A stretch of DNA of 64,000 nucleotides from Diacronema lutheri (lineage: Eukaryota; Haptophyta; Pavlovophyceae; Pavlovales; Pavlovaceae), in NCBI GenBank assembly GCA_019448385.1, contig JAGTXO010000029.1, positions 186,001-250,000 on the forward strand. Reading direction: 5' to 3'. The notes below the pieces were generated by a model. That model was given only the letters and a program-made list of their open reading frames with translations. It did not search any database and was not told the DNA's origin. Below are positions 1 through 64,000 of the stretch, one piece after another. The stretch's first letter is position 1; each line of letters starts with the position of its first letter. A program made the position numbers and the translations under genes.

Positions 1-2064
1 CTGCGCGATGCGCGAGCGGCGCTCGCCATCGACCGCAACGAGCAGCAGCCAAAGGCGCGCCACCGCGTCGTGCTCGCCCTCGTTGCTCTCGAATGGCTAT
101 CAGAGGCGGAGGCAGCGTGCGACGAGGCGCTGCGAGCGCTCCCAAGCGGGGAGCATGCGCGCGTGTTCGCCGAGCTGGGCGCACGCATTGCGGAGCGACG
201 CAGCAGTGTGGCGAGCGCGGCGAGCGAGCAGCCGCGGCGCGCGCGCAGCTCCGAGCCGCGCCCGTCCGTGCGCGGGCGTCTGAACGAGGTGCTCCGGGCG
301 CAAGGCGAACTGCCTGACACGGCCAGCGCCATGTGCATGGAGAACGCGCGCATGATGTTGAGCATGGCGATGCGCGCCGGCGGCGACGACGCCAAGATGC
401 GCGAGTCGCTTCTCTTCGAGGGCCCGTTGTACGATGAGCGCGTGGCGCCTTTCCACAAGGAGTTCTCGCAGGCCGGCCTGATGCCCAAGCAGTGCGACGT
501 GAAGCGCTGCATGACCAAGCTCCACTCGGCGTACGAGCACGCGGTGGCCATCAGGATGCACGAGCTGCAAATGACAAGCGGCCCGTCCTCGACGCGGCGC
601 AACGACAGCGGTCCGGACGCGCTCGCGTTTGGCGACTCGTGCTTTGTGACGGTCGGCGATGTACTCAAGCGGCTGCGCAGCAACGAGCCGGCCGACATCG
701 ACTGGCTGCTCCATGCCAAGCATGGGAGCGTGCGCGAGATCGGCGCGAGGCCGTATGAGAAGGAGCTGCACCACTCCTTCTCCAACGCGCCGGTGACGCC
801 GACGGTGATGGCAGCGGGGCGAACGCACGTCGCCGTCGGCTTCGTCGACCTTGCATCGCTCTCTGCGTCAATCAAGATCAGCGGCTACGGCGAGGCGAGC
901 AGTGCGCCAACGCGCTGGGTTGGCTATGAGCAGTCAGCGTACGCCGTTGCCAAGACGGCTGCGATCATCGCGATGATGCAGCGCGGCGCGAGCGACGACG
1001 ACGTGCTGCAGGTGTGGTTCTCCGCCGCGTGGAGCGTCGGCGCGCGCGCATCCTTCCGCACTGCACTGCGCGACATGCTCTCGCCCGAGTGCCCGCGCGT
1101 GACGGGCGGACTCGACGGTGGCGCGGTGCCGCCCACCGTGCTCGCCTTCCTCCGGCACTGGTCGCTCGCGGACGTTCCGCTCGCGGCGGCGCGCACGGGC
1201 TGGCTCGACAGTTGGGAGGGGTCGTGCGTGTCCTTCATCGGGAACTTTCGGCTCGCGCGCGATCGGCACGCCCTCTGCGCCTACATGCTGTGCGGGCAGC
1301 TGCTCGCCGCGCAGGTGGGCTCGGTTGTCATGTTTGGCATGCCCGACGAGCTGGGCGCGGTCTCGCCGAGCGAGAGCTTCCTGCAGACGATCTCCTTCGT
1401 CGAGCTTGTCAACGCGCCTTCGAGCGCGGTGTGCGACGTCATCGAGACGTGCGTGCGCATCGTGCGCGGCCGCATCGCCGATCTCTCGCGCGAGATGCGC
1501 CGCGGCGCGATCGGCGTACGGCTGCGGCTCGCAACGCTCGCGCCGGACTCGCACGCGCTGCACGCGGAGATCCGCTCGCTGCAGCCGCACACGCTCAACT
1601 GGTCGAACGTGCCGGATTACTTGCCGCCCGCCATGTTCCACGCGATCGCGCGCGCGTGCTCGGCCGCCAAGGACACCGTCCATGTGATGTACACGATGAA
1701 CTGGCCCATCTTCCCGCACGGCGCGAGCCACGTCGAGTACGCCGCGCGGTGCGAGCCCCAAAAAATCAAGGAGCTTTTCCGCGGTATGGTGACCGGCGCG
1801 CACGGCGCCATTGCGGCGCAGTACGGCCTGCTTGGTTGGGACAAGGTGATGCTCGTGCCCCCCAACTCGAACATCCGCGACATTCTGGACTTCGGCTGCA
1901 TGATGAGCACGCACCGCGAATGGGCCGCGGCCTTCCTCGCACGTGGCGGCTTTGCGCACTCGCACCAGACAATGCACAGCATGCCCACCTTCTCGGTGCT
2001 GCACCGCGCGGACTCGACGTTTGCGCTCGCTTTCTCGTATGACCCGTCCGTGCGAGTCAAGTGA
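1..2064 (+). CDS. TPR / DUF4470-like protein, 5' end cut by window
   Basis: The reading frame is open from base 1 to the TGA at 2062-2064, so the window begins inside the gene; the first internal ATG is at 70. The visible N-terminus is helical and alanine/leucine-rich, like the end of a TPR array (AIDRNEQQPKARHR then EAEAACDEALRALPSGE). A long globular part follows. Near the C-terminus LNWSNVPDYLPPAMFHAIAR resembles the 'NWSNVxDYxxxxxFxxxARAC' signature of DUF4470/DUF4471 proteins, a family including MYND-linked proteins and the dynein assembly factor DNAAF3, but I see no zinc finger in this part. No intron is needed from base 1 to the stop. Function is not established; a protein-assembly or methyltransferase-like role is family inference. 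The gene is certain, the family tentative. Confidence 0.6.
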   Translation: MRDARAALAIDRNEQQPKARHRVVLALVALEWLSEAEAACDEALRALPSGEHARVFAELGARIAERRSSVASAASEQPRRARSSEPRPSVRGRLNEVLRAQGELPDTASAMCMENARMMLSMAMRAGGDDAKMRESLLFEGPLYDERVAPFHKEFSQAGLMPKQCDVKRCMTKLHSAYEHAVAIRMHELQMTSGPSSTRRNDSGPDALAFGDSCFVTVGDVLKRLRSNEPADIDWLLHAKHGSVREIGARPYEKELHHSFSNAPVTPTVMAAGRTHVAVGFVDLASLSASIKISGYGEASSAPTRWVGYEQSAYAVAKTAAIIAMMQRGASDDDVLQVWFSAAWSVGARASFRTALRDMLSPECPRVTGGLDGGAVPPTVLAFLRHWSLADVPLAAARTGWLDSWEGSCVSFIGNFRLARDRHALCAYMLCGQLLAAQVGSVVMFGMPDELGAVSPSESFLQTISFVELVNAPSSAVCDVIETCVRIVRGRIADLSREMRRGAIGVRLRLATLAPDSHALHAEIRSLQPHTLNWSNVPDYLPPAMFHAIARACSAAKDTVHVMYTMNWPIFPHGASHVEYAARCEPQKIKELFRGMVTGAHGAIAAQYGLLGWDKVMLVPPNSNIRDILDFGCMMSTHREWAAAFLARGGFAHSHQTMHSMPTFSVLHRADSTFALAFSYDPSVRVK

Positions 2065-2393
2065 GTCAACAAGTGAAATTCGGAATTCCGGAGTCATCCA
2101 AAACCGCGCAGCCGGTCAATCTTTCGATTCCGATCGCGCGGAGCGGACGCGCCGGCGATGTGCACGGCGCCGAAAACCCTCGCGCCGGCTGGCCTGCCGG
2201 CCAAGTACCGTCGAGCGGTGCGCCGCGCCGCAGGGCGCCTTGATTGCCGTGCTCTGGCGCTTGAGGGGTTGCGAGCGCCCGCGCGCGCGCGCGGACGCGG
2301 CCGCACCGTGCCGGCGCGCGTGCGTGACGCCGATGCCGCCGCTCGCGCGCCGCGCCGCGGCAGGCTGAGCTGGCGGGCAAAGACGCGCACGGC
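2065..2393 (+). other. Gap with probable first exon of the desaturase gene
   Basis: No complete gene is seen. An ATG at 2158 opens a short frame (MCTAPKTLAPAGLPAKYRRA) that could be the first coding exon of the downstream desaturase. A CAG at 2361-2363 is followed by a frame reading AELAGKDAHG straight into the desaturase, which looks like an intron acceptor. The donor joining the two is not resolved. Confidence 0.3.
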
Positions 2394-3899
2394 GTGCGCT
2401 GGGAGTACTACATCAACCCGTTCCCTGCTTGCGTTGCGCGCCGCGTGCGCGCCTGCCTCTGCGACCCGCGCGACTGGCCAATGGTCGTGCTGACGTGCAA
2501 CATCGTTGCGACGACCGGCGTCGCAGCCGCGCTCATGTATGCGCTGCCCGTGGGCGCGACGAGCACGCACCTGTGCGGGCTGACGTACGTGCTACTCACC
2601 GCCGCTATCTTCGACGCGCGCTTCATCCTCTGCCTGCACTACGCGTCGCACCGCAAGCTGTGGTCGCCCGCCGCACTCGGGCCGGTCGCCGCCGGCGCGC
2701 TCAACGAGCTGCTCCCGACGGTCCTCGGCCCGCTCTTCGGGATACCGCCGGGCATGTACTTTTTGCACCACGTGGTGATGCACCACGTCGAGGACAACCG
2801 CTTCCCTTCCGACCTCTCCTCCACCATGCCCTACCAGCGCGATTCGCTCCTCGACTTTGCAAAGGCACGGTGTCCGGCGCGCGGCGCGCGGTGTCCGGCG
2901 CGCGGCGCACGGTGTCCGGCGCGCGGCGCACGGTGTCCGGCGCGCGGCGCGCGGTGTCCGGCGCGCGGCGCGCGGTGTCCGGCGCGCGGCGCACGGTGTC
3001 CGGCGCGCGGCGCACGGTGTCCGGCGCGCGGCGCACAGTGTCCGGCGCGCGGCGCGCGGTGTCCGGCGCGCGGCGCGCGGGCGGCTCGGGCGGGCAGGCG
3101 CTCGGCGGCCAGTGCGCGGTGTGCCTCACGCCGGCGCGCGCGCTGCGCCCCGCGCGCGCGCCGCGATCAGTACTGGATGACCTATTTGACTGCGACGGCG
3201 ATATATCTCCCACTGTACGCCCTTGCCAAGGGCCGGCGCCAACTCGCGCTCTACGCGGTCAGCTTGCTCTCCGGCTGGTTTTGCCTGATCGCCGCCGCGT
3301 GGTCCGTCTCGCCGACGGCTGCGCTGTGGACGCTGCTCGTGCCCTTTGTCAAGTCATCTGTGACGCTCATGTTCGGCAACTGGTCGCAGCACATCTTTGT
3401 CGAGCCGTCCCGCCCGACCGACGACTACGTCTCGACGTACAATTGCCTCGCCGTGCTCGACAATCGCTTCACCTTCAACGATGGCTACCACATCATCCAC
3501 CACGTGAACGCGCGCAAGCACTGGAGCGAAATGCCCGCCGCGTTCGTCGACTCGCTCGCGCAGCACGAGGCGCACGGCGCGCTCTGCTTCGAGGGCCTCT
3601 TCTTCTTCGAGATCGGCTTCCTCGGTGCGCGTGGCGTGCGCGCGCACCTGCGCGCGGCGTCGGCCTCGCGCGCTCACGCGCGCGCACCTCGCGCCGTGCG
3701 CCGTGCGCACGCCCAACGCCCGGTTCTTGCGGCCGCGCGCGCCCTTTGGCGTCGCGCGCGCCCCGCAGTGATGAGCGGCCAGTGGCGCAAGCTCGCGCGG
3801 CACGTCGTGCAACTGACTGATGAGCCGCTCTCAGAGGCGCAGCTCGTCGCGCTCCTCAAGCGGCGCGTGCAGAAGATCGGGCACGAGCACGTCGAGTAG
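2394..3899 (+). CDS. Membrane fatty-acid desaturase-like protein
   Basis: Membrane di-iron desaturase/hydroxylase of the FA_desaturase type. The three histidine boxes are visible: HYASH, HHVVMHH and YHIIHHVN, between hydrophobic stretches. Suggested coding exons are 2394-2864, 3171-3624 and 3769-3899, giving at least 351 residues. Intron 1 (2865-3170) is GC-AG in phase 0 (AAG|GC, then ATCAG|TAC); intron 2 (3625-3768) is GT-AG in phase 1 and restores GFLVMSGQWRKLARHVV, the usual end of this family. Both introns are multiples of three and stop-free, so the frame also reads through them. Base 2394 is a GTG, not a start; the real start lies upstream, perhaps ATG 2158. MCM6 follows 143 bp downstream on the same strand. 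The fatty-acid substrate and membrane cannot be told. Confidence 0.8.
   Translation: MRWEYYINPFPACVARRVRACLCDPRDWPMVVLTCNIVATTGVAAALMYALPVGATSTHLCGLTYVLLTAAIFDARFILCLHYASHRKLWSPAALGPVAAGALNELLPTVLGPLFGIPPGMYFLHHVVMHHVEDNRFPSDLSSTMPYQRDSLLDFAKARCPARGARCPARGARCPARGARCPARGARCPARGARCPARGARCPARGARCPARGAQCPARGARCPARGARAARAGRRSAASARCASRRRARCAPRARRDQYWMTYLTATAIYLPLYALAKGRRQLALYAVSLLSGWFCLIAAAWSVSPTAALWTLLVPFVKSSVTLMFGNWSQHIFVEPSRPTDDYVSTYNCLAVLDNRFTFNDGYHIIHHVNARKHWSEMPAAFVDSLAQHEAHGALCFEGLFFFEIGFLGARGVRAHLRAASASRAHARAPRAVRRAHAQRPVLAAARALWRRARPAVMSGQWRKLARHVVQLTDEPLSEAQLVALLKRRVQKIGHEHVE
2866..3079 (+). repeat. 21-bp minisatellite inside desaturase intron 1
   Basis: About ten near-perfect copies of a 21-bp unit (core GGTGTCCGGCGCGCGGCGC) fill the first two thirds of the proposed intron. 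Copies differ mainly by C/A or C/T substitutions. Because 21 is a multiple of three, the array stays open as a seven-residue repeat (CPARGAR) if the intron is retained. Confidence 0.9.
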
Positions 3900-4042
3900 C
3901 GCGAATTGCGATGAGCAGTCCCGTAGCCCGTACTCCGCCCTTGCCTCCGGAACTCCGAGTGTCGGACTCCGGATCGCGGCTGTGGGCGCGAAAGGCGAGA
4001 GGCCGTGGAGGGAAGCCGAGCGCGGCACGAAGCTCGGCGCGG

Positions 4043-6757
4043 ATGGCGGACACAACGTTTGAGGAAGAGATCGGCAAGCAGTTTTACGACTTCATCTCGC
4101 GGTGAGAGGCCAGCGCCCGCGCCCGCGTCGCATGCCGCCGCCCGCCGCCCGCCCGAGCGCGCGGCGCGGCGCGCGCGCGCGCGCGCGCTCGGGCGCGCCG
4201 CGCCCGCGCCGCTCACGCGCGCGCGTCGTGCGCCGCACGGGCGGCGGCGCGTGGCTCGTCCGCGCGCGTGGCCGCGCGTCGCGCGCGCAGCTTCTCCGAG
4301 GCCTCGCTGCTCACGCCCGAAAGCTCGATCCTTAACGGGCCGCTGCTCCGGGAGTACGCGGAGCAGGTGCGGTGCATGCGCGACAACGAGACGTCGACGC
4401 TCTACGTCAATTACCAGCACGTCGAGGCGCACGACGGCTCGCTCGCGGAGGCGCTGCGCGACCATTTTTACCGCCTCGAGCCCTTCCTGCGCGCCGCGCT
4501 CAAGCGCTACGTGTCCGACGAGTACGCGGCGCACGCGGCGTCGGTGAAGGAGTTCAGCGTCTCGTTCTTCGGGATGCCGTTCACGCTCAAGATCCGCGAG
4601 CTGAAGACGGATTGCGTGGGCAAGCTGTCGTGCATCTCGGGAACAGTGACGCGCACGAGCGAGGTCCGCCCCGAGCTCGTCGAGGGCGTCTTCGCGTGCA
4701 ACGACTGCGGCGCGCTCGTCGAGGGCGTGCGGCAGCAGCTCCGGTACACGGAGCCAGTGCTGTGCGCAAAGTGTCCCAATCGCACCAAGTGGAGCCTCGA
4801 CACGAAGCGCTCGCGCTTCGCCGACTGGCAGCGCGTGCGCGTGCAGGAGAACACGTCCGAGATCCCCGCCGGCTGCATGCCGCGCACGCTCGACGTGATC
4901 GTGCGCGACGACAACGTCGAGCGCGCGAAGGCGGGCGACAAGGCGGTCTTCACCGGCACGCTCGTCGTCGTGCCCGAGGTGAGCGGCCACGGCGCGACGG
5001 GCGAGCGCGCGGAGGTGCGGCCGCGCGCGGAGGGGCGCGGCGCGGACGGCGGGCTGCAAGGCCTCTCCGCCCTCGGCACGCGCGAGCTCACGTACAAGAC
5101 GGCCTTCCTCGCGTCGTCGATCTCGTCGGCGGACGCGCGCTTCGGGTGCATCAACATCCGCGACGAGACGGACGACGCCGCCGCCGTGTACGACGGCTTC
5201 TCGGCGGCGGAGAAGGACGAGATCGACGACATGCGCACGTCGCGCGAGATCTACAATCTGCTCGCCCGCTCGATCGCGCCCACCGTCCACGGCCACGACG
5301 ACGTCAAGCGCGGCATCCTACTCCTGCTCATGGGCGGCGTGCACAAGCAGTCGCCCGAGGACGGCACCAACCTGCGCGGCGACATCAACGCGTGCCTCGT
5401 CGGCGACCCGAGCACCGCCAAGTCGCAGTTCCTCAAGTACGTCTGCTCGATCTTGCCCCGCGCCGTGTACGCCTCGGGCAAGGCCTCCACCGCCGCCGGC
5501 CTCACGGCGAGCGTCACGCGCGACGAGGAGTCGGGCGACGCGGTGATCGAGGCCGGCGCGCTCATGCTCGCCGACAACGGCATCTGCTGCATCGACGAGT
5601 TCGACAAGATGGAGGTGCGCGACCAGGTGGCGATCCACGAGGCGATGGAGCAGCAGACCATCTCGATCGCCAAGGCGGGCATCCGCGCGACGCTCAACGC
5701 GCGCGCGTCGATCCTCGCGGCCGCGAACCCGGCGCACGGCCGGTACGACCGCGCCAAGCCGCTGTCGAAGAACCTGACGCTCTCGGCGCCCATCATGTCG
5801 CGCTTCGACCTCTTCTTCGTGATCCTCGACGAGTGCGACGACGTGAAGGACTACCACATCGCGCAGCACATCGTACGCCTCCATCAGCACGGCTCGCTCT
5901 CGCACGCGGCGGCGCGCCCCGAGTTCTCCGCCGCGCAGCTCCAGCGCTACGTCAAGTACGCGCGCACGATCAAGCCCGAGCTGACGGCGGAGAGCCGCGG
6001 CGCGCTCGTCGACGCGTACGCGCAGCTGCGCGCCGCCTCGCACGCGCCCGGCTCGGCGATGGCGCAGCGCGTCACCGTGCGCCAGCTCGAGGCGCTGCTG
6101 CGGCTGTCGGAGGCGATCGCGCGCGTCCACCTCGATGACCGGATCCGTACGCGGTACGTCAAGGAGGCGAAACGGCTTGTCTCCACGTCGGTCGTGCACG
6201 TGCAGCACGCGGACATCTCCTTCGAGGACGCCGAGCTCGCCGCGATCTACGACGCCATCGGCGACGGCGACGACGACGACGATGCCGACGGCGGCGGCGG
6301 CGGCGGCGATGGCGGCGGCGGCGGCGGCGACGCGCAGGCCAACGGCGCGCCGGCCGCGAAGCGCGTCACGGTCCTCACCTTCGAGGAGTTCGAGCGGATC
6401 AAGTCGATCCTGCTCCGTCGGCTGCGCCGTGCGGAGGACGACGCGGCGACCGCCGCCGCGCTCGCGCGGCCCGCCGTCGGTGGCGACGGCGGCGACGACG
6501 ACGTGCCCGACGTCGAGGCCGCGCCCGCGGGCAGCGCGCCGTCCGCCGGCTGCCTGCCGCGCCGCGCGCTGATTGAGCACTACCTCGAGGTCTGCAATCT
6601 GAGCGATGGAGACGAGCTCGTGCGGCAGCACAAGGTCGTCAACCTCGTCATCAACCGGCTCATCGCCAAGGAGCAGGCGATCGTCGAGCTGCCCGCCGAC
6701 GACGAGGGCATGGACCGCGCCGACCGCCTCCTGATGCTCCACGCAGCGATCGAGTAG
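4043..6757 (+). CDS. MCM6: MCM6, replicative helicase subunit
   Basis: Subunit of the MCM2-7 DNA helicase. Exon 1 is 4043-4101 (MADTTFEEEIGKQFYDFIS); a 189-bp GT-AG intron in phase 2 follows (4102-4290); exon 2 is 4291-6757; 841 residues, normal for MCM6. MCM6-specific features are GTVTRTSEVRPELVEG, the zinc-ribbon stretch (CNDCG and CAKCPNRTKW), and FTGTLVVVPEV. The AAA+ core has Walker A GDPSTAKSQFLKYV, Walker B CCIDEFDKM and the arginine finger in SRFDLFF. A D/G-rich insert lies near 6265-6340, before a C-terminal winged-helix region (SDGDELVRQHKVVNLVINRL). The start was chosen because exon 1 matches the MCM6 N-terminal helix. The stop lies 4 bp before the first repeat unit of the next region. 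Confidence 0.95.
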
Positions 6758-6761
6758 GGGG

Positions 6762-7270
6762 CTGAGAGTACGACCCGGCTCGTACAAGCAAGCAAGCAAT
6801 GCCAGCCATTGCTCGAGGAGCAGCCAAGGCTAGGCCCAGGACGAGTCCAGGACTGGGACCCCCATGACCGGTATTTTTTGAGCAAAACTCGGGGTTGAGC
6901 GAGCGCGGGGGACGGAGGGCCCGAGCCGGGCCGACGGAGGGCCCGACCCCGGAATGCGGGCGACGGGAAGGGCTTGGGTGATTGACGCCCAGTACTATAT
7001 ACGGCGCGGTCCGGGCTGGTCCGGCCAGTGTAAGGCTGAGAGTACGACCCGGGTCGTACAGTCAAGGGTTAAAAGCCAGCCAATGAGCGCTCGAGGGGTC
7101 GGGGCGAGGCTTATGACGAGCCTAGGACCGAGACACCCTCCTGACCGGCCGATTTGGAGTAGAATTCGGGGTCGAGCGGGCGCGGCGGACGGAGGGCCCG
7201 AGCCGGGCCGACGGAGGGTCCGACCCCGGAATGCGGGCGACCGGAAGGGCTTGGGTGATTTACGCCTAGT
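6762..7270 (+). repeat. Two diverged direct repeat units at the left edge
   Basis: Two related units of about 230-270 bp begin at about 6762 and 7036 with the same GCTGAGAGTACGACCC. They share long blocks (GACGGAGGGCCCGAGCCGGG, CCCCGGAATGCGGGCGAC, GGGCTTGGGTGATT). Unit 2 is part of the long inverted repeat; unit 1 is more diverged and lies outside it. A TATATA-like motif (CTATATACGG) sits between them. No coding potential is evident. Confidence 0.85.
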
Positions 7271-7676
7271 AGAATAGAATGGCGGATTCCGGGGGGGCTC
7301 GCAACTGGCATCGCGCAAGCTGAGGCCCCCTGACTGACCGGACCGCGCCGAGTGCGCGTGCACCCCGTGGAGGGCGCGGCCAGTCGGACACTCTTCGCGA
7401 CTGAGCTCGCCGCGGCATACCGTGCGCTGCGCCGGCGCGCTACTTGCCGTTGGCCGAGCTGCGGGTGTTGCGCACCGCCGTGTTGCGCAGCCAGCGGCTG
7501 GATGCGCCGGTGGCCGGAACCTTGGCGCGCTTTGGCTAAGCGACCTCGGCCTGCACAGACTCGAACGCGTGCGTAAACTCGAGGCGTTGCAGGTGGCGAG
7601 CACGTGAGTTCGCGTAGGAGGTCTTGTACTCGGTGGCCTGACTGTCGACCGACGAGAGCTTGGGCGAGTTCGGCGG
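6995..7676 (+). repeat. Left copy of the long inverted repeat
   Basis: From CTATATACGG at 6995 to about 7676 the sequence is the reverse complement of about 39616-40311. Over the outer part (6995 to about 7470) I see essentially no differences. The inner part (7470-7676) carries substitutions and small indels. The inner part contains the decayed 3' end of a gene (reported separately); the outer part is non-coding. It could be a terminal inverted repeat of a large element or one of two insertions of a dispersed repeat. Confidence 0.9.
7042..7059. promoter_or_regulatory. Perfect 18-bp palindrome in the left inverted repeat
   Basis: GTACGACCCGGGTCGTAC is perfectly self-complementary. It recurs in the right repeat at 40246-40263 and, with one mismatch, at 6768-6785. 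A dimeric protein binding site is the natural reading; recognition by a transposase or replication protein is inference. Confidence 0.6.
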
Positions 7677-7713
7677 CACGTTGGCTCACTTGGGCTCGGT
7701 GCGCGGCTCTGCC

Positions 7714-7746
<33 letters not shown>

Positions 7747-8690
7747 CTTCGGACTCGCTGCCCGGCTCTGCCTGTGCGGGCGCGATGCACTCGGACTCGA
7801 TGCCCGGCTCTGCCTTCGTGGGCGCGGTCGCGGGCACGGGCGCGCCCTCGACCCCGTCGCGGTTGAAGACATCGAACTCGACGCACACGCCGTGGTCCTT
7901 GAAGTCGGTGGCCTCGCTGTCGTTCGCGTAAGCCTCGGGCGAACTCGCAACGAGCGACGACATCTCGGCGTGGAGCCAGCACATCTCATGCTGCACCGCG
8001 TGTTCAGGTTCTCGAGCGCTCCGTTGAAAGAGTCACTCTCACCGAGGCGCTCGCTGCACCACACCAGATAGCCATCGAGCTTGTGAGCGTGCTCGTGCGC
8101 CCGTGCGAGGTCCTTGGAGAGCGCGTCGGCGCGCGCGCACATGCCGTCGCATGACTTGGCCGGTGTCATGCTGTGCTTCCAAGGCCTGGTGCTCGGCGTT
8201 GAGCGTGTCGTGATCCTCGCGAACGAGCTGCAACCAGCTGCAGCAGCCGCGCGACGCCGCTGTCGCCGACGATGCGCTGGAGCATGTGGCCCATGAGGTG
8301 TGCGCGGCACGTGGCGAGCGCCACATTTTTGCGCAGCAGCGCGAGGATCCGGGCGCCGCGGACGAGCCGGCCCATGCACTTGAGCGCGTAGATTCGGCCG
8401 CACATGCACGCGCCGACGACCGAGTCGGCGGGCCCGCCGTCGAGCCAAAAGTTGGCCTCGGCCGCATCGCGGCGGCGGGCGACGCGCTGAAGGATGCGCA
8501 CGCGGTAGTGCCGGTCGACGAGCAGCTCGTCGCCGAAGATCTCGTCGGGCAGCAGCTCGGAGACGTTCTGGGGGTACATGCTGTGCGAGCGTGCACGCGA
8601 CGAGATCTCGTCGGGCGTGCCGTCCGTTCGTTCAGAGCAGAGCGCGTCGGACCGGCAGACAGACGATGCAGCGCGCGAAGGCACCTGCGG
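7430..8690 (-). pseudogene. Decayed minus-strand coiled-coil gene
   Basis: Coding-like sequence on the minus strand changes frame several times. Order, 5' to 3': MYPQNVSELLPDEIFGDELL and FWLDGGPADSVVGACMCGRI (about 8570-8400); a coiled coil (REDHDTLNAEHQALEAQHDT); KLDGYLVWCSERLGESDSFN in a second frame; MCWLHAEMSSLVASSPEAYA followed by acidic sequence in a third; then PNSPKLSSVDSQATEYKTSY ending at an in-frame TAG. The last part matches the right-hand copy at 39616-39865. The family is not recognised. Some frame changes could be unrecognised introns, but the in-frame stop and a (GCGCCC)n stretch support decay. An extension toward 9000 is possible. Confidence 0.45.
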
Positions 8691-9008
8691 CGCGCGGCGT
8701 GGCCTCGCGTGCCGTCACGAAGCCGCCTGCGCGCACTGCGGAGGCGGCGAGCGCGACGAGGGCGGGCGCGGACGAGGTGCTGAGCGGCGTCACGTACGCG
8801 CCCTCGCTCGCCGAGCTCGACGCCGCGGCGCTGACGATGCGCGCGGCGTACCACACCGACCGCCCCTGAGACGATGCGCGGCGCCCGCGGAGGACTGGTC
8901 CGTTGGCGCGCAAACCGTGGGCGAAAGGGCGCGAAGCCAACGGCCGTCCGCGCACGTTCAAACGCGCGCATACGGGTGGCATCCTCCCACCTTCGGCGCC
9001 GCTTTCTA

Positions 9009-9298
9009 AAAGGGTGTAGGGTGTAGGGTGTAGGATGCAAAACAAGCCCTCCCCACATTTGGGCCCGACGTCATTCCTTCTTCGAAGCCGTGACGTTACT
9101 CACATACGAGTACCTTTACTTAGTGTAGGATGTATCTATTCTCTAGGTATTTGCATAGTGTAGGGTGTAGGATACGTACGGTTACGAAAGTCCTACAGGG
9201 AGTGAAGGAATGACGCTGTGACGAAAGAAGGAATGACGTCGGGCCCAAATGTGGGGAGGGCTTGTTTTGCATCCTACACCCTACACCCTACACCCTTT
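9009..9298 (+). mobile_element. MITE-like element A (290 bp)
   Basis: Ends are AAAGGGTGTAGGGTGTAGGG and its complement; the terminal inverted repeats run about 70 bp and include GATGCAAAACAAGCCCTCCC. A TA dinucleotide lies directly outside each end (9007-9008 and 9299-9300), as expected for a TA target duplication of the Tc1/mariner type. No coding capacity, so non-autonomous. Three GGGTGTA heptads at each tip resemble telomere repeats. Confidence 0.8.
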
Positions 9299-9300
9299 TA

Positions 9301-9557
9301 GAAAGCGGCGGCGCCTCAGAGCATGGCGGCTCGACAGCATGGCGCCTCGACAGCATGGCGTCGTCCAGCGTGGCGTCCAGGATGGCGACTGCGCCCGGGC
9401 CGTGACGCCGCGACGTCGTTCGGCTGCGTCACGGAGGAGCGCCATCCGTGCGCCACGGAGGAGCGGCAGGACCACGACGCGGCGTGACGCTGGACGACGC
9501 CATGCTGTATAGGCGCCATGCTGTCGAGCCGCCATGCTCTGAGGCGCCGCCGCTTTT
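9301..9557. repeat. Hairpin segment between the two MITEs
   Basis: Left arm (about 9302-9346) and right arm (about 9511-9556) are complementary: AAAGCGGCGGCGCCTCAGAG against its reverse complement, continuing through several GACAGCATGGC units. The first ~28 bases of the left arm recur again right after MITE B (9851-9878). It may be a third non-autonomous element or the target into which A and B inserted. Confidence 0.7.
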
Positions 9558-9559
9558 CA

Positions 9560-9849
9560 AAAGGGTGTAGGGTGTAGGGTGTAGGATGCAAAACAAGCCC
9601 TCCCCACATCTGGGCCCGACGTCATTCCTTCTTTCGTCACAGCGTCATTCCTTCACTCCCTGTAGGACTTTCGTAACCGTACGTATCCTACACCCTACAC
9701 TATGCAAATACTTAGAGAATAGATACATCCTACACTTAGTAAAAGTACTCGTATGTGAGTAACGTCACGGCTTCGAAGAAGGAATGACGTCGGGCCCAAA
9801 TGTGGGGAGGGCTTGTTTTGCATCCTACACCCTACACCCTACACCCTTT
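9560..9849 (-). mobile_element. MITE-like element B (290 bp), inverted copy of A
   Basis: Same length, termini and interior as element A but in reverse orientation: A's internal TACGTACGGTTACGAAAGTC appears here as its complement. The right side is flanked by TA (9850-9851), the left by CA, so one target copy is altered. Only a few substitutions separate A and B, suggesting a young pair or gene conversion. Confidence 0.8.
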
Positions 9850-9960
9850 TAGAAAGCGGCGGCGCCTCAGAGCATGGCGCCCGCCCGCTCGAGCCGGACC
9901 TCCGCGCAGCCGGACTCGCCCCGCCCCGGGCTGCTCTGGCTGGGCGACGTCGTGCGCGCC

Positions 9961-10431
9961 TCAGAACGCCGCGCTCGCCACGCGCACGTAGCCCTCGTCC
10001 GGGTCCGGCTCGGGCGCCGCGTCGCGCACCGAGCGCGACGCGGCCTCGACGCCCGGCGTTTCGGCACGCGAGGCGACGGATGCCTCGTCCGGCCGGCCCC
10101 ACGGCAGCTGCAGCTCGAGCTGGCGCTGGATGATGCGCGGCGTCGCCACGCGCCCGTGCTGCACCTCGCGACGTCGCGCGCGCACGTAGAGCACGATCGC
10201 CACCGAGCCGCTGAGGCCCATCATCGCGCCGAGCAGCACCGAGATTGTGGTCTCATTGTCTGCTTGGGCGCGAACGGAAAACGCGCGAAGGGTGGCGACG
10301 AAGATCGTTGGGTTGGGTTGGGCCACCGGCTCCCGAGGATTGCTTGTGGCGCTCGACTGACCGTTGGCCCAGCTTTTTTTTTTCTCGAACCTACTGTGGA
10401 GCCCGCCTGCAGCGTGATCTCCCGCGCACAA
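9961..10431 (-). CDS. Possible single-pass membrane protein fragment
   Basis: Minus-strand frame of up to 156 residues ending at 9961. It contains one clear transmembrane helix (ISVLLGAMMGLSGSVAIVLY) followed by a basic stop-transfer stretch (VRARRRE) and an acidic C-terminal tail (PEPDPDEGYVRVASAAF). This looks like the end of a type I membrane protein. No extracellular domain is visible upstream, where the frame runs into the divergently oriented helicase gene, so it may be a remnant or a gene whose first exons are not recognised. Family unknown. Confidence 0.35.
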   Translation of the reverse strand: MCAGDHAAGGLHSRFEKKKSWANGQSSATSNPREPVAQPNPTIFVATLRAFSVRAQADNETTISVLLGAMMGLSGSVAIVLYVRARRREVQHGRVATPRIIQRQLELQLPWGRPDEASVASRAETPGVEAASRSVRDAAPEPDPDEGYVRVASAAF

Positions 10432-10436
10432 CGACC

Positions 10437-12890
10437 ATGGCCGCCATCGACCTGCGCGCCTTCGACGCGGCGCTCGTCAACTGCGAGATCGTGAGCACGC
10501 GGCCGGTCAAGCCGAGCGAGCAGGCGCGCACGGTCGACAAGCTGAGCTACGGGCCGTCGCGCCGCGCGCTCGCCTTCGTCTCGCCGCCCTGCGTCGTCGA
10601 CTGGCCCGAGCTCACGGGCGACGGCAACTTTGGCACCATGTACGGGCCGACGGACGTCGACAAGGCGGCGTACACGGCCGGCGTGACCGACAAGGAGCTG
10701 CCGATTGAAGGCGCGCCGCTCGCGCAGATGGACGCCTACTTTGGCGCCCTGCGCGCCATCGACGATCAGCGCGTCGAGACGGTGCACGCGCGCCAGAAGG
10801 AGCTGCTCAACACGCGCGGCCTCTCGAAGGAGGAGGTGCGCGGCAAGCTCTCGCCCGCCGTCAAGCCCAAGTACGAGGACGACACGCTCGCGCACACGCG
10901 GCTGAACATGTCGACGCGCACGTTCACGTGGGCGGGCTCCGAGCGCGTCGTGCCGCTCGTCGACGCGCGGCGCGAACCGGTCGACGAGATCCGGCACGAG
11001 GACGTCTGCGCCATCGCCACGCAGCTCGACCGCGTCTACACGGGGCTCCCGGGCTCGATGTTTGGCACCAAGTGGAACGTGTGCGGGGTCATGCTCCTGA
11101 AGCGCGCCGAGCAGCGGCCGCAGCCCGGCTCGGACGCCTTCGCCTCGTACGGCGTGCCCGCCTGGGCCGACACGTTCGACTCCACGGGGCTGTACGTGCC
11201 CGACGAGCGCGAGCGCGCGGCGGCGCTCGCGGCGGTGGCCGGTCTGCGCACGGCGCGCGCGCCGGCCGGGCCGGGCGGGCGCGAGCTCGCGCGCGCGCAG
11301 GGCTACCGTCGCGCCGAGCGGGCTGCGAGCGCGGCGGCGGCGCGCGCGGCGATGGCCGAGGGCGGCCAGCAGTGCGCGCTCCACGGCGCGGTCGTCAAAT
11401 CGGCGCTGCGCGGCGTGGGCAACCGGCTGCATCTTTGCGACGCGCCGGGCGGAACGGGCAAGACGTTCGTCGAGCGCGCCATTATCGCCGCCGTGCGCGC
11501 GGATGGGCACGCGGTCGTCGTGGGCGCGTCCTCGGGCGTCGCCGCCACGCTGCTGCCCGACGGCCGCACCTTCCACTTGACCTTCAAGGTGCCCGGCGGT
11601 GCCGACTCCGACGGGCAAGCCGTTCAATGGCGTGCCGCGCTCCGAGCGCGGGCGCTCCCTGGCCGCCGCGGCGGCTGGTCGTGTGGGACGAGGCGCCGAT
11701 GCAGACGCGGTGCCACCTCGACTCGCCTGATCGGTGTTTGCGCGACGTGACGGGCGTCGACGAGCGCTTCGGCGGCGAGACGCTGCTGCTCGCCGGCGAC
11801 TTTCGCCAGTTCTTGCTGGTGGTGCGGCGCGGCTCGCGCGCGCAGATCGTGCGCTCCTGCCTCAAGTACTCGGCGCCGTGGCAGCACGATCGGCAGCACG
11901 CCTTGGTCGAGAACGTTCGCGCCTCGAGCGCGGCGCGCGACACGGGCGACGCGCTCGGCGCGGGCGAGTGGGCGGAGCTGCTGCGCAGCCCCGGCGACGG
12001 CGCCGTTCCCGCGGCGGTGCCGGCGGCCGGGGCCATGCCCGGCGCATTCCCGCTCGATCCCGTGCAGCTGCCCGAGGCCGTCGGCGGCGTCCCCATCCGC
12101 GTGGGCTCGGCCTACCCGACGGAGCTCGTGACGACTTTGTCCACGGCGCGACGTGTTGGACCGACGACGGCTCGCTGTGCGACCGCGCGGTGCTCTGCGC
12201 CAAGCAGACGGACGTGGCGCGGATCAACTGGCTGGCGATCGGCCGCTTCCCGGGCGCGGCGGCGAGGTGCGCGTCGGCGGACGAGCTGGCGCGACGACGG
12301 GGCGGGCAAGCAGATTGCGCGGGCGTCGGTCGAATTCCTCGACTCGCTCGAGCACGCGCAGATGCCGCACCGCGTCCTCGACCTGAAGCCCGGGATGGTG
12401 GTGATGCTGCCGCGCAACCTCTCGCCCGGCGAGGGGCTGTGCGGCGGCACGCGGCTGATCGTGCGCGGCGTGCGCGCCGGCGGCCGGCTGCTCGAGTGCG
12501 CACGCCCCGGCGCGGCCGCCGGGCGCAACAGCACCGTGCTCGTCGCGCCTGTCGACCACCACTCGCCCGACGACGGCACGTTCGCGCTTGTGCGGATGCG
12601 CCGCCAGTTCCCCGGTGCGGCCGGCGTAACGAGGCGCAGGGGCAAGCGCTCGGGTGCGCGGGCGTGTGGCTCGCCGAGCCGTGCTTCACGCACGGCCAGC
12701 TCCACGTGGCCGCTTCGCGCGTCGGGCACACGTCGCGCGTCCGCTTTGCGCTCGGCCCGGACCTCGTGACGCGCAGCGTCGTCTTCAAAGAGGTGCTCCG
12801 CGCGGTCAGCGGTGGCGAGGCGGCGGCGGCGGCGCTCGCCGCGGCCGCCGTCGCCGCCGCGCGCGAATGCGCGGCGGCGGCGCGCGGTGG
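10437..12890 (+). pseudogene. SSB-like domain joined to PIF1-type helicase, frameshifted
   Basis: ATG at 10437 (CGACCATGG context). Residues 1 to ~235 (NFGTMYGPTDVDKAAYTAGV ... GSMFGTKWNVCGVMLLKR) resemble virus/phage-type OB-fold single-strand DNA-binding proteins; that call is tentative. A SF1 PIF1-like helicase follows: Walker A GGTGKT (11448-11465), VGASSGVAATLLPDGRTFHL, Walker B VVWDEAPM with LLAGDFRQ, then LKPGMVVMLPRNL, GLCGGTRLIV and FTHGQLHVAASRVG. The helicase is split over frames that change near 11610-11670, 12130, 12290 and 12630. The matching protein is nearly continuous across each change, so small indels explain it better than introns. Helicases of this class serve large DNA transposons and viruses; here the gene is probably dead unless the indels are sequencing errors. 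The 3' end is unclear. Confidence 0.7.
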
Positions 12891-14339
12891 CGGCGGGCGC
12901 GGACGGCGCGCGCGGCGCCGGCGGCGGGCGGCGCGCTGGCGGCGGGCGCGCCGCCGGCGCGCGGTGCTGGCCAGCACCCGCCGGCGCGACGCCCGCCGCG
13001 CCGCTCGCGCCGACGCGCAGCCGTCGGGTGCTCGCCAGCACCGCGCGCCGCGCGACCGGCCCGCGTACCTGCGCGCCCTTCTAGGGCGCGCAGGGCGGCG
13101 CCAATGCGGCCGGCGCGCAGGGGCCTCACGCTGGCGCGCTGCCCGCCGCCGCGTGGGTCGCCGCTGCGCGCGTGCCGTCGGCGCTGCCGCCGCCCGGCGT
13201 CGCGCTCGCGCCGCAGCCGCAGCCGCCGCCGCCGCCGTCGCCGCCGCCTGCCGCCTGCCGGCAAGCTGGGCAAGTGCGCAGCGGCGGCGACGGCGGTGCG
13301 CGACCCGGCGAGCAGGCGGCGCGCCGCCGAGCCGGGGGCGGGCTCCGTGGGCGACGAGGCTCGCCCGCCACTCGCACTACTCGCGCGCCAAGTGCGCACA
13401 ACGCGCCCCCCCCCCCCCCCCCCACCCCACCCCCCGATGAATTTAATGCTCATACCATGGCGTCGCGCCACGGCAGTACGCCCGTGGCCCCGGCGGCCAG
13501 CCTCGCGCCGCTACGCCGTGTCGTCGCGGCCGGCGCACACAGCGAACTGTGTTTCCGCGGCACATGCCCGGCTGCTCGCGCGCTGCAAGCTTGCCGAACT
13601 GCTCGCGCTGGAATGGCGCGTTGCGGGCGTGCCCGCGCACCGCGCGTGTGCCATGCGCGTTCCGGGAGCGCCGCGCCGCGCGCCAAAGCGGCGCGCGGCG
13701 GACGTGCGGCCTCGGGCCGAAGAGGGGCCGGCGCGACCGGCCGCGAGGCGGGCGCAGACGCTCGGCGTGCCGGTCGATGCGTCGTCCAAATCCGCGTCGT
13801 GCGGATGCGCGCCTGGGCCGGCGCTGCGTGCAGTCGGCGGGGCCCGGCCACGCGCTCGGGCGTAACGTTCGCGCCTGTTCGGCCGAGGCGCACTCGCCGT
13901 CCCCTCGCGCCGGCAACGTGCGTGCGGGCCAGCACGCAGGCAGCGTACGATGCCACGGCAGCGGCGAGCGCGTCCCCGCCGGTGTGCCGCTCGGCGCCCC
14001 GTCACGCGCAACGTGCGCGCCGCCCGCTGCATGCGCACGCATACGCGCGCTGGCAGCGTGCGCAAAGTTGCCCGGGCAAGATCGTCCCGCGCTCGCGCCG
14101 CCGACGCATCATTCCATGTGTCCGTTTCGGCATCTGCCACCATCCACCAGCCCTCGAAAGCCGGCTTGCGCGTGGGCGCCCGTCCGGTGCGAGAAGCGGC
14201 TCGCGTCCTCGCGCGGGGCGCCTCCGCGCCAGGCGCCCGGCGCGCGCTCGTCTTGCCGCGTCACCACGCTGATCTGCGCCCAACCCTCGCTCGCCAATTC
14301 CCCCGTCGTCCCTGCTGCGCAGCCCGCAACAGCGCGCGC
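12891..14339. other. GC-rich stretch without a convincing gene
   Basis: Several frames are open on both strands because stop codons are rare at this GC content, but the products are arginine/alanine-rich with no recognisable domain. A run of 18 C (13406-13423) with further C-rich sequence precedes ATTTAATGC. The 3' part could hold upstream exons or the promoter of the USP-like gene starting at about 14340. Confidence 0.5.
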
Positions 14340-15774
14340 ATGGCGCGTGCACGGCGCGGCGCCTTGAGCAAGTTTTACGTCGTCGGTCGGCAGCCTGTGG
14401 AAGACGCGTTTGACGGCCCGATGTGGCCGGTGAGAGTGCCCGGCGTGCCGCGTGGTGAGCGCCTGCACGGCTTGCCGGGCTCGGCGCGCGCCCAGCCAGC
14501 CTCCCTCCATCCCGCCGCAAACCGTGCGTGCGCACCCCGCACACCCGGCGCTGCGCGGCGCGGCGCAGGCGCGAAAAACGAGGGCAGCGCGTGCTACACG
14601 ACCGTCCTTATGCAATCGCTCTTCGCCCTGAACATGCTCCGTGCGATGCTTCGCTCCGCTTCGCGCCGTGCCAACAGCGTCGAGAGGGCGCGTTTTCGGG
14701 ACTTTGGCACGCTGATCGAGGACACCAGGGCGCCGACACGGCTGTGTCTTGTGTCCGTCATCGACGTCATCTCGGGCCGTGGCGCGCGAAGGACGCCGCA
14801 GGATGCCGCTGAGTTCTTCCGGTTGCTGCTCGGCCGAGTGCCCGGGCTCGCTGCGGCCTTTGAAGCCGACACACGCGTCGGGCCAGTGCTCGAGCAGATC
14901 GCCGTGCCTTCAGAGGCCGGCGAGGGCATCGCCGTACTCGTCAGCGTCGGCGGCGATGCGGCGCGCGCGCTTGCACACGCTCTGGGGGGCGCCGCTGGGC
15001 CGCCGCGGGATCGCCACACGAACGCGGGCCACTCGGGCGTGCTCACGCCAGCCAGCATTGCTGTCGAGGCGCCGCGCACGACGCGCGGCAATGGCTCGCA
15101 GTGCAAGAACAACCGCGCGCTCGTGTGCGCGCCGCGGCTGCTGCTCGGCGGGCGCGACCACCTCCCCGTCGCCGGCGTGGTGCACGTGGGCGAGGGGCCG
15201 ATGAGCGGGCACCTTGTCGCCATCGTGCTCCGCAACGAGGCTTGGTTTCCGTGCGACGACTACAACGTGCGGCGGCGCGCACGGTCGCTCGGTGCCGCGA
15301 CCGGCGGTCGAGCGCAGCCGCGACCGCCCCGTCCTCCCGCGCGGCACGCGCGCGTGGCCTGAAAGCTCGCGCGCGCGCCTGCCGCACGCACGCGCGTTGC
15401 CCGCGCAGATCTACAACGTGCCTGAGTCCGACGCGCTGGCGTGGGCAAGTGGTGCGAGCATGCTCGTTCACAGCCGGCTCGACGTGGAGCCGTTGGACCC
15501 GGCGCTGGGCTCAGCGTCACCGCCGTCGGCCGCATCGCCTGCGTGGCCGAGCTCGGAGCCCGACGCGCCGACCTTGCCGGCAGCCTGGCCGCGGGTGCGG
15601 CAGATGGCAGCGGTGCCAACAGATGCGACGATCGGCATCGCGGAGACGGCTGCAGACATCTCTACGGCGGCGATCGGCCCAGCTGCGTGCGAGGCCCGCC
15701 AAGTTGTCTCCGTGACGCGCGCATTGCCAACAGCGGTGAGTGCGTCCTCGTCTCCGGCGGCCGCTGTGCCCCCC

Positions 15775-15805
<31 letters not shown>

Positions 15806-16012
15806 ACAACTCTCCCTACCTTCTTCCTCCTTTCGCACCTCGCACGCGCACGCCGTCCGCTGTCCGCTGTCCGCGGCCCAAATTGCCTTGCGGAAGCCGA
15901 GCAGGCAGAGCCCTGCTTGGATGGCTCCAGCGCGCATCTTGTGGATGGCGACGCTGTGGGCGAGCACGGACGCTCAAATGTGACCAGTGGCGCGCACGTG
16001 CACGTGCGCTAA
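14340..16012 (+). CDS. USP-like (peptidase C19) cysteine protease homolog
   Basis: Proposed exons 14340-14469, 14569-15266, 15409-15735 and 15905-16012 (420 residues). Introns: GC-AG phase 1 (least certain), GT-AG phase 0 and GTGAGT-AG phase 0. The catalytic Cys box is AKNEGSACYTTVLMQSLF, aligning with the usual GNTCYxNxxLQ but with GNT replaced by GSA. RRTPQDAAEFFRLLLGRVPG matches the QQDAxEF box. The His box is GPMSGHLVAIVLRNEAWFPC with DDYN, and after splicing NVPESDALAWASGASMLVHS fits the family's last strand. Cys and His are kept, so activity is possible. The protein is shorter than typical USPs and lacks an obvious zinc finger, like divergent USPs of viruses and mobile elements. It lies in the inverted-repeat block upstream of the giant gene, same strand. 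Confidence 0.65.
15736..15904 (+). repeat. Poly-C and CA microsatellite inside an intron
   Basis: In the last proposed intron of the USP-like gene, a run of 23 C (15769-15791) is followed by about nine CA dinucleotides and pyrimidine-rich sequence before the AG acceptor at 15903-15904. The C run may serve as an extended polypyrimidine tract. Confidence 0.7.
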
Positions 16013-16077
16013 CTGGACGTCGAGCGTGTGCGCCTTGTCCGCACGTGTGCACTCACGTGCGTCTGCGGCGATCTGCC

Positions 16078-16798
16078 CGGCGTAGTAGTCCGCGCGCGCG
16101 GGAGCCGCGTCGGCAGTAGGAGCAGGATAACGTACTTGCGCCTGACGAGGACGGCGAGAAGTGCGGCTTTTCGCTCGGGGTCTACCATGCCGCCGAGGTT
16201 GGCGCTGGCGCGCGTGAGGCAGTCGGAGCGCGCTGGGCCCGGGTTGAAGGCCTCACCCCGTGGGACGGGAGGATTCAAGGCGCCGAGCCGCTGCGGGTGC
16301 GGCGGGAGGCCCCGGGCGGGTGTGCTAATGCGGCTCGATGGCCGCCTGCCGGGGGGGGGGGGGGGGGGGGGGAGGGGGGGGGGGGGGGGGGGGGGGCGTT
16401 GGGCCGCCCGCGGAAACGGAGGTGAGCGTGTGGGAGCGGCGCGCGTCGGCGCGCGCGGCTGGCGTGCAGCACGGATAAGTCTTGTGTGGACTTCGCGGGG
16501 CGGATCCCGGTGCAGGGATTGCCGACGTAGGCCGCGAGCGCGAGCAGGGCGGGGATGAAGACGGATGATGGGGTTGGGGCCAAGGCCGCCGCACCCGCAG
16601 CTATCACGGTGGCAGCGACCGCCACGGTCAGTGCGAGGCTCGCGTGGCCGCTGCGCGGGCAGCTCGCCCGCCAGGTCCAGGAGGGCCGGCCTGCGGCCTC
16701 AGTGCCCAGCGTTGGGCATGTCAGCGTCTGCGTCTGCGGGCCCGCCACTGCGATGGCGCATTGAGCCTGGCGCACCAAAACGCAATCGGTCCGCCGAT

Positions 16799-16842
<44 letters not shown>

Positions 16843-17360
16843 CGAGGCGTGCGCGGGGGCTTGGGGTGGGCTCCGGGTGCCGGCGCTGTGCCAGCGGCGG
16901 GCTTGGTTGACGCCGTCTCGCCGGGGCCCTTGCGCCTTGCGGCGCGAGCGTCGCGGAGGGGCGTCGGCTGCGCTGGCTCCGCGTCGGCGGTGGCGTGGGG
17001 CAGGCTCTTGTGGAGGGCGGAGCGCTCGCGCACGAGTCGGTTGCCAAGGCGGGCTGTCTGCGTGCCGTTGGGCTGCGCTTGGGCAGGTAGGACCTGCGGC
17101 CTCGGGGGCGGGCGGGTTTTCGTGTTGGGCCAGGCGGCAACGCGCACCGGCCGTGTTCGCGGCCGGCAGGCGGACGTCCGCAGCGGGGCGGAGAATGCGG
17201 GTGAAGCGCTTGCACGGGCGCGGTTCGCACCTGGCGGCCAGGCGATCACGAACCGTTGGGTCGCCCGGCTGTTTGGTGGAGCCGAGGGCAGCAAGGATAG
17301 CGAGCTTGGCCGCCTCATCGGTGACGAGCGGCACTGTTGCCCAGCTCTGTACCTCGAAGC
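16078..17360 (-). CDS. Probable minus-strand multi-exon gene, unresolved
   Basis: Islands of good coding sequence lie on the minus strand but I cannot chain them. A 17.2-17.36 kb exon is bounded by ATCCAG| and |GTGCGAAC and reads GFEVQSWATVPLVTDEAAKL, then AILAALGSTKQPGDPTVRDR. A second island (about 16.5-16.78 kb) follows a 43-base C run and a CAG, and has a hydrophobic stretch (SLALTVAVAATVIAAGAAAL). A third (16.1-16.28 kb) reads SDCLTRASANLGGMVDPERK and AALLAVLVRRKYVILLL. Family unknown. The very long C runs upstream of presumed acceptors are odd. Alternatively this is decayed sequence. Confidence 0.3.
16351..16396 (+). repeat. 46-base G run with one interruption
   Basis: A run of G interrupted by a single A at 16373, strongly capable of forming G-quadruplexes. 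On the minus strand it is a C run. Confidence 0.95.
16800..16842 (+). repeat. 43-base uninterrupted G run
   Basis: One of the longest G homopolymers in the window. On the minus strand it precedes a CAG that could be an intron acceptor. Its true length is uncertain with most sequencing methods. Confidence 0.95.
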
Positions 17361-18746
17361 CCTGGATGTGCAGGCGTCGGGGAAGTTCCCGGCAGCGTCG
17401 CCTGCGTCCGTCGAGAGGCGGACCGAAGTCGCGCCCGTGCCCCCGTTGGCGACACCGAGCTCTCGCTCGTTCACACCGGCCCGCCGACGCGGGCGCGTGG
17501 TGCGCGCGCGTTGGGTGCGTGTCTGCCTCGAGCAGCGTGCCCAGTCGCAGTGTGGGCGCGTGTCCGTCTGCCTCAAAACGCCACGTGGAGGGGAAGGCGC
17601 GGGGCGGGCTCGCCGAGGAGGTGCCGCCGCTCGCTGCCACCCGGCGCGGGCTCGGGGCAGCCGTCTTCGGGTGCCGCGCTCTTCGCGCCATGCACGAACG
17701 TTCCGCCGCGCTCGCAGCGCGCGAGCGCACACACAGAGCGCGCGGCGACCCCGGCGGGGGCAGTGCGTCCCGGTGGCACTCGCGGGCGCGCGCCTGGCCT
17801 GGGCGCAGCTGGGCGCGTTGCCGCCCGCGCAGCGAGCCGCCCGCGCGCCTCGCCGCGCGCGCGCTTCGTCGCACGCGTGCGCCCTGCATGCACGCGCACA
17901 GCGCGCGGCGGCTCGGCGCAGTGCAAGGCAGAGCGTGCTGCAACGGTTGCGAGGGCGCGCACGCGCGGCGCGGCGCGCCCCTGTGTGGTCGCCTGCGCGC
18001 GGCGCGTGGTCCGGACGCAGCTCGGTGGCGTGATGCCGTTCGTGCAACACAGTGCGCGTGAGAGCCGCACGTGCACACCTGCAGTGCAACGCGGCATTGC
18101 GCGCGTTGCGTGGGCGGAGCGCGGCTGGATGTGCTTGAGGTCGCGCAGCATGCCGCGCGCCGCGCGCTGTGCGGCGCAGCGAGTCGGCCATGCCCCTGGT
18201 CCTCGTCTCCGGGGGGGGGGGGGGGGGTGGTGGTGGCAACCAGGATCCGCCAGCGCGTGGTGGGCGCCGTCCAACTCCCAGCCAGGATGCGCCCCGTTCT
18301 TCCCCGACACTCTCCGTCCAAACCCGCCGCCCAGCCTGCCGCCGCACCCGCCGCCAACGCCGCCGCGCACCCATCCGCCGAGCTCACCTCGCGCGCGCTC
18401 GCGCTCACGCTGCGCGACGAGGCTGCGCAGGCCGGCGCGCGGCCGTGCAGAGCAGCGCAGGCCGGCGCGCGGCCGCGCGCGCGCGCTCACGTTGCGGCCG
18501 CGCAGCGAGCTTTCGCCGCGTCGCAGCCCCTCCGAGCAGCCACGATGCACGCCCCCGGAGGACGTTGGCCGCGCTCGGAGGCCGCGCTCGGGCGCGCAAA
18601 GAGAGGCGGCGCGGGCAAACGAGTAGGCTCGGCGCGCTGGCGGGTCCTGGTTGTGGGAGAGCGGGGCATTCTCCAGGGCATCATGTAAATTCTCCCAAGT
18701 ATCATCCGGGCCGCCATCCGGACACTGACGTGCCCACAGTCTGCAG
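17361..18746. other. Region upstream of the giant gene
   Basis: No recognisable gene. Arginine/alanine-rich frames are open on both strands without domains. A 17-base G run sits at 18211-18227, and a ~20-bp sequence (GCGCTGGCGGATCCTGGTTG) occurs near 18240 and, inverted with one mismatch, near 18640. A direct duplication of GCAGGCCGGCGCGCGGCCG lies near 18430-18475. The final 100 bp, less GC-rich and ending CTGCAG just before the ATG at 18747, is the most promoter-like part; that CTGCAG could also be an intron acceptor of an earlier exon. Confidence 0.4.
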
Positions 18747-21700
18747 ATGGAGGACTCCGTGAAGGACGCTTTGCCCGGCGGGCGGGGCGGCTCGGACAGT
18801 TTCTCGCTGGCCCTCAGCACCATTCTGTCGCCGGGAGATACCCACCCCCACGTGGTCCCATCCACTTGCCTCATCGCCCTGCTGCGTTACGCGGATTTCG
18901 GCACGAGCAGGGTTAGGGTGGGCGACACGGGGTGCTCGCAGCATGCGCTCAAGGTGGCGCTGCGCAACCTGCGCAAAGCATGCGCGGATGCGGACCGGTT
19001 TGGGCAGGTGCTCGTGGTCGTGCTACCGCTCTGCCTCCGCGCGTCCAGCGGCCTCGTGCACTGGACGGCGGCGTACCTGCTCCTCGCGCCGCCCGCGCAG
19101 CGCGGCGCGCCGCCCGGCGCCGCGCTCGCCCTGCTCGCCGATTCGCGCACCTTGGGCAACGGCGAATCGGCGTACGCCACGGCGGCCGGCGTGCTCATCA
19201 AGAAGCTTGCGCAGCGCATCGGCAGAACAGCGCCGCCCATCGATGCCTTCAAGGCGCCCCCGCAGAGTGGGGCCGCGTGTTGCTTCGCCGCGGCAACAGT
19301 CGCGGCCGAGGTCGTGGCGAGCGCATCGACGCTCTACGGCCGCCGCGCGAGTGTCCTTGTCGACATCAAGAAGGCTTTGGACGCGCGCCTCGCGCGCCTC
19401 ACGACGGCCGCGTACGAGGAGACCCGCGCGCGCACGCTCCGCGCCGCCATCGGCGCTCTGCTCGGCGACCGCGCCAGGCGCTTCGGCCCGTTCACCCGCG
19501 AGGCCGCGCGGCTCGCCGAGGCCGCGCGGCTCGCCGAGGCGTGCGATGCCAGTGTCGGCGGATCCGCGCCCGACGGGCTGCTGCAGGCCGTCGAGGCGGC
19601 GCTGCGCGCGCCCGACGACCGCATCGCACGCACGGCCGCGCTCGACGCGCTCACGGGCGCTGCAGGCCGCGCGCTGTCGACGGCGGCCAGGCCGCGCGGC
19701 GCGGCGGCGCCAAGGCCGCCGTCGCGAGCGCCACCGCCGCGTGCGCCGCAGCGGCGCGCCGCCTCGGCGTGGGGGCCCCGACCATTCAGCAGCCTCGGCG
19801 GGGGCGAGGGCGACGGGGACGATGGCGACGCCACCACCGCTGACGACGGGGAGGGCGCGGAGGACGGGGACGACGACCCCGCGGGCGCGGCGGCTGCGGC
19901 GGTGGCGACGGGCACGGCGGCGACGAGCGCGGTGGCGGCGGGCGCGGCGCCAACCTCGCCGGCGGCGGCGGACGGCGGTGGCTCGGCGCCGCTCGAACGC
20001 CGCTGCGTCTACACTGCGCCTGATGAGGGCGACGCGGACGCGCGCGTGTACGACGCCAAGGACCCCGAGCAGCTAAAAGCGGGCAGGGCGCGGCTACGGG
20101 CGAACAGCGGGCGCGCGCCCGCCGTGGTCGACACGCTTTTCGCGCACGCGACGGGCACGATCGTCACGCGGCAGCGCACGGAGGGCGTGACCGGCGCGGG
20201 CATGCACCACCTCGCCGCCCCGACGCAGGGCGCGGGGTACGGTACCGTCGTGCGGGCCGAGCTGGGCGAGCCCGGCTTCGCGGGGACGACATGGCACATG
20301 ACGTCGGGCGTGGAGAACCAGCCGCGCGCGGTACGAGCGGCCGCGCGCGCGTACGCGCACGACGGCTGGGGCGGCGTGTACAATGCGCACGAGGACTTTG
20401 CCGCCTTCGAGGGCTTGCCGCGGCTCGCCGCGCCCGAATCGCTCGCGGCCATCGCCGGCGGGTCGGCGGACGCGGTGTTCTGCTGGCGGTCCGGCCGGTC
20501 CGTCATCGGCGAGGTGACGACGGTTCACTTCAATGGCGACCGCGCCGCCGCCATCGACCACGCGCGGGCGCTGCGCGTCAGGCCCGATTGGCGCTCGCAG
20601 CCCAGGATCTACGAGGCGGCGTGCGGCGCGGAGGGCACGGTGCTGCTCGTGTGGGTCGTGCCCGACCGTCACAAGAACCCGCGGCTGGACTGGGCGCCGA
20701 TTCTCGTCGTGATCCACCTGCCCGCCGACCCCGACTGGCTCGCGCGCGCCACGCCGGCGATCGCGAAGGCGCGGCGCGAGGTCGAGGACGGACGCGCGCG
20801 CGCGGAGGCGCGCGGCGTGCCGCAGCACCTCGCCTACACGCTGAGCCCACGCTTCCGAGGCACCGCGCCGCGCGGAGCCGCGCGCGTGCCGCCGCGCCTC
20901 GGCGCGAGCGACGCGCGCGAGGCGCGCGCGCTCGCGGCGCTCGAGCCGGCGCTCATGTTCGCGCCGGCCTGGCGGCGCGCGGTGCGCGCGGCGAGCCGCG
21001 CCCCCGGCAGTGGCGCCGCGGCCGTCGAGCGCGCGCTCGCGCGCCTGCACAACGCGCTCGAGCCCGATGACGAGAGCGCGCCCGAGTCGACGCGCGTCGC
21101 GCCGCTCGCCGCCGCGCTCGAGCAGTCGGCGGGCTGGCCGGCGGGCACGGCGCGCATGGCGGCAAGCGTGACCAAGGGCCCCGGCGTCGGAGATGGCGCA
21201 GGTGGCGACGAAGTGACCAAAGTGGAGGAAACGGCGAAGACGAGCGGCGACGGCTGCACCGGCACGCCTCCTCTGCGCCCGGCCGCGCGCGCGGCCGGCG
21301 CGGCGGACGACGGAGGGGCGGCGGTCGTGGCGGGCGTCGAGGGCGAGCGCGACGCACTCGCCAAGACGGGTGCCGGCGGCCGCGACGACGACGCTCGCGA
21401 GCCGCTGTCGGCCGGCAAGCCCGGCGCACTCGCCGCCGCGGCGACCGTCGGGGGTCTCGGCGAGCTCGTCGGCAGCCTATGCGCGTGGCTGGCGCGCGGC
21501 GCGGCTGGCGGCGCCATCGCGGCCATCTCCCCCGGGACGGCCGCGCGCGGAGCAAACGGCACGCCGCAGCGCGCCGAGCCGCCGGCCGCCGGCGATCCCG
21601 TCGCTCCGCACGCGCGCGTCGCCGCTGCGGCGCCCTTGGCGGGCAGCGCGGCGGCGCCGTCGTCGGCCGCGCGCGACGCGCAGCGCGGCGTCGCGGGATT

Positions 21701-24700
21701 CGACGCGGCCGCGCACGCGCACGCGCGCGACGGCAGGCGGGCGGCACGGCGGATGCGCGAGCAGGAGGGGGCGGTGCACAGGGCCTTCCGCATGTCCCTC
21801 TGGCGCGACGCGACGTTTGTCGAGTTCGTTGAGAAGCTGCGCCCCGACGGCGGCGCGCAGCTGCTCGCGCGCGAGCCCACGCGGCGCGCGGCGGCGGTGC
21901 TGTGCGAGCTCGCGCGCGGCCGCGACGGCGCGAGCGGCGCGGCCGGGCTGCTGCACGAGATGAGAGCCGCCGATGCGCGCGCGCGCGAGGCCGCCAAAGC
22001 GGCGGAGGCAGCGCAGCTTGCGCACGGGACGCTGCGCATCGTGGCAACCGTGGCGCTGGGCGGTGCGGTCTTCGCCGGCATGTCAGCGCTGGTCGTTGCT
22101 TGCGCGGCGCGCACGGCGACCGGTGCGCTTTTTGGGGCCCGCCGCCCGCGGGCGGCCGCGCGCGGAGCCGACGACGCGCTCGGCACGCTGCAGCGCGCCA
22201 AGCCGCCGCCCGCCGACAAGGGCAAGCGCAGGCGCGCCAGAGCCAACGACGACCCCGTCGACGCGGCGCGCAAGGCCGTGGGCAAGGCGGAGGGCAACTG
22301 CCGCAAGGCAGCCCGCCGGCTGCACCTCGCTGCACTGGGCGAGGAGGAGGCGCAGCAGCGCGTGCTCGACGCCGAGGCGGCGGAGCAGCTGGCGCGCTCG
22401 CGCGAGCCGGCCGGCGGCTGGGTAGGCAGCGCGCGCGCGCGCGCGCGCGCGCGCGCCCCGCCGCGCGCGCGCCCGTCGATTGGCGTGCGCGCAGCGCAGA
22501 ACGGCGCGCCAGCTCCGTCACCTGCGCGCCGCCGCGCCCGTGCCCCTCGCGCGCAGGGGCGCCCTGCGGACCTGCGGCTGCAACAGGCGCACTTTGGCAT
22601 GCGCGAAGATGCCGACGCGGATGTGCGCCGCGCGCACGAGGCGCTGCGCCGGGCGAGAGAGGGTGTGGCGTGCGCCAAGGCCAGCGTGCGGCAGATGGAG
22701 GCGGCGTTGCTCAACGCGACGCGCTGCGCCACCGCGGTGCTCGCGCCGCGTGGCGTGCCGGAGGGTGACGAGCAGGCCGCGGCGAGAGAGCAGGCGGCGC
22801 TGGACCGGGAGGCGCCGCCGGCCGCGCAACGCGCGGCGCCGACGGCGCGCTCGCCCTCGGAGCCGCCGTCCGAGTGGGGCCCGCCAGCGGTCGGCCGGCG
22901 CCCGACGCCGCGTGCACTGTCGCACGCCGCGGGTCGCGGGGACGACAACCCGTTTGCGCCGCTCGCAACCGTCAGCGGCGATTGGTCGCCCACGCCGAGC
23001 TCGCGCTCGCCGTCCTCGCCGCCGCGGCAGCCGCCGTCCGACCGCCGCAGCGCGCAGCGTCGCAGCGCGCGCGCGCGGCCGCCGAGGCCGACCGTTTCGC
23101 CCGAGGACGCGCTCGCAGCCGAGCGCCAGGCGCGCGCGCTGTCGGAGCAGGCGGAGCAGAGGCGCGCCAAAAAGGCCGCCGCCAAGGCCGCGCGCCGCGC
23201 CGCGCGCGCCGCCGACAAGCGGACGGCGCGCGTCGTCCACGCGTGCGTAAGCGCCGCCTTGCGGCGCGTCTGCACGAGCGTCGCCACGGGCACGCCGCTC
23301 GCCGTGCTCCGCGAGCGCGCCGAGGGGCCGCGCGCGCCGAAGCCCGCGCCCGCGCCGCCACGCCGCGCAGCGGACGGCGGCCGCGCGCTCCGCCACGCGC
23401 GCCGTGCGGCCGCCGCGGCGGCGGAGCGCGAGGCGGCGGTGGCGGCCGACGCCGACGAGCGGTTCGAGCGGCAGCCCTCCACCGCCCGGTTCGACGGCGG
23501 CGATGGCGGCGGAGGCGGCCACGTCGAGGCGAGCGCGCGACCGCGCGCCGGCGAGGCCGGCGAGGCTGGCGCGCACGGCGCGCCTGGCGCAGCGGGGACC
23601 CCGGCGGCGTCGCTCGCGTCGCGCAGCCCGTGTGATGCGCGCCGCACGGCACGCCTCCCGCACGCACGCGCCGCAGCCACCTGCGCACGCAACGGCGGCT
23701 GGGGTGGCAACGTCGGCGGCGACGTGTGCGGCGGTTGTTTCGGCGGCGGCGGCGTCCGTCGCGACGCCTGCGGCGGCGGCGACGCCACCTGCGGCTGCGG
23801 CGATGGCGGCGTCGGTGCTGGCGCTGGCGAGGCCCCTGCACACGGTGCGCCGGCGCGCGCGACGGCGTCGCGCTTGCTGCGCTTGCTCGGCGCGCCACGC
23901 GCCGTGCTCGGTGCGATGGCGCACGCCGCGGCCGTGTTGGCGCGCGGCGTGGCCGCAGCCGTCGCTGGCGTGCGCGCCGCCGCGCGCGCCGTGCGGCGCG
24001 CGCGCCGCCGAGCGCCTCGCGCGCGCCGCACGGCTGCGCGGCGGGCTCGCGGCCCGCCGATGCGCGACGTCGACGGCGCCCTGCGGCCCTCGCCGTCCTG
24101 GTTGCGCACACGCCTCGTCTGCGGCCGGCGCCTCGCGCCTCTGCGCCGCGCGGGCGCGCGCCCGCCGCCCGCACACGCCGCGCCGAGTTCCCGCGCGCGC
24201 GCTGCGCAACCCGACAGCGACGCGCCGGCGTGCGCGCCGCGGCGCTCGGCGCCTGTCGGTGCGCCGCCGCGCGCGCGTGGCCTGCGCGCGGCGCGCGCAC
24301 GGCGCTTCCTCGACGTCGCCGGCCGCGCGGCGCGGAGCGCGCGCCTCGGCGCGCGCATCACGCGCCAGCGCACGCCGGGTTCGCCATCGGAGCCCTGCAC
24401 GGCCGAGAGCGGCGACGGCGCGGGCGCCGGCGGCGTCGGCGCGGCGGCGCCTGGCGCGGCGACGATGCGCGCCACCGGCGCGCGCGCAGCGCGCGCTGCG
24501 GCGGCGGCGGTCGGTGGCGCCTCGCGTCTCGCGCGCCGCGCGATGGCAAGCGCCGCCGCCGCTGCCACCTCCATCGCCGGCGCTGCCGCCTCCACCGTCG
24601 CCGCCGCCGCCGTTGCCATCGGCGCGGCCGTCACGTCACCGGCGTTCGCCGCGGCGCGCGGCATGGCGGCCGCATGCGTCGCTGCCTGCGCCCGCCCCAC

Positions 24701-27004
24701 CGCCGCGCAGGCGGCCGCGTCGCGCGCGCTCGGCGCGCTCTTCGTGCTCGTCGACGCGGCCGACGCGGCGGGCGACAGCGACGCCGCGCTCGGCGCGCTC
24801 GCGGCCGCGGTCGACGCGACGGAGCTGCGCCCGCCGCCGGCCTTTTGGCGCGCGGGCCGCGCCGCGGCGTACGCACCGCGTCCGCCGCCCCTCGACTCGG
24901 CGCGGCCGCGCTACAACCGGCGCGCGCGCGCACCTAGCCCTCCCGTCGCGGCCGCGCGGCGCAATCTCGCGCGCGCGGTGCGCGAGCTCACGCGCGCCGC
25001 GCGCGCTGAGCGCGAGCGCGCGCCGGCGCCGCGCGGCGCGCGCGGCGGCGTGCTCCACGCGCTGCGCGCGTCGCTCCCCGTGCACGCGCGTGCCGCGCTC
25101 GGCACGGACGCGGAGCTGCGCGCGGACATCGCCGCGTTCGCGCGCGCGCGCCGCGAGCTGCACAGCCTCACCGACGCCGAGGTGGCGGCGCTCGCGCGCC
25201 CGGACGGGCCGCCGCTGCCCGTGCGGCTCGCGTGCACGGCGGTCGCGCGCGCGCGCGGCGTGACCGTGCTGCTCGACATCGTGCCGCGCGGCGGCGGCGC
25301 GCCCGAGCGGCTCGTGTGCCGCGCCCGTCGCCGCGGCGCCGCCACGCGCACGCCACGGCCGACAGCCGCCGTTATCGCGCGCGCGCCTTGCATAGCGGCG
25401 CGCGTTGGCCACACTGAGCCGGCGCGCGCGTGCGCGGGCGGATCGATCGGGGTCGCGCGCCTCCGTTCAGCGCGCCGCCGCTCTTGGCGTGGGGCGCGGC
25501 TCGACGTGCACACCCGCGAGCGGCTGGCCACACCGGTGCCAGGCCACGTCGTGGCCTGCGCCGCCGCCTCGGCCATCGGCGCGTGCGTCGCTCGCGCGCG
25601 GCTTGGGCTTGCACGGCTGGCGCGCGCGTGGCCCTGCGCCTCCGCTCCACTGGCCGCTGCTGCTGTCGCCTTCGCGCCTGCCGCCGACGGTGTTTTCTGC
25701 GCCCCGCTGGGCGCTCCTGCATCCGCCTTCGCGCCTGCCGCCGACGGTGTTTTCCCCGCCGCACTAGCCGCTGCTGCATCCGCCTTCGCGCCTGCCGCCG
25801 ATTTTCCCGCCCCACTAGTTGCTCCTGCATTCGCCTCCGCGCCTGCCACCGACGGCGTTTTCCCCGCCCCACTAGCCGCTGCCGCTGCCGCGTCCGCGCC
25901 CGCCGCCGCGGGCGCGTCTTCCGCCCCACCAGCCATCGCCGCCGCGCCCGCCGCCAACGCGCGCACCGCCAACGTGCCCGTTGCCAACGAGGCTACCGCC
26001 ACCGAACCAGCCGCCCTTGAGCTTCCCCTCCAACCCGCCAACTCGGCGCTGCTTGCGTGGGCGGGCGACGCGGCTGCGCGCCGGCTGGCCGCCGCCGCCG
26101 CGAGCGCCGGCCTCCCGCAGGCAGAGGTGGAGCGCATCGCCAGCGGCGACATGCTCGCCTCAACCGTCGACGCGTGCTGCGAGGTCGTGCTGCGCGTGCA
26201 CGGGCAGGCCGGCGGCGGGCATGTCTGCCACGTGCCGCTCGCCGCGCAACCCGCGGTGTTTCAGGACGACGCCGAGCGCGCCGCGCTGCTGCACCGCCTG
26301 CGCAGCGAGGCGACAACGCAGGCTGTCATCGGCGTGTGGAGCCCGTCGGACGAGCGCGGCGGCGCGGGCGGTGACGACGGCGCGCAGCTCGCCTCCGGCC
26401 ATTTCACCGCGTTGCGCCTTGTGCGCGTCGCGCGCGCGGGCGAGCATCGCTACGACGCGGTGCTCGTCGACACGCTCGCGTCGCCCTGCAGGCAGGCGCT
26501 CATGCTCGCCAAGGCGATAACTGCCACGCTGCACGCGGCGGGTCTCGACATTTCGCGCGTGCGCCGCGCGCTGCTGCTCAACGAGGCGGCGCAGCGTGGC
26601 GCGACGTGCGGCCTCGCGATAGTGGGCGCGCTCAACGACGCGCTCGCCGCGGCGGGCTGCTCGTCCGCGCCGCGCACGTTCAGCGTGGCGGACATGTACG
26701 CTGTCGGCGAGCGCCTCCGCGTCGCGCTGACCGGCGCGGCCAGCGATCGTGCGCCGGGCGGCGTCTGCGCGGTCACGAGCGCGGTGCGTGGCGGGGGCAG
26801 CCCCGATCGCGCCGAAACGCCGCCGCAGACGCGCGGCGCCAAGGCCGCCGCTGGCGTCACCGCCGCCGCCACCGCCGCCGCCACGCCGCCGCCGCCCGCG
26901 CTGGGCGCCGCCGCCGCCGCCACCGCCGCCGCCGCCGCTGCTGCCGCCGCCGTGGCCGCGCCGCCACCGCCGCCACCGCCGCCGCCGGCCGGCGACGCGG
27001 GCGA

Positions 27005-27077
<73 letters not shown>

Positions 27078-30000
27078 GCCGCGCGCACGTTCTTGAAGCT
27101 CGCGCCCAGGGCGCGCGCGGCCGCCTCGGCGCGTGAGGCGTTGCGCGCCGCGTGTGCGCGCGCGGACGCGGCGGCGTCGTCACACGCGTCGGCGCCGCAC
27201 GCGCCCGCCGGTGCGCGCCGCCGGCGGCGCGCGGGCGCAGGCGAGCTGGCGCTCGCGGCTGCGCGCGCGCTCGCCTCGACGGAGCACGGCGATTTGACGG
27301 ACGACGCGCTCGAGGCCGCCGTCGAGCAGGAGCTGGGCGACGAGCGCGGCCAACTGCTGCTGTGCACGCGGGGCGCAGCGGCGCAAAGGCCCGCGCTTTG
27401 CCGGCTCCTGAAGCACGCGTGCGCGTCGGCGCGCGCGGCGAAGCGCGCGCAATTCACGGTGTTCGTCGTGCGCGCGGCCACGCGCGGCGAGCGGGGGGGC
27501 GCCGCCGCGAGGCGCGTGGACTCGGTGGTCGAGCTGTCGTGCGCGCTGCACGAGAAGGCGGGCGCGCTCGGCGGCCTCCAGCGCGTCTGTGTGCGTGGCT
27601 TCGCCCTCGAGCGCCGCCGGACACTCGACGCTGGCGCCGAGGCCGGCGCGTCCGCCATCGGCCAGGACGAGCAGGTCGAGGCAGAGGCGGGCGAGGCGTG
27701 CGTCGCCGGCGTGACGATGGCCAAGCAGCTGCGTCAGTTTGCCGAGCAAGCTGCCCGCGACGACGTGCTCTTCCACGTCGCCGTGTCCGAGGCCGACGCC
27801 CACGCCCGGCTGGCGCGCGTTGCGGGTGACGATGTCGGCGCGTACAGCGTCGTGCTCGCAGTCGCCGGGCTCGTCTGGCTGGCCAAGGCCGACGAGGTTG
27901 CGCCGGCGGCCGCCCAGCCCGCCGCCGTGCCGCCCGCCGCCCCGCCTGCTGCCGCCACGTCCGCCGACGCCGAGCGCGACGCCTCGCCTTCCGACCGCCT
28001 GCGCGCGCTGACGCTCGCCGTGCGAGTCGCGCTCGCGCGCGGCGTGCTGCGCCACCTCCTCGCCGACGCGTCGCCGGGCGCGTCCGCGACCGCTGGCGGT
28101 AGTTGCGCGACGCCCGTCGAGGCGGCCACGTCCGCCGCCGCGCCGCCCGCCACGGGCGTCGTGACGAGTGGCGTTGCGGCGGGCGCTGTGGCGGCCGCAC
28201 CGGCTGCTGCGGGCGGTGCGATGGCGGGTGCATCGCCCATCACGCGGCCGGCGAAGCGCGCGCGGCGCACGCTCACCGCCGCTCCAGCCGCCTCGGCCGT
28301 TGCGGCCGCTGGAGGCGCACGCGCGGGCGCACGCGGCGCGGCCGGCGCGCCTCGCGCGCGCGCCGCGCGCGCGCCGGCCGAGTACGTCTGGCTTGCCATC
28401 GCGCGCCGGATGCTGGCGGCGCGACACGCGGCGGCCGCGGGCGGCGACTTTGTCGCGTCGTGCGTCGCCGCGATGCAGGCCGAGTACGGCGACGGCTGTG
28501 CCGTCGTCGTCGGCGACGCGCCTGATGACGCCTTGGTCGAGGCTGCGGCGGCGGCGCTGCTCGAGGGCAAGCACGCGGCGGTGAGCCTCGGCTGCGTCGA
28601 CCGGCCGGCGGTGCTCGTCGTGCAGCGCGCCGTGGACGCGCCCACGTCGCGCGTGCACGGGTGGTGCGCGCACGCGGCGGGCGCCGCCGAGTTTGACGAG
28701 GGCGCCGCGCACGGCGTGTTCAACGCGATCGTCGAGCGCGCGTGGGCGCTGCGTCCGGACCCGGCCGACGGCAGCCCGCCGCCCACGCGCACGTGGGAGG
28801 TCGAGCAAATCGCTGGCGACGCGCCCGACCAGGCGGGCGTGGCCGCGCTGCGCGTGCTCTACGCGCTCGTCGCGGCGCACGGCCGCTACCGCTCGGCCGC
28901 CGCGCTCTTTGGCGCGCTCGCGCAGCTGCACGCGCCCGACGCCGCCGGCGCGCGCGCGGAGGTCGTCGCGGCGGCGTGCGCGGTGCCGCCCGGCGCGCGG
29001 CCGGGCGCCGCGCCGGCGGCCGCGCGGGACGACGCGAGGGAGCGCGCATGGGACGGCGCTCAGATCGCCGCGCTCGCCGTCGGCGCGGACGCTGCGCGCA
29101 GGCGTGTCGCGCCCGTGCGCGCGCTCGTCGACGCGCTCGGCACGCCACCGACCTCGGCGATCACGGGCGGGCCGGCGGTCCGGCTCGCGGGCGCGGGCGA
29201 CGGCGGCCACGGTGCACGGTGGGTGGGCGGGCAGGCGGCGACGCCCGCCGAGCAGCTGCCGAGGGAGCTGCTGCGCGCCTACCACGAGGCGGTGCTGTGC
29301 GTCACGCCCGGCAGCCTCCAGCTCGGCCCGGCGGCGCTCGACGCGGTCACGCGGCCGCGCGAAAACGACACGCTGGAAGGCCTCCTCGCGCGCGTCAGCT
29401 GGCAGTGCGGCGCGAGGGCGAGCACGTGCGCCATGCTCGCCACGTTTTCCGAGCAGGCGGGCACCGGCTCGCGCGTCGCGCTCAAGGCCCTCCGCACGAG
29501 CTCCGACCTGGCCGGGCTGACGGCGGCTGCGGTCGGGCAGCAGGCGCCGCAGACGCCGCCGCCGCCGCTTCTCGTGATGCTCGGCCGCTGCCCCAGCCCG
29601 CTCGTCGGCGGCGGCCTCTTCCCGCCCGACCGCGCGACGGGCGAGCCGGCGGTGCACGCGGCGACGTCCGAGCTCGCCGTCGAGCTGCTGCGCGACGCGC
29701 GCGCGCTGGCCGGCACGGACGGGCGGCTCGTCGTGCTGTGCCTCGAGGCGTCCAACCCGCTCTGGTTCTGCCCCAAGGTGCGCGAGCTCGAGCTGCCGCG
29801 GACGCGGTCGGACGGCGTGCGCGCGTCCGGCTGCACCTGCCCTGCGACGTGCAGCGATGCGCGCGGCGCGGCGGGTGGCGCTGCCCGCGGCGCATCGACG
29901 CGGCCGGCGGCGCGCGCGATCAACAAGGCGGTGCTCGACCACTTCGTCGCGCTTTTCGGCCGCGAGGGCTTCGCGACCTTTGAGTTTGCGGGCGGCGGCG

Positions 30001-33000
30001 AGGCGAGCTGGCTGTGCGACAGCGCGGCCGGCACGACGACCGTCGCGGCGTGCGCGTCGCTGCCGCCGCGCATGGGCGATGGGCAGCTGGCCATCCGGCG
30101 GCACACGCTCGGCACGGGCGCCGACGCGCCGGCGCACGCCGTCGTCTCGCTCCGCGTCGCGCACGTGAGCCACGCCATCCGCCGCGCGGCGGACGACGGC
30201 GGCGCGCGCGCCGAGCGGATGGCGCGCGCCGCGCGCGCGTTCTGCGATGTGGCGGCCGCGCTGCGCGTCGACGCGATCCTGGCGGAGGTGCCCGAGGACC
30301 GCCCGACGGGCACGCCCTTCCTTGGCGGGCTGCTCAAATGTTGGGACAAACGCAACGGGAGCTGGACGGCGCCAGCCACGCTCGCGCTCGGAGACGTGCG
30401 CGAGGTGGCCAAGCGGACGGCCGACGCAGCGGCCGGCCGAGCGGACGAGGTCCCTGCGGCTGGCCGTCCGCAGGTCGCGGCGCGCGCGTGCGCTGGCGCG
30501 ATTGGCGGCGGCGCGGGCGCGGCGGGCGCCTCGGACGCTGCGCCGCGTGCACTGGCGGGCGCGTCGGGTGCGCGCACGGACGGCGGCCCTGCCGACGCAC
30601 CGCGCCAGCTGGAGAGCCGCTACGGCGAGGCGAGCAAGCTCGACCTACCCCAAGATTCCACTACGGGCCGCGTCCTCGACGCTCGCGAGGCCCAGGACCG
30701 CGCGCGCGTGCCTGCTGCGCCCGACGGCACAGCGCTGCGCCGCGTGCTCGACGCCGTCGGCGCGGGCGCGCCCGCGCAGCGCAGCCCGCGCTGGCACGAC
30801 GAGCGATGGGAGGAGGTCACGGGCAGCAAGGTTGGCGACGTCGTGAACGACAACGCCGGCGTCGCGCACGAGACGCTCACCGACGAGTACGTGCACCGGC
30901 GGCGGCGCGAGGTGCGGACCAAGGCGACGACCGCGGGCATCCTCGGCGAGGCCGTCGCGCTGCGCAAGCTGGCGGCCGCGTACGGCATCACCGTCGTGTG
31001 CAACCTGCCGATGGTGCGTGCGGACCCGCACGACAAGAGCGCGCCGTTCGCCTTCTCGCCGGACGGGCTCGCCATCCTCCCCGAAAACAACGAGCAGGTC
31101 CTCGTCGAGGTGAAGACGCTCACCAAGGCGGGCGCCACGGCGCACGAGGACGGGCCGCCGCAGCCGCACCGCGATCAGCTGCAGCTCGGCATGCACGTCC
31201 TCGGCGTGAGCAAAGCGCTCTACGTGCAGTACCTCAGGCACGAGGACCGGATCGTCGTGCACGTCGTGACGCGCGGCGCCGGCTGGCTTGCATTCGCGCA
31301 GCCGAGGGTGCAGGCCTTCTGGGCGCGCGTCGTCGAGCGGCGCGCGCGGCTCGAGCGCGCGCGCGCCGACCACCCGGCTGCGAGCCGGCGGCACCGGCGG
31401 CAGCAGACGCCGGCCGGGCCGCCGCTCGTGCTCGCGCTGGACGGGCGCATCCCCGCCGCGCGCGCCGCCGCGCTGCACGCCGTCGCGCACGGCACCGCGA
31501 GCGCGGCGGCGGTGACGGCGGCGGCGGCGACGGGCGACGCGACGGCGTTGCAAGACGCGATCGCGGCGCTGCGCGCGCCCGTCGGCAATGCGGCGATCGA
31601 CAGCGCAGCGCGTGCGGAGCGCGCGGCCGTCGAGCGGGCGATCGCGTACCTCGGGCAGCCGACAGGCGACGCCGCCGCCCGCGGCACGGCCGAGGCGGCC
31701 GAGGAGGAGAGGACGGTCGACGCCGACATCTGCGCGTTGCTGCACCAGCTCGGCGCGAGCGTGGCGCACGTGCACGTCGAGGACGCGGATTGCGTCACGC
31801 GTGAGCACTGGGGCGGGGCGGTGCTCGCTGCAGCGGGCGACCCGTCGAGCGCCCCCGCCATTTCGAGCGTCATCGTCGCGCACATCGTGCGCCTCGCCGG
31901 CTTTGGCGTCGAGCTCCCGCAGTCGATTCGCGTCGCCCCCAGCACGGCCGACTGGCACGAGGGCTGGCTCGACGTGCAGTGCGTGCTGCTGCGCACGCGC
32001 CGGCGCGGGCGGCGCGACGACGACTTTGTGGCCGTCGTCAGGCGCGGTGGGCGCTGGTTTGCGTGCGAGCCCGGCCGCGCGCGGCGGCTGCAGTGGCGGT
32101 CGGTCCTGCGCCGCGCGCGCGGCGGCGTCGACGGGACCGGCGAGGAGGCGTTCGCGGTCGTCTACGTGCGGCGCGGCGACGCGGCCGGCGACGCGGCTGG
32201 CGACGCGCAGGCCGAACGGGCGCGCGGCGGGCGCGCGCGCAGGCGCACGCGCGGCGGCACGCGCAAGCGCAAGCGCGGCGCCTCCGCCGGGCTCGAGGCG
32301 GCCGCGCCCGCCGGCGCGCCGGCGGGCGCTGCTCACCGCCCGCCCGCCAGGCGTGCCACGGTCGCCGCGCGCACCACGCGCTCTGTGACCGACGCGCGGC
32401 ACTCGGCGCCTGCCGCCACGGTTGCACCTGTCTTCGACTGGCGCGCCGGCCGCCCGCCCCCTGCCGCCGCCGCCGCCGCCAAGCGCGGCCAGGCGCTCGA
32501 GCCGGGGCAGTTCGCGCGGCCGCGTGGGCGCGCGCCATGGGGCAAGGTCTGGGACAGAGTCTCGGGTGCGTGGGCGGACAAGCCGACTGGTGCTGCCGTC
32601 GCCGCCGCGCCGCCGCCGCTGCCGCCCGCCGCCGCGCCGCCGCCCGCCGCCGCGCCGCCGCCCACCGCCGCGCCGCCGCCCGCCGCCGCGCCGCCGCCCG
32701 CCGTCGCGCCGCCGCCCGCCGCCGCGCCGCCGCCGCCGCCGCCACCGGCGGCGCTCGGCCGCCGGCAGCACGTCGGCGCGGGCGGCAGCGCGGCGGGCCG
32801 GCGGCTCGCGGCCATCGCACGGCGGCAGCGCGGCGTGCGCGCGCCGCCGCCCGCCGCGCGCTTCCTCGCCACGCTGCCGCCACCGCCACGCGACGGCCTC
32901 GCGCGCACGAGCAAGCAGGCGCGCGCGAGGCGCAACGCGGACGGACGGCCGGCGCACGCGCGCGCGGCCAACGCGCGCGCCTTCTACCGCGGCGTGGAGC

Positions 33001-36000
33001 TCGGCGTGCACGCGACGCGCGCCATCGTCGACGCGCGCCACGCCGACCTGCCGCAGGCCGTCTTCGTGGCGGAGGCGCGGGCGATCGTCGCGCGCTCCGC
33101 CGGCGGCGGCGCGCTGCTCGCGCCGGACGACGTGCGCGACCTGTGCGACGCGCAGACGGACGCCGATCGCGCTGCGATCTGGGCGTCGGTGGGCGCGCAC
33201 GAGGCGACGCGCATCTTCGCGCTCGTCACGCGCAACGCGAGCTTGGCGGGCGCGGCGCTGCTCGTGCTGCACACGCCGGCGGGCGCGCCGGCGCGCGCGC
33301 TCGGGCTCCTGGCGACGCGCTCGCGCGCGCCGTCGACGGGCGCGCCGCGCGACGCGCACAGGGCGCTGGTGCAGCGGTTGGACGTGCTGATGGACGCGAT
33401 CGCCGCGGCGCGAGGCGCGTCGCCGCTCGAGCTCGAGCTCGCGCTCGCGCCCGAGCCGCAGAGCGCGTGCAACGCGCGTGCGGCCGCGCTGCTCTGCCTG
33501 CAGGCCGTCGCGGACGCGAGCGGCCGTCCCGCCGCTGAGGACGCGCTGGCCGCGCTCGACGACGCGCGCGGCATCGACCGGCACTGCCACGCCGTCCGGC
33601 AGCAGATCGAGGCGAAGCTCGCGTGGCGGCGCGCCGACGGCGCCGTCGGCGTTGACGGCGCCGACGGCGCGCCCGCGCTCGCGCCTGCCGCCGCACCGCC
33701 GGCGTGCGCGCCGGCGCACGCTGCCGGCGAGGCGGCGGTCGACCAGGCGATCGTCACGCGGGTGCGCGACGCGCTGCGCGCGTGGGCGACGACTGGCACC
33801 GCGCCCAGCGCGGCGGTGCTCGACGACGCCTGCGCCGCGTACACGGCCCGCGCACGCGCGCGCAAGGACGCGCGCACGGCGCTGGGCCCGACGCGCGCGG
33901 CCGAGCTGCTCGCCGCGGCCGCGCGCGGCGGAGCCGACGGGGCGGATGCCGCGCGCGCGCTGCTCGGCGGCACGCCGCGCCTGCTCGTCGTGCTCCTCTG
34001 CGTGCCCGTCGCCGCGCCGTCCGGCGAGCCGCCGCGCCCGGTCGGGCTGCTCGTCGCCGACCGGCCGACGGACGACTCGCGCCCGGCCGCGCTCGTGCGC
34101 TACGACTTTGCGCCGCTCGACGCGGACGTGGCCGTCGCGGTCGGCGCGCATGCCGTCGCGCTGGCCAGTGCGATCTGGCCGCTGCTCGCGGCCGAGGGGG
34201 AGCCGCGGCCATCGCCCGTCGTGCGCTCGCAGCCGCGCGGCGGCGACGATGGCGCGCGTGCGCTCGCAACGTTCGCGTGCCTCGACGCGCTGATGACCGC
34301 CAGCGTCGGCGCGCACGGCCTCGCGGGCGGCGCGGGCATGCTGCCCGCGCTGGTCGCGCGAGGCGCCGCGGCCGCCCAGCGCGAGCGGCAGCTGCGCGCG
34401 GCCGCCGAGAGGCTGGGCGGCACGGTCGCTGGGTGGCCGGACACGGGCGCGAGCGCGGCGGGCGCGAGCGTCGACGAGGAGGCGCGCACGTACGAGGTCG
34501 AGGCGGTCGTCGACGAGCGCCGCAAGGCGGGCAAGAAGGTGACGTTCCAGTTCCGGATCAGGTGGCGGGGCTACGACGAGAGCGCCGACACGTGGGAGCC
34601 TGAGGCCAACGTGAGCAGCGACCTCGTCGCCCAGTTCCGCAAGACGCGCGACGAGCAGAAGCGGCGCGCGGGCGTATCGGGCAGCGGCAGCGGCGGCGCG
34701 GGCGCGGCGTCGGCATTGGCGTCGGCGCCGCTTCGCGCGCACGGCGAGTCGGGCGCCGCGGGCAAGCGCGCCGCGGCGGGTGCCGCCGCGAGCGCGCGCG
34801 ACGCCGCGGGCGCGCGCGCGCCGAGCGTTCCCCGCGCGCGCGGCGTCGAGCGCGCGCGCGTGGACGAGCCCGCTGCGCCGAGCGCGCGCGCCGCCGGCGG
34901 CGCGACGGCGCGCACGCGCGTCAGCGTGCTCCCGGGCTTCGTGGTCAAGCGCTCGACGCTCAACGCGGGGCCGCAGGCGGTGACGGCGCAGCCCGGTGCG
35001 CGGAAGGAGCTGCGGCGCATCGCGGCGGCCGTGCACAGGCTCACGACACAGGCGTACCGCGTCATCAACAAGGTGGTGCGCGACGAGGCTGCGGTGGCGA
35101 GCGCGCAGGCCGTCGGCGCGGCGTCGGGCGGCCCGTCGACCAGCGTGCACACGTCGACCACGATGGACAAGGGAACCGTCCGTGCGATCTTCTCGGCCAT
35201 CGGCTGGCACAAGGACGAGAGCACGTACGGTGCAGCGCCCCGAGGCAAGCCCGCCGAGCAAGCCGCCGCGCAGACCAAGGCGGCGACGGCGCGCGCCGTC
35301 GGCGAGATGGCCGAGGGCGTCCAGCCCGTCTGCGCGGTGGGCCTCTTGGAGATCCTCGAGGCGGAGGCGACGCAGGTGTCCACCGCGTGCCTGATGCATC
35401 CATCGCGCGTCGTGAACGGGCTGCTCCGCGACGTCGTCCGCGCGGCAGTCGAGCGCGACGAGGCGCTCGTCGCGCTGCCCGAGATGCAGCGAAACGCGCG
35501 CGTGCGCGAGCTGTGCGAGCGGCTGCTGCGCGGCGACGTGGAGGGCGCGCGCGTCGGCTGCCCCGCCGCGCTCGACCGCCACCTGCCCGACATGGTCCTC
35601 CACAAGATCGACTACAAGTGCACGCCCACGAAAAGGTGGAACTACGACCGGCACACGACGCGCTACTTCCTCGTGCAGATCCGCACCCTGCAGCACGTGG
35701 CCGAGGGGCAGGCGCTGCTCTGCCGGCTCGCGCACATCCACACGCAGCTGACCGGACGGCCGCCGCGGTACAATGTGGCGCCGCTGCGCACGCACAATGT
35801 GCGCGCGAGGCGTGGCTGCCGCTGCCGCCGCCGAGCGCCCAAGCGCGCGCGCCGCCGCCGTGCGCGCCGCCCCGCGGCCAGGTTGGTCACGCGCCCGCGC
35901 GCTCGCGCGCCGCGCGCTGCGCGCAGGTGCCGCGCAACGTGCGCCTCGCCGCGAGCGCCATCTGGGTGACGCTTTCGGATGACGAGCGCAAGGAGCTGCG

Positions 36001-37651
36001 CGCGCGGCTCAAGGCGCTGGACCTGCGCGACCACGATGGCGAGCCGATCAAGTGGACAGGCACAAACGGCAACACCCCGCCGATGTCGGACGTGCGCGTC
36101 AGGTACGCGGTCTTTGCGACGCGCTTCGACATCTCCAACCGCGTCTTCGACTACGCCGGGCGCGAGCGGCCGCCGGTCGATCTGCCGTGGCACGCGCGGC
36201 GCTCGTGGGTTGGCCTCGCGCCGCTGCCGCGCGTGCCGCTCCCGGGCCGGCAGCCCGTCAAGTCGGTGGTGACAGATGGCGTCGCCGTGCACGCCGTCGG
36301 GACCGTCCTCGTGCCGAAGGCGCAGGCGCCGGCCGGCGGCTCGGGCGTCCTGCACCGCTGGCGCCGGCCGGACGGGCGCATCGCCGTCGCGCTCGGCTCC
36401 GAGCTGCGGCGGGCGATCGACGTCGAGGCGGCGGTCGTCGTCGCGGCCGACCCGAACATGGGCAACATCACCACCTACTCTGCGCACGTCGGGCGGGCGG
36501 CCGTCTGGCGGCAGTTCACGCAGCGCGCGCGCGCGCGCGCCGCGGGCTTTGCGCGCGAGACGGCCAAGACCAACGCGGCGCGGCGGCGCGTGCGCAAGGA
36601 CGGGCGCGGCGAGGAGTTCAGCGTGGAGGCGGACGAGGCGCGGCTTGGCGAGGCGCACAGCGCCAAGGTGCTCGGCGAGGGCGAGTTCCACGCCTTCCAC
36701 CGCGAGAGCGCGCGGGTGCGCGAGCGCGCCGCCGAGCACGTGTACGACGCGCCGGCGCGCCGGAAGGAGCGCTGGCGGCGCGACAGCGGCGGGCGGTCCA
36801 ACGCGGCGCGCGTCGCCGAGGCGCTCATCGCGGCGCACTGTGTCGACGGCGTGACGCGCGACCGGCTGCTCGTGTGCGTGGGCAAGTGGCTGCGCGACCA
36901 CAAGGGCGCGCAGCCCAAGGGCGCGCCGCCCGCCTTCCAGGTGGGGCTGCTGCGCGAGCTGCGGCGGCGCGGCGTCGCGGCCGTCTTCGTGCCCGAGCCG
37001 TACACGTCGATGCACTGCTCGATGCCGCGGCTCGCCAAGGGCGGCAGGCTGCAGCGCTGCGGCGCGGAGCTCGCGCAGAACCCGCGCCTGCCCGTCGCAA
37101 AGGGCGGCACGCGCACGGTGCACGCGCTCGTCATCTGCCCGGCGTGCAACGGCGGCAAGAAGCCCGTGCACCGCGACTACAACGCCGCGCGCAACATCTT
37201 CTACGACGTGCACGACATGGCGGCGCACGCGGCCGGGCGCGACACCACGTCGACGCCTGAGCGCTTTGCCCTCGTGCTCGCCTGGTGGGCGCGCGGCGAG
37301 GTGTGGGAGCGTGAGGAGCGCATGGTGCACGGCGAGGGCGACGACTGCGACGACGAGTGCGACGGCGACGACGAGGGCGACGACGAGGGCGACGACGACG
37401 ACGACGACGATGGCAGCGGCGACGGCGGCGGCGGCGAGGGCGACGGCGACGGCGACGGCGACGGAGGCGGCGGCGGCGACGACGACGATGACGGCGGGGG
37501 AGGCGGCGGCGGCGACGGCGGTGGCGACGACGGCGGCGGGCGCGGCGGCGGTGGCGGCGGCGGCTCTCGCGCCCGCACCCCCGCCCGCGGAGCTGCCAGC
37601 GCCAGTGCCGGCGGCGGCAGCGCGCGCGGGCCGAAGCGCGGCCGGCGTTGA
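18747..37651 (+). CDS. Giant 6,258-aa polyprotein: C48-like protease, YqaJ exonuclease, chromodomain, Fanzor nuclease
   Basis: Exon 1 18747-35798 (17,052 bp, no in-frame stop), 128-bp GT-AG intron in phase 0 (35799-35926), exon 2 35927-37651. Domains in residue order: C48/Ulp1-like protease (~45-190); Ala/Arg-rich sequence with hydrophobic helices (~1095-1125, ~1925-1980); a tandem 17-20-residue repeat (~2300-2390); second C48-like domain (~2480-2640); poly-Ala; degenerate C48-like modules near 3362, 4905 and 5162; YqaJ-type nuclease (~4010-4180); USP-like remnant (~4320-4480); Pro/Ala linker; chromodomain (5247-5305); Fanzor (~5390-6120); Asp/Gly tail. Known: Fanzors are eukaryotic TnpB homologs, often inside transposons. 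Inferred: a mobile-element replication/integration polyprotein processed by its own proteases. Further introns, or several genes read as one, cannot be excluded. The nearest gene on the right is the convergent CFAP418. Confidence 0.8.
18879..19316 (+). other. Domain: C48/Ulp1-like cysteine protease 1 (intact triad)
   Basis: Residues about 45-190 of the giant protein. Candidate catalytic residues are His105 (LVHWTAAYLLLA), Asp132 (LLADSRTLG), Gln173 and Cys179 (PPQSGAACCFAAATVAAEV). Order and spacing (H-27-D-41-Q-6-C) fit clan CE proteases. In canonical Ulp1 the Cys is followed by Gly; here it is Phe. Confidence 0.6.
25650..25920 (+). repeat. Tandem coding repeat in the giant gene
   Basis: Four to five imperfect copies of a 51-60-bp unit encode SAFAPAADGVF[C/P]APL-like segments (ASAFAPAADGVFCAPLGA, ASAFAPAADGVFPAALAA and further variants), a flexible Ala/Pro linker before the second C48-like domain. 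Confidence 0.75.
26184..26666 (+). other. Domain: C48/Ulp1-like cysteine protease 2 (intact triad)
   Basis: Residues about 2480-2640. His2552 (ASGHFTALRLVRV), Asp2575 (YDAVLVDTLASP), Gln2616 and Cys2621 (NEAAQRGATCGLAIVGAL) lie in the right order, with the Cys-Gly pair typical of the family. This is the better preserved of the two protease-like domains. Confidence 0.65.
27006..27075 (+). repeat. (GCC)n microsatellite coding poly-Ala
   Basis: About 22 uninterrupted GCC triplets encode an alanine tract in the giant protein, just downstream of proline- and alanine-rich sequence. Slippage would keep the frame. Confidence 0.95.
30774..31290 (+). other. Domain: YqaJ/lambda-exonuclease-like PD-(D/E)XK nuclease
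   Basis: QRSPRWHDERWEEVTGSKVG is the usual R-x-W-R-T/S-x-S opening of YqaJ domains. GILGEAVALRKLAAAYG supplies the first acidic residue. Asp4106 (FAFSPDGLAIL), Glu4121 and Lys4123 (VLVEVKTL) form the PD-ExK core, and HRDQLQLGMHVLG with ALYVQYLRHE is the conserved last helix and strand. All core residues are present. Confidence 0.85.
34485..34662 (+). other. Domain: chromodomain
   Basis: TYEVEAVVDERRKAG ... FRIRWRGYDESADTWEPEAN is a standard chromodomain. The aromatic cage residues that bind methyl-lysine are all present: Tyr5249, Trp5273 and Tyr5276 (equivalent to Tyr24, Trp45 and Tyr/Phe48 of HP1), with Trp5283 of the TWEP motif. Confidence 0.9.
34920..37240 (+). other. Domain: Fanzor (eukaryotic TnpB-like RuvC nuclease)
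   Basis: A helical N-terminal part (LRRIAAAVHRLTTQAYRVIN) leads to SVVTDGVAVHAVG, then RuvC-I VVVAADPNMGNITTYSAH (Asp5859), RuvC-II VFVPEPYTSMHCSM (Glu6041), a zinc ribbon (Cys6048, Cys6062, Cys6088, Cys6091) and RuvC-III VHRDYNAARNIFYD (Asp6101). All three catalytic acids are present. The intron at 35799-35926 interrupts the domain before RuvC-I. Confidence 0.85.
35799..35926 (+). other. Intron of the giant gene
   Basis: Donor AAT|GTGCGCGCGAGG, acceptor CTGCGCGCAG|GTGCCGCGC, 128 bp, phase 0. Exon 1 frame and exon 2 frame differ, and joining them makes the Fanzor region continuous (PLRTHN then VPRNVRLAAS). The retained form would end at 35969. Confidence 0.8.
37330..37575 (+). repeat. Asp/Gly-coding low-complexity tail
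   Basis: GAC- and GGC-rich imperfect triplet repeats encode the acidic C-terminal tail of the giant protein, with runs of Asp and Gly and no structured domain. Confidence 0.9.
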
Positions 37652-38198
37652 CGCACGGCCGAGCCGCGCAGCGGTCGACGCTTTGCGGGCTCTGCCCAGG
37701 TCGCGCGCGGCTGGCGACGCGTGCCGCGCGCGGCACGACCGTGCACGCCGCCACCCGTGGCCGAGCGCGCCGCACCAGCCGGCCCGCTCCAACCGCCGTG
37801 CGGATCACGGACGCTCGCTACGGCTCGTCGGCGCGCGTCACCTGCGCCGGCGGCCACGGCGCCGTCTGCTCCGGCCTCGTCGCGAGCAGCCCGACCGCTG
37901 CTCGCCGCCCGCACGCCGCCGCAGCAACGCTGCGCGTCGTGCTCCCCCGCTCGCCAAACGCGAAGAGCTCCCTCACAAGGACGTCCTTCCGAACGGCCCG
38001 CGCTGCACTCGGGGCGCGATCGTGCCCCTGATCGGATTTGGCTTGACCATCTATACGCGGGAACGCCTACCCGAAGCGGGGGAGGCAGCGAAGGCCGAAG
38101 GCTCAGACGCATGCCTCCCCCTGTCCCCGGCCTGCATGGTGAGAACTGAGAACGTGCACGAGTGACCAAGCATTGCGTCATTGCCTCGGTCAGCTGAG
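37652..38198. other. Gap between the convergent giant gene and CFAP418
   Basis: No protein gene is supported. Fanzor/TnpB guide RNAs (omega RNAs) are usually encoded at or just beyond the 3' end of the nuclease gene, so this 547-bp stretch is where one would be looked for. I cannot identify a fold by eye. Confidence 0.4.
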
Positions 38199-38913
38199 TC
38201 AGTCGAGTGCGTCGGCGAGCAAGCCTGCTGCTCTCCTCCACTGCGGCACGCTCGTGCTGGCCGAGCCCTCGATCGTCTCCCACAGGCACTGACAGCAGTA
38301 TGCGTCGACACCTACGCGGGCGGACGCGCGGCGCGGCGCGAGCGTGCGGGGCGAGGATCAGGCCACGCCCGTGCCGCCCTGTCCATCCACGCGCGTGGCT
38401 GGCATTACCGTCTGCGTGGACGAGCATCTCTCGTACTTTTGCCGCGTTGGGCACCCAGTTGCGCAGGAACATGTAGTCGACCTGAGGCGACCATCGGTGC
38501 TCGCAGAAGCGCATCACGCGGAAGTCGCAGCGCGTGCAGCGTTGGTTGGTCCGGCCGTAGCGCAGCCCAGCAACGTGCGGCAGCGCGGTCGAGGGCGGCG
38601 GCGCGAGCGCAGGCGCGAGCTGAGGCGCGCTCGGGCGCGCGCCGATCGAGCCTGGGCCAAGAGAAGCATCACCGAGCTCATCGCCCAGCTCGCGCAGCAG
38701 ACTGTCGATCTCGTCGGCGGGGTTTGCGCTCTGTGCGCCAGACGCGCCGCCGGCCGGGCGCGCCAGGGCTGCCGCGACGCGCGCGGGCGGCTCGAAGCGC
38801 GGCGGGGCGCTCGCCTGTGTCGCTACGGCTCGCGAGGCGGCGGCGGGCGTGGCATCGCCGAGCGTTCCCTCGATCTCCGCAAGCAGGCTGTCGATATCCT
38901 CCTCCGCGTCCAT
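38199..38913 (-). CDS. CFAP418: CFAP418 (C8orf37) homolog, cilium/photoreceptor protein
   Basis: Exon 1 38913-38409, GT-AG intron 38408-38312 (97 bp, phase 1), exon 2 38311-38199; 205 residues, against 207 in human C8orf37. The N-terminus has two acidic DIDSLL-type motifs (EEDIDSLLAEIEG and DEIDSLLRELGDELG). The conserved C-terminal part is QRCTRCDFRVMRF, then DYMFLRNWVP and, across the splice, DAYCCQCLWETIEG, matching the RCxxCDFxV ... DYLFFRNxxP ... AYxCQCxW pattern of the family. The start was placed at the ATG directly before DAEEDIDSLL; ATGs at 38925 and 38991 are also in frame. The gene is intact although it lies inside the inverted-repeat block. It implies a flagellated host. Confidence 0.85.
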
Positions 38914-39076
38914 GGCCCTCGCCATACGCGCGGCCGTTTCAATCACTCCATCGTTGGGACAATTTGGTGGACGGCACTCTGGAGACAGCATGCACAGTCT
39001 CAGTCATCGCATCGGGCCAGAGCGACAAGTGAGAGGCTCCGCGCAGCAGACGATGACGATGCGTCGCTGCCAGCCC

Positions 39077-39520
39077 TCATCTGTACACGACCTGGTGCGC
39101 GCCGCCGCGGGCCGGCATCGCATGCTCCACGTCATCGAGCCTCTTGCAGATGAACTCCTCAAACTCGGTCGCGCTCTCCTGCAGCTCAGATTTGACGCGC
39201 AGGATGAGCGCGACGAGCCGCGCGTCCTCGGACGAGACGTCTTTCTCCTGCATGATCTCGGACAGTCGGTACGCGACGAACGCCGCAGCCCACATCGAGA
39301 GCAAGCGCGCCACGCCCGACGCCAGCCGCCGCCCGACGCGCCCGCCGACCTCGGCGCAGTCCAGCTCGAGCTTGCTTGGCCGGCAGGCCAGCGGGCACGT
39401 GCGCGCAATACTCGCTCTCTTGCCGCGCCTCGCGCAACTCGGCGAGCAGGCGCGTCGAGGCGAGCGCGAGACCCTGCGCAGCGCAGCCGGTGGCACGCGT
39501 GAAGTGAGCGCACGCTGCGC
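39077..39520 (-). CDS. Small coiled-coil protein of unknown family
   Basis: Good coding sequence at the 3' end: SKLELDCAEVGGRVGRRLAS, MWAAAFVAYRLSEIMQEKDV and VALILRVKSELQESATEFEE, ending at 39077. A likely upstream exon starts after GCGCAG and reads GLALASTRLLAELREARQES. Between these two a one-base frame offset remains unexplained. A still earlier exon (WLSTDESLGEFGVFINQLW followed by GTGAGGGC) may lie at 39593-39667, overlapping the right inverted repeat. The protein is helical with one hydrophobic stretch. No family is recognised; the start is not determined. Confidence 0.45.
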   Translation of the reverse strand, partial: AQRALTSRVPPAALRRVSRSPRRACSPSCARRGKRASIARTCPLACRPSKLELDCAEVGGRVGRRLASGVARLLSMWAAAFVAYRLSEIMQEKDVSSEDARLVALILRVKSELQESATEFEEFICKRLDDVEHAMPARGGAHQVVYR

Positions 39521-39615
39521 CACGCGTGTGGCTTGGCGGGCAGCGACTGCGCACGGGGCGAGGCTCAGTGCGCAGGGCTCGCCAAGAGCCCTCACCCAGA
39601 GCTGGTTGATGAAGA

Positions 39616-39865
39616 CGCCGAACTCGCCCAAGCTCTCGTCGGTCGACAGCCAGGCCACCGAGTACAAGACCTACTACGGCGGGGGGAGGGGGAACTCACC
39701 GTGCTCGCCGCCTGCAAGCGCCTCGAGTTCACGCACGCGTTCGAGTCTGTGCAGGCCGAGGTCGCCAAGTCCAAGCGCTCCAAGGTTCCGGCCACCGGCG
39801 CATCGAGCCGCTGGCTGCGCAACACGGCCGTGCGCAACACCCGCAGCTCGGCCAACGGCAAGTAG
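39616..39865 (+). pseudogene. 3' gene fragment in the right inverted repeat
   Basis: Reads PNSPKLSSVDSQATEYKTYY, then in a shifted frame KRLEFTHAFESVQAEVAKSK, and ends WLRNTAVRNTRSSANGK with TAG. It matches the end of the minus-strand relic at 7430-7676. Relative to that copy it has small insertions around a G-rich stretch (39678-39695). The corresponding 5' part is absent here, so this is a fragment carried by the repeat. The opposite strand is also open over part of it. Confidence 0.5.
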
Positions 39866-40245
39866 CGCGCCGGCGCAGCGCACGGTATGCCGCGGCGAGC
39901 TCAGTCGCGAAGAGTGTCCGACTGGCCGCGCCCTCCACGGGGTGCACGCGCACTCGGCGCGGTCCGGTCAGTCAGGGGGCCTCAGCTTGCGCGATGCCAG
40001 TTGCGAGCCCCCCCGGAATCCGCCATTCTATTCTACTAGGCGTAAATCACCCAAGCCCTTCCGGTCGCCCGCATTCCGGGGTCGGACCCTCCGTCGGCCC
40101 GGCTCGGGCCCTCCGTCCGCCGCGCCCGCTCGACCCCGAATTCTACTCCAAATCGGCCGGTCAGGAGGGTGTCTCGGTCCTAGGCTCGTCATAAGCCTCG
40201 CCCCGACCCCTCGAGCGCTCATTGGCTGGCTTTTAACCCTTGACT

Positions 40246-40263
40246 GTACGACCCGGGTCGTAC
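40246..40263. promoter_or_regulatory. Perfect 18-bp palindrome in the right inverted repeat
   Basis: GTACGACCCGGGTCGTAC, the same as at 7042-7059, about 48 bp from the outer end of the repeat on both sides. Confidence 0.6.
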
Positions 40264-40359
40264 TCTCAGCCTTACACTGGCCGGACCAGCCCGGACCGCG
40301 CCGTATATAGGAGTCTTTAATAACGACGCTTAGGGAGGTCGCCCCATGGCGCTGTGTCC

Positions 40360-43300
40360 TCAGCTGCCGTAGACGAACCCGTACCCGTACGGCTCACGGC
40401 TCGCCGTCCCTGCGCCGCCGCGCGCGCTGCTGCGGAATGGCGCGAGGTGCGGCAGCGAGCCGAGCACGTGCTTGAGCGAAAAGTTGGCGAGCAGCACGAG
40501 CAGCAGCATCGGGCCGAGCCCCTCGGAGAGCTCGCCGAGCTGCTGCAGCGGAGCGCTGGGCGCGCCTTCGCCATGCTGGCCCGCAGACTGCTCAAAACGG
40601 GGCAAATGCGCCCAGCCGACGTGCCCAGCCGATGCGTATGAGGCGTTGCCCTGCTCGTCGGACGGCGTGGCGGTGGGCCACCATAGCCGCATCCTCATCT
40701 CGCTGCTCAGCTCGCCGAGCCGCGCGGCGCCCCAGCGCGTCTCGGCGGTCAGCAGCTCGAGCTGCGAGCGCGCAACGCACGCGCAGCATGCGAGCAACGT
40801 AACGTTCGCGGCGAACCAGAGCCTACGACCCATTGGCCCGAGCCATCCGCCCTCTCCCGCCGCGTCTACGGCGCGCGCGTCGCCCAACGCGCTGCGCAGC
40901 ACGTGCGCCCGCGGCGCGAGGGCGGGCGCCGACGCCCACCACGACTCGCGCGCGTAGAAGCAGAGGTAGGCGGGCTGGCTGAGTACGACTTCCTCGCCCA
41001 CCTCGTACACCTGCCGCGCGCGAAAGGCGCGCGCGCGCGCGTGTGCGGGGCGTGCGGGCGGGGTTGGACGAGGCGTGTGGGCATTGTGTGGCCAAACGTG
41101 TCGCGCCCGGCGTGCACTCGGCCGCCGTGACGAGTGCACGATGACCCCCTCACTTCGACCCGCCTCCCCTCACTTCCACCCGCCTCCCCTCATTTCCACC
41201 CGCCTCCCCTCACTTCCACCCGCCTCCCCTCACTTCCACCCGCCTCCCCTCACTTCAACCCGCCTCCCCTCACTTCCACCCGCCTCCCCTCACTTCCACC
41301 CGCCTCTCGGCCGCCCGCTCCCCTCACTTCCACCCGCCTCCCCTCACTTCCACCCGCCCCCCCTCACTTCCACCCGCCTCCCCTCACTTCCACCCGCCTC
41401 CCCTCACTTCCACCCGCCTCCCCTCACTTCCACCCGCCTCCCCTCACTTCCACCCGCCTCCCCTCACTTCCACCCGCCTCCCCTCACTTCCACCCGCCTC
41501 CCCTCACTTCCACCCGCCTCCCCTCACTTCCACCCGCCTCTCGGCCGCCCGCTCCCCTCACGCGGCGCGCACGCACGGCGCCAGACAGGCAGCGGCGCGA
41601 GCGCGCGCGCGCGCTCGCGCCGCACGTGGGAGTCATCAAAGCACCACCAGCCGCTGGCGCAGCTCGCGGCGGCGTCGTCGCCGTCGCGCATCGCCGCGTC
41701 CGCGCGCCCGCTCGCACCGCTCGCGCGCGTCGCCGACGCAGCCGACGGCGTGAGTAACGACCGCACATAAGCAACATAATGCCCTGATTGCACAGACCGC
41801 CCTCGGTGCACGATGACCGCGTATAGCACGTACCGCTTGCCGCCGTCCGCGCCGCCCGCGCCGCCCGCGTGCCCGCCCGCGCGCCCGCTCGCTGCCGGCG
41901 CGGGCTGCGCGGGTACGCCGACGAGCTGCCCGCCCTCGCCCTCGAGCTGCCCGCTCGAACCGACGAGCTGCCCGCCCTCGAGAACGAGCTGCCCGCGCCG
42001 CACGTCGGGCACGCTGACGCGTGCGCGCGCCGGCGAGGGCGAGGGCGAGGGCGATCGGGAGGGCGATGGTGAGGGCGATGGCGATGGCGATGGCGATGGC
42101 GATGGCGATAACGAGGGCGAAGGCGAAGGCGATGACGAGGCTGCCTCGCCAGACAGCGCACGCGTGGCGCGCGGCGCGCGGCGCGCGCCCAAGCTACCGC
42201 GCGTGGCGCGCGGCGCGCCGCCCGGCGGCGGCGGCTCCGTGCCCGCTTCAGCGCGCGACGAGCTCGCGGCTCGTGCCCGCGCCTCATCGGCCGCGCACGG
42301 CGCGCGGCGCTGCGGCGACACGCCGCTGGCCCGCCCGCCGTCCGCCGCTGCTCGTGAGCGCGCGTCGGCGCCCGGCGCGCCGCGGCAGCTGCCATCGCTC
42401 CCGCCGCCCATGTGCGCGCCGTCGCCCTCCGTCAGCTCGTCGAGGTCGAGGACGGCGGGGAAGGAGACGTGCGCTTGGATTTTGGAGCGACCCCATTGCT
42501 GCTGCCTGAAGCGCTTCAAATGCAAGAGCAGCACCGGCGGCAGCCTGCACAGCTCAAGGCGCTTCTCTGCGCACACGTGCGCCTTGCACCGCTCGCAAAA
42601 GTACTGGTCGGCGTCGTCGAGCTGCTCGGTGCGCAGGAACGCACGGAGCGCGTCGAGCAGCGAGAAGCGCGCCGCGCCGCTCGCGTCCGCGCCGCCGTCG
42701 CCGCCGGTCGAGCGCCGCCAACCGATGCCGTCCGTGCCGTCTGCGTCCGCGTCGACGCCCTCGGCGCCAATCTCGAGGCTGAGGTCGAGGAAGTCGTCGG
42801 CGGAGCGCGAGACGCCGCCGCACGCCGTGCAGCGCACCGAGGACTGCAGCTGGCCGAGGAAGAGGTGCTCAATGAAGGGGCGTGCGCCGTTCGCGCTCGC
42901 GCGCTCGGCGGGCGTCTGGCGCGACGCCGCGTCGATGAGCAGGCGGAGAAACTCGTGCGAGTCCTCCTGCTGGCCGGGGGTGAGGTACGTGGACACCTCG
43001 TGCATCTGCGTCGCAAGCGACGGCGTGAACGGCCGCGCGTCCGACGTGAGCGCGTCGCGGATGTGATCGGCGAGCATCCGCATCACGTGCGCCGAGCCCA
43101 TCCCGCCAGGGAGCGCGCGCAGCACGTCTTCGCGGAGCTGCAGACAACCGAGTGCGAGAGGCGGCGTGTGCGCGAGGCACTGCAGCACCGAGTTGACGAA
43201 GCACGTGTTCCCCAAGTTGTGCAGGCCTGCGCGCCGACCGCGCAAGCGCACGCAGGCGCCGGCGCGCGCGATGCGGATTTGGCGCTCGGCATGCGGCAAG

Positions 43301-43434
43301 AGCGCATGCCACACGCCGGCGCGCGGCGCGCAGCGGCCGCGCGGACCGCATCCGATCGGTCTGGCGTCGGGCGGCCACTCCAGCTGGGCCACCCACGCGT
43401 CGTCCGAGCTCCGCTCGGCCATGCCCTCCAACAT
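40360..43434 (-). CDS. Membrane-anchored ubiquitin-specific protease (USP, C19)
   Basis: Exon 1 43434-41626, 615-bp GT-AG intron (41625-41011, phase 0), exon 2 41010-40360; 819 residues. Cys78 lies in GLHNLGNTCFVNSVLQCL, the QQED box in TPGQQEDSHEFLRLL, the zinc cysteines in CTACGG and CERCK, and His552 in QSGHYVAYVR followed by GWWCFDD. After splicing, VYEVGEEVVLSQPAYLCFYA completes the last USP strand. A long Ser/Pro insert (SPSPSP repeats) sits before the His box. Two hydrophobic helices near the C-terminus (LWFAANVTLLACCACVA and MLLLVLLANFSLKHVLG) suggest membrane anchoring, as in USP19-type enzymes. The start ATG 43434 is the first after the upstream gene's stop at 43527; the longer open frame overlaps that gene. 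Confidence 0.85.
41150..41543 (+). repeat. 20-bp minisatellite in the USP intron
   Basis: About 19 copies of a 20-bp unit (CCCTCACTTCCACCCGCCTC) with few changes, interrupted twice by TCGGCCGCCCGCTCCCCTCA (near 41307 and 41541), which suggests a higher-order duplication. On the gene's strand the array is purine-rich. Confidence 0.95.
42027..42135 (+). repeat. GGCGAT hexamer repeat coding Ser-Pro
   Basis: Imperfect GGCGAT/GGCGAG units on the plus strand encode the alternating Ser-Pro insert of the USP on the minus strand. Length variation in steps of six keeps the frame. Confidence 0.9.
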
Positions 43435-43526
43435 GCGGCACAGGTACCGCGACGACTTTAAATTTCGCACCGAATCTTGGTCGGCTCGGAGGATGCGCCT
43501 CCGCCCGCCCGGGGCTGCCCCGCGGG

Positions 43527-45920
43527 TCAAGCGCTGATCGCGTGGAGCGGCCCGAAGCGCCAGGCGGCGGCGGGGCTGGCCGAGCGAGATCGGCTGGCTC
43601 CCACTTTTGGCAGCGCGAGCGCGGCCGCCGCGGCCTGCACCTGCGCCACCCGGATCGAGCTCGGCATCGCACGCAGCTCGGAGGCCACGGTGCCTCGGCC
43701 GACGGTGAGCGGCAAGTCGCCGGCGCGCACGACGCGAGGCGCAGACCCCACCTCGGCGCCGCCGGCCGGCCTGCGCGTCAGATCGCTCGGAACGGCTTGG
43801 ACTTCGCGCGGCGGTGTGCACGTAGCGTACGGCCGCGCGCGCGCGTTCGCGCTCGGCGCGGGCGCGCCCACATGCGCAAGAGGGAAAGCGGTGGCGCTCT
43901 CGCGCGCGTCGATCGAACACCGCGCGGCGCGCTCGGCCTGCGCCGCTCGCCGGTTGGCCGCCCAAAGCGTGGCGCTCCGCTCTTGCAACGCGTTGGCGAG
44001 CTCGGCGTTGATGCGCGTGAGGTCGTCGAAGGCGGCCACGCGAGCGGCGTTGGCAGCCGGCGTAGCCGCACCGGCGGCCACCGCGCCACCGCCGCCGTCG
44101 CCCAAGGCGACCAGCGCGCCAAGCGCGCCAAGCACGTGGCTCGGCCGGCGCTCGGCCGCCTTGTGCCCGCCCTGCTGGACAAGGGTCGAGCGGCGCCGTG
44201 CGCCCGCGGCGCGCAGCCGCTCGGCCAGCTCGCGCCGCTCCTCGCCGCTCGCGCGGAGCGCCTTGTCGCTCTCCTTAAGCAGCAGCTGCGCGCGGTCACG
44301 CTCCTCGCGCAGCTCGTGCGCCTGCGCCTCGAGCAGCGCGATCCGCTTCGCCTGCCATCGCATCGCATCGTCGCGCGCCTTGCCGAGCTGCTCCTGCTCG
44401 CCGTGCGCGCGGACGAGCGCGCTGAGCCGCACTTCAAGCTCGGCGGCGCGCGCGTGCGCCTGAGCCGCATCGGCAAGCTCGCCCTTGTGGCGCTGCTTGT
44501 CCGCCTCGCGCGCCGCATGCTCGCGCAGCGCCGTCTCCTTCCATGCGGCCGTGTCCGCCACCTGCTGGTCGAAGCGGTCGCACAGGTAGTCGTTCTGCGA
44601 GCCATCAGACTGGGCGCGCGCCTCGACGAGCTCCTCGTGCGCGGCTTTGAGGTCCTGCTTGGCATTGCTCAGCTCGCGGCGCAGGTTCTTCACTTGCTTC
44701 ATCTCGCCCTGCAACTCGTCGATGTGCGCGGCGAGGCTGTCGCGCTCGCGCTCGTACTTGAGCGCGAGCAGTTTGTATCGGCGGAGCGTGTGCGCGGTGC
44801 GCTCGAGCTTGGCCGCCGATTCTTTCGCGAGCAGCTCGGCATCCTCTTTGATGCCCACGGCCATCTTGGACTTGTAGAGCACCTCCATCTTGCTGCCGTC
44901 TCGCCCGCCGTCGACCTCGAGGCGCGACATCCTGCGCGCGGCGGTCGCGTGCTGGCCCGGCGCGCCGCTCGGCTCGCGACGCTGGCCGACACTCGACAGC
45001 TGGTGCACCGCCTCAGCGGCCATCAGGTAGAGGAGCGCCGCATGGAAAGGGGGGTGCTCGACGCGAAGTCTGTCGAACGCTGGCTCGGTCAACACCGCGA
45101 CCGAGCCAGCCGACAGCGCGCGAATGGCTGGCAGCTGCATCGACCAGTCGTCGAGCAGCAGCGAGCTCTCGCCGATGAGGCCGTACTTGTCGACCGCGCG
45201 CGCGCCCGCGGGCCAGGAACACTCGAGGCGGCCGTCGAGCACGACGCCGAGCGCGTGGAAGACGCCAGAGCCCGCCTTGAGCGGACGCGCGCCAGCGGCA
45301 AAGCTGAAGACCTGGAAGCAGTTGAAGGCCGCGCGGGGCGCTGTGGCAAACCCCGGTTCGTTTGCCCCGAGATACGCCATCCACTCGTCGAGCATCGTCG
45401 CGGCGGCGTCGCACGGGCGAAAGTCGGGTGAGTGGGTCGCCGGCTCCCAGCGCGGAACCTTGTACGCGATGAGAGTCTCCATCACCGAGCGCGAAAACGC
45501 GGCGACGAGCTTGGCGCCGATCGCCGGCCGCGCGTCGATGAGCTCGTGCAAGTCCTTGATCAGGATCGCCGCGATCCGGCCGGGCACGGCGCACGAGATG
45601 GTCGCGGCGCGCCGGCCGTCGGCAAAGACAGCCATCTCCCCGACGCATTGTCCCGCGCCGATGGCGCCCGGAAGGCGCACATCGTCGATCGCGATGTGCA
45701 GCTCGCCCGCGAGGAGCACGCCTGCCCACGAGCCCGTCTCGCCCTGCTGCACAATCACGTCGCCGCGCGCGATCGGCATGATCGAAAACGAGCGGAAGAG
45801 CGCCTTGAGCTCTTCGCGGCTGAAATCGTTGAAGTACTTGGACGTGAGTGGCGTCTCCGTGAAGAAGTCATCCTCGTCCACCTCTTCGACGGGTGCCACG
45901 CCGAAGGTGGACGTGTGCAT
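43527..45920 (-). CDS. Double cyclic-nucleotide-binding coiled-coil protein
   Basis: 797 residues from ATG 45920 (MHTSTFGVAPVEEVDEDDFF); the frame is open further upstream but without an ATG. Two CNB folds: the first (~30-160) contains IARGDVIVQQGETGSWAGVL and the phosphate-binding cassette GEMAVFADGRRAATISC with its arginine; the second (~200-315) has GLIGESSLLLDDWSMQLPAI, where the cassette is less canonical. A long coiled coil follows (~360-600: YERERDSLAAHIDELQGEMK and onwards), then a disordered Ala/Arg tail. No kinase or channel domain is present, so it is not PKG or a CNG channel; a scaffold that senses cyclic nucleotide, perhaps flagellar, is inference. No intron is needed. The USP gene follows 92 bp downstream on the same strand. 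Confidence 0.85.
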   Translation of the reverse strand: MHTSTFGVAPVEEVDEDDFFTETPLTSKYFNDFSREELKALFRSFSIMPIARGDVIVQQGETGSWAGVLLAGELHIAIDDVRLPGAIGAGQCVGEMAVFADGRRAATISCAVPGRIAAILIKDLHELIDARPAIGAKLVAAFSRSVMETLIAYKVPRWEPATHSPDFRPCDAAATMLDEWMAYLGANEPGFATAPRAAFNCFQVFSFAAGARPLKAGSGVFHALGVVLDGRLECSWPAGARAVDKYGLIGESSLLLDDWSMQLPAIRALSAGSVAVLTEPAFDRLRVEHPPFHAALLYLMAAEAVHQLSSVGQRREPSGAPGQHATAARRMSRLEVDGGRDGSKMEVLYKSKMAVGIKEDAELLAKESAAKLERTAHTLRRYKLLALKYERERDSLAAHIDELQGEMKQVKNLRRELSNAKQDLKAAHEELVEARAQSDGSQNDYLCDRFDQQVADTAAWKETALREHAAREADKQRHKGELADAAQAHARAAELEVRLSALVRAHGEQEQLGKARDDAMRWQAKRIALLEAQAHELREERDRAQLLLKESDKALRASGEERRELAERLRAAGARRRSTLVQQGGHKAAERRPSHVLGALGALVALGDGGGGAVAAGAATPAANAARVAAFDDLTRINAELANALQERSATLWAANRRAAQAERAARCSIDARESATAFPLAHVGAPAPSANARARPYATCTPPREVQAVPSDLTRRPAGGAEVGSAPRVVRAGDLPLTVGRGTVASELRAMPSSIRVAQVQAAAAALALPKVGASRSRSASPAAAWRFGPLHAISA

Positions 45921-46194
45921 CTCGCAGGCTTGTGGACGGGTTTCCCTCCACGCGGTTGAACCCCCCAAAACGTCCACAAGAATTAGTTGCAATTATTATA
46001 TTGGAAACGACCGGCGCCATTTTTGGTTGAGCCGGCCGTCGCGAGCCCCCCCCCCCCCCCCCCCCGCTCGGTGCGCGCGCGGGCGGCGAAGCCCGGCACG
46101 TGGATGCGCCGCGGCGCCAGCGAATGGACTCACCTATCGGCGTGGCGCGCTGCGTGCCTCCGCGCGCCGCGCGCTCGCCCGCAGAAGCAGCGTT
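45921..46194. promoter_or_regulatory. Divergent promoter between CNB and TMEM254-like genes
   Basis: 274 bp between two head-to-head starts. It holds an unusually AT-rich piece (AATTAGTTGCAATTATTATA at about 45981) and a 20-base C run (46046-46065). Both start sites probably lie here. Confidence 0.5.
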
Positions 46195-46743
46195 ATGTCG
46201 TTCTCGCGCCTGCCAAACTACGACGGCGCCATCATGCAGCCAAAGGTGGGCCTTGCGGTCGGCGCCGGCGTAGGCATGGCCGTAGTTTCGTGGCTGCACG
46301 TGAGCCCGGCGACGATGGCCACCTCAACGCCCTGGCTCCATCAGGGCTGCATGGCCATGGTCGGCGGCTCGAGCGCGGTCGTCGCCGCCATCTTTTACGC
46401 CGCGTGGCTGGTCCACTTGGCGGAGGCGTGCTACGCAATCAAGATCCTCGCGAGCCACGCCTGCTGGCTGCGCGCGAGCACTGCGCTGCCGTGGTTTGGT
46501 CTGACGTGCGCGCCCCGCGCGCCCCTCTCGCACCGTTGCGCACCAGCGCGCCGCCACGCGCCGCTCGCGCGTCACGCGCGCGCATCGCGCCCACCTGGCG
46601 CTTCCGCCCCGTGCGGCGCGCGCGCGGTCGTGGCCGCGCCTCCCCCTCTCCTTCCCAGATTCTTATTCGGCTATCCGCAGCTTGCAGGACTGCTGCGCGC
46701 CGACAAAGAGCGCCGCCCGCAGAGGTTCCCGAAAAAGCGTTGA
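46195..46743 (+). CDS. TMEM254-like small membrane protein (DUF4499)
   Basis: Exons 46195-46505 and 46659-46743 with a 153-bp GT-AG intron in phase 2; 131 residues. Hydrophobic helices include GLAVGAGVGMAVVSWLHV, MVGGSSAVVAAIFYAAWL and ALPWFGLT joined across the splice to FLFGYPQLAGLL. The pattern W-x-x-H-x-x-E-A (WLVHLAEACYAIKI) and W-x-x-x-T-FLFG-x-x-x-L is typical of TMEM254/DUF4499. The C-terminus is basic (KERRPQRFPKKR). ATG 46195 opens MSFSRLPNYDGAIMQPKVGL. It ends 69 bp before the convergent SHIPPO gene. Molecular function is unknown in the family. Confidence 0.75.
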   Translation: MSFSRLPNYDGAIMQPKVGLAVGAGVGMAVVSWLHVSPATMATSTPWLHQGCMAMVGGSSAVVAAIFYAAWLVHLAEACYAIKILASHACWLRASTALPWFGLTCAPRAPLSHRCAPARRHAPLARHARASRPPGASAPCGARAVVAAPPPLLPRFLFGYPQLAGLLRADKERRPQRFPKKR

Positions 46744-46812
46744 GTGGGGTGCGCGCGGGGACGCGTGCCGCGTGCCAGACTGACAGTGACAGGAAGCCTT
46801 GCAGACCCAAGG

Positions 46813-47295
46813 TCAGCCCGTCGAGCGTTGCAAGCTGAATGGAAGTGTAGACGCGTGGTGCCGCGCGCGTTCGTTTGTCACAGCGAAGCGCGAGCTCGTG
46901 ACAAACTTGAACGATGCACCGTTCTTGATCTTCGCGTCCGCGTTGTGCCTCCCAAATGTTCCCGGCTTGTTATACCTTCCCGGCCCCGGAAGCGGCATCT
47001 CGCCGCCGTCGCGAGAAAGCACGGTGGTCGCACCCTGCCTGCGAGACGCCTCGGCGGAGATGTACTGCTTGTCCGCCTTTCGTCGGAGCGCGGTGAGCTG
47101 CGGCACGGTCGGCGCGTTAGGGAAGCGCGAGTCCACGCGCTGCCGCTCGAAGCTCGAGCCCGTTTGCGGGTCGTAGCTCCAGACGACGGGCTTCACGCGC
47201 GTGGGCACAAAGCCGCCGTCGCGCTGTAGGCGCATGTTGTTGGCCACGGCGTCCAGATCCGCGACGATGCGCGAGTGCGTGCCGATGCCGTACAT
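46813..47295 (-). CDS. SHIPPO-repeat (ODF3/STPG-like) flagellar protein
   Basis: 160 residues from ATG 47295 (MYGIGTHSRIVADLDAVANN). The C-terminal half carries a SHIPPO-type motif, LPGPGRYNKPGTFGRH, followed by FKFVTSSRF; such PGPGxY repeats occur in outer-dense-fibre and microtubule-inner proteins of axonemes. The upstream part (WSYDPQTGSSFERQRVDSRF) resembles a degenerate repeat. The frame is open further 5' but crosses an AT-rich promoter-like region, so the short start is preferred. Likely an axonemal microtubule protein (family inference). It is tail-to-tail with the TMEM254-like gene. Confidence 0.65.
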   Translation of the reverse strand: MYGIGTHSRIVADLDAVANNMRLQRDGGFVPTRVKPVVWSYDPQTGSSFERQRVDSRFPNAPTVPQLTALRRKADKQYISAEASRRQGATTVLSRDGGEMPLPGPGRYNKPGTFGRHNADAKIKNGASFKFVTSSRFAVTNERARHHASTLPFSLQRSTG

Positions 47296-47665
47296 TGGGC
47301 CGTCGGTTTCGACCCACCGAAGGGAACTCGACAAAATAGTAATAAAAAAATCATGAAATAGAACGGTCTGACTGTCTGACACTGACTGACTGGCCGAACC
47401 TCGCACCTGCCGCGACCGCATGGCCACGCGGCGGCGACACAGCGCTACTCCCGCCCCTTCACGTCGGTAGCCGAGCGCGCGACGCCGCGAAGCACGGGGC
47501 CGCGCGCGCGTCGCCCCGCTTGGCTGCCCGTGAGCCCGTCCCGTACGCCGTGCGCTGGACGCCCGCACGCAGGACGCTGGTGCGTGCGACGAACGACTGC
47601 GCGGCGCAGCGCGCGGCCGCTCGGTCCAGGGAGCGCGCACCGCCTCCGCCATCGCCAGCGCCGCC
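47296..47665. promoter_or_regulatory. Promoter region of the SHIPPO gene
   Basis: About 370 bp between the stop of the GH81 gene and the SHIPPO start, both on the minus strand. It includes an AT-rich stretch (AATAGTAATAAAAAAATCAT) and short CTGACTGTCTGACACTGACT repeats. No gene is seen. Confidence 0.4.
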
Positions 47666-50143
47666 TTAGAGGCCCACCGGTGGCGGCGCGCGCACGCCCG
47701 CGAGGAGCTCGGGCTCGGCGCTCTCGACGGCGTGCGGCAGCGAGCCGTCGCGGCCCGCGCCTTCGCCGCCGAGCAGCGCGTCGGCCACGCCCTCGCCGCC
47801 AGTCGCGAGCGCCAGCTGCCGGCCACGCGCGACCGCGAGCGCATGCGTGCCGGACGTGAGCGCGCCGACGACGCCGACGATGCCGACGATGAAGAGCACG
47901 GCCGCGGGCACGGACGCCGCGACGGCGCGCGGCGCGCCGGGCGCGGCGGCGAGGCGCGCGAGGCTCGGGTCCGAGTCCGCCGCGTCGGCGCGCGCGAGCT
48001 CGGGGCGTGTGGCGATCCAGTAGAGCGTATTGAGACGCGAGTTCCCGTTGCCGGCGGGCGAGTCGCGCGAGAAGGAAGAGTCAGGCGTGGCCATCGCCTC
48101 CTTCCACGCGCCGCGCGCGTCGATGATCGCGCGTGCCATCGTCGCGAACGGCGACCAGCCCTCGGCCTCGCAGCGCGGCTCTTTGGAGCACGACTGCGCG
48201 ATGACGGGGTATTCCTCCGTGACGAAATCGGGCGGGAGCAGCGCCTCGGAAACGGGCACGTACGGGATCATTTGAATGGCATGCACGAGGTACGCGGCTG
48301 GGCCGAACCACGTCTGGTACTGCGCGAGGTTTTGCCACAGAATGCCCACCATGTGGTGCTGCTGCATCGACTCGGGGTAAATGTCCGAGCCCGTGCGCAC
48401 GTGGTAGTAGGTCTGGGCTGCGTGCACCTGGTGGTTGGCAGGTGAAGGGGATGGGGCGCGCGGCGCGCGCGGCGGGTGAGCGGCGCGCAGCGCGTGACGC
48501 GCGCGCTCGGCGGAGGTGGGCGCGCGACGTGCGCGCGCGCGCGCGCGCGCGCGCCCACCTCCATCGCGAGCAGAACATCACCCATCTCGCGGAGTGCCGG
48601 CTCGCCCAGCGCCTGGCCGAGGAGCGCGACGCCGTAGTAGCCGTTCACCGCCTCGCTCGTCGACTCCTGGTTGCGACCCTGCCGGTAGGGCATCCCGCCC
48701 GCGAGCGCGATGCCCGACGCCCACGAGATCATCATGTACCAGTCCTTGTGCCGCGCAGCCGGGAACGAGCCGTCGGATGTGGGCGACGCGATGTCGCGCG
48801 CGGGCAGCAGCAGGCGCTCGCGGTGCGCGCGCGCCCAGCCCGGGCGGAACTTGGCGGCGACGGCGGCCGCATAGACGTGGTACCCCCAGTGAAAGTGGTG
48901 GTCGTTGTAAAAGCCGTTACCAAAGTCGCGGCCCGGGTCGGCGAGCGACGGGCAGTTGGGGAAGCGGTTGGCGCACCGACCAACGCACTTGCCCTGGCAA
49001 TCGTCGTAGTCGCAGCCGCATCCGATGAGCCCGCCCCAGGTCTCATCCCACACCCACTCGTTCTGCGCGCCCTTCACGGCATACACCTCGACGAGCGCGC
49101 TCAAGTTGGCGCCGATTGCCGCGGCGAGGTCGAACTCGCCGAGCGCCTCGGCGATCAGCGCCGTGCGCGCGATGCGGCTGAGTAGCTTGCCGCCATTGTA
49201 CGGGTCGCCCGCGCCGGTGAGGTAATTTGGTGGCGGCGACCACGTCGCCTCCTTGTGCAGCTCGTGCTTGAGCGCCGGTGCGAACTCACCGGCGGGCGCG
49301 CGCGGCGCGTGGAAGCGCGCGGGCGCAAGCGGGAGGGCGAGGTGCCATGCGCGCGCCGAGACCAGCTCGGAGAAGCCGTGCACGTTGCGGAAGCCGGCGC
49401 CGCTGCGCGAGAGGCGCGGCGCTGGCGCGGCGGACGCGTCCGTCTCCGCCACCGCGCCGCCGCGCGCGAGCAGCGCGAGGTGGTGGGGCATCATAGCAAC
49501 GAGCACGCTCGCGCCGTCGTCGTCGTTGTCGGCGTCGTCGGCCGCACTGTCGCGCGCGCCGGCCGCGGCGCTCGCGGCCGCGCCCACGGCGTCCGACTCG
49601 GCGGCGGCGAGGGCGGCGGCCGCGTCGGCCGCCGCGCGCGTCCGCCACGAGTAGCGCAGGTGCGCGACGCCCGACGAGCCGTTCGCCGCGTCGACGTCGC
49701 CGTCCGCGCGGCCATCGACGCGGCCGTCTGCGCCGCGCTCGACGCGATAGTCGACGGTGCCGCCCACGGCGTACCGGCCGGCGTGCGCGTCGAGCAGGGC
49801 CTCCATCGTGGATGCGTCGCGCGCCTCGCCCGGCCGCTCGCAGTGCTGTTGCGAGCGGCCCGCCGTGCAGTTGTTTGCAAGCGCGAGCTGCAGGACTCCA
49901 ACGTACCCGGACGGCGCGACGAGTTCAAATGAGCCGCCAAACGGCGAGTTTGGGTCGGGGCCGGGCGTGGCGCGCACGGCGAGCGAGATGGGCGGATACG
50001 CGTATATGAGCCACGTCTCGTCCGACTGCGCGAGCGCGAGCGCGAGCCGCGAGCCGCGCACCGTCGCGCCGTCGCACGCGGCGGCCTCGCACGCGCTCGC
50101 GCCGCCCGATCCCGCGTCGCCGTCGCCGCCGCCGTCGCCGCCG

Positions 50144-50183
<40 letters not shown>

Positions 50184-51135
50184 CGCCGCCGTCGTCGTCA
50201 CCGCCGCCGACGCCGCCGCCCGTCGCGGCGAGCGACGCGATCTGCTGCTCGCCAGCGAGGCGGATGGGCGCGCCGGTGACCTCGAGCGTGATCAGCGCCG
50301 AGCCGCGCACGAGCGGCGCCGAGATCCGCGCCGCCGGCCACGTGAGGCGCACGCTGAGCTCGTCGTAACCGTCCTCGCGCCAACCGGCGGCTGTCGGCGG
50401 CTGGGCGTCCGCCGTTCCGACGAAGAGCGGCACGGCGAGGGTGTCGGCGAACATGTTGGCCGAGTTATCGCCCTGCACCTGCACGTACGGCATCGCCACG
50501 TGCAGCCCCGACGCGTTGGGCCACACGACGTACGGGACGAGGTTCGTATTGCACGCGACCTCGAGGCCGAGCTTTGAAATTGGATCGCCGGGCGGGTCGC
50601 AGTTCACGAGGTTGAACCACCACGTCGAGGTGGGGTGCACGCCAGAGGAGGCGTCGGTCCAGCGGTTGCTCAGCGGCGCAGTCGCGCCCGCGCGCTTCAC
50701 CGTGTGCACGCCCAGCTCGGCCGGCGTCGCCGTTGAGAAGGGCGCGCGCCGCGCGTACTCGCCGCGGCCGAGCGGCGGACTGCCGGGCGGTGCGGGCGAC
50801 GCGGGCGGGAGCGGCGGCGGCGGGTTGGGCGGCGAAGGCGAGGGCGAGGGCGGCGGCGATGGCGACACCTTGAGGCAGCTGCTCGCGTCGCACAGGCAAT
50901 CGCCGGAGAAGGGCACGATGCAGCCCGAACCGCCCGCGCACGCCGCAGTCGGACACACGCACGTGCCCGCGCCGCCGGGGACGTGGTACATGCACGCGTC
51001 GTCGGGGTCGGCAGCAGCTGCAGTCGCATGGTGCGGCGCGCCCGCGGCGCGCGCGGGTGACGCGCCCACGCCAAGCGCGAGCGCGAGCGCGAGCGCGAGC
51101 GCGAGCGCGAGCGCGGATGCGCGCGTGCTTCTCAT
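47666..51135 (-). CDS. GH81 endo-1,3-beta-glucanase, secreted and membrane-anchored
   Basis: Exon 1 51135-48559, 131-bp GT-AG intron (48558-48428, phase 0), exon 2 48427-47666; 1,112 residues. Hydrolyses beta-1,3-glucans such as laminarin/chrysolaminarin or wall callose. A signal peptide is visible (MRSTRASALALALAL ...), then a Cys-rich segment (CMYHVPGGAGTCVCPTAACA), a Ser/Pro linker, and the GH81 domain. Hallmarks: [31 protein letters not shown] with the catalytic Asp, RHKDWYMMISWASG and GRNQESTSEAVNGYYG with the catalytic Glu. A Gly/Asp insert lies around 50100-50215. The C-terminus has one transmembrane helix (AVLFIVGIVGVVGALTSG), so the enzyme is probably tethered to the cell surface or a vacuole. 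The ATG was chosen at the signal peptide; the frame extends 11 codons upstream without an ATG. Confidence 0.9.
51070..51117 (+). repeat. (GCGAGC)n in the signal peptide
   Basis: About eight copies of GCGAGC on the plus strand encode the alternating Ala-Leu core of the GH81 signal peptide; length changes would alter its hydrophobic core in steps of two residues. Confidence 0.9.
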
Positions 51136-51380
51136 CCCGTGGGCGGATGCCGAAATGAGCCGTTTCAACTTTCAAGACCGTGAAATTGCTTCGCACGCTC
51201 TTTGAAAAGAAGAGCAGGAAGGGGAAGGGCACTTTCGGCGACGCCCGAGCTGGGTATGGAGCACGCGAGGCGCGGCATGGGCGCGAAACTCCGACGTCCT
51301 CGCGCTGCGGCGCATCACACCGCCCACCGCTGTCTTCGGCAAACCGTTTGCGTGCGTGCGCGCCGCGCGCACAGCCCGCA
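51136..51380. promoter_or_regulatory. Divergent promoter between GH81 and JPT-like genes
   Basis: 245 bp between head-to-head ATGs. The half nearest GH81 is less GC-rich (TTTCAACTTTCAAGACCGTG, TTTGAAAAGAAGAGCAGG). No coding feature. Confidence 0.45.
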
Positions 51381-51611
51381 ATGTCGGAGATGACGCACGC
51401 GGATCGCCTCAAGGCCATGCGCGAGAAGCGCTACGACGCCCAGGACGCCGCGGCTGGGCTCAACACCAAGCTGCCCGAAACGGCCGGCGCGGCAACGCAC
51501 AGCACCGAGGGCAAGTCGCTCGCGACGGTCAATGGTGGTGGCATTGCCGAGCGCCCGTCGAGCAAGGTGCTCGCGCCGCCTGGCGGCAAGACGAGCATCT
51601 CGCTCGGTTGA
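51381..51611 (+). CDS. JPT/HN1 (Jupiter microtubule-associated) -like peptide
   Basis: 76 residues. MSEMTHADRLKAMREKRYDA begins a basic helix; the C-terminal RPSSKVLAPPGGKTSISLG matches the SSRVLxPPGGxSxxxxG motif of Jupiter/HN1 proteins, small disordered microtubule-associated proteins. Only this one motif supports the family, so the call is moderate. It sits 76 bp from the convergent glycosyltransferase gene. Confidence 0.5.
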   Translation: MSEMTHADRLKAMREKRYDAQDAAAGLNTKLPETAGAATHSTEGKSLATVNGGGIAERPSSKVLAPPGGKTSISLG

Positions 51612-51687
51612 CGTGCCGCCACCCGCGGCCCGCTAGCGTGCGCGTGGATGCGCGGCGACGAGGCAGTGCACGGCCCGCGTGCAGAGT

Positions 51688-54600
51688 CTACTCGCCGAAG
51701 TCTGGCGGCGGCTCGGCAGGCACGTCGAGCCGTGGCCACGGGAGCTCGGCCACGCCTGCGCTCCGCTCGCGCGCGAAATTGCGTGCACAAAAATGGCGGA
51801 CGCGTAGCGCGAGCCGGCCGCGCCCCTCGGCCACGTCCGTTACGTTGATCGGCCAACCGAGGTAGACAATCGGCTGCCCGCGGAAGCGGCGCAGTTCCGC
51901 GCGCAGCGCGCGCTCGCTCACCTGCAGCAGGCCGCGCGGCGCGCGGCCGGCGTGCCGCTCTCCCGCCTCTGAGGCGAACGCGACGTTGCGCCCCGGCTCT
52001 ACCCGGCCATCGCGCCCGAGCACTCTCTCGGCGTACGCGCGCGCGTCCCACGCGGAGAGCGCGTACCCGACGAACGGCTGCCGCGCGTCGAGGAAGGCGG
52101 CGTGGCCGTTGCACATCGATCCGTACTCCCAGCGCACGCGCCCGTCCGGCCACGCCATGTTCGGGTGCACGTCGCACGTGAGCGGCAGCTCGGCCGCCAG
52201 CGGCTGCGCGCGCGGCGCGGCGGTCGCGAGCGCGGGATCCGCGCGCATCGCGCGCCGCGACGCCGCCTCGTCGGTGGAGGTGTACCCAACGGCGACCACT
52301 TTCCAGTCGGCGCAGAGGCCAGTCCGGCAACCGGACTGCGTCCACGCAACGCCCTCCGCCCGCTGCGCGTGGCTCAGCCACGCCGACTCGCACGGCACGT
52401 GCGCGTGCGCGAGCACGCGCGCGCTGACCACCGCGGCCGCCGCGAGCCCAAGGAGCGTTGCCGCCCGCCATTCGTGCGCGCTGTCAAAATCGAGCGGCGC
52501 GCGCGCGCGCGTGCGCGCGAGCGCGCCAGCGTGCGCGCCGCCCGCCGCGAGCGGCGCCTGCGCGGCGAGCTGCGGGTCGTAGGTGACGATTGGCACGCGC
52601 TGCGCGCGCACGAGCGCGGCAGCGTGGACAGAGTCAGCCGCAGCCGCGTACGCGCGGCGGTCGAAAAGGCCGTGCGCCGTCAGGACGAGCAGCTTGTCGA
52701 CGGCGTTGGTCGCGTGCACGGCGATCGCCGCGGGCGGGTCGACGCCCCACCCGCCCTTGATCCCCTCGCGCCAGTGCGAAACGAGCCATGTCGGGATCAG
52801 CGCGACGCGCTCGACGGGCGCGGGCGAAGCGCGCTCGGAGGTCGCCGGCAGCGCGGACGCCGGCGCGGCGCGCTCGACCGGCGCGCCGGCGGTTGGCGCT
52901 GGCGTCGGCGTTCGCGGTGCGGCCGCACGTCCGGGCGCGGCGGCCGCGTCCTCCTCGAGCTGCGCGAGCAGCCGCGCGGCGAGCGAGCCCTCGCGCACGG
53001 CGGCGAGCGGCGGCCTGCCGCCTTCGAGTGGAAGGTCGCACGCATCTCGTGGCAAGCCGCGCTTCAGCTCCGATTCAAAAATGAGCGCGTGCTCGGGCGC
53101 GAGGGCGAAGCGGCGCGCCCAGCCATCAGGCAGCTCGGCGCGGATCGAGCGCCGGCGCCAGTGCGGCGAGAAGCCGCGCGCCTCGAGGTAGCGTCGGTAC
53201 AAGTCGTTGACCCGGTGGCCGGTCAACGGCTCGCGCGCCCCCGGCGCTCCGCCGGCCGGCGCGCGCGAGTGCGGCGCGGTCGTCACGTTGCGCGCGCGTG
53301 CCGGCGGCGGCGCGTCGTCGCACGCGCGCTCGTACGCGCGCGCGCTCGCCTCGCCGATGACGGCGACCGACCCCGTGCCGTCCGCGCGCGCGTCGCACAT
53401 TTCAAAAGCGGCGGTGTCGAGGCCACGATGCCGGTTCACGTCCGCGTCGTACGCGCGCGCCATGCGGAAGGTGGCAAGGCCGGTGATCTGCGACTGGATC
53501 GCGTCAACCATGTGCACCTGCGCCGCGGTCACAGGCGCGCGCGCCGCGGTGGGCGGGCTGGGGCCGCGCGCGCGCGCCACGCCGGCCGTCGCTTCGCGTG
53601 CGCGGCGCCGCGCGGGAACGGGCGCGCCGCCCCGGTGTGGCGCACGCGCCTGCGAGTCAGCGCGACGGCGGCCGCGCAGCGCAGCGCGTGCCACCTGATC
53701 AAAGAGGAAATAGTAACCGCGCCGGCGCACATTGGCCCATGCCGTCGGTGGGCGCAGCGAGCCGCCGCCATCGTGTGCGCTTGGCAATGGCCGTCCAATC
53801 TGCCCAAACAGCGGGCCGCCACGCGCAAGCGGGCGCTCGAGCTGCGCGAGCAGCTCGGCGCCCGCCGCCGTGCCCTTCAGCGCGCGCGCCCGCTCGAGCG
53901 CTGTCTCCTCCCACGCGCTGTCCAAGAATCTCAGCGCGCGCAGCGCAAAGCCCGCGACGGCCGCGGCGGTCGCGCCGCCCGCGGGTGCGGACGCGCGCGC
54001 GTAGACGAGGCCGCACTGCACGTTGCCGAAGGGGTCGCCGAAGGACTCGGAGTGAAAGAGCAGAGTGTAACGGTCGAGCGGAGGCGCCGTGAGGAAGTGC
54101 AGAACGTCGTCGAGCAGCGCGACGTCGACGTCGAGCATCAAGGTGTCGTAGCCGGCGGAGACAAGGCGCGCGTTGGCGAGCCAGCGACTGAGCCACATGC
54201 GGTACGAGGCCGTCGGCTCGGCCGTCGACGAGCAGTCGCCGCCCTGGCACAACGACTCCCACCCGTGCGCACGCTCGCGCAGTTGCGCGTCGCGCGCCCA
54301 TCGGCCGTCCCAGACGCAGCGGCTGGGGAGCGGCGAGAGGGCGGTCGCGTTGTGGCATGTGCGCTCGTCGGGCGCGAGGAGAAGCACGTGCTCGTACCCG
54401 AGGCGCTGCAGATTGAAGAGCATGTTAAGGCCGAGGTGCGCGTAGCTGAGCGAGACCGGCAGCAGCACCACCTCGAGCCCGCCTCGCCCGCTCGCGCTCG
54501 GCCGCGCGACAGCGGCCGCAGCGCGCAGCAGCACGCCCGGCTCAAACACGTCGCCCGCCACGCTCGCGACGCGCGCACGCGCGCCGGCGCCGGCGCCGGT

Positions 54601-54804
54601 GGCCGGCGGCTCCGCAGCGCCGCCCGCCTCGCGCGGTGCACGCGGCGCCGCCGCGCCGTCTGCGGCGGCCGCCGGCTCGGCCGTGCGGACGAGAGCGCGC
54701 GGCGCTTCGATGGCGCCCAAGCCCGTGAAGACGAGGCTTTGCTGCACGACGATGAGCGCCGCGATCAGCGACGTCGCCAGAGCGGCGTTGCGCCGCTGCC
54801 GCAT
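51688..54804 (-). CDS. Type II membrane nucleotide-sugar glycosyltransferase-like protein
   Basis: Exon 1 54804-53695, 177-bp GT-AG intron (53694-53518, phase 0), exon 2 53517-51688; 979 residues. A short cytoplasmic tail and one signal-anchor helix (ATSLIAALIVVQQSLVF) indicate a Golgi type II protein. The lumenal N-domain has a Rossmann-like sequence (LGLNMLFNLQRLGYEHVLLL) and a DxD metal/nucleotide-sugar motif at residues 225-227 (YDTLMLDVDVALLDDV), then TLLFHSESFGDPFGNVQCG, as in GT77-like alpha-glycosyltransferases. The joined sequence FLFDQ|VHMVDAIQSQITG supports the intron, which also reads through without a stop. The second half (HPNMAWPDGRVRWEYGSMCN ... PIVYLGWPINVTDV) may be a further domain of unknown type. 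Donor and acceptor sugars are unknown. Confidence 0.75.
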   Translation of the reverse strand: MRQRRNAALATSLIAALIVVQQSLVFTGLGAIEAPRALVRTAEPAAAADGAAAPRAPREAGGAAEPPATGAGAGARARVASVAGDVFEPGVLLRAAAAVARPSASGRGGLEVVLLPVSLSYAHLGLNMLFNLQRLGYEHVLLLAPDERTCHNATALSPLPSRCVWDGRWARDAQLRERAHGWESLCQGGDCSSTAEPTASYRMWLSRWLANARLVSAGYDTLMLDVDVALLDDVLHFLTAPPLDRYTLLFHSESFGDPFGNVQCGLVYARASAPAGGATAAAVAGFALRALRFLDSAWEETALERARALKGTAAGAELLAQLERPLARGGPLFGQIGRPLPSAHDGGGSLRPPTAWANVRRRGYYFLFDQVARAALRGRRRADSQARAPHRGGAPVPARRRAREATAGVARARGPSPPTAARAPVTAAQVHMVDAIQSQITGLATFRMARAYDADVNRHRGLDTAAFEMCDARADGTGSVAVIGEASARAYERACDDAPPPARARNVTTAPHSRAPAGGAPGAREPLTGHRVNDLYRRYLEARGFSPHWRRRSIRAELPDGWARRFALAPEHALIFESELKRGLPRDACDLPLEGGRPPLAAVREGSLAARLLAQLEEDAAAAPGRAAAPRTPTPAPTAGAPVERAAPASALPATSERASPAPVERVALIPTWLVSHWREGIKGGWGVDPPAAIAVHATNAVDKLLVLTAHGLFDRRAYAAAADSVHAAALVRAQRVPIVTYDPQLAAQAPLAAGGAHAGALARTRARAPLDFDSAHEWRAATLLGLAAAAVVSARVLAHAHVPCESAWLSHAQRAEGVAWTQSGCRTGLCADWKVVAVGYTSTDEAASRRAMRADPALATAAPRAQPLAAELPLTCDVHPNMAWPDGRVRWEYGSMCNGHAAFLDARQPFVGYALSAWDARAYAERVLGRDGRVEPGRNVAFASEAGERHAGRAPRGLLQVSERALRAELRRFRGQPIVYLGWPINVTDVAEGRGRLALRVRHFCARNFARERSAGVAELPWPRLDVPAEPPPDFGE

Positions 54805-55648
54805 CGCGCGCCTCGGATTTCCGTCCGGTCAAACCTCGCGCGACGCGAGTCGCCGGCACAGTGGTAGGTGCGTGTCAGACGAGCACTCGGCCGGCCGGCT
54901 GTTCTTTGCCCACTCGGCGCGCGGGTACGGCGGGCACGCGCGAGCGCTTGTCAGACGAGCTGCTGCCGTTCGAGTGCCGCGACTTCACGGATCACAGCTG
55001 AGCGGGCCGGGCCCCTTCGCGCTCGACCGCGCGCGGATCGGCAGGCAGGAGAATGGAAATGGGGTTTACGCCAGCGTTCACCGCACACTGAACACGACGT
55101 CACTCGCACGGACTGCAGCTCGAAAGCAACATGCGCGAGCAGAACCCTGTGATGTGCCGGCGCCCCGGCGCTCTGCGACACCACGACCAGTGTGTGAATG
55201 TGCCAGCTGCGCCGCGCTCCAGGTCCCGCGCAAGGCTTCGAGCGCACATTGATTGCCACCAGCGCGGAGCGCCACCAAAAGCTGCCAACCACCCGGCCAC
55301 CCACCCATCTCCCCCCCCCCCCTCTCCCCAAGCGCCGGCGCACGCGCCGTACGCCATGCCGCCACGGCGCCACGTCGCCCCGCCGCACGCCGTGCTCGTG
55401 CAGTGACCGACGCGAGGCGCGAGGCGAGCCGCTCGTGGCAAAGCTGCGCAACGGCGGCGGCAGCGGTGCGGCGTGCGCGGCGAGCGGCGCGCGCAGCGCA
55501 CTCGCCGCGCACGCCGGTGCGCGCCGCCGCGCGGCTCCAGCCGCCATGCTGGCGGTCGGCCCCGCCGCGCGGCTCCAGCCGCCATGCTGGCGGTCGGCCC
55601 CGCCGCGCGGCTCCAGCCGCCATGCTGGCGGTCGCACGCGCGACTCGC
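54805..55648. other. Intergenic region before the Myb gene's 3' end
   Basis: 844 bp with no supported gene, between the glycosyltransferase start and the Myb stop (both minus strand). It holds a 12-base C run (55311-55322) and, close to the Myb stop, a 38-bp tandem repeat. Small open frames are Arg/Ala-rich without domains. Confidence 0.45.
55520..55634 (+). repeat. 38-bp tandem repeat, about 2.6 copies
   Basis: Unit begins CAGCCGCCATGCTGGCGGTC; each unit contains a small inverted repeat (CCGCCATGCTGGCGG), so the array can form several hairpins just downstream of the Myb stop, in the likely 3' UTR. Confidence 0.85.
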
Positions 55649-56971
55649 CTAGCTCGGCGCCGCGCCCATCGTCGCGAACATGCCTGGCATCGCGTCCGCC
55701 TGCGGCATTGGTAGCCCCGACGGCTGCGGCATCTGCGGTACGGATCTGCTTCCCGCATTGCCATCCAGCAACGACGCCCACTTGTCGCCGCCCGCGCCAG
55801 CGCCGTAGCCGAACGTCGTGAGGTACTCGACGGCGTCGCCTTCGGATGCAGACACGACGCGGTTGCCGACCATCACCACCATCTCGTTGCTGTCTGCCGG
55901 CGCGCCGCCACCCGCCGCGCCGCCACCCGCCGCGCCGCCACCGCCCGCTGCCGCCACCGCCGCCGCCGCCGCCGCCGCCGACGCCAAGTGCGCGTTAGCC
56001 GCGGCCAAGTCCGCCGCCGCCGCGGCCGCCGCCTCCGCCTCCGCCATGCCGGCGAGCCCAGGCATTGCGCCCATGGAAGGCAACGATGGCGGCGGCGCAG
56101 CAACGTCGACACCCACGACTCCCGCCACACCCACGGCCAGCTCGCCGCCGATGATCGCGCCGCCGTTCGCACCGGCGGCGGCGGCGGCGGCGATCTCGCC
56201 GGGCTGCGGCGGGGCGTCGTTCATCGCCGGGCACAGGTGGCCCTTCTTGGGTTGGCCACATTTGGAGCACCTGTAGCCGCCCGGCTTGCCTCCCGCGCCC
56301 TTGCCTCCCGTCTGCCTCGACGGCGCGACGCCGCCGGTGGACACGAGCACGGTGGAGACGGCGGCGTCGGTGGGCAGCGCCGCGGCGGACGCGCCGCCCA
56401 CCGACACGTCGTCCTCGTCCGGCGCGTTCTGCAGCTCCTCGCGGAACTTGCGCGCGCGCTCCATCCGATGCCATCGGTTGCGCACCGCGTTGTCGGTCCT
56501 GCCGGGCAGGCCGGTGGCGATTGCGGACCACTTGAAGCCGTGCTCGTCGACGCCCGCCTGGATGATCATGTCTTCCCGCCGCCGCCACCCGTGGTTCTTC
56601 GCCTCCTTGTTCCCCTTCTCCTTCGCCGGCTGGTTGCATGTGTGGTTCTTCTTCGGCTGGCCGCAGCGCGAGCACTTGTAGTTGCCGGTGCGCGAGCCGA
56701 TGGTGCGCTTCCAATCCTCGGAGCCGGAGGTCTGCTGCCCGAGGGTGAGCGGCGCCCCTGGCGTCGAGAACGCCGGGTCCGCGAGCGGCGCCGCAGCCGC
56801 CGCCGACGCGACCAGCGACGCGTCGACGACCGGCAAGCCGCCGCCGTTCAGCATGGTTGCGGCTGGCAGGCTGGCGACGGCGGGCGGGGGTGCAAGCACA
56901 GGGGAGAAGATCTGCAGCGCGGCCACGTCTGCCGCGTGCTGGGCCTGTGCACGCGCGTGCGCGTCGTCCAT
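55649..56971 (-). CDS. Single-Myb protein with two zinc knuckles
   Basis: 440 residues from ATG 56971, no intron. One Myb/SANT-like DNA-binding repeat (WRRREDMIIQAGVDEHGFKW then LPGRTDNAVRNRWHRM, whose third helix NAVRNRWH is the DNA-reading type). It lies between two nearly identical knuckles, CSRCGQPKKNHTC and CSKCGQPKKGHLC. The rest is disordered, Ala/Gly-rich, with a conserved-looking C-terminal segment (EYLTTFGYGAGAGGDKWASL). Probably a nuclear transcription factor; targets unknown. The frame is open upstream of the ATG without another start. It is divergent from the ribosomal protein gene. Confidence 0.75.
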   Translation of the reverse strand: MDDAHARAQAQHAADVAALQIFSPVLAPPPAVASLPAATMLNGGGLPVVDASLVASAAAAAPLADPAFSTPGAPLTLGQQTSGSEDWKRTIGSRTGNYKCSRCGQPKKNHTCNQPAKEKGNKEAKNHGWRRREDMIIQAGVDEHGFKWSAIATGLPGRTDNAVRNRWHRMERARKFREELQNAPDEDDVSVGGASAAALPTDAAVSTVLVSTGGVAPSRQTGGKGAGGKPGGYRCSKCGQPKKGHLCPAMNDAPPQPGEIAAAAAAGANGGAIIGGELAVGVAGVVGVDVAAPPPSLPSMGAMPGLAGMAEAEAAAAAAADLAAANAHLASAAAAAAAVAAAGGGGAAGGGAAGGGAPADSNEMVVMVGNRVVSASEGDAVEYLTTFGYGAGAGGDKWASLLDGNAGSRSVPQMPQPSGLPMPQADAMPGMFATMGAAPS

Positions 56972-57605
56972 CTCGTCCCGCGCCTGGCCGGTGGTGTGCT
57001 CTAGCAGCTCGATTCGGCGGGGGGGGGGGACGCTCCCTTTTAACAGACACCCCTTTACAAAAAATTAAAAGCCGTTGTCCGGACCGCCCTCCTTCAACCC
57101 GGACTTCGCCCGCCATTGACGAACCTCGGTCAGCGGCGCGTCGGACCCGCGGCGGGCACCCGGCCCGGGAGCCAAGAAGCTCGGTGCGGGTCGATGTGTG
57201 GCAGTCGAGCGTGCTTGAGCGCGCGTCTGCGCGCGCGATTTGCGCGCGATGCCGGCACACACGCGCCGCGCGTGCCCGCGCGCGCATGCACGGTCGAGCG
57301 TGGCGAGCTCAAGGATCACTGATCACTGATCAGTCACTGATCACCGCCGCTGGCTGACAAACTGTGAACGGGGCCCTCCGCGCGCAGGGCCGCGCCACGC
57401 GCAAAGCTGCGCCACGCGCAGGGCCGTCCTCCGCACACAGCCGGGAAACCGCGCGCAGAGCCACGCTTTGCGCCTGCAAAGAAAGCACTGAGCGCTCAGT
57501 CGTGTGCAAAGTGCAGAGTCGGCGACTCCATCCTTGCTCTGTCGCCATCGTTCTTGTCGTGCGCGTGGCTGGTGGCGCGCGCGGCCCGGCGCGCGAACGT
57601 TTGGC
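56972..57605. promoter_or_regulatory. Divergent intergenic region, Myb / uL18
   Basis: 634 bp between head-to-head starts. It contains an 11-base G run (57019-57029), an AT-rich patch (ACAAAAAATTAAAAGCC at about 57057), and overlapping GATCACT repeats (57313-57345) able to form small palindromes. No gene is seen. Confidence 0.45.
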
Positions 57606-57947
57606 ATGGGTGTCTCGCTCGCGGATGCGTGCCGGAACGTCCTGTATGTCACATTCTCGAACCGCAACGTCGCGTTGCAGGTCATGCAAAAGGATACGCG
57701 CTTCATCTTCCTCTCCGCACAGACGCTCGAGCGCTGCTTTGCCGAGAACATGCGCGTGCGGTCAGACAAGCGCGCGGCGCGCGCGGCTGCGCTCGTGCTG
57801 GCTGAGCGCGCGGCGCAGGCGGGTGTGACGGCGGTCGCGCCGGCTAAGAAGCATCGCTACCACGGCAAGTACAAGGAGATCGTCGACGCGCTCAAGCAGA
57901 GCGGCATCCGCGTGCTCGAGCCAATCAGCGGCGCACCGAGGCAATGA
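57606..57947 (+). CDS. Organellar ribosomal protein L18 (uL18)
   Basis: 113 residues. The bacterial-type L18 pattern is clear: LYVTFSNRNVALQVMQKDTR (the strand matching RLSVFRSNKHIYAQVID), FLSAQTLERC, AALVLAERAAQAGVTAV and KHRYHGKYKEIVDALKQSGI, matching YHGRVKALADAAREAGL. The 5S-rRNA-binding protein of the large subunit. The lack of a cytosolic eL-type extension points to mitochondrion or plastid; a mitochondrial location is more likely but is inference. The ATG at 57606 leaves only a short N-terminus, so a targeting peptide could lie in an unrecognised upstream exon. Confidence 0.75.
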   Translation: MGVSLADACRNVLYVTFSNRNVALQVMQKDTRFIFLSAQTLERCFAENMRVRSDKRAARAAALVLAERAAQAGVTAVAPAKKHRYHGKYKEIVDALKQSGIRVLEPISGAPRQ

Positions 57948-58364
57948 GTGGCCGGCCGCGCGCATTCCCCTCGTCTCGTGCCGGCCCGCGCAGGGGCCAG
58001 CAGCTCACCGTACTGTCTGATGACTGCGGAATCCGCAGTAAGGGTGAGCTGGGGGGCGTGCACGAGGCCGAGGCATGACGAACGGAGCGAGCGAAAGGGC
58101 GCACGCAACATCGGGCCGAAATCAGGGCGTCGACCCTGTGCACGCCGGTAGCGGGGACGGCCGGGACGGCAAAGACGCGGCTGGACGCGGCACAGGCGGA
58201 CACGCACACCCGCCTAGCCACCCCTCGCCGGCCCCCGCCGGCCGCCGCCGCCATCGCCGCGCCGGAAGCAGACACCGTCCACGCCGCCGCAGGCGTCCAC
58301 ATCCGCCATATGGAACGTGCAGTCTGAGATAGTCTGAGGTCTCCTTGCGCCGCAAGCGCAGGCT
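57948..58364. other. Tail-to-tail intergenic region, uL18 / RRM
   Basis: 417 bp with no supported gene. Open frames on both strands (some Pro/Gly/Ala-rich) are compositional. It probably contains both 3' UTRs; the less GC-rich TGAGATAGTCTGAGGTCTCC lies near the RRM stop. Confidence 0.4.
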
Positions 58365-59567
58365 CACACCCGCCAAAACTCCTGAGTAGGATGGGTACCA
58401 TCGCGCGAGACGGGCGCAGCGGTGTGAGTCATCGCGCATGGCCGCGCGTCGCCGCGTGAGCGCGACACACGCGCACCACTCGGCGCGCGCACGCGTGCGC
58501 CACACTGCCGCAGCGCATCCCACGCGCGCAGCGCCGCTTGCCTTCGGAAAGATCTCGCGCAGCGAGAGCTTCTTCTTGTCGACTGGCTCGGCGTCCTCGC
58601 GCCGCGTGATCGTTACAATCCCGCCGCGCCTCCGCTTGGCCTTCGGGTCGTGCGCGCCGTCGTCAGCGCCGTCGGCGCCGCCCACGCCGGCGCTGGCGTC
58701 GGCGTCGGCGACCGCACGAGTTGGCGCCACGGCAGCCGCCGCAGCCACTGCCGGCTGCTGCGCGGCGCGCGCGGCCGCGCGCTGCTGCGGCGGCCGATCG
58801 GCGCCACGGGCGGACGCGTCGGTTACTCTGCTGCCGCCGGCGGCGTCGGTGGGCGGCGGCGCTCGGCGCTGAGGACGCGGCGGCGCGCCGGCGGGGCGTT
58901 CGCCACTCGCGGCGACCTCGCATCGGATCATCCGCCCGTCCATCTCCTTCTCGTGCCCCTGCTCAAGGCAGTACCTCGCGCCTTTGTGGTACGTGAAGAC
59001 GACAAACGCGAATCCGCGCGAACGGCCACTGTCGGCGTGCGTGCCGAGCTTGACCTCCTGCACCTTGCCGAAGCGGGAGAAGAACTTGATGAGCGATGGC
59101 TCGGTTGCGCTTGGTGGGAGCCCGCCAACGAAGAGCTTGCGGTTCGCGAGATGCTCCTGGTGGTGCTTGACGAAGTCAAACTTGGTCTTGCACCGGCCTG
59201 CGCCCGCGCCAACCGGGAGCGGTGCGGCGCGCGGCGCGAGCGGCGCGGCGCCCGCCATGCGGAAGGGGTCGAGCTCGGCACCCGGTGGCGCGCGCGTCTC
59301 GTCGAAGGCGCTCAGCGCGTCGGGCAGCCCCGACGGCTCGCCTTCGGCCGCGTCATTGTTCTCGTCCGCATCCGCGCCGTCCGCGCCGCGCTCGACGGCG
59401 GGGTCCACGGCGCTGCCATGCTCAGCCACGCCACCCGCCTCCTCGCCATCCTCCTCGTCGTCGTCCTCCTCGTCCGCGCGCATTGCCCGCACGGACGGCA
59501 TCACCACACCTCCGAAGGTGTCCTCCTCGTCGTCCGACGAGGGCGGATCACCATGAGACTCCTCCAT
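58365..59567 (-). CDS. RRM RNA-binding protein
   Basis: Exon 1 59567-58542 and an 18-bp terminal exon 58382-58365, joined over a 159-bp GC-AG intron (AAG|GCAAGC ... CTACTCAG|GAG); 347 residues ending REIFPKEFWRV. An acidic N-terminus (SSDDEEDTFGG, DEEDDDEEDGEE) precedes one RRM (~140-225) with RNP2 KLFVGGLPPS and RNP1 RSRGFAFVVFTYHKG. Disordered Pro/Ala sequence and a basic KAKRRRGG stretch (possible nuclear signal) follow. If the intron is retained the frame continues another 140 codons with low-complexity residues, which is why the splice is preferred. No closer family assigned; role in RNA processing is inference. Confidence 0.7.
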
Positions 59568-59959
59568 CGTGGTTGATGGTCTCGAGTGTGCGGGCACCGG
59601 GCGGCGGGCGGCGGGGCGGGCCGGCGGCGGCCCGTGCGGCCGACGGCCGTGCCGTGAAGACTCGCGAGCGTTGACGAACAGGGCCTTCACGCCTCTGAGC
59701 AAATGGCGTACCGCTTGAGCGCTCTGTGGCGAGCACAGCGACAGTCCGCGACGCCCGAGCCACCCCGGCTGGGCACCCAGAGGCCCACTGTGTTCTTCAC
59801 ATCGTGTTCCCACTGTGTTGAGTGCGCTCGTCACCCACCGCGTGACATCTTGAGCACAGCCGGCGTCGAGCGTGCGCGCGGACGGACGAGGCCGCTCTTG
59901 CGCTGCACACAGCACAGCCCCGGCCTGGAAAGCTGTGCTGTGTGTGCAGCGATCATAAC
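59568..59959. other. Gap between RRM gene and unknown gene
   Basis: 392 bp with no gene, upstream of the RRM start. It has short near-repeats (CCACTGTGTT twice near 59788 and 59810) and a mixed-composition region that may be the RRM promoter. Confidence 0.4.
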
Positions 59960-61033
59960 TCAAAACTCGGGCGCAAAGCTGCTGTTGAGCGCGCTTCCGA
60001 GGCAGAGGTTCTCAAGCGCACAGCCGAGCCGGCGCAATTCGACGTTCCGCGCGTTTGACTGCGGCAACGCGGCGCACACGACGAGCTTGGACGCGAGCTG
60101 AACGAGCTCCGCAAGCGACCCACATTCAAGCGTGTCGTCGTGGCGCCCTTCGGTCGGAGCTGGCGGCGCGAGCTCGGGCGTACTCATCCGTGGCGTGCGC
60201 GCTCCCAGCTCGCCCATAAGTGCGGCAGGTGGCGGGACGATCGCGTGCGTCGTCTCGCGCGCCGACGAGCCGAGGCAATCCAAGGGCGCAAAGCGCGCGT
60301 CATGCGTGAACACCCGCGCACCGATGACCTGCTGCAGCCCGTTCGGCTGCTCTCGAGCGAGCGCGCCGCCGTGTGGCGCCGGCGCGCCGAGGACGGCGTG
60401 CGTGACGTACGTGTATGGCAGCACGCGAGCGACGAAGCGCGGCGCGCCTTCGAAGGGCGCGCACAAATTCGAGCCAGAGCCCCCGGCCGCGGCCTCGCGG
60501 TGCAAGAACGGTGCGGGTGCCGGCTCGGGCGCGCCACGTGCCCGCTTGCGTGCAACGGGTGAAGTCTCTGCGTCGAGCACCGCATGAACGGGCGAGAGCG
60601 GCGGCATCCCGGGCGAATGCTCCCCCACCGTCAGCGCGCCGTGTTCAGACGACGCCACAGCGGGTTTCGTAACATCGCTGCGCGCACGGCTGGCGCACAG
60701 CGTGTGCAGGCCAGCGAGCTCGCGTCCGGCCGACGGCGAGCAGGCGGCAGGCGCAAGCTGCGCAGCGCGCCACGCGCCATCCGTGTCGTGCACCGCGCGC
60801 GTCAGCTCGCACAGGGAGAGGCAAGCGCGTGTGTGCACGAGCATCGGCGAGCATTGCGGCAATGCGTCGGAAAGGCGCGCGAGGCACTGCGCGCGCGAGG
60901 ATGAGCGGGCGGGCGCGCGCACATGTGAGGAAAGAATATCGGGCGCTAACGCACGTGTGGCCGCGGCCGCGGCCGTGCGCGCGGTCACCGCTGCGACCTC
61001 CGTGTTGACGAGGCTGATGCCGGCTGGGTCCAT
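59960..61033 (-). CDS. Unrecognised protein, 357 aa
   Basis: ATG 61033 (MDPAGISLVNTEVAAVTART), stop at 59960, no intron needed. I do not recognise a domain. Visible features: a helical Ala-rich N-terminus; a patch of cysteines (SLCELTRAVH and AACSPSAGRELAGLHTLCAS); a basic KRAR cluster that could be a nuclear signal; several Ser/Thr-Pro sites (HSPGMPPLSP, ETSPVARKR, RTPRMSTPELAPP); and an ordered-looking middle (RFVARVLPYTYVTHAVLGAP). Composition is less Arg-biased than the antisense frames, supporting this strand. It lies between the RRM and ECO1 genes, all on the minus strand. The frame is open further upstream but overlaps ECO1. Confidence 0.55.
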   Translation of the reverse strand: MDPAGISLVNTEVAAVTARTAAAAATRALAPDILSSHVRAPARSSSRAQCLARLSDALPQCSPMLVHTRACLSLCELTRAVHDTDGAWRAAQLAPAACSPSAGRELAGLHTLCASRARSDVTKPAVASSEHGALTVGEHSPGMPPLSPVHAVLDAETSPVARKRARGAPEPAPAPFLHREAAAGGSGSNLCAPFEGAPRFVARVLPYTYVTHAVLGAPAPHGGALAREQPNGLQQVIGARVFTHDARFAPLDCLGSSARETTHAIVPPPAALMGELGARTPRMSTPELAPPAPTEGRHDDTLECGSLAELVQLASKLVVCAALPQSNARNVELRRLGCALENLCLGSALNSSFAPEF

Positions 61034-61238
61034 TGCCCTTGACTCGAACGTCGAACTTTTTGACCGCTTCCCGCCCAGTTGGGTGGTCCCACCTTCATCA
61101 CCTGAGCATTTTGAAAATCTTCTCTTGTTCCGGCCTCTCCCCCGGTGTCGATCGGACTCATGCGGCACGCCCACGCTGACGCGCCGCGGCGGAAGGCGAA
61201 CGCACAGGGGCGGAGCGGCGCGCACCACGACCCCAGTG

Positions 61239-62324
61239 TTACCCGCCTCCGTGCCCCGACTCGGCCGAGGGCGAGGTCGGCACGTAGACTGCGAAGCGAG
61301 CGGTGCCGGTGTAACGGCGCGCAAACGCGTGCCCGTCCTCCGTCGGCTGCGAGAAGGCGACGCGCTCGCGCGGCACGCATCGCCCGGCGAGCAGGTGCGC
61401 GCGCGCGGCCTCGACGAGCGCGCGCGCGATCCCCGCGCGCCTGCGCCCCCGCTCGACCCAAATGTAACGTACGCCACATTCGGCAGGTACGCCCACGGAG
61501 CTGCTGCGCAATGAGCCGGCGCGCGCCGCGTCGCCGGCCGAGGCGGCGCGCGCGCGCGCTGCTGGCGTGCCACCCTCCGCGCCGAGCGGCTCTTCGAGGT
61601 CGAGCTCCCAGCCGCCGTCGATCGGTTCGGCGACGACGAGGCCGCGCAGCCGGTGGCCGAAGCCGACGAGCGCGAACGCGACGGCGGGCGCGGCGCGCGC
61701 GTCGCCGAGCGGCTCGCAGCCGAGCTCGCGCTCGAGCACCTCGGAGACGCGCGCGAGCCGGCCGCGCGCCGTGCGCGACGCGCGCGCGGCCGCGAGCCGC
61801 ACGATGCGCCACGGCTCGTGGTCGGCGGTCGAGCCGCGTTCGACCACGTCCTCGTGCGCGTCGGGGCGGAAGACGATGCTCGGGCGGACGTGCGCCTTGT
61901 GGTGCCGCGCGTGCGCCGCCTCGTCCGCCGGGTTGCCGCGCGCGTACAGTAGGCCGCACTGCGCGCACACGCGGATCGCGCCATGGCCGTCGTGCCGGTG
62001 CGGCACGAGCCGCAGCTGCTGCTGCTGCCGGCGCGGCGGCGTGTCGCGCGCGCCAGGGCGCACCGTGGCGGACACGCGCGCCCGGTGCGTGGGTGGCGCG
62101 CCGCTCTCCATCGCACGGCCGCCGAGCAGCGCGCCCCAGGCCACGGCGGACGCGAGCGCCGCGCGCGCGGCGCCGTCGTCGGCGCCGACATCGTCATTCG
62201 TGTCGGGCGACGGCTGCGCGACGGCAGGCAGAAGCGCAACCGAACGTGGCGGTGCGCTGTTCACGAGCGCGAGCGCCCACTCGTCCGATGTCGCCCTCGC
62301 CCGCTTCGTCGCGAAGCTGCGCAT
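61239..62324 (-). CDS. ECO1: ECO1/ESCO cohesin acetyltransferase
   Basis: 361 residues from ATG 62324; the frame reaches 62345 only with a GTG. Acetylates the SMC3 head during S phase to establish sister-chromatid cohesion. The C2H2 zinc finger is CAQCGLLYARGNPADEAAHA followed by RHHKAH, the ESCO-type CxxCGMxY...H...H. The GNAT core at the C-terminus has CGVRYIWVERGRRRAGIARA (acetyl-CoA loop), VPRERVAFSQPTEDGHAFAR (the IAFSxPTxxG signature) and RYTGTARFAVYV (the YxGTxxFxVY end). The N-terminal ~100 residues are disordered. It is head-to-head with the hydrolase gene. Together with MCM6 it marks this as ordinary nuclear replication machinery. Confidence 0.9.
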   Translation of the reverse strand: MRSFATKRARATSDEWALALVNSAPPRSVALLPAVAQPSPDTNDDVGADDGAARAALASAVAWGALLGGRAMESGAPPTHRARVSATVRPGARDTPPRRQQQQLRLVPHRHDGHGAIRVCAQCGLLYARGNPADEAAHARHHKAHVRPSIVFRPDAHEDVVERGSTADHEPWRIVRLAAARASRTARGRLARVSEVLERELGCEPLGDARAAPAVAFALVGFGHRLRGLVVAEPIDGGWELDLEEPLGAEGGTPAARARAASAGDAARAGSLRSSSVGVPAECGVRYIWVERGRRRAGIARALVEAARAHLLAGRCVPRERVAFSQPTEDGHAFARRYTGTARFAVYVPTSPSAESGHGGG

Positions 62325-62547
62325 CGCCGCGCGTCGCCGGGCCACCCCCCAAGTTCAAGTGGCTCCTTCCCGCGCCAACGGCTTCAGTCACCGCTCTTGG
62401 CTTTACATAACGACGCTTTACAGGCTTTCTTTCATACCGGCATGGTGCGGCACCTGCAATGATGCGCGCCCGGCCGCGCATCCTCGCGCCCCGGTGGAGC
62501 GACGGCGTCACTCGCTCCGGACCCTCGCCGCGCGCACGCGTGCGCAG
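62325..62547. promoter_or_regulatory. Divergent promoter, ECO1 / ABHD17-like
   Basis: Between the ECO1 ATG and the first resolved exon of the hydrolase. It contains a relatively AT-rich TTGGCTTTACATAACGACG and two ATGs (62444 and 62459). The first codon of the hydrolase probably lies here, before an acceptor at 62546-62547, but I could not fix exon 1. Confidence 0.4.
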
Positions 62548-64000
62548 GGTGGCTGCGTCGTCTCGACGCTCATCGGTGCGCTCTGGTGCCGGAAGCGGTG
62601 CGACGCGGCCGAGCTCGCGGGCGAGTTTGCCTACTTCCCGCCGTCGCCGTCGTCGTACATGGTCTCGCGCGCGCTGGACGGGCAGCTGGTGTGCACACTG
62701 AACTCGGTCTACTTTCAGGCGCGTCACGCGATCAGCCTGACGCGCACGCAGGCGCAGGTCTTCGAGCTGCGCTCGGCGAGCGGCGCCTTCTTGCCCGCTT
62801 TCTACTTTCGGCACGCGGACGCGAAGCTCACGCTGCTCTTCTCACACTCGAACGCGGTGGACTGCGGCTTCCTGTATCGCTTTTTCGACGAGCTCTCCAA
62901 CCGCCTGCGCGTCAACGTCTTCGCTTACGAGTTCACGGGCTACGGTCCGACGATGCCGACGTCGGCGCCGCGCAACCACTCGCAGCGGCACGACGTCGAC
63001 GCCGCGTACGATTTCTTGTGCGAGCGGAAGCTCGACCCGGCGCAGCAGGTGATCGCGTACGGGCAATCAATCGGCTCGTACCCCACCCTCTACCTCGCCG
63101 CCAAGCGCCGCCTCCTCGGCACCGTCGTGCACTCGCCGATCGCCGCGGGCCTCCAGGTGATCACCCGGACGGACGGCTGCTGCGCGCCGCACCGCGTCTT
63201 CGCGTGCCTTGAGCCGTACCCGAACCTGCGCCTCGTCAAGCAGTGCGCGCACCGCGCGCGCCGCTCCGAGCCGCGCGCGGGCGCGGGCGGCGGCGCGCGC
63301 GGCGCCCACGTGCGGCCTGTGCGGGACGCGCGCACGCGCGCGCGCGCGCGCGCGACCCTCCGTGCCCGGCGCAGGCTGCGTGACCCGCTGCTCATCATCC
63401 ACGGCACGGCGGACGAGACGGTGAGCGTGGGCCACGGCCAGCGCCTCGCCGCCGCGTGCGCGCCCGAGGCGCGGTACGAGCCTTACTGGGTGCAGAGCGC
63501 GACGCACGAGGACGTGATAGAGGTTGACGAGCGCGAGTACTTTGCTCGGCTTGGTCGTTTTTTCGAGCACTGCGAGGCGAAACGGCGGGCGGAGCGGCGG
63601 GCGGAGGTGCCGCCGGACGTCGAGGCCGCGCGCTCGCGCGACGCGCTCGTCGACGACCGCAACGCGCTGCTCGACAGGAAATGGGACATGCGGCCCGTGA
63701 CAGAGGCTGCCCCGCCTGGCGCGCTGCCGGCGCAGCGTTCCGACCTGCGTTCCGACCTGCGTTCCGACCTGCAGTCGAGCACGGGCGCGGGCGCGGCGTG
63801 CGACGCGGGCCTGCAGCCCGTTTCGGAGCCCGAGACACCGCACGGCTGCCTGCCGCCCTCCGCCGCGCTCGCCGCTGCCGACGCCGGCGTGCGCGGCGCG
63901 GGCGCGGGGTCGGACATGCCACGAACGCCGCCGCCCGCCTCGCCGTCGAGCGCCGCGGCGCACGAGCGACAGAGCTCGCAAGAGACGGTGCGCAGCGTGC
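62548..64000 (+). CDS. ABHD17-like alpha/beta hydrolase (depalmitoylase), cut at the window end
   Basis: Resolved exons: 62548-63242, 132-bp GT-AG intron in phase 2 (63243-63374), then 63375 to beyond the window. The Cys-containing N-terminus (ALWCRKRCD), palmitoylated in ABHD17 proteins, leads to FAYFPPSPSSYMV, which matches their LAFLPPxPTY. The catalytic Ser lies in IAYGQSIGSYPTLYLAA (GxSxG), the Asp in PLLIIHGTADETVSVGHG after splicing, and the His in SATHEDVIEV. LLFSHSNAVDCG carries the oxyanion HSNAxD motif of this family. Known members remove palmitate from membrane proteins such as Ras and PSD95. The C-terminal tail has a short LRSD repeat from four copies of a 12-bp unit (63738-63773). 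The stop is outside the window. Confidence 0.8.

Follow-up and report, generated by a model that had tools for sequence, protein, structure and literature searches.

A 31-kb mobile element in Diacronema lutheri with a giant gene predicted to encode a lambda-type exonuclease, a chromodomain and a Fanzor nuclease

A reading frame of more than 17 kb in the genome of Diacronema lutheri is one gene of a mobile element that has been amplified recently to about 100 near-identical, dispersed copies, a conclusion that is strongly supported by the copies themselves. We put a probability of about 0.62 on the fuller reading, in which this is a new giant, Fanzor-bearing DNA transposon of 31 kb that encodes a helicase, a USP-like protein and the giant gene and would be copied by an RNA-guided mechanism. 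The window that we analysed is a stretch of 64,000 bases, from 186001 to 250000 of contig C48 (a contig label, not the peptidase family), in a genome of 103 contigs and 43,492,796 bases. Names such as C9, C36, C71 and C82 denote genome contigs that carry other copies of the element, and positions are those of the window.

6995 to 38056, plus strand: the whole mobile element, 31,062 bp, with left terminus CTATATACGGCGCGG and right terminus CCATCTATAC and no terminal inverted repeat
8994 to 9864, no strand assigned: a near-perfect palindrome, with 378-bp arms that are 98% complementary and GGGTGTA-type tandem repeats

The ends of the element are exact. Identity to three other copies (on C36, C9 and C82) begins at 6995 and stops at 38056, and the flanking sequences are unlike. 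The C36 copy is 99.2% identical to the window over 31,093 aligned bases, the C9 copy carries an inner inversion and the C82 copy has an inner deletion, one end of which falls inside the palindrome. On the left, all 40 scored places (the best 40 of 275 candidates, including the window itself and its fragment at 39616-40310) reach base 6995, plus one diverged fragment. On the right, the end is complete in 18 of 20 Fanzor-exon loci (L002-L021, one of which is the window), all reading CTATAC before running into unlike sequence; one of the remaining two stops at a contig end inside the terminus and the other starts 9 bp short. Both ends of the element carry CTATA(TA)C, except for the left end of the C36 copy, which has GTATATAGG in place of CTATATACGG, and no inverted repeat was found between them. 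The Fanzor exon is present in at least 89 copies with 99-100% amino acid identity, 88 of them free of stops, and the second helicase exon in at least 110 copies with 98-100% identity, of which 87 are stop-free and 23 contain a stop; both counts are minima, since scoring was limited to the best candidates. The first-pass annotation had already proposed a mobile element, and the exact ends, unlike flanks and dispersed copies place that proposal on stronger grounds than it originally had.

Several features surround the insertion. A host gene for an MCM6-like replication helicase (4268-6757) lies immediately to the left, and a left-end piece at 6760-6994, diverged to 80% identity, directly adjoins the insertion point. 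We read this piece as the remnant of an older copy of the element, beside which the window copy sits. On the minus strand at 39616-40310, 1.6 kb past the right terminus, there is an inverted left-end fragment of 695 bp that is 96% identical; as the window shows no second right end, this fragment could represent a truncated relative or a non-autonomous one. Within the element, two G runs of about 46 and 43 bases, at 16351-16396 and 16800-16842, vary in length between copies. Repeats near the element flanks yielded no empty site, Rfam and tRNA scans of the window gave no matches, and a search of viral and prokaryote contigs with short exact patterns, which reach close relatives only, found no relatives of the element.

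The element also coincides with contig breaks. Twelve contigs (C1, C5, C6, C10, C12, C26, C29, C80, C83, C90, C91 and C92) start within about 60 bp of its right terminus, as reckoned from the helicase exon and, for C12, placed to the base, while C3 and C13 end at or near this terminus. Breaks at the left terminus are fewer, with three contigs (C32, C69 and C72). We rejected a telomere-capping element, as TTAGGG arrays lie at the ends of other contigs (at the start in C15 and C30, among the 100 of 212 matches listed). Given these arrays, the stops at the right terminus probably mark places where the assembly broke because the repeat exceeds the read length.

18747 to 35798, plus strand: exon 1 of the giant gene, 5,684 codons in the window copy (open reading frame, coding signal and simulation control)
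35799 to 35926, plus strand: putative intron, GT...AG, 128 bp (change of coding frame and reading of the sequence)
35927 to 37651, plus strand: exon 2 of the giant gene, with the Fanzor RuvC and zinc ribbon followed by an acidic and glycine-rich tail

The giant frame is real. The stop-free stretch of about 17 kb described in the first-pass annotation is present exactly as stated, as an open reading frame of 5,740 amino acids on the plus strand (18747-35969), overlapped by a second frame that ends at 37651. Composition-matched simulated sequences, 100 for each model, reached at most 1,577 open codons in any of six frames with an order-1 Markov model and 1,797 with order 2, so that a frame of 5,740 codons is not a product of chance. 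Third-position GC and codon usage, the latter from a table partly trained on the giant gene itself, favour a single frame at 18.75-35.6 kb and a second one at about 35.9-37.3 kb. Joining the exons across the putative GT-AG intron gives 5,684 plus 574, or 6,258 residues, which reproduces the single intron and the length claimed at the outset. The coding signal is weak or negative near 22.8 kb and at 23.4-24.5, 25.2-25.9, 26.7-27.1, 27.9-28.2 and 32.2-32.7 kb, stretches that would represent low-complexity linkers or introns.

Within 22420 to 22464, plus strand: a (CG)n run, the length of which decides whether the giant frame is whole

The first-pass annotation had interpreted this gene as a single polyprotein of 6,258 residues, from which two internal C48-type proteases release an exonuclease and a chromatin-targeted Fanzor. 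The frame is continuous in the window, and the window-length (CG)n run recurs as an exact 45-base pattern, which misses copies with a further mismatch, at 12 places genome-wide including the window. However, among 40 scored copies (the best of 177 candidates; they lie on contigs C1-C27 and exclude the window), the run has the window's length in 4, is shorter by 2 bp in 35 and is longer by 16 bp in 1. Both variants close the frame, so the single chain exists in the window DNA and at those exact matches and is missing in 36 of the 40 scored copies. In the C36 and C9 copies, for example, the run lacks 2 bp, and the frame from 18747 ends at 1,345 codons (counted stop to stop), followed by a second frame of 4,495 codons in C36 and of 3,123 in C9, where the inversion cuts it. 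Because most scored copies have the frame split here, the gene as a rule probably yields two large proteins, of about 1,300 and more than 4,500 residues, unless the run is spliced out with an intron. Coding signal in the window's frame extends over both sides, and the longer run could thus be the older coding form; alternatively, the run may be intronic or may have been altered by polishing of near-identical repeats. Elsewhere in its giant exon, the C36 copy has indels of 27, 24, 29 plus 4, and 18 bases. They are weak evidence that the frame is kept, since triplet-type tandem repeats underlie two of the sites (27049 and 32621). A single extra base occurs in the C82 copy at 27587, bordering its deletion.

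19059 to 19283, plus strand: first C48-like motif, HWT..ADS..QSGAAC (motif only, without profile support)
26400 to 26609, plus strand: second C48-like motif, HFT..VDT..QRGATC (motif only, without profile support)

The proteases that such a polyprotein would need fared poorly. The two H-D-Q-C motifs have plausible order and spacing, and a pattern fitted to both was found in 0 of 500 shuffled sequences, whereas a generic H-D-Q-C pattern was reached by 49 of the 500 (2 observed, shuffle mean 0.52). Pfam C48 gave no match at E≤1 in three pieces covering the frame, nor at E≤10 in smaller pieces bearing the motifs, and its profile matched only 9 places genome-wide, too few for the roughly 100 element copies and located elsewhere. 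Six presumed protease-like modules were combined into a profile, which had no match in the PDB, though the underlying alignment was poor. Two single-sequence structure models had mean pLDDT values of 36.9 and 41.3 (the latter for a C48-like candidate), too low for use. The claimed C48 domains are thus reduced to motifs, and cleavage by the element's own proteases is unsupported, because these modules lack a profile match and the C48 profile finds so few places in the genome. We regard the self-cleaving polyprotein as most doubtful.

Sequence changes between copies bear on whether the gene is in use at all. Relative to the window, replacement and silent changes in giant exon 1 number 75:25 in C36, 25:11 in C82, and 10:5 and 4:1 in two stretches of C9, with some changes common to several copies and an expectation of about 2.2:1. 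There is no excess of silent changes and no visible constraint in this exon, as expected for copies drifting after insertion, and selection therefore does not demonstrate use of the protein. A near-neutral ratio would also suit passive copies, that is, inactive remnants spread by gene conversion or by a helper elsewhere, in which the giant frame is no longer translated; the closed frames and the helicase exons with stops (23 of 110) agree with this. Yet the Fanzor exon is open in all but one of its 89 scored copies, which speaks against passive copies. None of the compared substitutions creates a stop in the giant gene, a result that says little because only about 1.6% of substitutions would make one. 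We consider it unlikely that the copies are passive.

30771 to 31346, plus strand: lambda-exonuclease/YqaJ domain, with SPDG at about 31056 and EVK at about 31107 (profile matches)
34491 to 34643, plus strand: chromodomain (Pfam Chromo)
34917 to 35798, plus strand: probable N-terminal part of the Fanzor module, on exon 1 (position and coding signal, without a profile match)
36449 (D), 36995 (E) and 37175 (D), with Cys at 37016, 37058, 37136 and 37145, plus strand: Fanzor RuvC and zinc ribbon residues (motif spacing)
37652 to 38056, plus strand: right-end stretch of 405 bp from the Fanzor stop to the right terminus, the expected place of a putative guide-RNA scaffold

By profile match, the product or products of the giant gene include a Fanzor nuclease and a chromodomain as well as a lambda-type exonuclease. 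The exonuclease, with its PD-(D/E)XK core, matches PHROG 434 at 1.2e-16 and the NCBIfam model TIGR03033 at 1.4e-6 (28.5 bits, below the cut-off of 68). With Pfam YqaJ the window copy scores 19.0 bits, below the cut-off of 22, while the C71 copy, a few residues different, passes that cut-off with 28.2 bits. The chromodomain is clear, with a Pfam E-value of 2.3e-12 (47.1 bits against a cut-off of 25.1) and PDB matches to chromodomain Y-like (2.4e-9) and HP1 (2e-7).

For the Fanzor, its exon matches Pfam TNB (PF07282) at 2.4e-6 and 28.0 bits, just above the cut-off of 26.3, while the NCBIfam TnpB model scores 12.7 bits against a cut-off of 100. PMC3627910 gives the Fanzor/TnpB pattern as D-X(125,275)-[TS][TS]-X-X-C4 finger-X(5,50)-RD. 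The protein agrees with it, having 185 residues between D and TS, four cysteines and 8 residues from the last cysteine to RD. PMC10711439 describes the Fanzor clade by DPG at RuvC-I and ExxxxxxCxxCx(12,18)CxxCx(4,8)D, and assigns the rearranged glutamate, ExxxxxxC, to Fanzors and their nearest TnpBs. The glutamate here, 7 residues before the first zinc cysteine in E-PYTSMH-C, fits this arrangement. Departures from this description are DPN rather than DPG at RuvC-I, C-x(13)-C rather than CxxC for the first cysteine pair, and 9 rather than 4-8 residues before the last D. We conclude that the Fanzor assignment stands, with a predicted D-E-D set of Fanzor type. Profile searches uphold the Chromo, YqaJ and TNB modules of the first-pass annotation and not C48. 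Its description holds for the frame, the exonuclease with its core, the chromodomain and the C-terminal half of the Fanzor, including three RuvC acids and a zinc ribbon; its interpretation retains the mobile element and these enzymes and loses self-cleavage, with the single chain confined to a minority of the scored copies.

10434 to 11594, plus strand (frame of 10215 to 11747): first exon of the helicase gene, with an N-terminal part and then the Walker A region, PIF1/Helitron-type
11642 to 12763, plus strand: second exon of the helicase gene, borders approximate, with PIF1 and Pif1_2B domains
13866 to 15356, plus strand: USP-like frame, with a Cys box at about 14568-14834 and a His box at about 15168-15272

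Upstream of the giant gene, the element encodes a helicase and a USP-like protein. The helicase gene has at least two exons; the first matches Pfam PIF1 (4.2e-14), with Helraiser as its best PDB match (1.2e-6), and the second matches PIF1 (3.3e-22) and the 2B domain (2.8e-13). Its N-terminal 312 amino acids have no Pfam or PDB match at E≤10. Among solved structures, to which the comparison is confined, the Helitron transposase Helraiser is the best relative with 83 bits, against 24 for PIF1 entries, which suggests a PIF1-type helicase of the Helitron kind. The USP-like frame matches Pfam UCH at 4.3e-8 (33.5 bits against a cut-off of 23.9), with weak matches to USP12, USP46 and USP7 (best E 0.044). 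A region at about 31965-32170 in the giant frame resembles, by eye, the USP His-box region with the histidine absent, and has no Pfam match. A Pfam scan of all 52 other frames of at least 150 amino acids that overlap 6990-18800 recognised no transposase or recombinase; the only matches above cut-off were PIF1-type and UCH.

The helicase raises the possibility of a rolling-circle, Helitron-like element in which divergence or interruption by introns hides the Rep protein from recognition, and the Fanzor and exonuclease are accessory cargo. Along with the helicase's closeness to Helraiser, the missing terminal inverted repeats are consistent with such an origin. So is a short hairpin, GGGGCGCGATCGTGCCCC, which the predicted fold places near the right end, although this fold as a whole is not better than shuffles. 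PMC3627910 reports Fanzor1 in algal Helitrons. Set against this, the Helitron Rep profile (Helitron_like_N) matches a single place genome-wide, on C63, compared with about 100 element copies, no convincing HUH motif appears in six frames upstream, no Rep (HUH) domain is joined to the helicase, and the ends are not TC...CTRR. A Helitron-like origin is possible, and we lean against it. We think it very unlikely that a tyrosine recombinase of the Crypton type recombines the element at its short CTATA(TA)C direct repeats. Repeats of this kind at both ends (the C36 left end departing) without an inverted repeat would fit, since PMC3627910 describes tyrosine-recombinase elements without inverted repeats and Cryptons with short terminal direct repeats, but integrase-domain places number only 16 genome-wide, far fewer than the copies, and Pfam found no Crypton tyrosine recombinase in the scanned frames of the element.

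Our preferred reading, a Fanzor-bearing transposon copied under RNA guidance, would instead place the Fanzor at the centre of the process. TnpB and the Fanzors studied so far are RNA-guided, and the guide RNAs of insect-virus Fanzor1 run about 15 nt past the element end, according to PMC10711439 and PMC10432273. The Fanzor here, encoded at the extreme right end, might use a guide RNA that runs across that end; the layout fits, as its stop codon lies 405 bp from the right terminus. The final 156 bp of the element are identical in the best 40 of 263 candidates, and predicted RNA folding at the right end is not better than that of shuffled sequences (z -1.13 and -0.13). With a guide supplied by the flank, the Fanzor would cut DNA without the element, the lambda-type exonuclease and the helicase would process the break, repair would copy the element in, and the chromodomain could hold the machine on chosen chromatin. 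First integration would still need a further enzyme; none was recognised, and the genome-wide integrase and Rep matches (16 and 1) are far below the copy number. A bolder version would unite, in one polypeptide or gene, a guided break by the Fanzor, resection by the RecE/lambda-type exonuclease and choice of chromatin by the chromodomain, so that 31 kb is copied to defined sites without a classical transposase; we find this distinctly unlikely.

Known systems share parts of this organization. As in the Fanzor1 and Fanzor2 elements of Bao and Jurka (2013, PMC3627910), a TnpB-type RuvC and zinc ribbon with D-TS spacing in the published range is encoded close to an end of a DNA element with many copies, and no transposase is recognised, as in several published cases. 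In contrast, the prototype given there has 633 amino acids, whereas the Fanzor here forms the C-terminal part of an exonuclease-chromodomain frame in a 31-kb element, with DPN replacing DPG. Helitron and Helitron2 elements such as Helraiser resemble it in the helicase, the lack of terminal inverted repeats and the hairpin near the right end, and differ in their Rep (HUH) domain, which was not found here, their termini and their much smaller coding content. The lambda exonuclease/YqaJ/RecE family shares the PD-(D/E)XK core and a profile match, but here the domain lies inside a eukaryotic multidomain frame, and no annealing-protein partner was recognised in the scanned frames. Starships are likewise counted among the giant eukaryotic transposons and have a similar size class and accessory enzymes. 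The same likeness extends to Polinton, Teratorn and Terminon (PMC6431247), although the frames scanned here contain no DNA polymerase, capsid, integrase or reverse transcriptase above cut-off. We found no open-access title or abstract opening that describes this combination of Fanzor, exonuclease, chromodomain and giant transposon, which is not proof that it is unpublished.

The background question is why so many eukaryotic transposons carry Fanzors. A young element with about 100 near-identical copies in a culturable alga, whose Fanzor shares a frame with a chromatin reader and an end-resecting exonuclease, makes the idea of 'cut and copy' directly testable. If it is true that these enzymes act as one unit, the element would offer a natural model of how more than 30 kb can be inserted under RNA guidance.
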